Source of the DNA: Ascidia mentula
Taxonomy: Eukaryota > Chordata > Ascidiacea > Phlebobranchia > Ascidiidae
Assembly (NCBI GenBank): GCA_947561715.1
Contig: OX387205.1
Span: 2,609,001-2,673,000 of the forward strand
Length of the DNA stretch: 64,000 bases
Direction of reading: 5' to 3'
The first letter of the stretch is position 1. Every line of letters starts with the position of its first letter. The notes beneath the pieces are model-generated. The model worked only from the letters and a program-made list of their open reading frames with translations, did not search any database and was not told the origin of the DNA. This document shows positions 1 through 64,000 of the stretch, in pieces. The translations under genes were made by a program, and so were the position numbers.

Positions 1-255
1 AAAGGAATAGATAACACTGGCACCGCTTGCATCGTCACGTGAACCAGGTGTGTAGCGGGGCGTAACATTTACAACAAGTTGTTGTATACAGCAGGAAAAT
101 ATACGCATTGCTCCTTATCGTTTATGCAATTGTCGTTTTTATGGATGTGGAGCGTCTCCAGGAACAGACGTTTTGTATGATCGTCCTCCATCTCTAGGAT
201 TTGCACGTCATCAAAGTTAACTCGGTGGCCGAGTGTGGCAGCGTGTTTTGCCAGT

Positions 256-1149
256 CGTTACTGGAAGCGATATGTCGACGACACCTTCGCCATCGTTGAC
301 GAAGCACAGCTCCAGTTGTTCCTTACCCACATTAACCATGTGGAAGATTCAATCAAATTCACTTTAGAAAAGGAAAGTGGTGGTAAATTACCGTTTTTAG
401 ATACAGAGGTTATCCGTGATGAGAAAGGTTTGATCAGCACTCGTGTGTTTCGAAAGCCGACGCACACCAATCGGTACTTGTCGTTTAAGTCGGCACATCC
501 GATACAACACAAGACAGCGGTAGTGCGGTCGCTGATGGATAGAGCCGAGGCTCTGGTTTCCCGAGAAGAAGACCGTGATAAAGAGGTGAAGTTCATAAAG
601 AAGGTACTGCGGAAACATCTGTATCCGTCATGGATGTTTAGAAGAAAGCCTGCGGTCAAGCCACAAGAAACAGCGCCAACTACCGGTACGATCGTTTTGC
701 CATATGTTCCGGTTCTAACAGACACGCTAAGGCGTATGATGTTGGACTATGGTATTGCGGTCTACACTAAGCCACACAGAACACTGGGCAGGATGTTGTC
801 TCATCCTATCGAGAAGGGCACGGTCCAACCAAAAGGCGTTGTCTATTACATTCCGTGCAAGGACTGCGGTGGAGCGTACATCGGCGAGACAGGGAGAAGG
901 TTACAGACTCGGTTAAAAGAGCATCGCCGCGACGTTGCAGCGAAGAACAGCCAGAGGACAGCACTGGCAAAACACGCTGCCACACTCGGCCACCGAGTTA
1001 ACTTTGATGACGTGCAAATCCTAGAGATGGAGGACGATCATACAAAACGTCTGTTCCTGGAGACGCTCCACATCCATAAAAACGACAATTGCATAAACGA
1101 TAAGGAGCAATGCGTATATTTTCCTGCTGTATACAACAACTTGTTGTAA
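256..1149 (+). pseudogene. PLE reverse transcriptase (C-terminal part) plus GIY-YIG endonuclease
   Basis: The frame is open for about 298 codons. It begins at the catalytic YVDD box of the reverse transcriptase (RYVDDTF), so the fingers and most of the palm are missing. Next come the Penelope thumb signature (KPTHTNRYL, then a SAHP...VVRSLMDRA stretch) and, at about residues 200-235 of the open frame, a GIY-YIG nuclease domain with VVYYIPC, a CxxC-type cysteine pair and AYIGETGRRL...R...H. It ends at a TAA at 1147-1149. The seven codons before 256 that also read open belong to the inverted arm, not to the protein. The element cannot encode an active reverse transcriptase as it stands. The domain order RT then GIY-YIG is diagnostic of the family. 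Confidence 0.88.
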
Positions 1150-1288
1150 ATGTTACGCCCCGCTACACACCTGGTTCACGTGACGATGCAAGCGGTGCCA
1201 GTGTTATCTATTCCTTTTTCCTTGTGTTTTTCCTGCGTTTTTCCTACGTTTTTAGTGTTTTATGTGCGTGATGCTTTACTGTTGACAT

Positions 1289-1331
1289 AACCCTGAAGAA
1301 GTCTCGCCGGATGGCAGACGAAACGTTGGTT
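1289..1331 (+). ncRNA. Minimal hammerhead-like motif in the PLE 3' tail
   Basis: A four-base stem I (AACC at 1289-1292 with GGTT at 1328-1331) encloses CTGAAGA, a stem II of GTCT/AGAC extended by GCC/GGC with a GGAT loop, then GAAA and a two-base loop leading to the expected cleavage dinucleotide. One extra A lies between CTGAAGA and stem II. Minimal type I hammerheads with near-absent stem III are known from Penelope-like elements. The same layout recurs at 20755-20791 and 20874-20910. Activity cannot be judged from sequence because stem I is short. Confidence 0.5.
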
Positions 1332-1370
1332 TCCAATAAACACGTTAGAAACTAAGTGCCAGAAGAGCAA

Positions 1371-2215
1371 TTCTGATTAATTAGTATGCCTGGCAACAAA
1401 AATAGCAGTATATTATTATCTAGTTCTTGCATTTCTCCCCCGCCAATTCGTTAGCCGAACACAAAACAGGCTTTTAACGGGACAAAGCCGAACACAATAT
1501 ACTTGTTCGGCGAAGAATAGATGAACAAAACACAATTAACCACACGAAAACATATACATACATACGTTTGTGAAAAGAACAACACACAATAATGCAAACA
1601 GGAAAATACAAGCATGCAAATTTACTAGAATAACCTTCTGGGTCCTTCCTTACATTATTTCACAGCAAACCAGAGGGGGGAACGTGAATATTTTGCTACT
1701 TTCTATCGCGATTTAAAGGACAGTTTTAGCTTTTTATTAGGGGTGTTAAGTGATCTGATCAGTTATTGGTGGTGTCGAAGGGTTTGATTGAGTGTCACGG
1801 CGAAAAATATGTAACCAAAACACATGTTTTGGATTTATTTTGTTGTGAATCACTTGCCTGTGTGTTCTATATGCCAAATATTAGCCCTAAATCTGGGTCT
1901 TAACAATATTATATATGATCGATCAGAAATCCTATTTGATTAACGCATTTAACATATAAGATCGCATGTGAGTTCTAATTGTTGTGTTTCCTAACCTGAC
2001 TTTGAATGGAAACCCGATGCATACACTACACAAATATTTATTTTATCACGATCAATTTTGGATACACTTTTAACACACGCAATGATACCAACGCGAAACT
2101 AAGTGAATTTGAAGACACCCAATCGCTTACTGAGCTGCGCCGACATATTTTTGGACATATTTTGAAAACACTATACACTGCGTTTATCGCTGGTGACGTA
2201 ACCATTTGGTTATAT
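1371..2215. other. 3' flank shared by A-type channel-like copies
   Basis: No gene is visible. From about 1419 the sequence is nearly identical to 28525-29321 and 33309-34104, and partly to 23340-23921. It is the downstream (minus-strand 3') flank that travelled with the A-type genes. The reading frames at 2006-2256 exist on both strands and recur only because the segment is duplicated. Confidence 0.7.
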
Positions 2216-4359
2216 TCAAGATCCAGATGGACCGGGTAATTCGGAACTGTCAACAATTCTTACGGATATTAGTGGTTGTTTCTTCACAGATACATATTTC
2301 TTCTTTTGAAATTTTTGGGATCCGGACTGGCTGAGTAACCCAGTATCAGCTCCACCTCCAGAAGACTGGTCTTCTTGCCCAGTATCAGCTCCACCTCCAG
2401 ACAACTGTTCTCCTTGCCCAGTACCAGCCCCACCGCTTGAGGTCTGGCCTCTGTTTCTTAACTGTTTTCTCAACGTTTCTAGTTCAGGAAGGAATTTTGC
2501 AATCTTTTTATCCTTGTTGGTCTTGACAAAACTATTGTTAAAAAATTCAGTCAAATCTTCATCTGTAATATCTAAGAAAAAATGGAAAAAACCAACATCA
2601 CCCAATACTGCAGCCTTGGGCATATTATCTTTTAACTTAGTTTTCATATTTTGTTTTTGTTTTTCAACACCCTTCCGCAGTTTTGTAAACGTTTCCACAC
2701 CCCTGACTTTTCCACTTCGTTTGCAAAGCAACAAAAATAAGTCCAAGCTACAAGTTATTGCACTTGAACAAGGACAAAAAATTGTGCGAAGGATAAAAAT
2801 GTTCAGACATAGGATACAAGACAACAACACGACCTGTACGCAAGTTATGACAATTAGTGTGTTCCCAAAGTAAGCTGTTTAAATGACTGGAGTTGGGACA
2901 CGCTGTTTTCTTGAGGTTCGGGGACAAGCTCGAAGTTTGGAATACTCTGGCGTAATTTTCCAGCAATTTGGCTGACTGTTACTATCTGACGCAATGCAAG
3001 AAGTTGCCTGTACGCATCAACCATTCGCACATGGTCTACAAAGTCCGTTACCACTCTTTCCCCCATGTCGTTAGGTTTATCACTAAGATTCACTAGCTGC
3101 AATTCCGCTATTTTGTTTCTTAAAGATTCAAGACGTTCTATAATATTAAGTTTATCAATATTATTTGAAAAGAATTCAAAATCTGGCAGACTTCCACCCC
3201 AAAATCCAAAAAATGATTTTCCAAGTTTTGATAAATCTACTTTCTTTAATTTTTCAAAAGTTTGGAAAGCATGACACTGCCAGTAAGCATGATCAGAGCC
3301 ACAGTTGTCAGGGTGCAAGTTGTTTAATTTCAGTAGTTCCTTACTGTTTTTCAGCAACTTTATCAGAAAAATCGCAGCAACTTGGATTTCTTTAAGGATG
3401 CGAAACTTTAACTCAATTGGGAGGCAATCTTTCTGCGTCAGTTTGCGGATGTTTTCAATTTGATATAATGCTAAAAGTTGTTTCAAACTGCCAGCTAACT
3501 TATCACATGTTTTGGCTTCGAAACTGCTGTGCAGCGCTGTTTTTGGTGGTAATCTTAATGTCTCAATGGCAGGATGCTTGTGTTCATCACAAGTCACGTT
3601 TATTACACTCTGCAAAGAAAAGGACTTGTTTTACTCTGAAACGGCTAGTAATTCCAAATTTTCTGTGGAAGGTTGTTTGAGGATATCTTCTTTTGTTCGG
3701 TTTCTTGGGGGATCTAATATCGTTTTAAATTCAAAATCATAAAAATTTAAGGCATAATGGCTCACAACGTCATTTAGCAGTTGTTTTTGAAGCGCTGGTG
3801 TCGAAGGAATGCCAGTGTTTTTCCATTTACCAAACTCTCTTGCAAAGCGTCTACATCTTTGTTTTTCCTGCGCAGTTAAGTCTGATACGTCGGATGAGTC
3901 AGGAGATGTTACTATAGTGATAAACTCATCAACAGACTTCTCGAAATTTGAAACAAGTTCAAACAGCTTATGAAACTGGGCAATCTCATTTCTTACAGTG
4001 GAAATATGTTCCCATAGGTTCATTGCTATATACAAGCAAGTGGTGAGCAGCACAGAGATCCACCAGGAGTTCGACTGAAAGAAATTTGCCTGTGCTTTGC
4101 ATTGTTCATTTACAAACAACATTTTGGGGTTTGTGAATGATTCAACATTGCTTCCATTGGCAAGAAAACAGTGCGATAGGGTAACATCACTTTCTTTACA
4201 AGGAAAACAATGCAATGAGTTGCTATCAGTTTTGTACAGCAAAAATATATTGGAAGCGACTATTGCCAACATAAAGTACTTACGCATGGTTTCCCACCAT
4301 GGTGTCAAGCCATAAGTTGACAACAAGTTGCTTGTAAGGTAAATATCACTCAGTGACAT
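2216..4359 (-). pseudogene. A1: broken copy of the LRRC8/pannexin-like membrane protein family
   Basis: Compared with intact A4 (34105-36372), this copy has three lesions. A CAA-to-TAA nonsense codon lies at 3631-3633, after about 243 residues. A one-base loss near 2878-2882 shifts the frame just before the third membrane helix. A deletion of roughly 140 bp near 2870 removes TM3, the second extracellular loop and the start of TM4. The N-terminal part (PWW motif, TM1, CFPC and SHC cysteines, TM2) and the C-terminal tail ending in PGPSGS are still readable. The start is placed at the conserved Met of MSLSDIY; longer frames begin at TTG codons. The nonsense codon and the frameshift are shared with A3, so they predate the duplication or were copied by gene conversion. 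Confidence 0.8.
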
Positions 4360-5692
4360 AACGAGTAAAACTTGCCGTTCCTCAAATAGTTTAATGCAGA
4401 TAAACAAGCATCACAAAATTACTTTGCCATCTAAATCTAATAATCTTTTCTTTCAAATTTCTCTAATTCAGCATTAATGCTTCTGCAAATGAAGTAAAAT
4501 GGTATAGTGTTTGTTTCGTCCAATAGATTTTTATACACATCACAGATAAACCAACATACACAACAATCTTGATTACATAATGTGAAGACGACAAACCTAA
4601 AATCACGTCATTCGGAAACGTCCAATCGTATGCAAGTTTTTCTTTGTGTATTTTTTCTTTGGCTCAACTGTTTTGTAACTCATTTAAAAAAACGCGTTGT
4701 GCATATATCCCCCTTTTCAGTCCGTTTCATTTTGTCATTAACACAAATTTGTGTGTACCTGTATTTACAATTTAGTAATAAAGTGTAGGCATTGTTACTT
4801 GCGTTATTGTGGCCTGCAAACCTTGACAAACCAATTACCTAACCCCGGTAACAATCCTCACCAGAAACCCTTGCAAAATACAAACGGGTGAGAACAAATT
4901 ACTACTACTAACTCATGCTGCCTTTGAATCGGCCACGAGGCTAACACTGTTGCTGGTACAGCACTTCGCGCTTTACTAGCATTCAAAGAACTTCTTCCCA
5001 TCAAGTCGCCAAGTCTCGTTGAGCTTGAAGAATTTAACTCGCTGTGTCTGAAACGTTATTGAAGAATTTGGTTTCCCAGCCCAGTGGTCCAGCGGGTGAA
5101 AAGTTGTATGTTCAGCAGCCCAAAGCCTATGGTATTGAATGTACTTCGTAGACACATGTTTTTGACAAATCGCTATTCGGCTTGAGTGTCGCTGTGAATT
5201 AAAATGAGATGCATATCTTTTAAGTATCTATTGAACAAAAGAATAAATTCGCCTTACCCTGCGTTTGTTGACAAATTTATGGTCGACATTGATACAAGAG
5301 TAGAAGATCCAAATATAAATTAAGTATGCGCTTGCGTGATTTTTTTTCTGCAAACCCATCCAAACCTGAGCTGAATTTCCAAACACCGTTCAGCACCAAT
5401 AGTGACAAAACAAAATTGCTTCCAAAATTCACTAAAAAGCATTAGCAACTGCCGACGCTTTTGTGTGCATTCATCCGTTATAAAAGCGTGATACCAACCA
5501 TGCGCCTTGATAAATTGCAACTCGTGTAACTCTGCGAAAGAATGGGTTTAGAGGGAGTTATAAACCCATTCTATTGGGAGATGGAAATAGGAACGCTTGT
5601 TTAATAAAAATGGTTAACAGCATTAGTAAAGTGAGGTCATTTTTCCGACATGAAACAATAGACAAGCTGTAAGTTTCCGACACATACTGAAA
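4360..5692. other. Duplicated 5' flank between A1 and B1
   Basis: There is no convincing gene. From about 4749 the sequence matches 10934, 27180, 31969 and 36764 onward and, more distantly, 55331 onward. It therefore belongs to the amplified unit rather than to one gene. A short frame at about 5205-5430 resembles the 80-codon frames at 11382 and 37217, but here it is broken by a one-base loss near 5319. It is AT-rich and any promoter of A1 should lie in the first few hundred bases, but I see no motif firm enough to mark. Confidence 0.6.
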
Positions 5693-5966
5693 CTAATACA
5701 ATCTATGTATAAGCTGCAGACAGATGGCCACTGTTTCGACCTAAAAGGTCTCATCAGTGCAGCTGGTGTGACTATCAGACGACTTTGCTGACCAAACGGC
5801 CAAGCAAAGACTTCCACTTTGTGGTGACTATACAGTCACCGTCATCCGTTGGGCACCAAACTAGGTGCAACCTTACGGAGCAAACAAGGTGGAAACACTA
5901 CGGCCAAGCAAGCTCAACCAATAGTTATTGGCTTTATTATTGGCTCCACATTGCTAATACAATCTA
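5693..5966 (-). mobile_element. Hammerhead-ribozyme-bearing short retroelement, full-length copy with target duplication
   Basis: An insert of 248 bp (5706-5953) is flanked by a perfect 13-bp direct repeat, CTAATACAATCTA, at 5693-5705 and 5954-5966. The paralogous sites in the B2 flank (about 12174-12186) and the B3 flank (about 37960-37972) lack the insert and keep one copy of the target, so the boundaries are defined by empty sites. Read on the minus strand, the element starts near GTGGAGCCAA, contains hairpins such as GGTGACTGTATAGTCACC and a CTTTGCT...AGCAAAG stem, and ends in a type I hammerhead ribozyme followed by GCAGCTTA. It has no reading frame of note. A closely related copy lies on the plus strand at about 57889-58143. 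Confidence 0.85.
5712..5764 (-). ncRNA. Type I hammerhead ribozyme (fully paired)
   Basis: On the minus strand the order is: stem I 5' strand AGCTGCA (5758-5764), CTGATGA, stem II GACCT/AGGTC with a TTT loop, GAA, stem III ACAG/CTGT with a TGGCCAT loop, the unpaired C before cleavage, and stem I 3' strand TGCAGCT (5712-5718). All core nucleotides of the hammerhead (CUGANGA, GAAA, UH) are present and all three stems pair without mismatch. It should self-cleave after the C if transcribed in this orientation. Confidence 0.88.
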
Positions 5967-6325
5967 GTTAGCTTGTTAAAACCTATGACAACTGTATCGT
6001 GAAAAACTGTCTGTCGATTGTCAGGGCAAGGATTGCATTTTAACCAGTGTTCCGCATTGGTAGATCGTTTGAAGGTACAAACACGTCTTGCTCGGTTAGG
6101 ATTTGTTCGGTTAGGTATTTTAGGGGGCGAAATATTGCTGTAAGTGTCGGTTTCAAAAAGCAGTCATTTTTGGTGATGAAAGATGCTGTATTAGTATTAA
6201 TCATTTTTTCAGGTTTTGGTTTTCTGAGTAAGTCAGATAAACTTTTCGGTTTTCTAAGTACATCTGCGTGCCGAGAAAAACTGTTATTTCTCTCTTATGA
6301 CAGCAATAGCTGAAGTGGTCGAGTG

Positions 6326-6589
6326 CAGTGACGTAGCCAGGCTGAAAAGTTTGGTGGGAGTCCAATCTTAGATGGGTTTAAAGAGAGTTGAAGTTTTTGG
6401 TTCAAAACATTGCTTTACGAAGCAGAATGATTTGGCGCGCTTAGCGGCGGGGTCTGTGGCCCCTGTGGCCCCTTTGGCCCCTTTGGCCCCTTTGGCCCCT
6501 TTGGCCCCTTTGGCCCCTTTGGCCCCTTTGGCCCCTTTGGCCCCTTTGGCCCCTTTGGCCCCTTTGGCCCAAACCTAGCTACGCCATTG
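6326..6589. mobile_element. hAT-like MITE with expanded 9-bp satellite
   Basis: The termini CAGTGACGTAGCCAGG (6326) and the reverse complement of CAATGGCGTAGCTAGG (ending 6589) match the CAGTGGCGTAGC-type inverted repeats common in hAT elements. The flanking octamers GTCGAGTG (6318-6325) and GTTAAGTA (6590-6597) agree at 5 of 8 positions, consistent with a decayed 8-bp duplication. No transposase is encoded. The copies at 12545 and 38330 keep the left end but are deleted from inside the satellite. Confidence 0.65.
6463..6570. repeat. (GGCCCCTTT)n tandem repeat
   Basis: About eleven to twelve copies of a 9-bp unit lie near the right end of the MITE. The paralogous MITEs at about 12676 and 38461 have only two to three units, so the array expanded or contracted after the duplications. 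An open frame through it (APLAPL repeats) is a by-product of the unit length. Confidence 0.9.
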
Positions 6590-6828
6590 GTTAAGTAGAT
6601 CCGTGGCAGTTAAACGCACCTTTTTGCATGTTGCTGCCAGCCAGACAAAGTGCGCTGCCTTTTTTGCACAAGACGATTCGGTTGATTGCTTGGTTTCAGA
6701 ACGCGCGGTAGCTTAGTGATGGAAAATACTCTACCCGACTTTCGTGTGGTGCCTGGCCATCATTTTTCCATTTCATTGCTGCAAAAAGGTAAAACAAACA
6801 TGACAAATTACGTTGGATTTTTCCACAA

Positions 6829-7392
6829 GCGAACGGCTTGGTGGAGGGATTTCATCGCCATTTAAAGAGCGTGTTGATGGCGCGTCTAACTGACTCCAAT
6901 TGGTTGGACGAGTTACCGTGGGTGTTACTTGGTGTTCGTACCGCACCCAAAGATGACCTGCAGGCCTTTTCCGCGGAGCTTGTTTACGGTACTACTTTGA
7001 CCGTTCCTGGTGATTTTATTGCCCCTGCAGGCGACTCCACCGTCAAGTTTTTGCCGTCATTGCGGGACACATTGCAACGAATTTTGCCGCAGCCGATGTC
7101 ACGTCACGCCAACCTTCGGCCGTCCGTCCCTTCCTAGTTGAGGACCAGCCCATATGTGTTCGTTCGTCGCGACGTTCATAGACCTCCGCTGACCAGACCA
7201 TACGATGGCCCGTACAAGGTGTTGCTAGCGTCGGACAAAACTTTCACTTTGGACATTGGAGGTCGCTCACAAACGATTTCGATCGACCGCCTTAAGCCGG
7301 CTCACGTCGACATTACGGTACCAGTTCCAGTACCCCTAGCGAGAGGCAGACCGCGGCGCAATGTACGACCACCGCAACGCTATTCAGCGTGA
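6829..7392 (+). pseudogene. Ty3/gypsy integrase C-terminal remnant, copy 1
   Basis: The frame starts inside the integrase core (ANGLVEGFHRHLK, containing the catalytic Glu) and runs through WLDELPWVLLGVRTAPK to a GPY/F-type C-terminal module (YDGPYKVLL...ISIDRLKPAHV). A TAG at 7135-7137, where copies 2 and 3 read TCG, splits it into two frames. Reverse transcriptase, RNase H and Gag are all missing. The junction on the left (about 6828) fuses hAT-flank sequence directly to the integrase and, unlike copies 2 and 3, retains no 5' LTR piece. Confidence 0.85.
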
Positions 7393-7419
7393 CACTTGCC
7401 CGCTTCTGGAGGGGGGTCC

Positions 7420-7568
7420 TGTGGCGACCGAACTGTAGTGTACGCCTGTGCATTGAAGCGTGCTATTGCCTTTTTCCCGTGTCGCGATGGCCGCCTTATA
7501 TACTCATGTTTATTGTGTTGCTCGCCCCTTTCTAACTTTCGCAATAAAGCATCAACCGCTTTCATACA
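7420..7568 (+). mobile_element. Probable 3' LTR of the gypsy remnant, copy 1
   Basis: A purine tract (GGAGGGGGG) is followed by TCC and then TGTGGCGACCGAACTG, which is repeated upstream of the integrase in copies 2 and 3 as the start of a 5' LTR fragment. An AATAAA lies near 7543. The right boundary is uncertain: TTCATACA at 7568 would give TGT...ACA ends, but no matching 5-bp target duplication is obvious. Confidence 0.6.
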
Positions 7569-7589
7569 GTATTTCTTTTTGTTGCGATA

Positions 7590-7859
7590 AGTAAAATTCA
7601 CATTTACGAACATTGTTAAAAAAATCACAAATTTCGTTAAGGTCGAGTTCGTTTCCGCATACTTGCTCATGCAAATAACATATCTTGCACATAACATCGC
7701 ACAATTTAAGAAAAGGTTACTTGGTATATCAAAATGAATTGCAAATAATTTTTCTGAATCTGTTAAATTTAGATTTTGTCGAATTCTAGCGCTTAAAAAT
7801 GAAATAACATCTTCCCAGTACACAATGACAATGGGGCACAAACAAAAAAGATGACACAC
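7590..7859 (-). pseudogene. LINE reverse transcriptase C-terminal fragment, copy 1
   Basis: About 90 codons read CHLFxxCP...VYWEDV followed by a cysteine-rich, lysine-rich tail (a C, AxxVICMSKY stretch). This resembles the HLFxxCP...FW motif near the end of many LINE ORF2 proteins. It is cut off at the gypsy LTR, and the frame that continues into the LTR is artefactual. Two near-identical copies lie at 13726 and 39510. Confidence 0.5.
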
Positions 7860-8449
7860 AGTTAACGCAACTTATTTTCTTAAATTATCAGAAATTGTCA
7901 ACTATCTAACCCCCTCTAACGGAAATTTTATTTTCTGACGCCATCACACGGACATCAATCTTCGTTAAACTATCCACTACCAGAATCCCAAGCAGGGTAC
8001 CACCTTCCTGGAGCTAAGTCCTTCGTTACACAATTTCACAGAACATCATAAAGTAATTTTGCTGCTTTTTATTGCGATTCTGAGGACAACAATTCGAGAA
8101 GGCCCTGAATCCTTTGATTGTGTAATGACATAAAATATATGACTAAAACACATATTTGGGAATGTGAATCACCAGCCTGCAGTAAACCTTTTGGCCTACT
8201 TTGTATACTATGCCACGATTATAATGTTGAATTTTACATAAAGTTACTCCTTTCATTACTTTTCTATCACTTTAACCTCTAAACAGATCTGAAGAGAAAC
8301 AAAGCAGATTTTCAAGGATACAATCGTTATATACAAATATTGTGCAAAACTACATCCACATATATACATGTAATTAAATGACAGACACGCAAACTAGTCC
8401 AAACATACAACACAATCCATAATTGCCGCACATGATAGCAAAAAATACT
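7860..8449. other. 3' flank of B1
   Basis: No gene is seen. A stretch near 7910-8000 (CTCTAACGG ... CACACGGACATCAATCTTCG) recurs near 14047, 22750, 23273 and 39834 and marks the downstream flank shared by both A- and B-type units. Confidence 0.55.
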
Positions 8450-10669
8450 TTATGTTTTCCTGACCAATGGATCTCGTTCAGGCTCTTCTATTTCCATAGC
8501 AACAGGTTCGAATCCTTTTTTGATTTTTTTGGTCTATTTTTCTTTTTGTGCTTGTGAGTTGTATCCTTTAACTGGCCGCTCGCTTGAGGTGTTTTTTTAT
8601 TTCCTAACCTTTCCAGTGCTGGTAGGAACTTTGCAATCTTTTCATCCTTGTGGTTCTTGACAAATTTACTGTTCAAAAATTCGCTGATATCTTCATTGGT
8701 GATATCAAGGTAAAAATGGAAAAAATCCAAATCATTCATTGATGCAGCAGAAATCATACCTTTTTTTAATTTTATGATTATCTCCAGTGCTCTTTCTTCA
8801 ATATTTTTACCAAGCGTTCTAAAAATTTCTTCTTCCTTAGTCTTTCCGCTTTGTTCGCAAAGCAACAAAATCAATTCCAAGCTACAAGTTATTGTGCTCG
8901 AACAAGGACCGAATTTTGCAGAAAGTACACCGCAAATCAGACATATCACAAGTGACAAACAAACCTGGACAACAGCAATAATATACATTATGTTAAAAGA
9001 GCTGTATATTCACGTGTATGTCATGTTGCAAGTAAATGCCTCACTTGTGCTTTGGTATGTTAATAATGAGATGTATACAACAGCTAGTATGAGTAAAATT
9101 GCAAGACTGGCCGCGTTTCTAAAAAAATAAGCATTTTGAAAGTCATGTTGGAGCTGTCTTCTGTTCTGGTCAAAAGTATGAGCTAATTTTCTAACTGTTA
9201 CAATCTGTTGCAGTGCAAGAAGTTGTTTATATGCTTCAACCATTCGGACACGATCTACTAAATTCTGATCTGTGTTAGTAAAATCTTCAGTGTCATAAAT
9301 TTTACTTAGCTTTTTGAGTTGGTCTTCTGGGATAAGATCTCTTATTGTTTCAAGATAAGTAAGGTGTTTATCCAAGTTTTGCATTATATCAACGAAATTT
9401 ACTGTTTGGTCTTTCTTTCTACCAAGCCAACCAAATCCATTTCTTTTCTGACTAATTTGTTCCAGTTTCTTCTTGGTTTCATTTTTTCGTTGTTCTCGGT
9501 AGTTGTGCAACTGTTCTCCTGCTACCTTATATTCCTCAAAATTTGGTGAAAAAGTTTTAGGACAACCACGCAATGTTTCTAAACTTTGAAGTTCTGTTTT
9601 TACATAACTTTCTTAAGCAAATTGCATCAGCTTGTATGATTTCAAGAATGTGAAGCTTTTTTTCTACTGATTCAACCATTCCCTCATGTAGCTTGCGAAT
9701 ATTCTCTATCTGGCGCAAAGCCAGAAGCTGCCTCAAGACTGAACATGACTCACGACTACGAGAGATTCTGTGTAGTTTATTAGGATTGCGCAGTGCTCTA
9801 TGAGGTGGTAATGTTAATGTCTTAGTATCAAGAGGTGGTTCGCTTTCGTCATTAAATTGTGTTGTACTCTTTCTTGGCGGTGATGATGATGTCTTAATTT
9901 TAGCAGGTGGCTCGTTTTGGTGATTGCAAACTTTTGTGATCAATGTGTCCAACTCAAATGACATATCTCCTTCCAACACATCCAGCAATTCCAGATTTTC
10001 TTCAAGAGGTTCTCCAACTAAATTATTCACTGAGGTAAATTCGTTCCCGTTATGTCCGTTTGATATAAGTAATGGATAATTAAAGTCGAATTCAGGAAAC
10101 GCATCATAATGGCGCACAACATCCTTGAGCAACTTCTGAAGGTCTTTCTGCCAAACAAGATCAGTTTTCTGCGGTTCGAAAAATGCCTTTAAAAAACTTC
10201 CACACCTTTTTTTCTCTTGGAAAGCTAATTCTGGTATGTCGGACGAGTGAGGAGATGTAACGACAGTGATAAATTCATTTACCGAACCGTCGAAACTAGA
10301 AACAAGTTGTAACAGTTTATGCAGCTTGGCAATCTCATTTCTTACACTAGGAATGTGTTCCCAAAAGTTCATTACTATATACAAGCAAGTGGTGGACAGT
10401 ACACAAATCCACCAAAAATTCAGCAGCAGAAAATTTGCCTCGTTTTTGCATTGTACGTTTACAAATAACATTTTGGAATTTGTAAATGATTCACCGTCAC
10501 TTTCGTTGAGGGGAAAACAATGCATAACTCTGTTGTCCGTTTTGTACAGCAAAAATATGTTTGAAGTGACTGTTGCTATCATATTATATGAGCGTACGGT
10601 TTCCCACCATGGTGTCAAGTTATAGGATGACAGCAAGCTGTTTTTTGTATAAATATCAATCAACGACAT
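8450..10669 (-). pseudogene. B1: broken copy of the LRRC8/pannexin-like family, B type
   Basis: Relative to intact B3 this copy has a 5-bp deletion near 9595 that shifts the frame after about 360 residues, a TGC-to-TGA nonsense change at 9010-9012 that replaces the second cysteine of the second extracellular loop, and a further frameshift near 8520 in the tail. The ancestral stop would be at 8450. The N-terminal PWW motif, TM1, TM2 and most of the cytoplasmic loop are intact. The start is the Met of MSLIDIY at 10669; upstream codons open only from TTG. Confidence 0.8.
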
Positions 10670-12544
10670 ATCCACAGAATAGAACAAACGGACACTGATA
10701 ACTTGCCAGGCTGGTTGAGTGTCTGAGTGTCTAAATCTGTTTCACAAACTTTTCCTTTTTTATTTCTGATTTAGCACCACTGCTTCTGCAAATACAAAGC
10801 GCAAAATGACAAAATTCTGCTCTAAAACAAATCTTTGATGTACCTAGTTATGCAACAAACTGGCTAGAATCATGTAGATACGTCCAAGTTTCCCCATCGC
10901 ACTATACGCATAACAATACGTGTGACAGTTGGTGTGTACCTGTATTTACAATTTAGTAATAAAGTGTAGGCATTGTTACTTGCGTTATTGTGGCCTGCAA
11001 ACCTTGACAAACCAATTACCTAACCCCGGTAACAATCCTCACCAGAAACCCTTGCCAAATACAAACGGGTGAGAACAAACTACTACTAACTCATGCTGCC
11101 TTTGAATCGGCCACCAAGCTAACACTCTTGCTGATACAGCACTTCGCGCTTCACTGGCATTCAAAGAACTTCTACCAATCAAGTCGACAAGTCTCGTTGA
11201 GCTTGAAGAATTTAACTCGCTGTGACTGAAACGTTATTGAAGAAATTTATTTCCCAGCCCAGTGGTCCAGCGGGTGAAAAGTTGTATGCTCAGCAACCTA
11301 AAGGCTATGGCATTGAATGTACTTCGTACACACATGTTTTTGACAAATCGCTATTCGGCTTGAGTGTCGCTGTGAATTAAAATGAGATGCATATATTTTA
11401 AGTATCAATTGAACAAAAGAATAAATTCGCCTTACCCTGCGTTTGTTGACAAATTTATGGTCGACATTGATACAAGAGTAGAAGATCCAAATATAAAATT
11501 ATGTATACGCTTGCGTGATTATTTTTCTGCAAACCCATCCAAACCTGAGCTGAATTTCCAAACACCGTTCAGCACCAATAGTGACAAAACAAAATTGCTT
11601 CCAAAATTCCCCAAAAGGCATTAGCAACTGCCGACGCTTTTGTGTGCATTCATCCGTTATAAAAGCGTGACACCTGCACGTCAGACTGCTTTAGATTGTT
11701 TGGTAGAAGATCGCATATCAGAATGTCTATTTAGGTTTCCAACGGGAAATGCCTTTCTTGGTCCTGTTTCATTGCTGGTTACAGAGCAACCGGTAATGCA
11801 CAAGTATCATTACGGTGGAATCAGTGTTACTAGTGCCAATTTAGGCATTCTTTAGTGTGATTTTGGGTAAAGCTATTTGAAAGTTTTAACTTTACGAAAG
11901 TTGAACAAGCCGGCATCTCATCTACATATTTAAGTCCAAATATAACTTCGGGGCAATAACAAAATACCAACCATGCGCAAAATACCAACCATTGTAACTG
12001 GTGTTATTCTGCGAAAGAGTAGGTTAGAGGGAGTTTTAAATTTTCCATTCTGTTGGAAGATGGAAATAGGAACGCTTGTTCAATGAAAATGGTCAACAGC
12101 ATTGCTAAAGTGAAGTCATTTTTCCGGCATGAAACAATACACAAGCTGTAAATTTCCGACACATACTGAAACTAATACAATGTAGTTAGCTTGGTAAAAC
12201 CTATACCAATTATATCGTGAAAAACTGTCTGTCGATTGTCAGGGCAAGGATTGCACTCCAACCAGTGTTCCGCATTGGTAGATCGTTTGAAGGTACAAAC
12301 ACGTCTTGCTCGGTTAGGATTTGTTCGGTTAGGTATTTTAGGGGGCGAATTATTGCTGTAAGTGTCGGTTTCAAAAAGCAGTCATTTTTGGTGATGAAAG
12401 ATGCTGTATTATTTTTTTATCATTTTTTCAGTTTTTGGTTTTCTGAGTAAGTCAGATAAACTTTTCGGTTTTTTAAGTGCATCTGCGTGCCGAGAAAAAC
12501 TGTTATTTCTCTTTTATGACAGCAATAGCTGAAGTGGTCGAGTG
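10670..12544. other. 5' flank of B1 running into the B2 unit
   Basis: From 10934 the sequence repeats the block beginning at 4749 and at 36764. An 80-codon frame at 11382-11624 is conserved with 37217-37459 (starts MRCI, ends in a basic tail). It may be a relic exon or chance, and I do not recognise it. The empty site of the hammerhead element is at about 12174-12186. Confidence 0.5.
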
Positions 12545-12703
12545 CAGTGACATAGCCAGGCCGAAAAGTTTGGTGGGAGGCAAATCTTAGATGGGTTTAA
12601 AGAGAGTTGAAGTTTTTGGTTCAAAACATTGCTTTACGAAGCAGAATGATTTAACGCGCTTAACGGCGGGGTCTGTGGCCCCTTTGGCCCCTTTGGCCCT
12701 TGG
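12545..12703. mobile_element. hAT-like MITE, right end deleted (copy 2)
   Basis: The left terminus CAGTGACATAGCCAGG is present, but the element stops within a two- to three-unit GGCCCCTTT array and joins CTTGGTTTCGGAACGCG. The same junction is found in copy 3 at about 38488, so both descend from one deleted ancestor. Confidence 0.55.
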
Positions 12704-12855
12704 TTTCGGAACGCGCGGTAGCTTAGCGATGGAAAATACTCTACCCGACTTTCGTGTGGTGCCTGGCCATCATTTTTCCATTTCATTGCTGCGAAAAGGT
12801 AAAACAAACATGACAAATTACGTTGGATTTTTCCATTTAGTTTTATGCAAGATAC

Positions 12856-12933
12856 TGTGGCGACCGAACTGTAGTGTTCGCCTGTGCATTAAAGCGTGCT
12901 ATTTTTTTCCCCGTGTCGCGATTGCCGCCTTAT
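12856..12933 (+). mobile_element. 5' LTR fragment of the gypsy remnant, copy 2
   Basis: The first 78 bp of the LTR (TGTGGCGACCGAACTG...) are present, then the sequence jumps at an ATTGCCGC direct repeat to the integrase region. The same internal deletion is present at 38641-38718. Confidence 0.7.
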
Positions 12934-13528
12934 TGCCGCGACAGCTTTTCACCCACAAGCGAACGGCTTGGTGGAGGGATTTCATCGCCATTTAAAGAGC
13001 GCGTTGATGGCGCGTCTAACTGACTCCAATTGGTTGGACGAGTTACCGTGGGTGTTACTTGGTGTTCGTACCGCACCCAAAGATGACCTGCAGGCCTCTT
13101 CCGCGGAGCTTGATTACGGTACTACTTTGACCGTTCCTGGTGATTTTATTGCCCCTGCAGGCGACTCCACCGTCAAGTTTTTGCCGTCATTGCGGGACAC
13201 ATTGCAACGAATTTTGCGGCAGCCTATGTCACGTCACGCCAACCTTCGGCCGTCCGTCCCTTCCTCGTTGAGAACCAGCCCATATGTGTTCGTTCGTCGC
13301 GACGTTCATACACCTCCGCTGACCAGACCATACGATGGCCCGTACAAGGTGTTGCTAGCGTCGGACAAAACTTTCACTTTGGACATTGGAGGTCGTTCAC
13401 AAACGATTTCGATCGACCGCCTTAAGCCGGCTCACGTCGACATTACGGTACCAGTTCCAGTTGCCGTACCCCCAGCGAGAGGCAGACCGCGGCGCAATGT
13501 ACGACCACCGCAACGCTATTCAGCGTGA
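12934..13528 (+). pseudogene. Ty3/gypsy integrase C-terminal remnant, copy 2
   Basis: The open frame is uninterrupted here. It contains FHPQANGLVEGFHRHLK with the catalytic Glu, the LPWVLLGVRTAPK stretch and the GPY/F-type module. No start codon or upstream domains belong to it; the amino-terminal residues are read from the LTR fragment. About 95% or more identical to copies 1 and 3 by eye. Confidence 0.82.
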
Positions 13529-13555
13529 CAATTGCCCGCTTCTGGAGGGGGGTCC

Positions 13556-13704
13556 TGTGGCGACCGAACTGTAGTGTACGCCTGTGCATTGAAGCGTGCT
13601 ATTGCCCTTTTCCCGTGTCGCGATTGCCGCCTTATATACTCGTGTTTATTGTGTTGCTCGCCCCTTTCTGACTCTCGCAATAAAGCATCAACCGCTTTCA
13701 TACA
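13556..13704 (+). mobile_element. Probable 3' LTR of the gypsy remnant, copy 2
   Basis: It starts with TGTGGCGACC directly after the purine tract GGAGGGGGG and includes an AATAAA near 13679. The right end is inferred from the TACA at about 13704. Confidence 0.6.
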
Positions 13705-13725
13705 GTATTTCTTTTTGTTGCGATA

Positions 13726-13995
13726 AGTAAAATTCACATTTACGAACATTGTTAAAAAAATCACAAATTTCGTTAAGGTCGAGTTCGTTTCCGCATACTT
13801 GCTCATGCAAATAACATATCTTGCACATAACATCGCACAATTTAAGAAAAGGTTACTTGGTATATCAAAATGAATTGCAAATAATTTTTCTGAATCTGTT
13901 AAATTTAGATTTTGTCGAATTCTAGCGCTTAAAAATGAAATAACATCTTCCCAGTACACAATGACAATGGGGCACAAACAAAAAAGATGACACAC
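13726..13995 (-). pseudogene. LINE reverse transcriptase C-terminal fragment, copy 2
   Basis: It carries the same CHLFxxCP...YWEDV fragment as at 7590-7859, with almost no substitutions. It abuts the gypsy LTR at the same point, showing that LINE plus LTR were duplicated as one block. Confidence 0.5.
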
Positions 13996-14594
13996 AGTTA
14001 ACGCAACTTATTTTCTTAAATTATCAGAAATTTTCAACTATCTAGCCCCCTCTAACGGAAATTTTATTTTCTGAAGCCATCACACGGACATCAATCTTCG
14101 TTAAACTATCCACTACCAGAATCCCAAGCAGGGTACCACCTTCCTCAAGCTAAGTCCTTCGTTACACAATTTCACAGGACATCATAAAGTAGTTTTGCTG
14201 CTTTTTATTGCGATTCTGAGGACAACAATTCGAGAAGGCCCTGAATCCTTTGATTGTGTAATGACCTAAAATATATGACTAAAACACATATTTGGGAATG
14301 TGAATCACCAGCCTGTAGTAAACCTTTTGGCCTACTTTGTATGCTATGCCACGATTATAATGTTGAATTTTACATAAAGTTACTACTTTCATTACTTTTC
14401 TATCATTTTGACCTCTAAACAGATCTGGAGAGAAACAAAGCAGATTTTCAAGGATACAATCGTTATATACAAATATTGTGCAAAACTACATCCACATATA
14501 TACATGTAATTAAATGACAGACACGCAAACTAGGCTAAACATACAACACAATCCATAATTGCCGCACATAATAGCAAAAAATAATTTATGTATT

Positions 14595-16293
14595 CTAGAC
14601 CAATGGATTTCGTTCAGGCTCTTGTTCGCACCATTTCAAGTTTTTTGATCTAGTTTTCTTTTCGTGCTTGTGCGTTGTATCCTTTAACTGGCCGCTCGCT
14701 TGAGGTGTTTTTTTATTTCCTAACCTTTCCAGTGCTGGTAGGAACTTTGCAATCTTTTCATCCTTGTTGTTCTTGACAAATTTACTGTTCAAAAATTCGC
14801 TGATATCTTCATTGGTGATATCAAGGTAAAAATGGAAAAAACCCAAATCATTCATTGATGCAGCAGAAATCATACCTTTTTTTAATTGTATGTTTATCTC
14901 TAGTGCTCTTTCTTCAATACTTTTACGAAGTGTTCTAAAAATTTCTGCTTCCTTAGTCTTTCCGCTTTGTTCGCAAAGCAACAAAAACAAATCCAAGCTA
15001 CAAGTTATTGTGCTCAAACAAGGACCGAATTTTGCAGAAAGGACACCGCAAATCAGACATATCACAAGTGACAAACAAACCTGGACAACAGCAATAACAT
15101 ACATTATGTTAAAAGAGCTGTATATGCACGTGTATGTCTTGTTGCAAGTAAGTGCCTCACTTGTGCTTTGGTATGTTAATAATGAGATGTATACACCAGC
15201 TATTATGAGTGCATTTGCAAGACTGATCGCGTTTCTAATAAAGTAAGCATTTAGAAAGACATGTTGGAGCTGTCTTTTGCTCTGGTCAACGACTACATTA
15301 CTCTCAGGTTCTTGAAAAGTATGAACTAATTTTCTAACTGTTACAATCTGTTGCAGTGCAAGAAGTTGTTTATATGCTTCAACCATTCGGACACGATCTA
15401 CTAAATCCTGATCTGTGTTTGTAAAATCTTCAGTGTCTGTAAAATCTTCAGTGTCATAAATTTTACTTAGCTTTTCTAGTTGGTCTTCTGGGATAAGATC
15501 TCTTATTGTTTCAAGATAAGTAAGGTGTTTATCCAATTTTTGCATGGTATCAACGAAATTTACTGTTTGGTCTTTATTTGTACCAAGCCAACCAAATCCA
15601 TTTCTTTTCTGACTAATTTGTTCCAGTTTCTTCTTGGTTTCATTTTTTCGTTGTTCGAAGTAGTTGTGCAACTGTTCTCCCGTTACTTCATATATCTCAT
15701 CAATATTTGGTGAGAAAGTTTTAGGAAAACCACGCAATGATTCTAAACTTTGAAGTTCTTCACTGTTTTTACATAACTTTATTAAGCAAATTGCATCAGC
15801 TTGTATCATTTCAAGAATGTGAAGCTTTTTTTCTACTGATTCAACCATTCCGTCATTTAGCTTGCGAATATTCTCAATCTGGCGCAAAGCCAGAAGCTGC
15901 CTCAAGACTGAACATGATTCACGACTACGAGGGATTCTGTGTAGTTTATTGAGATTGCGCAATGCTCTATGAGGTGGTAATGTTAATGTCTTAGTATCAA
16001 CAGGTGGTTCGTTTTCGCCATTAAATTGTGTTGTACTCTTTCTTGGCGGTGATGTTGATGTCTCAACTTCAGCAGGTGGCTCGTTTTGGTGATTGCAAAC
16101 TTTTTGTTATCAACGTGTCCAACTCAAATGACATATCTCCTTCCAACACATCCAGCAATTTCAGATTTTCTTCATGAGGTTCTCCAACTAAATTATTCAC
16201 TGAGGTAAATTCGTTCCCGTTATATCCATTTGATATAAGTAACAATAATGGATAATTAAAGTCGAATTCAGGAAACGCATCATAATGGCGCAC
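14595..16293 (-). pseudogene. B2: 5'-truncated, frameshifted B-type channel-like copy
   Basis: The N-terminal region (PWW, TM1, first extracellular loop, TM2) is missing: homology to B1 and B3 stops abruptly at 16293, where inverted flank sequence begins. A one-base insertion in a T run near 16101 shifts the frame. The remaining 455-codon frame (14595-15962) holds the QLLALRQI motifs, TM3, the second extracellular loop with both cysteines, TM4 and the conserved cytoplasmic domain. The tail ends early (PERNPLV) relative to B3. Confidence 0.82.
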
Positions 16294-16570
16294 TTATTTA
16301 GAAAACCGAATTAAAACTGAAAATAGATTTTGATCACCAGGTATCATGATGAATAGTAATATGGCATCTTTTATTGCCAAAAGTGAAGGTCAAGGTCACT
16401 TTGCCTTTTGAAACCGGCACTTCGGCCCCCTAAAACACCTTACCGAACATATCCTAACCGAGCAAGATGTATTTGTACATCCAAACGATCTACCCATGCG
16501 AAACTGCCATTCTTTTCCTGACAACCGGCAGACAGTTTTTCACAGTCCAGTGGTTACAGGTTTTACCAAG
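16294..16570 (-). repeat. Inverted copy of the unit's 5' flank at the B2 breakpoint
   Basis: Sequence from about 16396 to 16570 is a diverged reverse complement of about 6000-6180 (the GTGAAAAACTGTCTG...GGTTAGG segment), whereas every other unit carries that segment in the opposite orientation and more than 4 kb away. This indicates an inversion or fold-back rearrangement that removed the 5' end of B2. Confidence 0.65.
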
Positions 16571-17823
16571 CTTCCTGCATTGTATTCGCAAACTTATATG
16601 CACTGCCGACTTTCTTTGTGTATATATTGTTACACAACATAATTGAAGATCCTCGAAAAAGCAACATAACTTATCGTAACGATGCTTAACAAAATCCACT
16701 AATGCTGCAGCCAGCGGAAGTCTAACATACGTGTGTCGTTTACCCACAATCCAAATCAATACAAATAAAATACTTTAAATAATTCATCATTCCCCGGAAG
16801 TTGTGTAACAACCGTCACACGTCACTGTTGTTAGTCACCAATGTGTCACACTGTCCCACAGGAATACCTTGGCTTGTGTTCAACCATAGGTCGTTGGCCA
16901 CGGCACACAGAAATCATTGCAAGTATTTTGACAACAAGCTATGCATGGACTTTATACGTTTCAACAACTACCGCTAAAACATCCTCTCGGAGGGTGGACT
17001 TACGCCAGTATTGGAACCGCTTTTCGTTCCACGTGATCGCGCCAGGCACTAAGCTCGATGACGTCATATGGCGCACGACAGGGAACGACGTTGCGTCAGG
17101 AAATTGGAAACGTCAACCATTTCTCATGGGGGGCGCAAGCTATATTACTGAAAAACCCGCATGTTACTGTTACGCCACAAAAAGCATTGCGTCATAAAAA
17201 CACTTTTTTGATGACTCATATGTGTCGTCACCAACCGTTTATTCGTGACGTCACTTTCAGTTAAAATAAGCAAGCTAAAATTTATCCATATTATGTTTTT
17301 ATCATGTTGCAGTGTTTAGTTAGCCAGCTATAACCGACACAGGGCCGTTACTAAAGGGAGGCGTTATAGAAAAAAGACTGCTCTAAGGCAGTGTTTCCCA
17401 ACCGGTGGTACGCGACGGCATTCCAGGTGGTACGCGAGCTAAGCGTTTTTTTTTTGTTTTTCGGCCCCCTCTTTCCCAGAGAATCAGCCAAGCTCACTAT
17501 AAAACAGCTGGAAAAACACACACAAACTATACGTAAATTTTAATGCTCAAATTTATTATCTGTGCTACATGCTAAGCTAGGCTGAAACAATGAAACTCCA
17601 TAAAACCATCCCACAACCCCTTCTTTAGGTACGCGAACACTAAAAGTAAAAACTTTGATTCTACTACAGTATCTGTGTATAAAGCAACATATGCAGAAAT
17701 ATTGTAGTCGAATACTCCCCCTTTACACTTGTCGCAACTTCACCGTACCATTTTGCAGGTTCGCCTCCAATTTACACTGAAAACTTTTGTAGTACAACAA
17801 TCGAAACGTTTGTAGCATGAAAT
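16571..17823. other. No gene recognised
   Basis: The reading frames here are short and unconvincing. One possible hAT-like terminus, CAGTGTTTCCCAACCGG, begins at 17389, preceded by CTCTAAGG, but I cannot find its partner end. Confidence 0.4.
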
Positions 17824-19932
17824 TCTCGACAATTGCATTGGCTAGTTTGTTTGTATTAAAGATATATAAAACCGTCTGTTATGTCCCTAAGTTTATTGAA
17901 AGCCACTACGGTTCAGCTATTCAGAAGGTGTTGAGGAATATTGAGCGCCTTCACAGAAAGGCAGAGAGACAAAAATGCATCGGACTATTTACAGACTTGC
18001 ATTTTGTATAAACTTCGACCAAAATTTTTATATTTTCAGCTCTACCAAACTGAAATTCAGCACTTGAGGAAAACATTTACTTTTAAAATGTTTTTGTTGG
18101 TTGGTGAGTTGCACTTTAAAAGTCGGCTTTTGTTACAGTTAAAACAAATCGATATTGGCATCAGCCTCGCGTTCCTCGCTGTGCAAAGATTTCTTATCTA
18201 TGACAGAAAACAAGAATGCGATAAAGTGTTGCGTCTACATCAGCACAAAGTAAGATCTCTAGACTACAACCCACCTTCCTGCCTGTCTCAGGTGGTTTTC
18301 AATCTTTTCAACCGCAAATTATCAGCGCCGTAAAGAAATGCACTGAGTAATGGATAGGAATTTTCGTTTTTTTCTCTGACGACTCAACATTTCCAAAATT
18401 CAAGTTGAATTTGAATTTCTTTATAACGAGCTTAGGTGCCGTCTAGTCAGGGAGGTTTGTTTGGCCCTCAAACAAAAGTTGATAAGTTTTTACTCGCGTT
18501 ACATCTCAACCTATTTCTTTGAGCGCCGTAGAAATATTCATTGCATGCCGACAGCGGAACGAGATGCAGTTGACTCCCTTAGACGTGACAGATCTATTGT
18601 AATATGCAAACCTGACAAAGGGAATAGTGTTGTCATATTGGAAAAATCATTTTACTTGTCCAAAATGTAACACATCCTATGGTAAACCAGTAAATTCAGA
18701 AGCTGTAAGGTCGATGACAACATTTCTAATCGGGCCAAATTCCAAACTTTTCTTCGGAGCCTCAAACGCAGCAACTCGCTGGACGACGAAACTCCCAGGA
18801 AGATGTTTCCAACCTGAAGTCGAACCCCAATTCTATACGACCTCCCGAAAGTACACAAAGTGCCCCTTGAACCGTTACTTTCTTCCATTGGGTCCTTTAA
18901 CCACCATTGCGCAAAGTGGTTGTCAGACAACTTGTCGTTCACTCGAGACCATCGAACTGTCATCAATGACACATTTCGTTTCTTTCTCAAATAAAGAAAC
19001 AAACCTTAGGGAATCAGACAATGGCAACTTTTGATGTAACCAGTCTATATTCATCAACATCCCGGTAACTTTCACGATTCAACTAATCCTGGACAAAGTT
19101 TCTGCTGTCGTAACTGACTTTCAAGGTCTCAATAAGGATCAATTAAAGAAACGTTTGTCATGGTGAGTCTGCCACACAACCTTCCTGTTCAACGACAAAA
19201 TGTATAGGCAAGTCGATGGCGTTGGAATGGGCTCACCGATAGCGCCTCTAACGGCTTATGTCTTTATGAACTACCTATAGTTGACACAGCCTTGGCCCGT
19301 ACCAAATCACACCTTAAGCCCGACGTCATTCTCAGGTATGTTGACGATCTGTTTTTATCATTTTGCGTTAAGCCCACATTTTAACTCTTTTTAATCACTA
19401 TAATCACACAGGAATTAAGTTTACCCAAACGATGGAAAGTAATTACTCTATTTCATTTCTTGATGTACGCATTTGCAAGAAGGGGAGCTTTTTCGAAACA
19501 ACAACCTTCAAAGAAACAACACACACCCGGCCTCTACCTAAATTGGAGAAGCTTCACCCATCTCAACTACAAGTGCAACATTGTCGATGCCTTAGTACAC
19601 CGTGCATATGACATATGCAACTCATTTAAACTCGTGCACGAGAAATTTCGGGCAATAAAGACTACCCTGTGACGTAATGGCTACCCGATGGCTTTTATCG
19701 TTGCGTTTTCGCATTCCTGCAAACGCGTCACACTCAATCCAGGGTTAAAGAGACTTTTTTGTCATAAAAACCTCCCTTGGTCGCCGTGTATTTTTTATAT
19801 TTTTAATTCTTTTTATCGTGCGCAGTGCAGTTGATTTGTTTTTTTACCCTTTGTTTTTATCACGACAATTTCATTGATTATTTCGTTTGTATTGAATATT
19901 AACAAAACCGTTGGTTATGTTCCTAAGTCTTC
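17824..19932 (+). mobile_element. Degenerate Penelope-like element with terminal direct repeats
   Basis: Two diverged direct repeats of about 75 bp (17824-17898 and 19859-19932, sharing CGACAATT, TTTGTATT and TATGTYCCTAAGT) flank a broken Penelope-type coding region. This fits the pseudo-LTR arrangement of Penelope-like elements. The element is older than the one at position 1, since the repeats differ at about a quarter of sites. Confidence 0.65.
17941..19700 (+). pseudogene. Penelope-like reverse transcriptase, multiply frameshifted
   Basis: Pieces appear in the expected order across different frames: a NLFNRKLSA-type N-terminal motif (about 18300), CKPDKGNSVVIL (about 18606-18640), a GVGMGSPIAP palm motif (about 19220), RYVDDLFLSF (about 19335, catalytic aspartates), ISFLDVRI (about 19450), and the thumb signature HLNYKCNIVDALVHRAYDIC followed by NGYP (about 19560-19690). 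At least four frameshifts or stops interrupt it. No GIY-YIG module is detectable after the thumb. It is not functional. Confidence 0.8.
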
Positions 19933-19984
19933 TACTTAAATAAATTTAAACTTTGGAATGAAGATTCGGTTTTTGTGCAAATCG

Positions 19985-20110
19985 TCTACGTTGAGAGGCC
20001 GCAGACAGGATGTACACAGTGTTTCTACCTGGAGGGTCTTATCAGTGCAGCTGTTGACTGTGGCACTGCACTAGCTTTTACACTAACATGCACACAGATT
20101 ACTACTTTGT
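19985..20110 (-). mobile_element. Decayed hammerhead-bearing element
   Basis: On the minus strand the sequence retains AGCTGCA followed by CTGATAA (CTGATGA in intact copies), an ACC/AGGT-like stem II, AGAAAC and a TGCGGCC in place of TGCAGCT. The core G8 change would inactivate the ribozyme. It lies immediately after the degenerate PLE. A plus-strand 93-codon frame through it is probably chance. Confidence 0.55.
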
Positions 20111-20462
20111 GGTACGTGTACATAGTTGTTGCAGCATTGTTTTTTGGCGGGCTGGCATCGCTTGCTGCAACACGCGGTTACAAATTCAATGATAACCAGC
20201 TGTTGAGGAAGCTGCTGAGTTTGCGCGCAGACAACAATGGAAATTTCCTGTTTTGAAAGTAAAAAAAAAAACATTTACCACCAAACGGACACGTCAGGTA
20301 TTTAGTTTGGGTGTAAGCGATTCAATCAGACAGTCGCACCGACCAATTGCAAGAAAATATTTTCAAAAAATTACCTAGTGTTCGTAATTTTGCATAGGAA
20401 AAAGTTGTTTGAGTCTCATTTGCGTTGCAACTTGCAGAAAAATCAGAGTTGTTTTTTAAGAA

Positions 20463-20587
20463 TGTGGACACATGTTGTTTTGATTTTTTTCTGCCTCTGC
20501 CATGTTACATATTCTCAATATGATCCCACTTTCTCGGGGTTTCCAGCCAGTTATCAACAGAATGGGAATCATGCTGAGCCAGAAACA
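20463..20587 (+). CDS. Candidate first exon of a secreted protein
   Basis: From an ATG at 20463, about 40 codons read MWTHVVLIFFCLCHVTYSQ, a good signal peptide with likely cleavage near the Ser-Gln, followed by a Tyr/Pro/Gln-rich stretch. A consensus splice donor (ACA|GTAAGA) follows at about 20588. No downstream exon is recognisable, and the adjacent sequence is repetitive, so this may be a relic exon or chance. Confidence 0.3.
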
Positions 20588-20754
20588 GTAAGAAGTTCTT
20601 TAAACAAACCAAGATTTAAAATCTGACATTATAAACATTTAAATATTGGGATCTGACCAAAACGACAGATGCAAGCCTAGCGACAACTGTAACTTTCGTA
20701 ATCACACAGAAAGGTTGTAGCTTTTTATCACAGGATCAGCCTTGCTTTTTATCA

Positions 20755-20791
20755 GGAATATATATTTCGCCCAGTGGGCATCTTCAGTTCC
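20755..20791 (-). ncRNA. Minimal hammerhead-like motif (left of an inverted pair)
   Basis: On the minus strand: GGAA, CTGAAGA, T, GCCC/GGGC stem II with an ACT loop, GAAA, a short AT-rich stem III region and TTCC, so stem I is GGAA/TTCC. The design is the same as in the PLE tail at 1289-1331. Its inverted partner is at 20874-20910. Confidence 0.45.
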
Positions 20792-20873
20792 TTACAGTAA
20801 ACACAATAAAACGATTTTTAAAAAAACGTCTGAAAAACAACAACAGTAGAGAATAACCCATTCTTTTTTGGAA

Positions 20874-20910
20874 GGAACTGAAGATGCTCATGGGGCGAAA
20901 TATATATTCC
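20874..20910 (+). ncRNA. Minimal hammerhead-like motif (right of an inverted pair)
   Basis: It mirrors the motif at 20755-20791 with two substitutions in stem II that keep pairing possible (GCTC with GGGC, including a G-T pair). The two copies and their flanks form an inverted repeat of about 48 bp around an 82-bp AT-rich spacer, as expected for abutting inverted PLE termini. Confidence 0.45.
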
Positions 20911-22429
20911 TGATAAAGCCAAGATTTAAAACCCTTTTTTACGGTCATTGTTGTGTTTGTAAGTCGCATGCACTATGTATTATTCTCTATGACATCGTCC
21001 AAAACCAGTCCTTTCATCAATCAAATTGCTTCTCAATTGTAAACAATGCAAAGGTTATTGTGATTCGGATGTTCAATTGATAGATTGAGTATTCCATCAT
21101 ATTAAAATCGTTTAGTTCGGTTCGTCGAATGCATTCGACCGTTGGTTTCCACACAGCTGACTTAGTTTCGGCTTGTAATTTCGTGATAATGACTAAATCT
21201 AAGCTGGGCACTTGCTTTACTGTAAAAAACGTTCTTTTTGTGACAGCATTCCGAGGAAAACCCATCGGGACGTGACGTTGCAACAACAGATGACGTCATC
21301 GCCCCAGCATAAAATACAGCACTTATTCCCGAGAAAGTGAAGTCTTTCGCGACGAATGTCAATAAAAATTGAAAGAAAAAATGTTCCCAACAAATTTGCA
21401 GGGAGGATATTGTTATGGGAATAGAATGCTTGTGTAGAATCTTTATGACCAGGCACATATAAGATATTGGAAAAACCAAAGCACAAATCGAGTAGACGTC
21501 ACCGATACGAAAGAGTTTTGAAACTCATTCATTTTCTCTTATTATTAAAGGGGCAAAAGTGCTGTTGATTAAGTCATTTATAGTTACCAAGTGAAGCCCG
21601 TATTTCTTGTAATATCCAGCCGTTTTTATGTAGGTCGGGATATGGTGTGATTTCAAAACACTTTCGCAACAAAACAAAGCCTTACATTCAAATAGTGAAC
21701 AACTGAAAGATGACTTTCCCGGTTTATCATATTTTGTTTTCGATAATCACTAATCTCCTATATAAAAAATTGACCCGCGCCAAGCGAAATTGCCGAGCTT
21801 ATATTACACATATATAACTACAGCCTCGCATGGCTGACAAACTTATGAACTAGACTTTGTTGTAGTTTTAACACTTTAATGCCAGGTATTAACACATTGA
21901 GTTAAACAAGATCCAAATAAGCATTAATGCAAAACGTGAAAACGAGTTTTTGTGCAAGAGATATTTTCCCCTGAATACGTTGCAGGTTTTGGTAACGAAT
22001 GCACAAATGACGCCAGGCAATTGTAAGCATATTAGCAAAAAAATCAACGTTTTTATTAATGTTCGGTTTAAAGGAATAGAGCCAGGTGATAAAAATGATT
22101 CAATGTTGTATAGATTCTGTGAATCACGGCTGTTTGTATAACTTCAAGTTCCTAGTGAAGCAAAAATTTACATGTTATTTTAAAACTTTTTGTTAAATGT
22201 CTGCATGTGAAAAATCAGTTTTCACGCTTACTAAGCCTATAATAAACAGAAATGTTAAAAGTAATCCAGGTGAAATGCTACGCTAACCTTTATAGTCAGT
22301 TTACTTACAGCCGCTAACGTACAAAGCATGACTTTACCTGCGATTCACAGCTTCGGCCAAGCGCCCCAATAGCCCTACAAGTATTATGACAACCTGAGTT
22401 GCCAACAATAACCTGGTTTCCAAAACCGA
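20911..22429. other. No gene recognised
   Basis: Reading frames on both strands are below about 105 codons, overlap one another and show no domain or splice context that I can support. Confidence 0.4.
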
Positions 22430-22565
22430 TGCGGCAAAAGACCACATAACACCCGGGATATCCCGGCCACGTATCCCGAACAGGTTTTTCTTGGTTCTGG
22501 GTTGAGCGCTTGACCAATGTTATAAATTGTACCTGCTTCGGTGCTTTTTATGCCAAAATGTTTTA
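22430..22565 (-). mobile_element. tRNA-derived SINE-like repeat
   Basis: Read on the minus strand it has a GCACCGAAGCAGGTAC tag, then an A-box-like TTGGTCAAGCGCTCAACC, as in the copy at 23041-23215. It has no coding capacity. Confidence 0.45.
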
Positions 22566-23040
22566 ATCTTATTTTGAAGCTTGACAAAACTGCATATTGT
22601 AAACCCACCTCACCAGTAACATTCCTTGAAGTCTATTACAGTGCAGGAAAAATCATTTAATCTTGACTGAATCAGTTACTTATCAGTAATTATCCACAAT
22701 ATAACACTAATAGAACAAAAAAAAACAATACTAAAGTACTGCGGTTGACCTCTAACGGCTTTTGTCTTCTGAAACCATCACACGGGCATCCACATTCGTT
22801 AATCTATCCACCATTAGAATCCCAAACAGGGTACGGGTTCCGAAACTCATCAATTTTGAACTGTTACTAAATGAGCAAAAAGTGTCACTGGTTACTTCAG
22901 TTGATTAGTCGATAGGTTTGGACATTAGCAATGAAACTCGATAATGTTATAAAATTTTGGTGTTTTTAAGTGGGTTGGTGGGGATATGGTGATTACAAGC
23001 CATAAGTTAAAAATACTTTCGCAAGAAAACAAAGCTTTTT

Positions 23041-23215
23041 TATGGTACCTGGGATGAGCACTTGACTGATATAGTCGACTGTATCTGCTTCGGTAGTACT
23101 CTAAATTTTTATGACCACACCGGGGTTTGAACCCAGAACAACCTGGGCACAAATCCATATCAGGTTTTCTACTTGGTATACGGGTCGAGCGCTTGACCAA
23201 TGCTGCCAATAACCC
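23041..23215 (-). mobile_element. tRNA-derived SINE-like repeat
   Basis: On the minus strand an A box (ATTGGTCAAGCGCTCGACC) and, about 50 bases later, a B box (GGGTTCAAACCCC) are spaced as in a tRNA promoter. They are followed by a tRNA-unrelated body with ACCGAAGCAGATAC and a second GTCAAGTGCTCATCCC. It shares both signature pieces with the repeat at 22430-22565. Confidence 0.55.
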
Positions 23216-23921
23216 GCCCGACAGGTGGAACTCACAATAAATGGGAAAACAACTTTTACAACTATCTAGCCCCCATCTAACGTAAAAAAGGACTTTCTAA
23301 AACCATTACACGGAGATCAATCTTCGTTTATCCAACCTCTACTAGAATCAACTTCTGGGTCCTTCCTTACATTATTTCACAGCAAACCAGAGAGTGAACA
23401 CGAATATTTTGCTACTTTCTATCGCGATTTAAAGGACAGTTTTAGCTTTTTATTAGGGGTGTTAAGTGATCTGATCAGTTAGTGGTGGTGCCGAAAGGTT
23501 TGATTGTGTAACGTCGAAAAAAAACACATGTTTTGGATTTTTTGTTGTGAATCACTTGCCTGTGTGTTGCGACCTATATGAAAAATGTTAGCCTAAATCT
23601 GGGTCTTAACAATATTATATATGATCGATCAGAAATCCTATTTGATCAACGCATTTAATATATAAGATCGCACGTGAGTTCTAATTGCTGTGTTTCCTAA
23701 CCTGACTTTGAATGGAAACCCGATGCAAACACGACACAAATATTTATTTTATCACGATCAATTTTGGATACACTATTAACACACGCAATGATACCAACGC
23801 GAAACTAAGTGAATTTGAAGACACCCAATCGCTTACTGTGCTGCGCCGACATATTTTTGGACATTTTTTGAAAACACTATACACTGCGTTTATCGCTGGT
23901 GACGTAACCATATGGTTATAA

Positions 23922-26789
23922 TCAAGATCCGGATGGACCGGGTATTTCGGAACTGTCAACATTTCTTTCGGATATTAGTGGTTGTTCTTCACTTGCTTCA
24001 CCTTCTACAGGGATAACAACATGTTTCTTCTCTTGAAATTTTTGGGATCCGGACAGGTTGAGAAACTCGACAGTAGAAGTCGAACGTTCCATTTCACTTT
24101 CTCCCACAACATCAGATGTATATCCTCCACCGCTTGAGGACTGGCCTCCTTGCCCAATGGTAGCCCCACCGCTTGAGGACTGGCCTCCTTGTCCAATAGC
24201 AGCCCCACCGCTTGAGGACTGGCCTCCTTGCCCAATAGCAGCCCCACCGCTTGAGGACTGGCCTCCTTGCCCAATAGCAGCCCCACCGCTTGAGGACTGG
24301 CCTCCTTGCCCAATAGCAGCCCCACCGCTTGAGGACTGGCCTCCTTGTCCAATAGCAGCCCCACCGCTTGAGGACTGGCCTCCTTGCCCAATAGCAGCCC
24401 CACCGCTTGAGGACTGGCCTCCTTGCCCAATAGCAGCCCCACCGCTTGAGGACTGGCCTCCTTGCCCAATAGCAGCCCCACCGCTTGAGGACTGGCCTCC
24501 TTGCCCAATAGCAGCCCCACCGCTTGAGGGCTGGCCTCCTTGCCCAATAGCAGCCCCACCGCTTGAGGACTGGCCTCCTTGTCCAATAGCAGCCCCACCG
24601 CTTGAGGACTGGCTTCCTTGCCCAATAGCAGCCCCACCGCTTGAGGACTGGCCTCCTTGCCCAATAGCAGCCCCACCGCTTGAGGACTGGCCTCCTTGTC
24701 CAATAGCAGCCCCATCGCTTGAGGACTGGCCTCCTTGTCCAATAGTAGCCCCACCGCTTGAAGACTGGCCTCTGTTTCTTAACTGTTTTCCCAACGTTTC
24801 TAGTTCAGAAAGGAATTCTGCAATCTTTTCATCCTTGTTGGTCTTGACAAAACTATTGTTAAAAAATTCAGTCAAATCTTCATTTGTAATATCTAAGAAA
24901 AAATGGAAAAAACCAACATCACCCAATATTGCAGCCTTGGGCATATTATCTTTTAACTTAGTTTTCATATTTTGTTTTTGTTCTTCAACACCCTTCCGTA
25001 GTTTTGTAAACGTTTTCACGCCCTTGCTTTTTCCACTCTGTTCGCAAAGAAACAAAAATAAGTCCAAGCTACAAGTTATGAAACAAAAAATTGTGCAAAG
25101 GCCAATAATGTTCAGATATAGGATAAAAGACAACAACGCGACCTGTACGCAAGTTATGACAAACAGTGTGTTGTATGAGTTGTCGACACACTTGTAGGAT
25201 CCATCGCACACAAATTCTGCACTTGGGTTTAGCAATACAATTGAGTATGTTACAACTGCAATCGTTGCAACGATAAAACTTGCTATGTTTCTCCAAAAGT
25301 AAGCTGTTTTAAATGACTGGAATTGGGACAAGCTGTTTTCTTGAGGTTCGAGGGAAAGCTCGAAGTTTGGACTACTCTGGCGTAATTTTCCAGCAATTTG
25401 GCTGACTGTTACTATCTGACGCAATGCAAGAAGTTGCCTGTACGCATCAACCATTCGCACATGGTCTACAAAGTCCGTTACCACTCTTTCCCCCACGTCG
25501 TTTGGTTTATCACTAAGATTCACAAGCTGCAATTCCGCTATTTTGTTTCTTAAAGATTCAAGACGTTCTATAATATAAAGTTTATCAATATTATTTGAAA
25601 AGAATTCAAAATCTGGCAGACTTCCACCCCAAAATCCAAAAAATGATTTTCCAAGTTTTGATAAATCTACTTTCCTTAATTTTTCAATAGTTTGGATTTC
25701 ATGACACCGCCAGTAAGCATGATCAGCGCGTACGGTGGCATGGTGCAAGTTCTCTAAAGTCAGTAGTTCCTCACTGTTTTTTTGCAACTTTATCAGAAAA
25801 ATCGCAGCAACTTGGATTTCTTTAAGGATGCGAAACTTTAACTTAATTGAGAGGCCATATTTCTGCGTCAGTTTGCGGATGTTTTCAATTTGATATAATG
25901 CTAAAAGTTGTTTCAAACTGCCAGCTAACTTATCACATGTTTTGGCTTCGAAACTGCTGTGCAGCGCTGTTTTTGGTGGTAATCTTAATGTCGCAATGGC
26001 AGGATGCTTGTGTTGAGCACAAGTCACGTTTATTACACTCTGCAAAGAAAAGGACTTGTTTTGCTCTGAAACGGCTAGTAATTCCAAATTTTCTGTGGAA
26101 GGTTGTTTGAGGATATCTTCTTTTCTTCGCTTTCTTGGGGGATCTAATATCGTTTTAAAATCAAAATCATAAAAATTTAAGACATAATGGCTCACAACGT
26201 CATTTAGCAGTTGTGTTGGAAACTCTGGTGTCGAAGGAATGCCAGTGTTTTTCCATTTACCAAACTCTCTTGCAAAGCGTCTACATCTTTGTTTTTCCTG
26301 CGCAGTTAAGTCTGATACGTCGGATGAGTCAGGAGATGTAACTATAGTGATAAACTCATCAACAGACTTCTCGAAATTTGAAACAAGTTCAAACAGCTTA
26401 TGAAACTGGGCAATCTCATTTCTTACAGTGGAAACATGTTCCCATAGGTTCATTGGTATGTACAAGCAAATGGTGAGCAGCACAAAGATCCACCAGAAGT
26501 TCGACTGAAATACATTTGCCTCTGCTTTACATTGTTCATTTACAATTAACATTTTGGGGTTTGTGAATGATTCAACATTGCTTCCATTGGCAAGTAAACA
26601 GTGCGATAGGGTAACATCACTTTCTTTACAAGGAAAACAATGCAATGAGTTGCTATCAGTTTTGTACAGCAAAAATATATTGGAAGCGACTATTGCCAAC
26701 ATTAAGTGCTTACGCATGGTTTCCCACCATGGTGTCAAGCCATAAGTTGGCAACAAGTTGCTTGTAAGGTAAATATCACTCATTGACAT
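23922..26789 (-). CDS. A2: LRRC8/pannexin-like channel protein without LRRs, long repeat tail (955 aa)
   Basis: This is an uninterrupted single-exon frame. The start is the Met of MSMSDIYL, the first ATG; the longer frame opens only at a TTG. Order: PWWETM motif, TM1, first extracellular loop with CFPC, SHC and a later EQC, TM2, a cytoplasmic loop of about 380 residues with two QLLALxQI motifs, TM3, second extracellular loop (FVCDGSYKC), TM4, then a cytoplasmic module (GDVGFFHFFLDIT) that resembles the post-TM4 region of LRRC8. No leucine-rich repeats follow. Instead about sixteen 13-residue repeats (GGQSSSGGAAIGQ) precede a conserved PGPSGS end. A pore-forming role is inferred from family resemblance only. 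There is no intact neighbour on either side; A3 next to it is dead. Confidence 0.78.
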   Translation of the reverse strand: MSMSDIYLTSNLLPTYGLTPWWETMRKHLMLAIVASNIFLLYKTDSNSLHCFPCKESDVTLSHCLLANGSNVESFTNPKMLIVNEQCKAEANVFQSNFWWIFVLLTICLYIPMNLWEHVSTVRNEIAQFHKLFELVSNFEKSVDEFITIVTSPDSSDVSDLTAQEKQRCRRFAREFGKWKNTGIPSTPEFPTQLLNDVVSHYVLNFYDFDFKTILDPPRKRRKEDILKQPSTENLELLAVSEQNKSFSLQSVINVTCAQHKHPAIATLRLPPKTALHSSFEAKTCDKLAGSLKQLLALYQIENIRKLTQKYGLSIKLKFRILKEIQVAAIFLIKLQKNSEELLTLENLHHATVRADHAYWRCHEIQTIEKLRKVDLSKLGKSFFGFWGGSLPDFEFFSNNIDKLYIIERLESLRNKIAELQLVNLSDKPNDVGERVVTDFVDHVRMVDAYRQLLALRQIVTVSQIAGKLRQSSPNFELSLEPQENSLSQFQSFKTAYFWRNIASFIVATIAVVTYSIVLLNPSAEFVCDGSYKCVDNSYNTLFVITCVQVALLSFILYLNIIGLCTIFCFITCSLDLFLFLCEQSGKSKGVKTFTKLRKGVEEQKQNMKTKLKDNMPKAAILGDVGFFHFFLDITNEDLTEFFNNSFVKTNKDEKIAEFLSELETLGKQLRNRGQSSSGGATIGQGGQSSSDGAAIGQGGQSSSGGAAIGQGGQSSSGGAAIGQGSQSSSGGAAIGQGGQSSSGGAAIGQGGQPSSGGAAIGQGGQSSSGGAAIGQGGQSSSGGAAIGQGGQSSSGGAAIGQGGQSSSGGAAIGQGGQSSSGGAAIGQGGQSSSGGAAIGQGGQSSSGGAAIGQGGQSSSGGAAIGQGGQSSSGGATIGQGGQSSSGGGYTSDVVGESEMERSTSTVEFLNLSGSQKFQEKKHVVIPVEGEASEEQPLISERNVDSSEIPGPSGS
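24133..24768 (-). repeat. 39-bp in-frame minisatellite in A2
   Basis: About 16 copies of a 39-bp unit encode GGQSSSGGAAIGQ. Units are nearly identical with scattered substitutions (D for G, P for S, S for G, T for A). The unit has no stop in several frames, which creates long spurious frames on both strands. A1, A3 and A4 carry only two to three diverged units (TGQGEQLSGGGAD), so the array expanded in A2 alone. Confidence 0.95.
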
Positions 26790-29321
26790 AACGAGTAAAA
26801 TTTGCCGTTCCTCAAATAGTTTAATGCAGATAAACAAGCATCACAAAATTACTTTGCCATCTAAATCTAATAATCTTTTTTTTCAAATTTCTCTAATTCA
26901 GCATCAATGCTTCTGCAAATCAAACAAATGGTTTAGTGTTTGTTTCGTCCAATAGATTTTTATACACATCACAGATAAACCAACATACACAACAATCTTG
27001 ATTACATAATGTAAAGACGACAAACCTAAAATCATGTCATTCAGAAACGTCCAATCGTATGCAAGTTTTTCTTTGTGTACTTTTTCTTTGGCTCAACTGT
27101 TTTGAAACTCATATAAAAAAACGCGTTGTGCATATATCCCCCTTTTCAGTCCGTTTCATTTTGTCATTAACACAAATTTGTGTGTACCTGTATTTACAAT
27201 TTAGTAATGAAGTGTGGGCATTGTTACTTGCGTTATTGTGGCCTGCAAACCTTGACAAACCAATTACCTAACCCCGGCAACAATCCTCACCAGAAACCAT
27301 TGCAAAATAAAAACGGGTGAGAACAAATTACTACTACTAACTCATGCTGCTATTTGAATCGGCCAACGAGGCTAACACTCTTGCTGATACAGCACTTCGC
27401 GCTTCACTGGCATTCAAAGAACTTCTACCAATCAAGTCGACGCAATATTAAAATGTCACACAGTTTTTGCTTTTTGTTGCAAACTCCTTAACAATCAAAT
27501 AAAGCACGCCTGCTTAATTTTGCTACAAAAGATAATATTAATAAGGATATGGCCTCCGCAGTTTATACAGACGAATTGTGTCGTTGGACGTAATGAGTGA
27601 ATTTTTGAACCCCGTTGCGTTCTTCTCATATTATTTACGGGCAAACCTGCTCCATTGCAAGCAATTTGTAAAGTATTTATAGACGTATTGCAAACTTTAA
27701 CGCTTTAATTGGTGTGCAGGGGTTACCCATGCATTAAGTACGATTTATGAGCGCCGTCTCCACCGATGGGTATTTTTGCTTTGCATCGCGTTGGTCGTTG
27801 TGACGTTTTTACGCTTAAATAATTAATTAATCTGTCATAAGGGCTGAAATATCAAATAGTGTTGGCAAAGTGGTATTATACCATTCGTCTTTATTTTTAC
27901 TACGACGAATTGTGTAATGAGTAAATCACTCGACCAGCTTTATGGTTTTCGAACCAAAAGTGTAGTATTTTTAGCTTGTTTCTGGTAGCGTGATTAAATG
28001 CCTAATACTTTACTTTTTCTGGTATCAGGCAACAGTGAACCTTCGACGAGATTTACAAAATGCTGACCAAGATCACAACACTTTTCTTTACTACATACGG
28101 TAGTTGCTGTATATGAGTTTCCCTAGCCTTTTATTGCACCGTAATGGGGATTCTGGAATGCCAAAGTATATTTTCTGTTTGACACTTTGGCAATACATAT
28201 CGCATGCCCACTAACAGCACATTATAAACTGCAAGAGGAACTTGTCCTCTTTGGATATTTTTAAGTACTTTATCCATGCCTACCTCTGCAGACATTACTG
28301 CCAATGTACATTTAATGCTTCAGGTGTGTTGTTATAATGATAGGCCACTACTGCTTCATAGAAAAAGCTTAGCAAAGCGACAGACAAAAAGGAAATGACA
28401 AAGCCACCGGATCGAGCATGTGAACAGCATTTGGCAACACCGAACTGCGTTAACCTAGCATTACCACAGACGTCGCTAGTGACGTAACAGTATGGTTATT
28501 TTGCACACATTTATGATAATAATTATCTAGTTCTTGCATTTCTCCCCCGCCAATTCGTTAGCCGAACACAAAACAGGCTTTTAACGGGACAAAGCCGAAC
28601 ACAATATACTTGTTCGGCGAAGAATAGATGAACAAAACACAATTAACCACACGAAAACATATACATACATACGTTTGTGAAAAGAACAACACACAATAAT
28701 GCAAACAGGAAAATACAAACATGCAAATTTACTAGAATAACCTTCTGGGTCCTTCCTTACATTATTTCACAGCAAACCAGAGGGGGGAACGTGAATATTT
28801 TGCTACTTTCTATCGCAATTTAAAGGACAGTTTTAGCTTTTTATTAGGGGTGTTAAGTGATCTGATCAGTTATTGGTTGTGTCGAAGGGTTTGATTGAGT
28901 GTCACGGCGAAAAATATGTAACCAAAACACATGTTTTGGATTTATTTTGTTGTGAATCACTTGCCTGTGTGTTCTATATGCCAAATATTAGCCTAAATCT
29001 GGGTCTTAACAATATTATATATGATCGATCAGAAATCCTATTTGATTAACGCGTTTAACATATAAGATCGCATGTGAGTTCTAATTGTTGTGTTTCCTAA
29101 CCTGACTTTGAATGGAAACCCGATGCATACACTACACAAATATTTATTTTATCACGATCAATTTTGGATACACTTTTAACACACGCAATGATACCAACGC
29201 GAAACTAAGTGAATTTGAAGACACCCAATCGCTTACTGAGCTGCGCCGACATATTTTTGGACATATTTTGAAAACACTATACACTGCGTTTATCGCTGGT
29301 GACGTAACCATTTGGTTATAT
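26790..29321. other. A2-A3 intergenic flank
   Basis: About 26790-27430 is the 5' flank of A2. From 27180 the sequence is one member of a 4.79-kb tandem duplication (partner from 31970). Within 27430-28530 a 63-codon minus-strand frame that is open at 32777-32968 is interrupted by a TAG near 28118. I do not recognise it. Confidence 0.5.
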
Positions 29322-31584
29322 TCAAGATCCAGATGGACCGGGTAATTCGGAACTGTCAACAATTCTTACGGATATTAGTGGTTGTTTCTTCACAGATACA
29401 TATTTCTTCTTTTGAAATTTTTGGGATCCGGACTGGCTGAGTAACCCAGTATCAGCTCCACCTCCAGAAGACTGGTCTTCTTGCCCAGTATCAGCTCCAC
29501 CTCCAGACAACTGTTCTCCTTGCCCAGTACCAGCCCCACCGCTTGAGGTCTGGCCTCTGTTTCTTAACTGTTTTCTCAACGTTTCTAGTTCAGGAAGGAA
29601 TTTTGCAATCTTTTTATCCTTGTTGGTCTTGACAAAACTATTGTTAAAAAATTCAGTCAAATCTTCATCTGTAATATCTAAGAAAAAATGGAAAAAACCA
29701 ACATCACCCAATATTGCAGCCTTGAGCATATTATCTTTTAACTTAGTTTTCATATTTTGTTTTTGTTCTTTAACACCCTTCCGCAGTTTTGTAAACGTTT
29801 CCACACCCCTGACTTTTCCACTTCGTTTGCAAAGCAACAAAAATAAGTCCAAGCTACAAGTTATTGCACTTGAACAAGGACAAAAAATTGTGCGAAGGAT
29901 AAAAATGTTCAGATATAGGATACAAGACAACAACACGACCTGTACGCAAGTTATGACAATTAGTGTGTTGAATGAGTTGTTGACACACTTGTAAGATCCA
30001 TCGCACACAAATTCTGCACTTGGGTTTAACAATACGTATATTAAGTATATTATAACTGCAATCGCTGCAACGATAAAACTTGCTATGTTCCTCCCAAAGT
30101 AAGCTGTTTAAATGAATGGAGTTGGGACACGCTGTTTTCTTGAGGTTCGGGGACAAGCTCGAAGTTTGGAATACTCTGGCGTAATTTTCCAGCAATTTGG
30201 CTGACTGTTACTATCTGACGCAATGCAAGAAGTTGCCTGTACGCATCAACCATTCGCACATGGTCTACAAAGTCCGTTACCACTCTTTCCCCCATGTCGT
30301 TAGGTTTATCACTAAGATTCACAAGCTGCAATTCCGCTATTTTGTTTCTTAAAGATTCAAGACGTTCTATAATATTAAGTTTATCAATATTATTTGAAAA
30401 GAATTCAAAATCTGGCAGACTTCCACCCCAAAATCCAAAAAATGATTTTCCAAGTTTTGATAAATCTACTTTCTTTAATTTATCAAAAGTTTGGAAAGCA
30501 TGACACTGCCAGTAAGCATGATCAGAGCCACAGTTGTCAGGGTGCAAGTTGTTTAATTTCAGTAGTTCCTTACTGTTTTTCAGCAACTTTATCAGAAAAA
30601 TCGCAGCAACTTGGATTTCTTTAAGGATGCGAAACTTTAACTCAATTGGGAATCTTTCTGCGTCAGTTTGCGGATGTTTTCAATTTGATATAATGCTAAA
30701 AGTTGTTTCAAACTGCCAGCTAACTTATCACATGTTTTGGCTTCGAAACTGCTGTGCAGCGCTGTTTTGGGTGGTAATCTTAATGTCTCAATGGCAGGAT
30801 GCTTGTGTTCATCACAAGTCACGTTTATTACACTCTGCAAAGAAAAGGACTTGTTTTACTCTGAAACGGCTAGTAATTCCAAATTTTCTGTGGAAGGTTG
30901 TTTGAGGATATCTTCTTTTGTTCGGTTTCTTGGGGGATCTAATATCGTTTTAAATTCAAAATCATAAAAATTTAAGGCATAATGGCTCACAACGTCATTT
31001 AGCAGTTGTTTTTGAAGCGCTGGTGTCGAAGGAATGCCAGTGTTTTTCCATTTACCAAACTCTCTTGCAAAGCGTCTACATCTTTGTTTTTCCTGCGCAG
31101 TTAAGTCTGATACGTCGGATGAGTCAGGAGATGTTACTATAGTGATAAACTCATCAACAGACTTCTCGAAATTTGAAACAAGTTCAAACAGATTATGAAA
31201 CTGGACAATCTCATTTCTTACAGTGGAAATATGTTCCCATAGGTTCATTGGTATGTACAAGCAAATGGTGAGCAGCACAAAGATCCACCAGGAGTTCGAC
31301 TGAAATACATTTGCCTCTGCTTTACATTGTTCATTTACAAACAACATTTTGGGGTTTGTGAATGATTCAACATTGCTTCCATTGGCAAGAAAACAGTGCG
31401 ATAGGGTAACATCACTTTCTTTACAAGGAAAACAATGCAATGAGTTGCTATCAGTTTTGTACAGCAAAAATATATTGGAAGCGACTATTGCCAACATAAA
31501 GTACTTACGCATGGTTTCCCACCATGGTGTCAAGCCATAAGTTGGCAACAAGTTGCTTGTAAGGTAAATATCACTCAGTGACAT
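29322..31584 (-). pseudogene. A3: broken A-type channel-like copy
   Basis: Three lesions: the same CAA-to-TAA nonsense codon as A1 (at 30856-30858), a 4-bp deletion near 30648 (GGGAATC where A1 has GGGAGGCAATC), and the same one-base loss in GTTTAAATGA before TM3 (about 30106). Unlike A1 it keeps TM3, the second extracellular loop and TM4. It is dead unless stop readthrough and frame corrections occur. Confidence 0.85.
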
Positions 31585-34104
31585 AACGAGTAAAACTTGC
31601 CGTTCCTCAAATAGTTTAATGCAGATAAACAAGCATCACAAAATTACTTTGCCATCTAAATCTAATAATCTTTTCTTTCAAATTTCTCTAATTCAGCATC
31701 AATGCTTCTGCAAATCAAACAAATGGTTTAGTGTTTGTTTCGTCCAATAGATTTTTATACACATCACAGATAAACCAACATACACAACTTGATTACACAA
31801 TGTAAAGACGACAAACCTAAAATCACGTCATTCAGAAACGTCCAATCGTATGCAAGTTTTTCTTTGTGTACTTTTTCTTTGGCTCAACTGTTTTGAAACT
31901 CATATAAAAAAACGCGTTGTGCATATATCCCCCTTTTCAGTCCGTTTCATTTTGTCATTAACACAAATTTGTGTGTACCTGTATTTACAATTTAGTAATA
32001 AGGTGTAGGCATTGTTACTTGCGTTATTGTGGCCTGCAAACCTTGACAAACCAATTACCAAACCTCGGTAACAATCCTCACCAGAAACCCTTGCAAAATA
32101 CAAACGGGTGAGAACAAATTACTACTACTAACTCATGCTGCCTTTGAATCGGCCACGAAGCTAACACTCTTGCCGATACAGCACTTCGCGCTTCACTAGC
32201 ATTCAAAGAACTTCTACCAATCAAGTCGACGCAATATTAAAATGTCACACATTTTTTGCTTTTTGTTGCAAAACTCCTTGACAATCAAGTAAAGCACGCC
32301 TGCTTAATTTTGCTACAAAAGATAATATTAATAAGGATATGGCCTCCGCAGTTTATACAGACGAATTGTGTCGTTGGACGTAATGAGTGAATTTCTGAAC
32401 CCCGTTGCGTTCTTCTCATATTATTTACGGGCAAACCTGCTCCATTGCAAGCAATTTGTGAAGTATTTATAGACGTATTGCAAACTTTTAATTGGTGTGC
32501 AGGGGTTACCCATCCATTAAGTACGATTTATGAGCGCCGTCTCCACCGATGGGTATTTTTGCTTTGTATCACATTGGTCGTTGTGACGTTTTTACGCTTA
32601 AATAATTAATTACTCTGTCATAATGGCTGAAATATCAAATAGTGTTGGCAAAGTGGTATTATACCACTCCTCTTTAATTTTACTACGGCTAATTGTGTAA
32701 TGAGTAAATCACTCGACCAGCTTTTTGGTTTTCGAAACAAAAGTGTAGTATTTTTAGCTTGTTTCTGGTAGCGTGATTAAATGCCTAATACTTTACTTTT
32801 TCTGGTATCAGGCAACAGTGAACCTTCGACGAGATTTGCAAAATGCTGACCAAGATCACAACACTTTTCTTTACTACATACGATAGTTGCTGTATCTGAG
32901 TTTCCCTGCCCTTTTATTGCACCGTAATGGGGATTCTGGAATGCCAAAGTATATTTGCTGTTTGACACTTTGGCAATACATATCGCATGCCCACTAACAG
33001 CACATTATAAACTGCAAGAGGAACTTGTCCTCTTTGGATATTTTTAAGTACTTTATCCATGCCTACCTCTGCAGACATTACTGCCAATGTACATTTAATG
33101 CTTCAGGTGTGTTGTTATAATGATAGGCCACTACTGCTTCATAGAAAAAGCTTAGCAAAGCGACAGACAAAAAGGAATTGACAAAGCCACCGGATCGAGC
33201 ATGTGAACAGCATTTGGCAACACCGAACTGCGTTAACCTAGCATTACCACAGACGTCGCTAGTGACGTAACAGTATGGTTATTTTGCTCACATTTATGAT
33301 AATAATTATCTAGTTCTTGCATTTCTCCCCCGCCAATTCGTTAGCCGAACACAAAACAGGCTTTTAACGGGACAAAGCCGAACACAATATACTTGTTCGG
33401 CGAAGAATAGATGAACAAAACACAATTAACCACACGAAAACATATACATACATACGTTTGTGAAAAGAACAACACAAAATAATGCAAACAGGAAAATACA
33501 AGCATGCAAATTTACTAGAATCAACTTCTGGGTCCTTCCTTACATTATTTCACAGCAAACCAGAGAGTGAACGCGAATATTTTGCTACTTTCTATCGCGA
33601 TTTAAAGGACAGTTTTAGCTTTTTATTAGGGGTGTTAAGTGATCTAATCAGTTATTGGTGGTGTCGAAGGGTTTGATTGAGTGTCACGGCGAAAAATATG
33701 TAACCAAAACACATGTTTTGGATTTATTTTGTTGTGAATCACTTGCCTGTGTGTTCTATATGCCAAATATTAGCCCTAAATCTGGGTCTTAACAATATTA
33801 TATATGATCGATCAGAAATCCTATTTGATTAACGCATTTAACATATAAGATCGCATGTGAGTTCTAATTGTTGTGTTTCCTAACCTGACTTTGAATGGAA
33901 ACCCGATGCATACACTACACAAATATTTATTTTATCACGATCAATTTTGGATACACTTTTAACACACGCAATGATACCAACGCGAAACTAAGTGAATTTG
34001 AAGACACCCAATCGCTTACTGAGCTGCGCCGACATATTTTTGGACATATTTTGAAAACACTATACACTGCGTTTATCGCTGGTGACGTAACCATTTGGTT
34101 ATAT
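31585..34104. other. A3-A4 intergenic flank
   Basis: The 5' flank of A3, then 1.1 kb of spacer (32230-33310) nearly identical to 27430-28530, then the 3' flank of A4 (from 33309). A 63-codon minus-strand frame at 32777-32968 (SKYTLAFQNPHYG...CSKEKCCDLGQ) could be an exon relic. There is no family assignment. Confidence 0.5.
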
Positions 34105-36372
34105 TCAAGATCCAGATGGACCGGGTAATTCGGAACTGTCAACAATTCTTACGGATATTAGTGGTTGTTTCTTCACAGATACATATTTCTTCTTTTGAAA
34201 TTTTTGGGATCCGGACTGGCTGAGTAACCCAGTATCATCTCCACCTCCAGAAGACTGGTCTTCTTGCCCAGTATCAGCTCCACCTCCAGACAACTGTTCT
34301 CCTTGCCCAGTACCAGCCCCACCGCTTGAGGTCTGGCCTCTGTTTCTTAACTGTTTTCTCAACGTTTCTAGTTCAGGAAGGAATTTTGCAATCTTTTTAT
34401 CCTTGTTGGTCTTGACAAAACTATTGTTAAAAAATTCAGTCAAATCTTCATCTGTAATATCTAAGAAAAAATGGAAAAAACCAACATCACCCAATATTGC
34501 AGCCTTGGGCATATTATCTTTTAACTTAGTTTTCATATTTTGTTTTTGTTCTTCAACACCCTTCCGCAGTTTTGTAAACGTTTCCACACCCCTGACTTTT
34601 CCACTTCGTTTGCAAAGCAACAAAAATAAGTCCAAGCTACAAGTTATTGCACTTGAACAAGGACAAAAAATTGTGCAAAGGCTAATAATGTTCAGACATA
34701 GGATACAAGACAACAACACGACCTGTACGCAAGTTATGACAATTAGTGTGTTGAATGAGTTGTTGACACACTTGTAAGATCCATCGCACACAAATTCTGC
34801 ACTTGGGTTTAACAATACGTATATTAAGTATATTATAACTGCAATCGTTGCAACGATAAAACTTGCTATGTTTCTCCAAAAGTAAGCTGTTTTAAATGAC
34901 TGGAGTTGGGACACGCTGTTTTCTTGAGGTTCGGGGACAAGCTCGAAGTTTTGACTACTCTGGCGTAATTTTTCAGCAATTTGGTTGACTGTTACTATCT
35001 GACGCAATGCAAGAAGTTGCCTGTACGCATCAACCATTCGAACATGGTCTACAAAGTCCATTACCACTCTTTCCCCCACGTCGTTTGGTTTATCACTAAG
35101 CTTCACTAGCTGCAATTCCACTATTTTGTTTCTTAAAGATTCAAGACGTTCTATAATATTAAGTTTATCAATATTGTTTGAAAAGAATTCAAAATCTGGC
35201 AGACTTCCACCCCAAAATCCAAAAAATGATTTTCCAAGTTTTGATAAATCTACTTTCTTTAATTTTTCAATAGTTTGGGAACCATGACACCGCCAGGAAG
35301 GATGATCAGAGCCACGGTTGTCAGGGTGCAAGTTGTTTAAAGTCTGTAGTTCCTCACTGTTTTTCAGCAACTTTATCAAAAAAATCGCAGCAACTTGGAT
35401 TTCTTTAAGGATGAGCAACTTAAACTCAATTGAGAGGCCATCATTCTGCGTCAGTTTGCGGATGTTTTCAATTTGATATAATGCTAAAAGTTGTTTCAAA
35501 CTGCCAGCTAACTCAACACATGGTTTGGCTTCGAAACTGCTGTGCAGCGCTCTTTTTGGTTGTAATCTTAATGTCTCAATAGCAGGATGATCGTGTTCAG
35601 CACAAGTCACGTTTATTAACCTCTGCAAAAACAAGGCCTTGTTTTGCTCTGAAACGGCTAGTAATTCCAAATCTTCTGTGGAAGGTTGTTTGAGGATATC
35701 TTCTTTTCTTCGCTTTCTTGGGGGATCTAATATCGTTTTTAATTCAAAATCATAAAAATTTAAGACATAATGGCTCACAACGTCATTTAGCAGTTGTGTT
35801 GGAAACTCTGGTGTCGAAGGAATGCCAGTGTTTTTCCATTTACCAAACTCTCTTGCAAAGCGTCTACATCTTTGTTTTTCCTGCGTAGTTAAGTCTGATA
35901 CGTCGGATGAGTCAGGAGATGTAACTATAGTGATAAACTCATCAACAGACTTCCCGAAATTTGAAACAAGTTCAAACAGCTTATGTAACTGGGCAATCTC
36001 ATTTCTTGCAGTGGAAATATGTTCCCATAGGTTCATTGCTATGTACAAGCAAGTGGTGAGCAGCACCGAGATCCACCAGGAGTTCGACTGAAAGAAATTT
36101 GCCTTTGCTTTACATTGTTCATTTACAAACAACATTTTGGGGTTTGTGAATGATTCAACATTGCTTCCATTGGCAAGTAAACAGTGCGATAGGGTAACAC
36201 CACTTTCTTTACAAGGAAAACAATGCAATGAGTTGCTATCAGTTTTGTACAGCAAAAATATATTGGAAGCGACTATTGCAAACATAAAGTACTTACGCAT
36301 GGTTTCCCACCATGGCGTCAAGCCACAAGTTGGCAACAAGTTGCTTGTAAGGTAAATATCACTCATTGACAT
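34105..36372 (-). CDS. A4: LRRC8/pannexin-like channel protein without LRRs (755 aa)
   Basis: Intact single exon and the best reference for the A type. The start is the ATG of MSMSDIY with G at -3; the longer frame opens at GTG. Numbering from this Met: PWW at 20-22, TM1 about 27-43, extracellular cysteines 51, 54 (CFPC), 64 (SHC) and 87 (EQC), TM2 about 99-118, cytoplasmic loop to about 501 with QLLALYQI near 294 and QLLALRQI near 452, TM3 about 502-521, cysteines 529 and 535, TM4 about 541-562, GDVGFFHFFLDIT near 628-640, low-complexity Gly/Ser/Gln tail and PGPSGS end. The number and placement of the six extracellular cysteines match LRRC8. The absence of LRRs is clear because an in-frame stop follows. 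It could instead be a divergent pannexin. Confidence 0.8.
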   Translation of the reverse strand: MSMSDIYLTSNLLPTCGLTPWWETMRKYFMFAIVASNIFLLYKTDSNSLHCFPCKESGVTLSHCLLANGSNVESFTNPKMLFVNEQCKAKANFFQSNSWWISVLLTTCLYIAMNLWEHISTARNEIAQLHKLFELVSNFGKSVDEFITIVTSPDSSDVSDLTTQEKQRCRRFAREFGKWKNTGIPSTPEFPTQLLNDVVSHYVLNFYDFELKTILDPPRKRRKEDILKQPSTEDLELLAVSEQNKALFLQRLINVTCAEHDHPAIETLRLQPKRALHSSFEAKPCVELAGSLKQLLALYQIENIRKLTQNDGLSIEFKLLILKEIQVAAIFLIKLLKNSEELQTLNNLHPDNRGSDHPSWRCHGSQTIEKLKKVDLSKLGKSFFGFWGGSLPDFEFFSNNIDKLNIIERLESLRNKIVELQLVKLSDKPNDVGERVVMDFVDHVRMVDAYRQLLALRQIVTVNQIAEKLRQSSQNFELVPEPQENSVSQLQSFKTAYFWRNIASFIVATIAVIIYLIYVLLNPSAEFVCDGSYKCVNNSFNTLIVITCVQVVLLSCILCLNIISLCTIFCPCSSAITCSLDLFLLLCKRSGKVRGVETFTKLRKGVEEQKQNMKTKLKDNMPKAAILGDVGFFHFFLDITDEDLTEFFNNSFVKTNKDKKIAKFLPELETLRKQLRNRGQTSSGGAGTGQGEQLSGGGADTGQEDQSSGGGDDTGLLSQSGSQKFQKKKYVSVKKQPLISVRIVDSSELPGPSGS

Positions 36373-38329
36373 AACGAGTAAAACTTGTGGTTGCTCAAAT
36401 AGTTTAAAACAGATAAACAACTGTGTCACAAAATTACTTTGTTATCTAAATATAATGATCTTTTCTTTCAAATTTCTCTAATTCAGCATCAATGCTGCAA
36501 ATCAAACAAATGGTTTAGTGTTTGTTTCGTCCAATAGATTTTTATACACATCACAGATAAACCAACATACATAACAATCTTGATTACATAATGTAAAGAC
36601 AACAAACCTAAAATCACGTCATTCAGAAACGTCCAATCGTATGCAAGTTTTTCTTTGTGTACTTTTTCTTTGGCTCAACTGTTTTGAAACTCATATAAAA
36701 AAACGCGTTGTGCATATATCCCCCTTTTCAGTCCGTTTCATTTTGTCATTAACACAAATTTGTGTGTACCTGTATTTACAATTCAGTAATAAAGTGTAGG
36801 CATTGTTACTTGCGTTATTGTGGCCTGCAAACCTTGACAAACCAATTACCTAACCCCGGTAACAATCCTCACCAGAAACCCTTGCCAAATACAAACGGGT
36901 GAGAACAAACTACTACTACTAACTCATGCTGCTATTTGAATCGGCCACGAAGCTAACACTCTTGCTGATACAGCACATCGCGCTTCACTAGCATTCAAAG
37001 AACTTCTTCCTGTCAAGTCGACAAGTCTCGTTGAGCTTGAGGAATTTAACTCGCTGTGTCTGAAACGTTATTGAAGAATTTGATTTCCCAGCCCAGTGGT
37101 CCAGCGGGTGAAAAGTTGTATGCTCAGCAACCTAAAGGCATATGGCATTGAATGTACTTCGTACACACATGTTTTTGACAAATCGCTATTAGGCTTGAGT
37201 GTCGCTGTGAATTAAAATGAGATGCATATCTTTTAAGTATCAATTGAACAAAAGAATAAATTCGCCTCACCCTGCGTTTGTTGACAAATTTATGGTCGAC
37301 ATTGATACAAGAGTAGAAGATCCAAATATAAAATTATGTATACGCTTGCGTGATTATTTTTCTGCAAACCCATCCAAACCTGAGCTGAATTCCCAAACAC
37401 CGTTCAGCACCAATAGTGACAAAACAAAATTGCTTCCAAAATTCCCCAAAAAGCATTAGCAACTGCCGACGCTTTTGTGTGCATTCATCCGTTATAAAAG
37501 CGTGATACCTGCACGTCAGGCTGCTTTAGATTGTTTGGTAGAAGATCGCATATCAGAATTTCTATTTAAGTTTCCAACGGGAAATGCCTTTCTTTTGTCC
37601 TGTTTCATAGCTGGTCACAGAGCAACCGGTAATGCACAAGTGTCATTACGGTGGAATCAGTGTTACTAGTGCCAATTTAGGCATGCTTTAGTGTGATTTT
37701 GAGTAAAGCTATTTGAAAGTTTTAAGTTTGCGAAAGTTGAACAAGCCGGCATCTCGTCTGCACATTTAAGTCCAAATATAACTTCGGGGCAATAACAAAA
37801 TACCAACCATGCGCCTTGATAAATTGCAACTCGTGTTACTCTGCGAAAGAATGGGTTTAGAGGGAGTTATAAACCCATTCTATTGGAAGATGGAAATAAG
37901 GTCATTTTTCCGACATGAAACAATACACAAGCTGTAAGTTTCCGACACATACTGAAACTATTACAATCTAGTTAGCTTGTTAAAACCTATGACAACTGTA
38001 TCGTGAAAAACTGTCTGTCGATTGTCAGGGCAAGGATTGCACTCCAACCAGTGTTCCGCATTGGTAGATCGTTTGAAGGTACAAACACGTCTTGCTCGGT
38101 TAGGATTTGTTCGGTTAGGTATTTTAGGGGGCGAATTCTTGCTGTAAGTGTCGGTTTCAAAAAGCAGTCATTTTTGGTGATGAAAGATGCTGTATTAGTA
38201 TTATTCATTTTTTCAGTTTTTGGTTTTCTGAGTAAGTCAGATAAACTTTTCGGTTTTTTAAGTGCATCTGCGTGCCGAGAAAAACTGTTATTTCTCTTTT
38301 ATGACAGCAATAGCTGAAATGGTCGAGTG
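36373..38329. other. 5' flank of A4 and start of the B3 unit
   Basis: It is duplicated with 4749 and 10934 onward. It includes the conserved 80-codon frame at 37217-37459 (function unknown) and the empty target site of the hammerhead element at about 37960-37972. Confidence 0.5.
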
Positions 38330-38488
38330 CAGTGACGTAGCCAGGCCGAAAAGTTTGGTGGGAGGCAAATCTTAGATGGGTTTAAAGAGAGTTGACGTTT
38401 TTGGTTCAAAACATTGCTTTACGAAGCAGAATGATTTAACGCGCTTAACGGCGGGGTCTGTGGCCCCTTTGGCCCCTTTGGCCCTTGG
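38330..38488. mobile_element. hAT-like MITE, right end deleted (copy 3)
   Basis: Left terminus CAGTGACGTAGCCAGG; it ends in the same truncated GGCCCCTTT array and the same junction as the copy at 12545-12703. Confidence 0.55.
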
Positions 38489-38640
38489 TTTCGGAACGCG
38501 CGGTAGCTTAGCGATGGAAAATACTCTACCCGACTTTCGTGTGGTGCCTGGCCATCATTTTTCCATTTCATTGCTGCGAAAAGGTAAAACAAACATGACA
38601 AATTACGTTGGATTTTTCCATTTAGTTTTATGCAAGATAC

Positions 38641-39313
38641 TGTGGCGACCGAACTGTAGTGTTCGCCTGTGCATTAAAGCGTGCTATTTTTTTCCCCGTG
38701 TCGCGATTGCCGCCTTATTGCCGCGACAGCTTTTCACCCACAAGCGAACGGCTTGGTGGAGGGATTTCATCGCCATTTAAAGAGCGCGTTGATGGCGCGT
38801 CTAACTGACTCCAATTGGTTGGACGAGTTACCGTGGGTGTTACTTGGTGTTCGTACCGCACCCAAAGATGACCTGCAGGCCTCTTCCGCGGAGCTTGATT
38901 ACGGTACTACTTTGACCGTTCCTGGTGATTTTATTGCCCCTGCAGGCGACTCCACCGTCAAGTTTTTGCCGTCATTGCGGGACACATTGCAACGAATTTT
39001 GCCGCAGCCGATGTCACGTCACGCCAACCTTCGGCCGTCCGTCCCTTCCTCGTTGAGGACCAGCCCATATGTGTTCGTTCGTCGCGACGTTTTTAGACCT
39101 TCGCTGACCAGACCATACGATGGCCCGTACAAGGTGTTGCTAGCGTCGGACAAAACTTTCACTTTGGACATTGGAGGTCGTTCACAAACGATTTCGATCG
39201 ACCGTCTTAAGCCGACTCACGTCGACATTACGGTACCATTTCCAGTTGCCGTACCCGCAGCGAGAGGCAGACCGCGGCGCAATGTACGACCACCGCAACG
39301 CTATTCAGCGTGA
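38641..39313 (+). pseudogene. Ty3/gypsy remnant, copy 3 (5' LTR fragment plus integrase C-terminus)
   Basis: The LTR start (38641-38718) is joined by the same internal deletion as copy 2 to an open integrase C-terminal frame ending at 39313. The catalytic-Glu segment and the GPY/F-type module are present. Compared with copy 2 it differs by a handful of substitutions, for example PTHV for PAHV near the end. Confidence 0.82.
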
Positions 39314-39339
39314 CACTTGCCCGCTTCTGGAGGGGGTCC

Positions 39340-39488
39340 TGTGGCGACCGAACTGTAGTGTACGCCTGTGCATTGAAGCGTGCTATTGCCTTTTTCCCGT
39401 GTCGCGATTGCCGCCTTATATACTCATGTTTATTGTGTTGCTCGCCCCTTTCTAACTTTCGCAATAAAGCATCAACCGCTTTCATACA
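39340..39488 (+). mobile_element. Probable 3' LTR of the gypsy remnant, copy 3
   Basis: It begins TGTGGCGACC after a purine tract (GGAGGGGG, one or two Gs shorter than the other copies). AATAAA near 39462; right end as in the other copies and equally uncertain. Confidence 0.6.
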
Positions 39489-39509
39489 GTATTTCTTTTT
39501 GTTGCGATA

Positions 39510-39779
39510 AGTAAAATTCACATTTACGAACATTGTAAAAAAAATCACAAATTTCGTTAAGGTCGAGTTCGTTTCCGCATACTTGCTCATGCAAATAACA
39601 TATCTTGCACATAACATCGCACAATTTAAGAAAAGGTTACTTGGTATATCAAAATGAATTGCAAATAATTTTTCTGAATCTGTTAAATTTAGATTTTGTC
39701 GAATTCTAGCGCTTAAACATGAAATAACATCTTCCCAGTACACAATGACAATGGGGCACAAACAAAAAAGATGACACAC
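39510..39779 (-). pseudogene. LINE reverse transcriptase C-terminal fragment, copy 3
   Basis: It holds the same CHLFxxCP...YWEDV segment as at 7590 and 13726, again abutting the LTR. Confidence 0.5.
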
Positions 39780-40369
39780 AGTTAACGCAACTTATTTTCT
39801 TAAATTATCAGAAATTTTCAACTATCTAACCCCCTCTAACGGAAATTTTATTTTCTGAAGCCATCACACGGACATCAATCTTCGTTAAACTATCCACTAC
39901 TACAATCCAAAGCAGGGTACCACCTTCCTGAAGCTAAGTCCTTCGTTACACAATTTCACAGAACATCATAAAGTAGTTTTGCTGCTTTTTATTGCGATTC
40001 TGAGGACAACAATTCGAGAAGGCCCTGAATCCTTTGATTGTGCAATGACATAAAATATATGACTAAAACACATATTTGGGAATGTGAATCACCAGCCTGT
40101 AGTAAACCTTTTGGCCTACTATGTATGCTATGCCACGATTATAATGTTGAATTTTACATAAAGTTACTCCTTTCATTACTTTTCTATCATTTTAACCTCT
40201 AAACAGATCTGGAGAGAAACAAAGCAGATTTTCAAGGACACAATCGTTATGTACAAATATCGTGCAAAACTACATCCACAAATATACATGTAATTAAATG
40301 ACAGACACGCAAACTAGGCTAAACATACAACACAATCCATAATTGCCGCACATGATAGCAAAAAATACT

Positions 40370-42637
40370 TTATGTATTCCTGACCAATGGATCTCGTTCA
40401 GGCTCTTCTATTTCCATAGCAACAGGTTCGAATCCTTTCACGTTTTTTGATCTAGTTTTCTTATCGTGCTTGTGAGTTGTATCCTTTAACTGGTCGCTCG
40501 CTTGGGGTGTTTTTTTATTTCCTAACCTTTCCAGTGCTGGTAGGAACTTTGCAATCTTTTCATCCTTGTTATTCTTGACAAATTTACTGTTCAAAAATTC
40601 GCTGATATCTTCATTGGTGATATCAAGGTAAAAATGGAAAAAACCCAAATCTTTCATTGATGCAGCAGAAATCATACCTTTTTTTAATTTTATGCTTATC
40701 TCTTGTGCTCTTTCTTCAATACTTTTACGAAGTGTTCTAAAAATTTCTGCTTCCTTAGTCTTTCCGCTTTGTTCGCAAAGCAACAAAAACAATTCCAAGC
40801 TACAAGTTATTGTGCTCAAACAAGGACCGAATTTTGCAGAAAGGACACCGCAAATCAGACATATCACAAGTGACAAACAAACCTGGACAACAGCAATAAC
40901 ATACATTATGTTAAAGGAGCTGTATATGCACGTGTATGTCTTGTTGCAAGTAAGTGCCTCACTTGTGCTTTGGTATGTTAATAATGAGATGTATACACCA
41001 GCTATTATGAGTGCATTTGCAAGACTGATCGCGTTTCTAATAAAGTAAGCATTTAGAAAGACATGTTGGAGCTGTCTTTTGCTCTGGTCAACGACTACAT
41101 TACTCTCAGGTTCTTGAAAAGTATGAACTAATTTTCTAACTGTTACAATCTGTTGCAGTGCAAGAAGTTGTTTATATGCTTCAACCATTCGGACACGATC
41201 CACTAAATCCTGATCTGTGTTTGTAAAATCTTCAGTGTCTGTAAAAACTCCAGGGTCATAAATTTTACTTAGCTTTTTGAGTTGGTCTTCTGGGATAAGA
41301 TCTCTTATTGTTTCAAGATAAGTAAGGTGTTTATCCAATTTTTGCATTATATCAACGAAATTTACTGTTTGGTCTTTATTTGTACCAAGCCAACCAAATC
41401 CATTTCTTTTCTGACTAATTTGTTCCAGTTTCTTCTTGGTTTCATTTTTTCGTTGTTCGAAGTAGTTGCGCAACTGTTCTCCCGTTCCTTTATATATCAC
41501 ATTAATATTTGGTGAAAAAGTTTTAGGAAAACCACGCAATGATTCTAAACTTTGAAGTTCTTTACTGTTTTTACATAACTTTATTAAGCAAATTGCATCA
41601 GCTTGTATCATATCAAGAATGTGAAGCTTTTTTTCTACTGATTCAACCATTCCCTCATGTAGCTTGCGAATATTCTCAATCTGGCGCAAAGCCAGAAGCT
41701 GCCTCAAGATTGAACATGACTCACGACTACGAGAGATTCTGTGTAGTTCATTAAGATTGCGCAATGCTCTATGAGGTGGTAATGTTAATGTCCTAATATC
41801 AAGAGTTGGTTCGTTTTCGTCATTAAATTGTGTTGTACTCTTTCTTTGCGTTGATGTTGATGTCTCACCTTTATCAGGTGGCTCGTTTTGGTGATTGCAA
41901 ACGTTTGTTATCAACGCGTCCAACTCAAATGACATATCTCCTTCCAACACATCCAGCAATTCCAAATGTTCTTCATGAGGTTCTCCAACTAAATTATTCA
42001 CTGAGGTAAATTCGTTCCGGTTTGATTCAAGTAACATAAATGGACAATTCAAGTCGAATCCAGGAAACGCACCATAATGGCGCACAACATCCTTGAGCAA
42101 CTTCTGAAGGTCTTTCTGCCAAACAAGATCAGTTTTCTGCGGTTCGAAAAATGCCTTTAAAAAACTTCTACACCCTTTTTTCTCTTGGAATGCTAATTCT
42201 GGTATGTCGGACGAGTCAGGAGATGTAACGACAGTGATAAATTCATTTACCGAACAGTCGAAACTAGAAACAAGTTGTAACAGTTTATGCAGCTTGGCAA
42301 TCTCATTTCTTACACCAGGAATGTGTTCCCAAAAGTTCATTGCTATATACAAGCAAGTGGTGAACAGTACACAAATCCACCAAAAATTCAGCAGCAGAAT
42401 ATTTGCCTCGTTTTTGCATTGTACGTTTACAAATAACATTTTGGAATTTGTAAATGATTCAACGTCACTTTCGTTGAGGGGAAAACAATGCATAACACTG
42501 TTGTCCGTTTTGTACAGCAAAAATATGTTTGAAGTGACTATTGCTATCATAGTATATGAGCGTACGGTTTCCCACCATGGCGTCAAGTTATAGGATGACA
42601 GCAAGCTTTTTCTTGTATAAATATCACTCAACGACAT
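40370..42637 (-). CDS. B3: LRRC8/pannexin-like channel protein without LRRs, B type (755 aa)
   Basis: Intact single-exon frame. The start is the Met of MSLSDIYT; the longer frame opens at TTG. Same layout as A4: PWW, TM1, extracellular loop, TM2, long cytoplasmic loop with RQLLALRQIENIRKL and KQLLALQQIVTVRKL, TM3, TCNKTYTC loop, TM4, then LGFFHFYLDIT. Two differences define the B type. CFPC reads CFPL and the SHC-containing insert is absent, so one cysteine pair is lost together. The tail is basic and acidic (KKTRSKN...MEIEEPERDPL) instead of Gly/Ser-rich. B1 and B2 are its broken sisters, so this is the only B gene likely to make protein. Confidence 0.8.
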   Translation of the reverse strand: MSLSDIYTRKSLLSSYNLTPWWETVRSYTMIAIVTSNIFLLYKTDNSVMHCFPLNESDVESFTNSKMLFVNVQCKNEANILLLNFWWICVLFTTCLYIAMNFWEHIPGVRNEIAKLHKLLQLVSSFDCSVNEFITVVTSPDSSDIPELAFQEKKGCRSFLKAFFEPQKTDLVWQKDLQKLLKDVVRHYGAFPGFDLNCPFMLLESNRNEFTSVNNLVGEPHEEHLELLDVLEGDMSFELDALITNVCNHQNEPPDKGETSTSTQRKSTTQFNDENEPTLDIRTLTLPPHRALRNLNELHRISRSRESCSILRQLLALRQIENIRKLHEGMVESVEKKLHILDMIQADAICLIKLCKNSKELQSLESLRGFPKTFSPNINVIYKGTGEQLRNYFEQRKNETKKKLEQISQKRNGFGWLGTNKDQTVNFVDIMQKLDKHLTYLETIRDLIPEDQLKKLSKIYDPGVFTDTEDFTNTDQDLVDRVRMVEAYKQLLALQQIVTVRKLVHTFQEPESNVVVDQSKRQLQHVFLNAYFIRNAISLANALIIAGVYISLLTYQSTSEALTCNKTYTCIYSSFNIMYVIAVVQVCLSLVICLICGVLSAKFGPCLSTITCSLELFLLLCEQSGKTKEAEIFRTLRKSIEERAQEISIKLKKGMISAASMKDLGFFHFYLDITNEDISEFLNSKFVKNNKDEKIAKFLPALERLGNKKTPQASDQLKDTTHKHDKKTRSKNVKGFEPVAMEIEEPERDPLVRNT

Positions 42638-44009
42638 ATCCACAGAATAGAACAAACGGACACTGATAACTTGCCAGGCTGGTTTCTTTTTTATTTCTGA
42701 TTTAGCAACACTGCTTCTGCAAATACAAAGCGCAAAGTGACAGAATTTTGCCCTAAAACAAACCTTCGATGTACCTAGTTATGTAACAAACTGAACAAAC
42801 TAATTGGTAACCCGATGCAAACACTACTCCAAATTTACTGTATCAAGATAAGTTTTAGACTTTTACGATCATGAGTTTACAGGGCCAAACGTGAAACTAA
42901 GTGAATTTTAAGACGCACAGTAGCGCAGAACTGAACCAAACCAAACCATAGAACTACAGCACAGAAGTAAGCTGCGAGCTGATCTGACGCACAAGGAAAG
43001 TTCCATTATTTAAACTAAAGTGAAACAAAGCAAATTGAAGAGATCTGAAAAGAGGTACCAACGGTTAGCGAACAGTTAACAAAAGAGATACAATAAAGGA
43101 CTTTTCACACATCTAGCGTTTCTACGGCGACCAAAACAAACACGTTTAAGCTGGCCAATAAAATCGAGTACACAGATGTTGTGCACACAGATGTTGCGTG
43201 GAAACTGATAACGTTTGGAACTTAATATCACTCAAGAAACACTCGGAAATAAATGTCACACAGGATACGAAGTCGGATCGTGTGAGAGAACAACCGTTGC
43301 TATACCGTTACATTTTTGAAATGACACGCTGGACAAGACCCTACCTAAGAATGCCTTAACCCAAAAACCCAATAGAAAGAGAGTGATTCTGTACAATGAC
43401 AAAACTAGCCGTGCAACCTAGGCCATATTTCTATCAATGCAAATGTCATGTAAAGTAAAATTACGTTACAGATCGCATTTTAGAATTTTTGTTAAAGCAA
43501 ATTTTCGACGTTTTTGTCCTATGTCACAAAATGATTCAGTCCACGTCATGGAGCAACCGGTGTTCCACGTGTCAGTATTACGGTTGAATGAGCGCAGTTG
43601 CCAATGTCGATTTGAAAACGCTTTAGTGTGATTTATTCAAAAAGATGATTTAAACAAACAGCAGCAGAGACTCGTGTTTTCATTTTGCGAAAGTTGAATC
43701 TGGCGATGTGATGCGGCGGTAAAGCTTCTGTCGGATTTGATTGATAACTATCCGGATTTGTAACTGAAAACATCACTTACAAAATTGCACAATTGCCAGC
43801 ATCTCGTTTACGCATTTGTGTTCCCAAATTAGTCGTGAGCTTATTGGCTCCATGGGCACTCACACATTACGTCACGTTCGCCGTAAGCCCTATTTTGTGG
43901 AAATATTGGGCCTATTGACTTATTGGTCCTGTCTTATTGATTTGAAACTTACTAGCAACAAATGAATACTCACGCAAGGTGTTGGTCTTGCAAACAACAG
44001 GAGTTTGTT
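42638..44009. other. No gene recognised
   Basis: It contains scattered short frames (for example 43437-43631) without domain or splice support. The sequence is not obviously part of the duplicated units. Confidence 0.4.
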
Positions 44010-44560
44010 TCGATATTTGTTCAATGAAAAGGGTAAACAGCATTGCTGAAGTGAGGTCATTTTGCCGACAGGAAACAAAACGCAGGCTGAGAGTTTCCGA
44101 CCCATTCTGAAACTAAAGGCTGCATATTCTTTTTGACACGCCAGAAACTTCTTCATTTTTTGGTTGTTAGTGTACCTACACGCAGAACCAAGTAGTTTAC
44201 AAACAGTTTTAGAGTGGAAACATTCGTATTTTTTTACCTTCGTCTTCTTCTTCCATGTTACCGTTGGGAATAGTGGAGTAATTTTGGTTGTATTTTGTGT
44301 CTAATATATGATAACACATCAGTTATGGGTGGCTACGATGACAGAAACCGAAGTTACCGTTGTATGAGGTCGGTGGATTTTACACGGGAGGTTCTTTTCC
44401 GTACATGTCAGGTGGCAACATATCTTCGAGGCTGAAAAAGATTTTTCAGTAGATATAAAAACTGATTGCAATAAATCCTCATTAGATAGTTGCACTTTCT
44501 GTATTGTTGTCCCAGGCCTACAATATCAGCCAAAGGTCGTTGAAAGATTACAAAACCAAA
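44010..44560 (-). pseudogene. Duplicated, broken exon of the 57-kb gene
   Basis: This is a partial copy of 56860-57870. The exon equivalent to 57553-57746 is present at about 44245-44440 with its AG acceptor and GT donor, but in-frame TAA codons interrupt it (after PPV and after RSHP). The last-exon region is deleted: sequence jumps from GTGGAAAC to the ATTCGTATTT just downstream of the donor. Confidence 0.65.
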
Positions 44561-44720
44561 AAAATGCCTCTATTCAACGAACGCGCTCTAATTTTGTTGT
44601 CCGTGTCTGGTGTTTTGTAGCGCTCACTTGACCGCATTGTAACGAAGCGGATTAATTGCCTTTTTTCGCAGAGTTTCTCTTTTGCTGGTGTTGCGTGGGG
44701 AAAATACTACTACACAGGGT

Positions 44721-44938
44721 CACAAAGTTTTTTCCAAACTTGAACCACATATAAGTCTGTGTAAAACAGAAATCTGTGCGAACTTTAATGATTATGTGTG
44801 AACAGGGCCACCGCCTGTTATTTTTGGTTACATATTTAAGTTGAAATACTACACGAAATCGTAGCGTTAATCGCACAGATTTCTATGTTACATAGGCTTA
44901 TATGTGGATCAAGTTTGGAAAAAACTTGTGCAGTTAAG
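44721..44938. repeat. Imperfect inverted repeat, MITE-like
   Basis: Arms of about 65 bp (44725-44790 and 44862-44935) share CACAAAGTTTTTTCCAAACT-type ends and an AGAAATCTGTGCGA inner block, around a 70-bp spacer. No coding capacity and no clear target duplication. It could be a hairpin MITE. Confidence 0.5.
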
Positions 44939-46586
44939 GCTGCCAATATAATGTCTCATTAGAATGTGCAACAGGTAAAATGCCAACTGCATCCAGTTTA
45001 GCTGGTGACAATCCTCCTAAGAAGTCTCAGTCCAGCTGAATAGCATATTTAGCATTAATCTGTGTTTAGGGTTGCTATTTATTAATACATTAAACTTCTT
45101 AGTGCATCGGTAACACATCATATGGTGAGGAAGCGGTTCGTTAAGGGTTAAGGTTCAGCTAAGAATCATTGTAAGGATTAGATTAAAGAAGGGCTGGAGG
45201 TTTAACCCTGCACACTGTGTCAACTAGTAAAATCCATGCCAACGTGGTAAATTTTGTAGATATAAAAATTTAAAGATTTTGCTTATTTCGCTTCTGACTC
45301 GATATCTCTTTTATTGCTGGTATCTCATTACGTCAGGATTGTTGGTGTTTGAAACTTTTTTGACAGTCTGTAGCAGCTGATTTATACCGATGAGCACATT
45401 TTACAGATTGTGTGTATCTTTTACATAGTTACATTTTTGAACTACGTAGTTTTTCAGCGAGACTTACGATGCCTGTGTGTAGACAAAATACATATAAGAC
45501 GTAGTCCTAGAGAAACGCCAGAAGAACCTTGGATTTGAAGTGTCGTGTTTTGACTGTTTCTAAATTTGCAAATTACCTAACTTAAAGCAGGATTTGTATG
45601 GTTGCTAATCCTCCACAGGTTGTAACTTACATCATTGAATGCCTGTGATAAGTTTCATTTCCATTATTTTATGGTTCATTTCCATGATTAGTCCATCTAC
45701 GACATAGCATTAAATTTCCGTTCTCTTGATATTGGTCAATATCGGCAACTATTACCACAACGTTGGGCAGAATTGTTTGAATTACGCATGTATTTTGGCA
45801 TGCCGGTATCATGCTAAGTTGCGAAAAGATGGTGAAACGTGCATACGGTCGAACACCTGTATTATAGCCTATATACTATCTATGAAACCATATAAGCAAG
45901 CCCCGATTGCGCTAGGATGATAATTAAACACTTTTGTGTTTACTTCAGATTTGTAGTTAAAGAGACTGCGAAGATTTTATTGTTCTCGTTTCTTTAATCA
46001 GCACAGTAGGTGGTGCTTCACTTTCTTTTGTGCCAATTGTTAGTCGTAAAGTCTGACTTCCGTTACCAGTTACCTATGCCAAGCCACATTAATATCGATG
46101 GTTTTTAGTTTTATGTAACTTACAATGGACAAGATTCTACATGCGAATATTGTGGATAAAATGGCTGTACCATAAAACTGTGGGGTTAAAGAAAAACTAT
46201 TTCCATTTACAAGTCATTATAGTCTTCCAAATTATATGTACAATTTTATTCTTACCGAGTGCCGTTTGACGGGACACAAGTCAGGTACGGTAAAACTTTC
46301 TTGTTACAAACAAGCGTGTATAATAGAATACCAGGCGCACAGAACTCGAAAAAAGCAAAAGGAAATAACAAAGCCAGCGGAGCGTGTGGACACATTTTGA
46401 AAACAGTATACACTGCGTTTATCGCTGGTGACGTAACCATACGTTTAAGATCGTAATTACCGATTTTTTGCAGAATCTTATCTAAATCCCATTTGTTGGA
46501 TGCATGATGAACCAACACACTCTTCTGGCACGCAATATATGCGGTTATATAACGTCCTGGTCCAAATTACCGGATTTGTATGATGA
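44939..46586. other. No gene recognised; 3' flank of A5 at right end
   Basis: About 46380-46450 (TATACACTGCGTTTATCGCTGGTGACGTAACC region) matches the 3' flanks of the A-type genes. The rest shows nothing that I can name. Confidence 0.45.
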
Positions 46587-48904
46587 TCATCGAGATCCGG
46601 ACGGACCGGGTAATTCGGAACTGTCAACATTTCTTTCGGATATTAGTGGTTGTTCTTCACTAGCTTCCTCTTCTTCAAGGATAACAACAGATATATATTT
46701 CTTCTCTTGAAATTTTTGGGATTCGGACTCGAAATTCCGAACATTAGAAGCCAAACGTTCCGTTTCACTTACTCCCACTTCCGTATGGTCAACACCAGAT
46801 GTAGATCCTCCACCACTTGAGGACTGGTCTCCTTTCCAAGCACCACGTCCATTATTTGTGGACTGGGCAGTTTCTCGATGAACACTTCTGTTTCTTAACG
46901 TTTCGAGTCCAGGAAGGAATTTTGCAATCTTTTCATCTGTGTTGGTCTTGACAAAATTACTGTTCAAAATTTCAGTCAAATCTTTATTTGTGATATCTAA
47001 GTAAAAATGGAAAAAATCAACATCACCCAATGATGCAGCCTTAGGCATATTTTTTTGTAACTTGTCTTGTATATCTTGATTTTCTTCTTCAACACCCTTG
47101 TACAGTTTTGTAAACGATTTCACGCCCTTGCTTTTTCCACTCTGTTCGCAAAGCAACAAAAATAAATCCAAGCTACAAGTTATTGCACAAGGACCGAAAA
47201 TTGTGCAAAGGATAACTAACATCAGACACAGGATACAAAACAACAACATGACTTGTACGATAGTTATGACAAACAGTGTGTTGAATGAGTTGTTGACACA
47301 CTTGTAGGCTCCATCGCACACAAATTCTGCACTTGGGTTAAGCAAAGCTCCGTATGTAATAAGAGCAAGCAATGCAACGATAAAACTTTCTATGTTTCTC
47401 CAAAAGTAGGCAGTTTTGAATAACCAAAGTTGGGACAGGCTGTTTTCTTGGTGTTCGGCGGCAACCTTGCGCTCGGAGTTTTGATTACTCCTGCGTAAAT
47501 TATCAGCAATTTGGCTGACTGTTACTATCTGACGCAGTGAGAGAAGTTGCTTGTACGCTTCAACCATTCGGGTACCCTCCACTAAGTCCGATTCTACTCT
47601 TTCCTTTCTGCCTATAGTTTTTTTATCAAGATTCACCAACTGAATTTCCACTGATTCATTTCTCAAAGATTCAAGATGTTCTAAAATGTTAAGTTTATCG
47701 ATATCATCTAAAAGGAACTCAAAATCTGGTAGACTTTCACCACAAAATTCACGGTATGATTTTTCAAGTTTTGATAAATCTACAATCCTTAATTTTTGCT
47801 TAGTTTGGGCATCTTGACACTTTCTGTAACCATCTACCAGGTTTGCTACTTCAGGATTTGCAGCACTCTCCTTGTGTAAAGATTCAACACGACGCAAATC
47901 CTCTAAAGCCTTTAGTTCTTCCCCGTTTTTCAGCAACTTTAACAGAAAAATCGCAGCAGCTTGAATCCTCTTCAGAATGTGAAGCTTCATCTCAACTGAG
48001 TAACTGATTCCCTGCGTTAGTTTGCGGATGTTCTCAATTTCATATAATGCTAAAAGTTGTTTCAAACTGTAAACTAACTCATCACGCTTAACACATGTTT
48101 TGTTGTCTGGCTTCGCCATGTCCTGCAGTGCTCTATATGGTGGTGGTCTCAATATCTCAATGGCAGGATGCTGGTGTTCTCTACAAGCCTTTGTTATGAA
48201 CGTCTCCAATTCAAAAGACATGTCTTTCTCTGATACATCTAGTAATTTCAGATTTTCTCCGCAGGGATCTCTAAGCATATCTTTTTGGAAACAAAGTTAG
48301 TGCCAAAATCAAGAAAAGGTGAGGTAACATAAAGGCTTACAGCATCCTTCAGCAGTTGCTCCTGAAGAGAAGTGTCAGTGGGCTCTTTTGTCTGAGAAAT
48401 GCCAGTGTTATCCGCTTTAACAAACTCTCTCACAAAGCTTCTACATCTCTGCTTTTCCAGCGATGTTGAGATGTCGGGTAAGTCAGGGGATGTAACTATA
48501 GTGATAAACTCATCAACCGACTTCTCGAAATTTGAAACAAGTTCAAATACCTTATGTAACTGGGCAATTTCATTTCTTACACTGGAAATATGTTGCCATA
48601 TGCTCATTGCTATGTACAAGCAAGTGGTGAGCAACACCGAGATCCACCAGGAGTTCGACTGAAAGAAATTTGCCTCTGCATTACATTGTTCATTTACAAA
48701 CAACATTTTGGGGTTTGTGAATGATTCAACATCACTTTCGTTGCAAGGAAAACAATGCAATGAGTTGCTATCAGTTTTGTACAGCAAAAATATATTGGAA
48801 GCGACTATTGCCAACATAAAGTACTTACGCATGGTTTCCCACCATGGCGTCAAGCCATAAGTTGACAACAAGTTGCTTGTAAGGCAAATATCACTCAGTG
48901 ACAT
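46587..48904 (-). pseudogene. A5: divergent A-type channel-like copy with one frameshift
   Basis: Two overlapping frames (48248-48904 from the ATG at 48904, and 46587-48278) together cover the whole protein. They are out of phase at a run of five Ts near 48278-48285, so one indel separates them. It keeps PWW, TM1, CFPC, the later EQC, TM2, the QLLALYEI and QLLSLRQI motifs, TM3, FVCDGAYKC, TM4 and the PGPSGS end. The SHC insert of the first extracellular loop is absent, leaving the second cysteine of CFPC without its likely partner. It is the most divergent A copy. If the T-run indel is an assembly error, this is a fourth intact gene. Confidence 0.72.
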
Positions 48905-49304
48905 AACGAGTAAAACTTGCGGTTGCTCAAATAGTTTAAAACAGATAAACAACTGTGTCACAAATTTACTTATAACCTTTCCTTTCAAATTTCTCTAATT
49001 CAGCATAAATGCTTCTGCAAATCAAATAAATGATGTAGCGTTTTTTTCGTCCTATAGTTTTTTGTACATATCGCCAACGAAACTACATGATATAAAAGCG
49101 ACAAACCTAAAATTACGTCATCAAAAACACGTGCCTTTTCCTTTGCCCAACTGTTTTGTAACTTATTGGGTTGAAAAACATATTGTATTATGTGCAAAAC
49201 AGAGCCATAATAATCATTGCAGACAGGTGTACACACTGATCACATGGTTTGTGTGAGACCTGAGACGGTAGCGCTATCAGTTGCCAAACAGCCGTTAGAC
49301 CATT
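48905..49304. other. 5' flank of A5 up to the transposon insertion
   Basis: It is a diverged version of the A-type 5' flank. The related downstream block (AAATTTGTGTGTACC...) resumes at about 55331, on the other side of the CACTA-like element. Confidence 0.5.
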
Positions 49305-50431
49305 CCCAGATAGCAAGGCTTAGTTGGGTAACCGTTGGCCAACACCTTTTTGGTTGGCGTTGGCTAATCGTCTAAATATATAATTGGACAAACGTTGGTA
49401 AACTGTTAGTATTCAAAGTCAAAATTTCCTTGAATTTCGTAAACTTGGTTGATATGTAAAGGAATTAGAAATCCATGGGTGTTTATTTGGTCGAACTGTT
49501 TGAAGTCTATACACAAACTCACTAGCATTTCCCCAACGATGGCGCTTTGTCGTAGATTTTCTGTTGCAGCGCGCCAATGTTGGCACTATATGTATCACAT
49601 TTTGTTGTTAAAATGTTTGTGCGACTTGATGTGATATACGCAGTTGTGTACAATATTTACTACAAAGTCTTTTAACACAATGAAGTATAAATTTTTAGAC
49701 GTAAGGTTTTTTTCCGACCAAACAGTTTGGTTTTTAGTGGTTTGACTTTTTTCATTTTGGAAATAGTTACTACAAAGTAAAACTAGCAACAAATTTTGTT
49801 TAGGCGCCGTAAATAGCGTTTTTTTCGATTAAAAAATGCTTTGCGGCAATGAATTTTTCAAAGCATTTAGACAATTTATGATTTCTATGAGTTGCACGCC
49901 TCGTCATTCGATTTCGCGCCCTTTCTTTCCTTTCGGTGGACAAAAGCAACGACGAAGGTTGGCATTAAAACTATGTTAAATTTTTGTTAACTTCATGTAA
50001 ATGGAAGTTTTTAATTAATGTATAAATGTGCTATACTCTGCCGTTTTGTAATATATTTGTGTATATTAATGATGACCAATTAATGTAAAAAGAAGGTGAC
50101 AAAAAGATGCACATGGTACAGAAAAGCCAACAAAATATTTGCTATGCTATACATTGGAACCAATCTTGGCTACACTTTCTTCTAGCTATTATATATTGTA
50201 GCAAATTTTGTGCTGTGCTACTGTTGGTGCATTTGCCTTGTTCTCTTAGAAACATTGGCCATTAAAAATTGTATGTCAAAGTTTAAATTTACCAGGTTCT
50301 TTTTGGTTGGTCTTATTTTGTATGCTTTTTTAAACAAAGCTGCATGTATTCAGATTTAGTAAAATTCAATAATTGTTATATGTGGTTGTACAACTGCAAT
50401 AAAAAACTAAGTGTGTTATTTTGTACTGATA

Positions 50432-52438
50432 ATGGTTCCAAGAGAAAAATCATATTGGACAATTCGACGTAAAGTTAAGCAAAAAGTTCAAGAGTGCTGT
50501 ATGGAAATTGCTTCACAAAACGAAGCTTCCCCAAATCTCCATCCTCAAATTTTGGATTCTAATGAAAATGATGATTGTTGTTTGGAAAGTAGTGGTAGTA
50601 GTTCAAACCATTCTACTTATGATGTTAGTGCAAGTTCAAGTGACAATGAGTCAGTTGAAGAGAAACATTCAGATGATAATATGCTTTCTATAGACCTGGG
50701 TTTTAAAAATGATGCTGATAATTTCAACTTGCAGGCTGAAATTGCTTTGTGGGCAACTTCCTGCAAAATTACCCAATGTGCATTACATTCTTTGTTGAGT
50801 ATTTTAAGAGTAAAACTTCCCGACCTTCCCAAAGATCCGCGCACATTGCTGGGCACATGTACATCATACAAAACAAAAAAAATTTCAAATGGGGAATATT
50901 ACCACTTTGGAATTGGTACACGTATTTGTGAAGAGTTAAAACAGGTTTCTTTTTTGCCTGAATGTGGCAGCACTTTAAGACTGCAAATAAATATTGACGG
51001 GCTTCCACTGTTTAAAAGTACCAATGATCAATTTTGGCCCATTTTGGGAATGTTAATGGATTTTTCAAACAAAAAAACATTTCTTATTGGCATTTACCAT
51101 GGCCTGACAAAACCAAAACCAATTAGTGCCTATCTTGAGGACTTTATCAATGATATGACATCCATTCAGAAAGATGGTCTACTGTTTAGCAACAGGCAGT
51201 ACAGTGTTATTTTATCAGCAGTTATATGTGATGCCCCGGCTCGGTCACTGGTCAAATGTGTTAAGCAACACAATGGATATGCAGGTTGTAACAAGTGCAC
51301 GGATCATGGCACTTGGATAAATCATAGAATGACCTTTCAACAGCATGCAGAACTGAGAACAGATTCTTCTTTTAAAGATATGATAGATGAAGAACACCAT
51401 ATGTCCAAGTCACCGCTTTTGTCACTTGATATCGGAATGGTCTCCAACTTTCCTTTGGATTATATGCATTCAGTGTGCTTGGGTGTAATGAAGCGCTTAA
51501 TATTTTTATGGTCAAAAGGCCCATTGCCAATGCGAGTCAGTAGTCGACATATAAAAAGTATATCTGAGTCCTTGGTGTCTTTACGGCAGTATATACCCAG
51601 TGAATTTGCCCGGCGACCCAGAGGTTTAAATGAGTTTGAAAGATGGAAGGCAAAAGAATTTCGTCAGTTTTTGCTGTATACTGGCCCAGTTGTGTTAATT
51701 GATATTTTGGATCCTGATGTGTACAAAAACTTCATGCTTTTACATGTCGGAATATTGATACTTGCAAGTCAAAATTTACTTACACTACGTGATTACACAC
51801 ACAAATTGCTAACAGCTTTTGTTCAGCACTATTCTGCCTTATATGGAGCTGACAGCATTGTGTATAATGTACACAGTTTAATACACATCAGTGAAGATGC
51901 TAGAATTCATGGTCCTCTTGATACATTCTCATCATTTCCTTTTGAAAACTATTTACAATCCTTAAAGAAAATGGTTCGTAAACCACAGTCTCCACTGCAA
52001 CAAGTTCTACGACGCCTTTCTGAGCACAGTTTAACTCCACCAAGCAGCGAAAAACCAGTAAAATTTCTTCACCAACATAGCAATGGTCCTTTGCCCGCCG
52101 AATGTGATTGTAATATGCTACAATACAAAAAACTGCAATTTCCTCAGTACACGATTGGTCTGCATGAAAGAGATAATTGTTTTAGAATTAATGGTCAAGT
52201 TTCCCTAATCCGTAATATACTGGTGTCACCACATGACAGTAAAAATTTGGTGTTTGTGTATGAAAATTTTATTGATCCTAAACATTTTTATTCTTATCCT
52301 GCAACTTCAGCTAATTTTGGAGCTTATTATGTTTGCTGTATGTCTGGAAAATGGCAAACTGCCCTGCTATCTGAAATTGAGCACAAGTTTGTTCGTCTTC
52401 CCTGCAACAATGGATATTTTGTTCTTCCAGAGCTTTAG
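50432..52438 (+). CDS. TNP2-like transposase (668 aa)
   Basis: An intact frame from ATG at 50432; the seven upstream codons open at GTG. After an acidic, Ser/Asn-rich N-terminus, the catalytic region shows NIDGLPLFKS...FWPILG (first likely Asp), VICDAPAR (second), a CNKC zinc-binding-like pair, and the hallmark FPLDYMHSVCLGVMKRL...FLWS, then EFRQFLLYTGPVVL and YNVHSLIHISEDA. Long transposase-domain proteins of this type are widespread in animals. Its integrity and the clean element ends suggest recent activity. The acidic residue completing the triad cannot be assigned by eye. Confidence 0.8.
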   Translation: MVPREKSYWTIRRKVKQKVQECCMEIASQNEASPNLHPQILDSNENDDCCLESSGSSSNHSTYDVSASSSDNESVEEKHSDDNMLSIDLGFKNDADNFNLQAEIALWATSCKITQCALHSLLSILRVKLPDLPKDPRTLLGTCTSYKTKKISNGEYYHFGIGTRICEELKQVSFLPECGSTLRLQINIDGLPLFKSTNDQFWPILGMLMDFSNKKTFLIGIYHGLTKPKPISAYLEDFINDMTSIQKDGLLFSNRQYSVILSAVICDAPARSLVKCVKQHNGYAGCNKCTDHGTWINHRMTFQQHAELRTDSSFKDMIDEEHHMSKSPLLSLDIGMVSNFPLDYMHSVCLGVMKRLIFLWSKGPLPMRVSSRHIKSISESLVSLRQYIPSEFARRPRGLNEFERWKAKEFRQFLLYTGPVVLIDILDPDVYKNFMLLHVGILILASQNLLTLRDYTHKLLTAFVQHYSALYGADSIVYNVHSLIHISEDARIHGPLDTFSSFPFENYLQSLKKMVRKPQSPLQQVLRRLSEHSLTPPSSEKPVKFLHQHSNGPLPAECDCNMLQYKKLQFPQYTIGLHERDNCFRINGQVSLIRNILVSPHDSKNLVFVYENFIDPKHFYSYPATSANFGAYYVCCMSGKWQTALLSEIEHKFVRLPCNNGYFVLPEL

Positions 52439-52841
52439 TGACATTTTGCTGCTGGATTTAGGTTTCTTTTTGTATTAGTTTAAATTTTTGGATGCAAATT
52501 GCTTTTACTTGCAAAATTGATTTTGAAGTCTAAATACACTGTTCAAAGTATTATTGCAGTATATTATTTCCACTCATTTAATGCTTTATTACTCTTGAGA
52601 ATTTGATTTTGAGATTGTGTTTTGGGTCACCATGGTGTTTCTATTGTTTCATTAGACTTTATAGTCCCGGCTGTTTTTGACTTTTTTAAAGTCTTATCAA
52701 AACTATACATATGTGGGGATAATGCCATAAACCCCCCCTAAAATACTATGGTACCTGTGTTTAACTATGTAAATATTTACATAATAGGTCATAGCTGCTT
52801 ATTAACTATGCATGTTGATACCATTTTTTTTATTGTTGCAG

Positions 52842-54623
52842 ATTTCTTGAGAGAGCAACTGAAATGTATGCTGTGGTTGAATTCTCCCAGCATGATGGTG
52901 TGGAAATAATTCCACAATTATGGTTGGAAAATGAGGGTCAGTGCTGCCGCTGGCCTCCATTTCAAGATAATGCAAAAATTACCAAAGCTGTAAAAAATCA
53001 AATACATGCACTTCCATCCTGGCCCAAGTATGGCATCGAAAGAATAATGTACCAAACTGGTTAGTCATAAAGTTTTTTTTTACATTTAGCCCATTTTAAT
53101 GTTATTTATGCGCAGATTCGTATTTAAAAGCACGTGAGAAATTAAAGTTGGCTGAAGACTTCTCTGATCTTCAAACGGATACAGACCACACTCCAAGAGC
53201 AAAGCGTAAAAAGAGGCAAGAGGATGTTGGCATAGTTTGTATTAAAAGATAAACTGCTGCAGTGTGTGTATGCGGATACTATATATCACACCCACATATC
53301 TGTCATCACTTTAAATTGTTTATTTAGACCAGTCATCCGATATGATGATGAAGACTCTGAAGATGAATTGCCCCACCCTAAAAAGCGTTCTGCACCAGTT
53401 ATTCCGCTGTTAAGGACAAGCAGTGCTGTTACAGAAAGTCAATTAAGAGAGCAACTGCTTAACAATGAAGTAGTTACCTCAGAGAGACACCGAATTTTAA
53501 GCTCATCTGATGAAACTATCCCCATCATCATCAATTGAATCGACAAGAAGGCACTTGAAAAGCAAAACTGCCCCCACACACAGAAATGCTGGTAGGCCTA
53601 ATTACACAACACCCACAAGTAAGCGATTTAAATTTTTTTAAAAAAGTGTTTATAATTGGTACCTTGACATGTTTACAGCTGTTGAAAAAAAGATTCTTGC
53701 CAGTTTGGAGCAAATAAAGTTACAAATTTCAAATAACACATCTCTTATTCGATCATTAACCAATGCCAATTCACTGTCGGAGGTATTACTGCCGCCTGGA
53801 ATTGAACTTCCTTTGGACAAAATGGAAACTGTAAACACTGTTGAAGAACTTTTATGTGACAGTAAAACAGAAAAACAGCTGGTAAGTTTATCATATAGTT
53901 TATAATGGTTTAGCGGCAAATAAAAACAATGCTAAACTCTCATCATCCATAATGTTGTGTGCATGCTAGACATAAAATTGTTAGTAGAGGGCAATTGTGT
54001 ATTCAAATATCCAACTCTACTTTTACAGTGGCACTTCTGTTATTAAATGATGTATTTGTTGCTTGTACAAATTTAGACATCATTCCTCGGCAGCATAGGC
54101 GGAAAAGATGTGGCAAACACAACCAGAAATATCATGTGCCACCTTTTGGCGAATACTGTAGCACAACAATTTAATATGAAGGGTAAAGGTTCAAAGCGAC
54201 CCTTCTTACTTCTGAAGCTGCATAGAGTTGTCCAAAGTAAGAACATAGCAAAACATAGTGGACCGAAATCTACAGAGACTGCTTTGTTAAATGTTCACCT
54301 AATATTACCAATAATTATTTTTTGTAGATGCTGTTCGGAAAAATCACCGAACAGCTACAGCAACAGGTGCTGAGATTGATGATATTATTAAAGATTGGCT
54401 GCGCTTCGCTAAAGACAGAGGTGGGGGGCGGAAAGAGAGAGAAAGAAAAAAGTTGATTAACGAGCTCAATGAAAGTGCAGGTCATTACCAGTTTGTAAAA
54501 AACTATGTAATACAATTTGTCACTTTCAACTTGCCTGTCTGCCTAATATTGTGTGCATTGGATTTGAAGTTATGTTTCATCTTGAATAATTTAAATGTAA
54601 TCTCTCTGATTTCAGTAAAATAA
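52842..54623 (+). CDS. DUF4806-type accessory protein of the transposon, spliced
   Basis: I infer six exons: 52842-53059 (ATG at 52864), 53116 to about 53220, about 53328-53590, 53679-53881, 54077-54236 and 54328-54623. Most junctions have AG/GT consensus. The first encodes MYAVVEF...PQLWLENE...RWPP; the later ones encode the DUF4806 signature (PPGIELPLDKMETVNTVEEL, then SFLGSIGGKDVANTTRNIM, then EIDDIIKDWLRFAKDR). The junctions around exons 2 and 3 do not join in frame in an obvious way, and exon 3 hits a TGA at 53536 unless another frame is used, so this gene may be damaged. Such proteins commonly accompany this transposase class. DNA binding is only a guess. Confidence 0.68.
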
Positions 54624-55081
54624 GTACACTCAAATGTAACTATTACTCTAAGTAAGTAAATTAAACTTTTTGATTGTCAATGGATAAGTCTTGTTATTTT
54701 TTGCATTTTATTACAGACACATCTTTGCCGTGATCCCCAAAGAGACTGGGATTATTCGTTTTTAATAAATTTTGTTGCAACAATACGTTGTGTGCTGTTG
54801 TTGGCCCGTTGTAGGCAATTATGATTGTTTGCTAATGTTGGTTCGACGATGGCGAAAGTTTGAGGCATTACTGTTGATAGTTGGGGGCACGTTGGTTGTT
54901 CCAATTGATGTTCAAAGAATAGTTGGGCCGAGGTTGGTCCAAGGTTTGCGCCAACTGGCAGCCTACCATGGGCCGATGAGCAAAAACACATTACTCCAAC
55001 GTTGTACCGATGAAGTTGGGCCGATTAAAACCAACCGTAAGACCAACGTAATGCCGATCAAAAAATGTTATCTGGGATTGT

Positions 55082-57154
55082 ACGCTTCACCGTGGTTCGT
55101 CTCTGTTATTTGATACCCAACGGTTCCACGTTGACCGAAAAGTACCACTAGTCGAAATATGTGTGCCTGCTAGTTTAAACACCAGTCCAGTGCCACAGTC
55201 ACCAGCTGCACTGATGAGAACTTACACGTCCTAACAGTATTTACGCCTTTCAGCAGCTTTCCATACTGTATTATATCTTATACTTTTTTGGTTATTTTCG
55301 CTTTAAAGCAGTCGTTTTGTCATAAACTCAAATTTGTGTGTACCCATGTTACGATTTAGTAATAACGCGTGGAAATTGTTACTAGCATGCAACCTGCAAA
55401 TTTTACAAACAAAATGCTAAACTATGGTAAAAATCCACACCAAACAGGTCCAGCAACTCCTAACATTTACTTAGGCCACAAAGCAACCTTGCTGATGTTG
55501 CACACGATCCTTTACAGGATTTGAAAAAATCCCATGAGCGACTCATGACGTTGAACTTTTAGAATTTAACTCGTGGTGTCGGAAACGTTATTAAAAAATT
55601 TGATTTCCAGTCCAGTAGTCCATCGGGTGAAAATGCTCAGCAACCCAAAGGCTCTTGCATTGATTCCTACTTAGACACATGATACATGCATATACGGCTA
55701 TTCGGCTTGTGGGTATCGCTGTGAATTGAAATTAGGTGCATATCATCTACAAATACAAAATTGAGCACGGTATGCGCTTTCGTGATTATTTTTTCTGAGC
55801 CTGCCCGAGCCAAATTTCCAAACACCGTTCAGCACCAAAAAAATAGCAGTGACAAAACAAAATTGCTTCCAATAATCCCAAAAAAAGGCATTGGTTTAGG
55901 GTTGGCTATTTAAAAGTTTTTCATTTCATAAAAAGCGGCAGAGAGTTCTGTGATAATTTTGCGAAAGTTAAATTAAACAAGCCGGCATCTCGTCTACGAG
56001 TTTAGGTCAAAATATAGTCCTGGGACAATTGCTTCAGCTATCTTTGTGGTGGCACCCTGTTTGACATTATTTCTGCCAAACGGACAAAAATATATCATGA
56101 CCCGAGTCACAAGCAGTATTTTTGGAAATAAAGGGGCATTTTGAAACGTTTTGGCTTCTTTTGCGTTCGAATTCCAAAAAGACAATTTCAAGCCCAGAAA
56201 CTTACTGTAATCAAACAACATGTATTCTTACCTCATAATCGCCAACTTGGCACATGTGTTGCGGATCATGGTGCGTCAAGTTTGTCAAATAACAACAAAT
56301 GGCTGCTAATTGAAAAAAATGTTTTTTTGCGTTTATTTACACGAGTTCAAAATAAACTACTTCTAAATGTTACTTTGCGTAGGTACGGAACGAAACGCAC
56401 AACGACAGTGGAAAAATAAAAGCAATCTCGTTTCAAACACAAGGAAAGCACAGTAAAGCATTAGGGCTTGCAACACACAGACAATCAATTGCTCTTGGGT
56501 TGCTGCACACAACAGAAAATTTTCCGACAGGATTCATGGACTTCTAGCAATTCCTAAACTTGAGTGACGAGATCCAAGTATTTTTTTTGCAGAAACACAA
56601 GAAATGTATCAAGCTACAATAGTAAAAACCGAAAATCAAAGGATTAGCACCAATTGAATACTCACGCAAGGTGTTGGTAACAACAAGAATGGGTTTTCAA
56701 ACTCCATTGTCAATATGCACCAGCTTTCAAGACACTGAACTTCGGGGCAATACCAAAATACCAACCATTCGCCTTGATAAATTGCAACTCGTGATATTCT
56801 GCGAAGGAATGGGTTAAGAGGATGTTATCAATTCCAGTTCTACTGGAAGATCGAACCAGGAACGCTTGTTCAATAAAAAGGATTAACAGCATTGCTAAAG
56901 TGAGGTCATTTTGCCGACAGGAAACAAAACGCAGGCTGCGAGTTTCCGACACATTCTAAAGGCTGCATATTCCTTTTGACACGCCAGAAACTTCTTCATT
57001 TTCGGTTATTAGTGTACCTACACGTAGAACCAAGTAGTTTACAAACAGTTTTAGAGTGGAAACGTTCTAATTGCAGGCACGAGACAAACTGCATCTTCTT
57101 CAAAACTGTCGTTGGTCCCCTGCAAACAGTTTAGCTTCAGTCATTTTCCGTGTG
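55082..57154. other. Displaced, ancient copy of the amplified unit's 5' flank
   Basis: 55331-56000 is a diverged homologue of the block beginning at 4749, and 56740-56950 of about 5500-5680. This is the A5 flank pushed away by the transposon. No gene is seen. Confidence 0.55.
55204..55259 (+). ncRNA. Decayed hammerhead motif
   Basis: AGCTGCA and an intact CTGATGA are present, but stem II and GAAA are lost, and the 3' strand of stem I reads AGCAGCT. It is a relic of the same element as at 58078. Confidence 0.5.
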
Positions 57155-57746
57155 TTACGAAAATATGTCGGTTTCTTCTTGGTACATGGGAGATTCGATA
57201 TCGTCCGCCATTGAAATGCGGGGAAGCCGAACGTCCAACGGAGTTTCATAGTCAATGTGACCTCCGTTAAACAACGTGGCTCCTGCAATAAATTTGTAAA
57301 TAAACATTGCATCCATACGTTTGTAAGCAGCGCGGTCATAACATTTCACTATGTGATAAATATTATCTAGTTTCTTTTTAACATTTGCCGTATAATGGCA
57401 ACTTAGTTTGTCGGTGGAACAGTGGCCCGATATATGCCTGGGGTCGCGAGTTCAAATCTCACCGGGAGCTTAATTTTTATTTTCACTTGATCACTTTGTT
57501 TTAAGTTCTTTTAACAACGTTTAACGAATAAACACATTCGTATTTATTTTACCTTCGTCTTCTTCTTCCATGTTACCGTTGGGAATAGTGGAGTAATTTT
57601 GGTTGTATTTTGTGTCTAAAAAATTATAACACATCAGATATAGGTGGCTACGATGACAGAAACCGAAGTTACCGTTGTATGAGGTCGGTGGATTGTACAC
57701 GGGAGGTTCTTTTACGTACGTGTCAGGTGGCAACATATCTTCGAGG
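57155..57746 (-). CDS. Last two exons of an unrecognised gene
   Basis: Exon 57553-57746 (AG acceptor, GT donor) encodes LEDMLPPDTYVKEPPVYN...NYSTIPNG and an acidic MEEEDE end. It splices in frame (G + TG gives Val) to exon 57155-57348, which encodes KCYDRAAYKRMDAMF...PLDVRLPRISMADDI and ends TAA. About 128 residues of C-terminus are seen; upstream exons are not identified. The intron holds a tRNA-like SINE head. A broken copy of the first of these exons lies at 44.2 kb. I do not recognise the family. Confidence 0.6.
57404..57472 (+). mobile_element. tRNA-like SINE head
   Basis: The 3' half (GGGTCGCGAGTTCAAATCTC then CACCGGGAGCTT) matches the 3' half of the tRNA-like sequence at 63164-63237. 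The 5' half is decayed. It is intronic to the gene at 57155-57746, on the opposite strand. Confidence 0.5.
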
Positions 57747-57888
57747 CTGAAAATGATTTTTCAGTAGATAAAAAAACTGATTACAACAAATCCTTATTAA
57801 GTAGTTGCACTTTCTATATTGTTGTCCTAGGCCTAGAATATCAGCCAAAGATCGTTGTAAGATTACAAAACCAAAAAAATGGGATAAG

Positions 57889-58143
57889 CAAAGTGGAGCC
57901 AAAACGGGGCCTGACGGTAATGGTTGAGCTTTGCTTGGCCATAGTGTTTCCACCTTGTTTTTTCCGTAAGGTTGCACCTAGTTTGGTGCCCAACGGATTA
58001 CGGTGATTGTATAGTCACCACAAAGTGGAAGTCTTTGCTTGGCCGTTTGGTCAGCAAAGTCCTCTGAAAGTCACACCAGCTGCACTGATGAGACCTTTTT
58101 AGGTCGAAACAGTGGCAATCTGTCTGCAGCTTACACAATTCAC
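57889..58143 (+). mobile_element. Hammerhead-ribozyme-bearing short retroelement, plus-strand copy
   Basis: It aligns over its whole length with the reverse complement of 5706-5953: GTGGAGCCAA start, GGTTGAGC, TTTCCACCTTG, the TTTGGTGCCCAACGGAT hairpin region, AAGTCTTTGCTTGGCCG, then the ribozyme and GCAGCTTACACA. No convincing target duplication is visible, so boundaries are taken from the 5.7-kb copy. Confidence 0.75.
58078..58131 (+). ncRNA. Type I hammerhead ribozyme (fully paired)
   Basis: Stem I AGCTGCA (58078-58084) pairs with TGCAGCT (58125-58131). CTGATGA at 58085-58091; stem II GACCT/AGGTC (58092-58096, 58101-58105) with a TTTT loop; GAA at 58106-58108; stem III ACAG/CTGT (58109-58112, 58120-58123) with a TGGCAAT loop; cleavage expected after C58124. 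All conserved core residues are present and every stem base pairs. Confidence 0.92.
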
Positions 58144-59211
58144 AAAAATGAGGTTCAAAGCATACTGACTTCGCTAATACAAGCATTTGTTATTTAATAT
58201 TTTTTAGAAGGGGTGCACTTCTAGAAGAAGAGCCAAATTAAACTTATGCGTATTCGCGTGGTCCCTTTCAACGAACAAAACAGTTTTAAAAAACTCCTTT
58301 CGTGTGTGGAGTTGCATAGCAGCGAGAATTACAGCAATTAGTTGGGCCTACTTCGCGTAAAGTGGTTCCGACGATTCCAATTCGGCGTCAAAACCGTCGT
58401 CGAAAAACGAATTCTTCTCGCTGGTTGGTTTCGATGGAACTGCAAAGTTCAATGGAACCACGATAAAAACAACGGATAAATCGTTGCACATCCAATAACT
58501 GCACTTGTATCATATCAATCAGATTGGAGAGATTTTGCTACTGTATTGTATAATGCATAAAGATGTCGTTGCAGATGTCCAATTGCTTGCTGAGGTTTCA
58601 TAAAATTTAATGGATGGTTCTTTAATGCAAGACTTCTTAAACTTTTCGGGTCACGGTGCAGTTTTATCGTCTTAATTTGTTCACGATACGCCAGGTTTTT
58701 AAGTCAGTGTAAGTGAATCTATATATTGATGTAATATCTTAATTCCAAGTACCGGTATGGCCCTGCACCATTTCTTCGCTAGTGTCATAAAGGAAAGGCC
58801 TGATTACAACAACAATTGCAGCTGTATAACATACAAGCGCTTGCAATTAATTTTTATGTTTCACACAAAACTCTGCGTTATTGACATGTTTGTAGCACAG
58901 ACAACGAGCCATGGCGTACCGCGGTACGACCACAAACCGACTAGTTTTTAAAAACCTGAATAAGTTGTTATTTTTTATGTTAATACAGTTAAATATTCGC
59001 TACAGCCAGTCCAGACGGTATGGATAGACAGCATTTATATGACCACGAAATTCCATTGTGACGCGAGAAAAGCACTGAGAAATGGTATAGTATTGCAATG
59101 AACATTCTTGTTGCAGTTGTACGTATACGACTGTGGCACAGTTTAATTTGTTTTAAAATTGATTTTCGCATTTTAAAGAATTTATTTTTGACAAATTCCA
59201 ACCGTCCACAA
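58144..59211. other. Spacer downstream of BBS9
   Basis: The frames here are short and unsupported. It probably contains the BBS9 3' UTR on its right side. Confidence 0.4.
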
Positions 59212-62200
59212 TTAAGTGCACTCACATTCTTTGTGTTTCTCCTTTATTTTCCGGTTTGGGGGTTTTGAGGTTGTAGAAGTTGGCAGACGAGCTCCCTTGG
59301 CAAGTTTGTCCAATAAACTCATCAGGTGTTTCTTTAACTGCACACACACATATGTTTAACAGATCAACGAACCTTATTCCGATATACATCAGTGCTCAAA
59401 TACAACATACATTGTTTTGGCAAATCGCGGTCCTCTAGATGGAGTTTTGTTTTCAGGTATTGCAATATTAACGCGAGTTTATTTCCAATAACACCGGTTG
59501 AAGTCAACGTCCGCTACACAATGCACAAAATCTGATCGGGATTTCTTACCCAGGGTAACCGGGTTCGAATCCCAGTGCGGCAAAAAAACTGTTTCAATAA
59601 TTTGTTCCACTGGGCAACCAAATCTAATATTCACATGGTAATCGACACTGGTGTGACTAAATCTATAGTGACTTACAACATCAAAAAACAAATTTCTCGC
59701 TAATCTGCGTATTTCTGGTTGTACACAAAAGCGATAATATGTTTTCTAGGAGCTGCAACTGAGCCTCTGTTTCGACCTAATTTCGACCCATTAAGTCTTC
59801 GCATGACCGTTTGGTCGGCAAGACTGTCGTATTGTCACCGCAAAACTGCATTGGTGAGACCTAATAGCTCACAACAGTGGCTCAATATGCATTTTACCTA
59901 CAATATATTTTAAACAAATCACCCAGAAAATGGCCCTGTTAATTTCTTTCACTTAATTAAGTTTAAATCAGACTTAACAGAAAACAAGTCTTTGCTTGGC
60001 CGTTTGGTCAGCAAAGTCGTCAGATAGTCACACCAGCTGCACTGATGAGACCGCATAGGACGAAACAGTGGCCATCTGTCTACAGCTTACACAGTTAACA
60101 GAAGTGAAAAGCAGTAGAAGGGGATCAGGTTCTAACCTTATTTGTGTCTTGGGGGAGTTCCAATCCATGTTGACCGTAACTGAAGTTTGGTTCCCTGACT
60201 CCTGTCTTGGATGACATAGAAGTCCGGAGGAGAGAAGTGATCCCTGCGTCCACCATTTCTTCCCATCCCTGAATCGATAAAAGATGAGGATCAAAGCACT
60301 GGTGGAGGATTACTAGATTTAGTTAAGTTGTAAAACCCTATTTTGTCACTTAAAGTTTATTTGCCAATGTGAATTTCAAGTAATTTTGTATTTAAACCAA
60401 ACTGATGACGACATGAGTTGTTGCTGAAACACAAATAAATTAATAATTCATACTTCAATCCAAATTCAATTTTTTTTCAAAACTGCCCTAGTATTAAACC
60501 AAGCAAAAACAAGCCCAAAGGTTGTGCACGCTATTTTTTTGTTCACGCAGGAATTCAAAGCCAGGATTTCTTTCAATGGCCTTTTTTCAATTGCCCGTCC
60601 CAGTGTACGCCTTTATACTGTTATATACACTGTGGCCGTGACCGTGCAGCGACACCAGGTGGTCACACATACATTGCAGAAAACCATACAAAATATTTTT
60701 CCGCTTACACAAAAAACTACATTTTGTTTGAAGTAAAAATTTGCCTGCCACTTATTCCAAACCTTGTTGGTGCAAAAAATGCAATTGTCAGAGTTATTGC
60801 CTCACCATATTGTTCTTATTGTAGGTATGGTCGACACACAAAACCGATGATAAAGTGTCTTGTTCCGCTTCGCTCAATTCCCTCCACACCGTACAAAGCA
60901 GTATTAAAAGTCTGGTACCTGAACTCAAACTACACGAACATTTCTTCAAAGCTTCCTCGTTCTCGGTGAGTGCGTCGGCCACCGCCAAAATCTTAACACA
61001 GATTAATTGCAGAAAAACCTCAAAAATATTAAGTATTATAAGTACAAGTTATGCTTTTTTAGTAAGTGCAAAAAGTGGTATTTTGGGTAATAATTTCTCC
61101 ATAATAACACAGCAAGCTACAAAAGCAGCAGAAATCCGGATGATCGAAATCATTTAACTACAAAAAAACAATCCTTTATATCCAGTTGGACACTAATATC
61201 TCCAGGAAAACCTCGAGATCTTGAATACTTTGCATTTATTCATTTCCTTACTGTACCTGGGTGTGCGTTCCCTCAAGTAAAGTATCAAGGCAGTTAAGTG
61301 GAGCGGGCGTCTTGTCTTTAAATCTTGACAGCAGGCGACGTTGTATAGCTCGGTATTGCAGAGCGCGTTGCTCCAATACAAGGCGAATCTCCTCTCTCGT
61401 CACCCGAAGCTGAAAAACATCAATTGTGAGTTTTATACCGATGTATGTACTATATTTTAGGGTTAGATACGATTACGTCAAGTCGATGTATGCACTCTGG
61501 GCGAATATTTTATGTGTTCATACTTAAAAACAATTCCATCGCTGTGAAATATTGACAATTTGCTGTTTTTTCGTTTTTTTTTTCAAACTTGACAACTGTA
61601 ATATTCGTACGTTAAGTACAGAAGTATTTTTGATACCTTCGTTGCCACAGTTCTTATACACTTTACATGAAACTGTGACAGTAGAGGATTTTAGAAACAC
61701 CCACAGACCAATCTACTGCAAATATCACTGGTTCTATACGTTTTAGTTGAGTATGCCATTCATAATGGACGTGGACTTCACCAAACCAATTTCCATCCTA
61801 AGATATTTACGGACAGTTTCATCCTTAAACGTTAAACAAACATGTGTAGGTAATATTACATAGGGATGTAACCTGTAACATACTCCCAAGTGGAACTCAC
61901 AGCACGAAACAATGTAGAAGAGATGTTCATTACCTGATAATGAAGGTCAATTAGGTGCATGTATTCATCCAATGCCGGCTGATCCTGTATTGTAATGTGT
62001 ATATCAGGTCGCATCAATTTCAACCGCGAAACCAACTCTGACGTAATCAACCATAATCCGTCATACGAATCACACTGTATACGATAACGGTCTGTGGAAG
62101 AAAAAAAGTGGTTATGTGCTTTGACAATTCGGGTGATTTTTCGACGTACTTGATGATTTCGACGTTAGAATCGTAGCTGTAGGGCCGCTGTAGTATTCGA

Positions 62201-63028
62201 ACCCAATGCAATGTGGACCGCTGGAATCGCACGAAAAATCTGGGCAAAATGGAAAAGTTATTCGAACTGAATACTGTACTGTGGCGATGTTCATTGAGGC
62301 GCCAATAAATACAACTCCATTGGCAGTTTAACGAGCAGCATAAAAACGAGATGTATGTAAAAATATAGGCACATGTCACGGTTTGCTGAACACGCAGTAG
62401 TCAATACTATACGTGAATTTTGAAAAAAAACATGAATTTTGATTATCGGAATTATTTGGCCGCCATCACTTCTGTTTTAGTAGCTAGCTATATATTTAAA
62501 AACATAGTTTATTCTTACAACTTTACAACAACCTAAATCACCAAATACAACATAAAGCTGTACTAACTTACCAAATATAGAGTCTTTATTTAACTGCAGT
62601 TTGATTATAGCAAGAGTATCAGAAAAAAACTAACCGCTAAAAATTTCCATCAAATTCACGCAGGCAATATTGCTCTCCAGCGTCACCCTGTGGTCCAATT
62701 TTTTTACCGGTGCTGAATTTTTCGCCACGAGAGTTAAAGGAAGTTCAATCGTTGTCATGGCGACTTTAGGAACGCCTGCAAAACAACTCAAGATAAAGAG
62801 AAATACAACGACTCATATAATAACGTTAACAATGAGCATATGCATTCTTTTTGACTCTAGCGTGAATACAATGAAAAATCAATGACAGTGCGCGACGAAT
62901 TTTAAATGTTTTTTTTGTACCTGACGCTTGTTGGTAATGAACGGTGACATTCTGCGTGAGACGAGAAGGCACAAAATCCTGTTGGAGGAAAAACGACGGC
63001 CTTACTGATGGCGGATGCTCACTGTCAG
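59212..63028 (-). CDS. BBS9: BBS9 (PTHB1), C-terminal eight exons
   Basis: BBS9 is a core BBSome subunit that helps move membrane cargo in cilia. Exons on the minus strand: 62921-63028, 62635-62775, 62150-62278, 61934-62091, 61257-61409, 60806-60991, 60137-60268 and 59212-59337 (stop TAA at 59212-59214). All have AG acceptors and GT donors, and phases agree across every junction, giving about 376 residues. Recognisable vertebrate-like stretches are NRYRIQCDSYDGLWLITSEL, YRAIQRRLLSRFKDKTPAPL, LDTLLEGTHTQILAVADAL, GWEEMVDAGITSLLRTSMS and LKKHLMSLLDKLAKGARL. The N-terminal beta-propeller exons lie beyond the window. Introns carry a hammerhead element copy, tRNA-like debris and possibly the SINE-like insertion at 63 kb. 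Confidence 0.93.
59550..59583 (+). mobile_element. tRNA-like fragment (B box)
   Basis: CCGGGTTCGAATCCCAG followed by TGCGGCA looks like the T-arm and acceptor end of a tRNA. The 5' half is not recognisable, so it is a relic and not a gene. It lies in the last BBS9 intron. Confidence 0.35.
59767..59890 (+). mobile_element. Decayed hammerhead-element copy
   Basis: It keeps the CCGTTTGGTCGGCAAG hairpin half, TTGTCACCGCAAAACTGCA, a mutated core (TTGGTGAGACC) and AACAGTGGC. The ribozyme core is destroyed. Confidence 0.5.
59974..60103 (+). mobile_element. 5'-truncated hammerhead-element copy in a BBS9 intron
   Basis: An insert (59983-60094) is flanked by a 9-bp direct repeat TTAACAGAA (59974-59982 and 60095-60103). 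It begins inside the element at AAGTCTTTGCTTGG and ends with the ribozyme and TACAGCTTACACAG. A truncated 5' end with a short target duplication is what target-primed reverse transcription leaves. It is antisense to BBS9. Confidence 0.8.
60035..60087 (+). ncRNA. Hammerhead ribozyme with two pairing defects
   Basis: The core CTGATGA...GAAA is intact. Stem I has one A-C mismatch (TACAGCT in place of TGCAGCT) and stem II one A-A mismatch (GACC with GGAC). Stem III is perfect. Activity is probably reduced. Confidence 0.8.
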
Positions 63029-63057
63029 CTTAAAACATTAAAATAAAACAAACTTAA

Positions 63058-63653
63058 CATTTTTCAACAACCATGAGGTTTTCAGGCTTGGCAGCCCAGG
63101 CAATGCAGCCCAGCTGGATCAGCCACTTTTTCCTGACAAGTCGGAACAAGATTTGAACAATCAAGCTCCCGGTGAGGTTTGAACTCACGACCCTGGGCTA
63201 ACCAGGCCCAACGCTCTACCAACTGAGCTACAGGAGCTCAGTGGTTTCACGGGGTATATTGTGGCCAAGGTACACTGGTGCGCAAGCGCACAACTTGCCA
63301 GGCAACCTTCACATATACGTAGGGGATCTCTACCACCGTATCAGATGACGCAGTAATATTTCATGCAATGGCATGATAGGCAGGATCGCCCCACTGCGCA
63401 GGTCCTTGCTTGGCGATCACAGCTAACGTATCGCGATCATGATACGCAGTGGGGCGATTGATTTTTCAAATCTTGTTCCGACTTGTCAGGAAAAAGTGGC
63501 TGATCCAGCTGGGCTGCATTGCCTGGGCAGCCAAGCCTGAAAACCTCATGATCGCGATACGTTAGCTGTGATCGCCAAGCAAGGACCTGCGCAGTGGGGC
63601 GATCCTGCCTATCATGCCATTGCATGAAATATTACTGCGTCATTTTTCAACAA
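63058..63653 (-). mobile_element. SINE-like insertion with nested inverted repeats and 13-bp target duplication
   Basis: A 570-bp insert (63071-63640) is flanked by CATTTTTCAACAA at 63058-63070 and 63641-63653. Inside, 63072-63155 is inverted at 63467-63550 (one mismatch in 84), and 63346-63441 is inverted without mismatch at about 63547-63642. A tRNA-like head on the minus strand is followed by the 63072-63155 body. The right part looks like a second, rearranged copy of the same body joined head to head. Confidence 0.75.
63164..63237 (-). mobile_element. tRNA-like head of the SINE-like insertion
   Basis: It folds as a cloverleaf: acceptor GCTCCTG/CGGGAGC, D arm GCTC/GAGC, anticodon stem TGGGC/GCCCA, T arm GTGAG/CTCAC, with A box (TAGCTCAGTTGG) and B box. 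An extra base before the anticodon stem, U at position 37 and the repeat context argue that it is a SINE promoter rather than a working tRNA gene. The nominal anticodon would be GGT. Confidence 0.6.
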
Positions 63654-64000
63654 TCAATCATTTGTAATTAAATATCCAGTTGTGGAAGATATGAAAGATT
63701 AATCTCTAAGTGGAATAAAACATCATGTACAAGTGTGTATGACTTGTAGAATATTTGCATCTTGTGGAAATTTAGGGCCCTCTTTTATAAACATACACAG
63801 AAATAAATTTAATATTTTTGTACCAAACATGTCACAAGTTCATTGTACAAATTGAACATCGAAGCTTGAATGAAAAAAACTCAAAGTGATCCAACATAAA
63901 AGTAAGTTTTAGTGACTTCAATTACATGATTATCGCAAGTCAAATTTCAAAAGAACTTCTCACACAAGTAGTGTCTACTTTGTTATAAAGACTGCGATGT
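63654..64000. other. Probable BBS9 intron
   Basis: AT-rich, with no exon-like frame on the minus strand that I can support. Confidence 0.4.

Follow-up and report, generated by a model that had tools for sequence, protein, structure and literature searches.

The window analysed here is a stretch of 64,000 nucleotides of the Ascidia mentula genome (contig OX387205.1, positions 2,609,001 to 2,673,000 of the forward strand), and feature coordinates refer to it unless otherwise indicated. It harbors a tandemly duplicated family of long-ORF genes, located at positions 2216-4407, 9557-10687, 14595-15962, 23922-26837, 29322-31632, 34105-36429, 40370-42655, and 46587-48988. Probing Pfam with two members of this family did not retrieve any match, and for one member no protein homologue with E <= 1e-3 was found among the best 7,997 candidates by common words; the 971-aa member at 23922-26837 possesses a long run of GQGGQSSSGGAAI-like repeats near its C-terminal part. 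Furthermore, two near-identical ORFs of 210 aa (12896-13528 and 38681-39313) resemble, by eye, the tail of a Ty3-like integrase, and the first of them did not retrieve any Pfam match. The long hairpin at 44724-44927, which gave a sub-threshold match with MIR1435 (E = 0.012), is probably an inverted-repeat element.

The window starts with a two-armed Penelope-like element (PLE, positions 1-1408), whose ORF (235-1149) matches the GIY-YIG domain. The left end of this element, of the type referred to below as A', is located just outside the window (locus L099), and the right one, of type B', at about 1408. It is flanked by a 15-bp target duplication, the right copy of which (TATATTATTATCTAG) spans positions 1409-1423, with the left copy in L099. 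A pattern match revealed a minimal hammerhead-like core on the plus strand (1293-1323), with the stems assigned by eye.

A second mobile element lies at 5706-5953, as an insert of 248 bp between two perfect copies of the 13-bp sequence CTAATACAATCTA (5693-5705 and 5954-5966); neither this sequence nor its reverse complement was found elsewhere in the window by sequence match. Two paralogous regions without the insert (11964-12485 and 37800-38270) match the joined flanks of the insert at 90.6% and 88.9%, respectively, and each of them has a single copy of the target, one base off CTAATACAATCTA. According to the joined-flank comparison, these empty targets are CTAATACAATGTA at 12172-12184 and CTATTACAATCTA at 37958-37970. 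The original prediction of a 248-bp insert with a perfect 13-bp duplication, and of empty sites in the B2 and B3 flanks, was therefore confirmed; of its interpretation, which was supported in part, the absence of the insertion from two paralogues holds. Just to the right of the insert, a 9-bp minisatellite with the unit CTTTGGCCC is located at 6436-6588.

The insert embeds a type I hammerhead ribozyme on the minus strand (5713-5763), with a predicted cut between 5719 and 5718 in the minus-strand reading. All core positions agree exactly, and the three stems (I, II, and III) are paired over 6, 4, and 4 bp; the ribozyme class had been correctly recognized, the motif lying on the minus strand. 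A perfect motif of the same design was never found in 20 Mb of random sequence searched on both strands; the plus strand of the window contains one. The Rfam scan of the window did not retrieve anything for the hammerhead of the insert at E <= 1; probing with the array of locus L040 returned Hammerhead_3 (20.6 bits) and RAGATH-1 (17.8 bits), both below the gathering score, and no match to Hammerhead_1 up to E = 10. The isolated 51-mer has an alternative minimum-energy fold that is 2.3 kcal/mol better than the hammerhead. Judging from the motif, self-cleavage is likely.

The presence of further copies was checked using the 27-nt ribozyme core with up to three mismatches. This search retrieved 3,252 sites (1664 forward and 1588 reverse) from the 195.8 Mb genome, and none when the pattern was read backwards as a control; an exact match of the 27-mer was not found in viral_contigs. 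The anticipated genome-wide copies are hence present, and so are tandem multimers, target duplications, and 5' truncation. The array in L040 consists of 285-bp units arranged head to tail, and the reference unit is 286 bp long, with a GC content of 47%; the repeating unit is thus of about 286 nt, head to tail, and not of 248 bp as previously assumed. Each L040 unit harbors an ORF of about 85 aa with a TTG start, spanning the ribozyme, which we take as due to chance. Neither a reverse transcriptase (RT) nor a GIY-YIG endonuclease of its own was found in the array, whose largest ORF (113 aa) is made of unit repeats.

The type I hammerhead, a tandem unit within the range of about 170-400 nt, a GC content under 50%, and target duplications exceeding 4 bp are those of metazoan non-LTR retrozymes; the insert is such a retrozyme, i.e., a non-autonomous mobile element. 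Of the earlier description as a retrozyme- or SINE-like parasite, the first term holds; nothing SINE-like was found. The SINE reading was set aside on the basis of ARAGORN, which did not detect any tRNA in L040, and of the mapped ends, none of which shows a 3' tail that is A-rich or simple. Another copy of the retrozyme (94.5% identity over 220 bp) is located on the plus strand at 57918-58137, and additional pieces are found at 59986-60093 (93.5%), 19998-20056 (79.7%), and 55200-55238 (84.6% to the insert).

We numbered the unit from the base following the predicted ribozyme cut (m1). The insert turned out to be made of two arms: a retrozyme copy of about 220 bp (5706-5925), whose RNA sense is the minus strand, with the outer end at m13 (site A) and the inner end at about m78; 9 filler bases (5926-5934), reading TTATTGGCT and by eye repeating m24-32; and an inverted arm of about 19 bp on the plus strand (5935-5953), with the outer end at m40 (site B) and the inner end at about m22. 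The insertion with its target duplication stands as originally described; the two-armed build was absent from that description, in which the short inverted arm at the right end had been overlooked. Moreover, the element ends near the predicted cut and not at it, the cut lying 13 nt inside the left edge of the insert.

Other insertions were fetched from the genome. The loci are not a random sample, as they comprise the best matches to the window copy and the exact 27-nt core places on contig C1. Twelve loci overlapping others were left out of the target-duplication count, and duplicated insertions were removed (four from the arm count and five from the end mapping). Six insertions, L052 among them, were left out of the arm-variant, junction, and cut-crossing counts, and the complex loci L021 and L048 out of the last two. 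An exact target duplication of at least 9 bp was found in 54 out of 85 insertions, compared with 1 out of 251 mismatched flank pairs; the mode is 12-13 bp and the duplications are 79% A+T. The ends anchored by a duplication fall on two sites: 41 out of 86 on site A (m10-19, i.e., 10-19 nt past the ribozyme cut) and 41 on site B (m40-49, 40-49 nt past it). The remaining four are both ends of L052, whose duplication, included in the duplication and end counts, is false and belongs to a palindrome, and one end each of L035 (m36) and L086 (m182). The original prediction expected ribozyme positions to coincide with element ends; taken literally they do not, which by its own terms would count against it, since 82 of the 86 ends are displaced from the cut. 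Such ends are set by the start of reverse transcription, and their position therefore supports retrotransposition. When the reference unit is folded as a circle (-90.0 kcal/mol, z = -2.7 compared with 100 dinucleotide shuffles), m12-60 are predicted to form one stem-loop, the 5' side having A at its base and the 3' side containing B.

The two-armed layout is shared by many insertions, with the antisense arm on the left and the sense arm on the right in the fetched loci, so that both outer ends correspond to RNA 3' ends. After removal of duplicated insertions, 43 out of 81 were scored as two-armed by the script, 39 of which were called A+B, that is, with one outer end at each site; by eye, L042 (duplication GTTGAAAACT) is A+B as well. 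The three others are L052, which is A+A and lies inside a palindrome that takes in its own flanks, so that its arrangement represents a later duplication; L049, without a duplication and with one end at m270; and L086, with an internal left start showing a 7-nt match. In a second search, which gives coordinates (best 40 of 2,217 candidates), 31 of the 33 two-armed clusters are A+B. Seventeen of these clusters lie outside the fetched loci, and 16 are A+B, the exception being C2:16187859 (outer end m274). Altogether, joining the 43 fetched loci and the 17 clusters among the best 40 of 2,217 candidates, 56 out of 60 two-armed insertions are A+B, and none except L052 is A+A or B+B. If the two sites were used equally and independently, the probability of 56 out of 56 would be near 1e-17, a figure given as an illustration rather than as a formal test. 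By eye, L063 and L064, both called one-armed, have hidden, site-B-like arms of 8-11 nt opposite an A end; the remaining one-armed insertions start at A or B, except for L010, one end of which is at neither.

In L1 twin priming, the second DNA strand also primes reverse transcription, producing an inverted arm, with microhomology, and this second start occurs at a variable internal place. A LINE enzyme acting in this way, with the second strand priming at any short internal RNA match, would give similar arms, duplications, and microhomologies, and L086, with its internal start and 7-nt match, fits it. Nevertheless, we consider it highly improbable for this family: the second start is not variable as in L1 but falls, in 56 out of 60 insertions, on whichever of the two fixed sites the first did not use, the mapped ends have no A-rich tail, and the PLEs of the same genome follow the A+B pattern. 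It may also be argued that the inverted units are old structures copied whole, with A and B as inherited ends. Plain segmental copies with common flanks do exist (L012/L013, L017-L019, L080/L081, and L090/L092); however, arm lengths and inner junctions vary between insertions with different flanks, which implies that the arms were formed anew and leaves inheritance scarcely credible.

The bases surrounding the starts were analyzed next to those of the RNA. The last three target positions adjacent to the start match the RNA beyond it in 56, 65, and 68% of cases, compared with 35, 34, and 37% upon re-pairing, and the pairing observed over the last six positions was reached in none of 500 permutations. 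This excess is what one would predict for a cut DNA end that primes through a few paired nucleotides. At the inner side, an overlap between the arms of at least 2 nt was found in 21 out of 42 simple junctions (about 16% is expected for random joins of retrozyme sequence), and extra bases occur in 13 out of 42; the overlaps are approximate, being taken from local alignments.

The same junctions bear on self-priming, proposed for PLEs in 2013 (PMC3846280), in which the cDNA or the antisense template snaps back and copies itself into head-to-head repeats. This would account for the head-to-head arms, and L042, with equal inner coordinates and a 21-nt overlap, might be such a case. Yet the inner ends are generally not mirrored, lying within 12 nt of each other in 6 out of 42 junctions (about 3.7 expected by chance), and self-priming gives no reason for the A+B outer ends of 56 out of 60 insertions. 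The unmirrored junctions largely refute it for the retrozyme family, and we regard it as very unlikely.

Concerning the template, 104 out of 115 arms starting at A or B cross the predicted cut, and L003, scored as non-crossing, passes it by 3 nt. Twenty-eight of the 115 arms are longer than one unit and nine longer than two, the longest (1680 nt) covering nearly six units. A clear enrichment of run-off at the cut was not observed (4 out of 115 inner ends at m1-5, compared with 2.0 expected). Arms running through the cut imply a template that is continuous there, i.e., a circle or an uncut multimer. A linear multimeric transcript, all other steps being those of PLE-driven insertion, would yield cut-crossing arms and arms longer than one unit just as well; the Anolis PLE takes unprocessed RNA in vitro (PMC11167929), and the units of L044 differ by 6%. 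On the other hand, abundant circular RNAs have been reported for animal retrozymes (PMC7229834), and the units of L039 do not differ at all, although a homogeneous array would give the same result. On account of the abundant circles reported, the circle appears to be the favoured template, and the linear multimer rather unlikely, though a serious competitor.

The two arms of an insertion might derive from the same RNA. At polymorphic positions, opposite arms agree in 164 out of 187 cases within insertions (88%) and in 65% between insertions. Eighteen rare variants, in nine insertions, are common to opposite arms, compared with an average of 1.1 upon permutation and never more than 7 in 1000 permutations; by another rule, rare variants confined to one arm number 113, and those present in both arms 14. 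In L039, the units of both arms show no differences and the nearest other array is 0.8% away. Out of 14 arrays with comparable arms, 5 (L039, L040, L043, L045, and L078) have arms that resemble each other more than they do the nearest other array, one (L047) gives a tie, and in the other eight the arms are not closer; L042, L044, and L061 show 5-8% difference between arms. Mutation after insertion separates the arms, and comparison with the nearest of 17 other arrays is a severe criterion; the evidence being mixed, both arms are likely to come from the same RNA in the youngest arrays and may do so in the rest. As for irregular insertions, units about 6% apart coexist in L044, and L048 consists of four pieces in the order + - + +; RNA switching or nested insertion are possible explanations.

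The retrozyme lacks the proteins for its own movement; RT and GIY-YIG endonuclease are encoded by the PLEs, of which the genome contains at least 135 protein matches, the nearest named protein being from Ciona intestinalis (63%). The minimal hammerhead core pattern was matched in the window PLE, L094, L095, and L098, and not in L096 and L097; by eye, the retrozyme hammerhead differs from it in having a 4-bp stem III with a loop. The 3' copies of the window-type PLE terminate at either of two positions, about 31 bp apart (A' and B'). Fourteen inverted pairs were found for this family: 12 are A'+B' (in one of them the B' end is at query position 276, compared with 258-267 in the others), one, matched only in part, is undecidable, and the last is the query copy itself, with A' on the left and B' on the right. 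In the second family (query L097), 12 out of 12 inverted pairs are A'+B', giving 25 out of 26 overall, with two start sites 31 nt apart. Six of seven short two-armed copies of the second family have exact duplications of 10-14 bp, and in the seventh (L104) the duplication is of 10 bp with one mismatch, by eye; PLE target duplications overall are of 10-15 bp. The short PLE-1 remnant L098, again by eye, has the same two-armed build and a 12-bp duplication. In the third family (query L095), matches stop at query position ~144, and A and B are unreadable because that copy is taken to end there, with the tail out of view.

The A/B region of the retrozyme does not show, by eye, any convincing likeness to those of the PLE families compared, which speaks against the link. 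The two kinds of element agree in how far apart the start sites lie, in the pattern of one site per end, and in the size of the duplications, which points to Penelope enzymes as the vehicle of the retrozyme. Penelope-type insertion is characterized by RT start sites 30-40 nt apart and by head-to-head arms with a tail at a single end, and the retrozyme insertions display both traits. Regarding the genomic arrangement of the PLEs, a diverged retrozyme-like stretch lies, by eye, downstream of a 66%-type PLE in L094 (G000:C73:5774000-5774420), and PLEs form rows on one strand with tens-of-kb spacing at G000:C52 ~19.88-20.50 Mb and G000:C73 ~5.69-5.78 Mb, perhaps carried by segmental duplication.

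Taken together, these counts make it quite probable, on the evidence of sequence comparison, that the retrozyme is moved by PLE machinery through two target-primed cDNAs, one per DNA strand, started from A and B and perhaps both on one circular RNA. In principle, we can depict the following scenario. The ~286-nt unit would be transcribed and processed by its own type I hammerhead, the product being circularized, or else would persist as a multimer that escaped cutting. As read from the insertions, a staggered break of the target gives the duplication, which is AT-rich and mostly of 12-13 bp. One DNA strand starts a cDNA with its end at A, and the other strand at B, about 30 nt further along the RNA, each DNA end pairing with the RNA over 1-3 nt. 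Both cDNAs run along the RNA in the same sense, usually past the position of the ribozyme cut, and their far ends are joined, often at 1-3 nt of microhomology, into head-to-head arms; with one arm missing or tiny, a simple 5'-truncated copy results. The identity of the supplying PLE family, the circular template, and the origin of both arms from one RNA are the less certain parts of this scenario. In a bolder version, two Penelope RTs would simultaneously copy one small RNA, probably a circle made by the ribozyme, each primed by a different strand at its own site (A or B) on one stem-loop; one site per strand would be the defining integration mechanism of endonuclease-bearing PLEs, and retrozymes would be parasites of it. 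We put this version forward tentatively, the balance tipping slightly against it.

Metazoan non-LTR retrozymes, and PLEs as their proposed vehicle, are already known (PMC7229834; PMC7761336), and so is the tail at one end of PLEs (PMC3846280). According to an in vitro study of 2024 (PMC11167929), the Anolis PLE can cut both DNA strands, extends both of them, and starts at two RNA sites bounding the PLE 'tail', with no apparent difference in start site between strands and with a dispensable ribozyme activity; we counted these last two properties against a PLE model with one site per strand. The rule of one A and one B is not stated in the accessible parts of PMC3846280 and PMC11167929, which present self-priming and no strand difference, respectively; those of PMC12910113 hold nothing on this matter, and the word 'inverted' is absent from the main text of PMC7229834. 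Neither the rule nor two-armed retrozymes were found in the accessible open-licence PMC literature, which is weak evidence of absence. As far as searched, three points appear to be new: retrozymes with two arms, the A+B rule as counted in both retrozymes and PLEs, and the reading of one site per strand. The kind of element is known, and the anatomy of its insertions, apparently undescribed, bears directly on the integration of the Penelope class. For the integration route of PLEs, their inverted build, and their single-end 'tail', self-priming was invoked in 2013, and the study of 2024 revealed two start sites and the extension of both strands; thousands of tiny retrozyme copies provide the numbers for choosing between models. 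The retrozyme counts favour a pair of target-primed cDNAs, each with its own strand and its own start site, and turn the proposed movement of retrozymes by PLEs into a signature searchable in any genome.

Lastly, the family can be compared with known systems as they are described in the accessible literature. Plant LTR retrozymes are likewise non-autonomous retroelements bearing a hammerhead, with circular RNA listed as a common trait; they differ in the type III hammerhead, LTRs, PBS, PPT, 4-bp duplications, and a Gypsy partner (PMC7229834, PMC7761336). The closest counterparts are the metazoan non-LTR retrozymes of Cervera and de la Pena (2020, PMC7229834), with which the present family shares the ~170-400-nt unit, the type I hammerhead, the tandem copies, the GC content below 50%, the target duplications longer than 4 bp, and the presence in the same genome of PLEs with minimal type I hammerheads. 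Circular RNA is a feature of those retrozymes, the present family being known from the genome alone, and they are described as tandem repeats, whereas about half of the insertions sampled here are two-armed with fixed A and B ends. With the endonuclease-bearing PLEs (PMC3846280, PMC11167929), the family shares head-to-head arms, with a 31-bp tail at one inverted end in the PLEs, two RT start sites, AT-rich targets, and a type I hammerhead. PLEs extend both strands in vitro, and the pattern of the retrozyme, as read from the genome, is alike.
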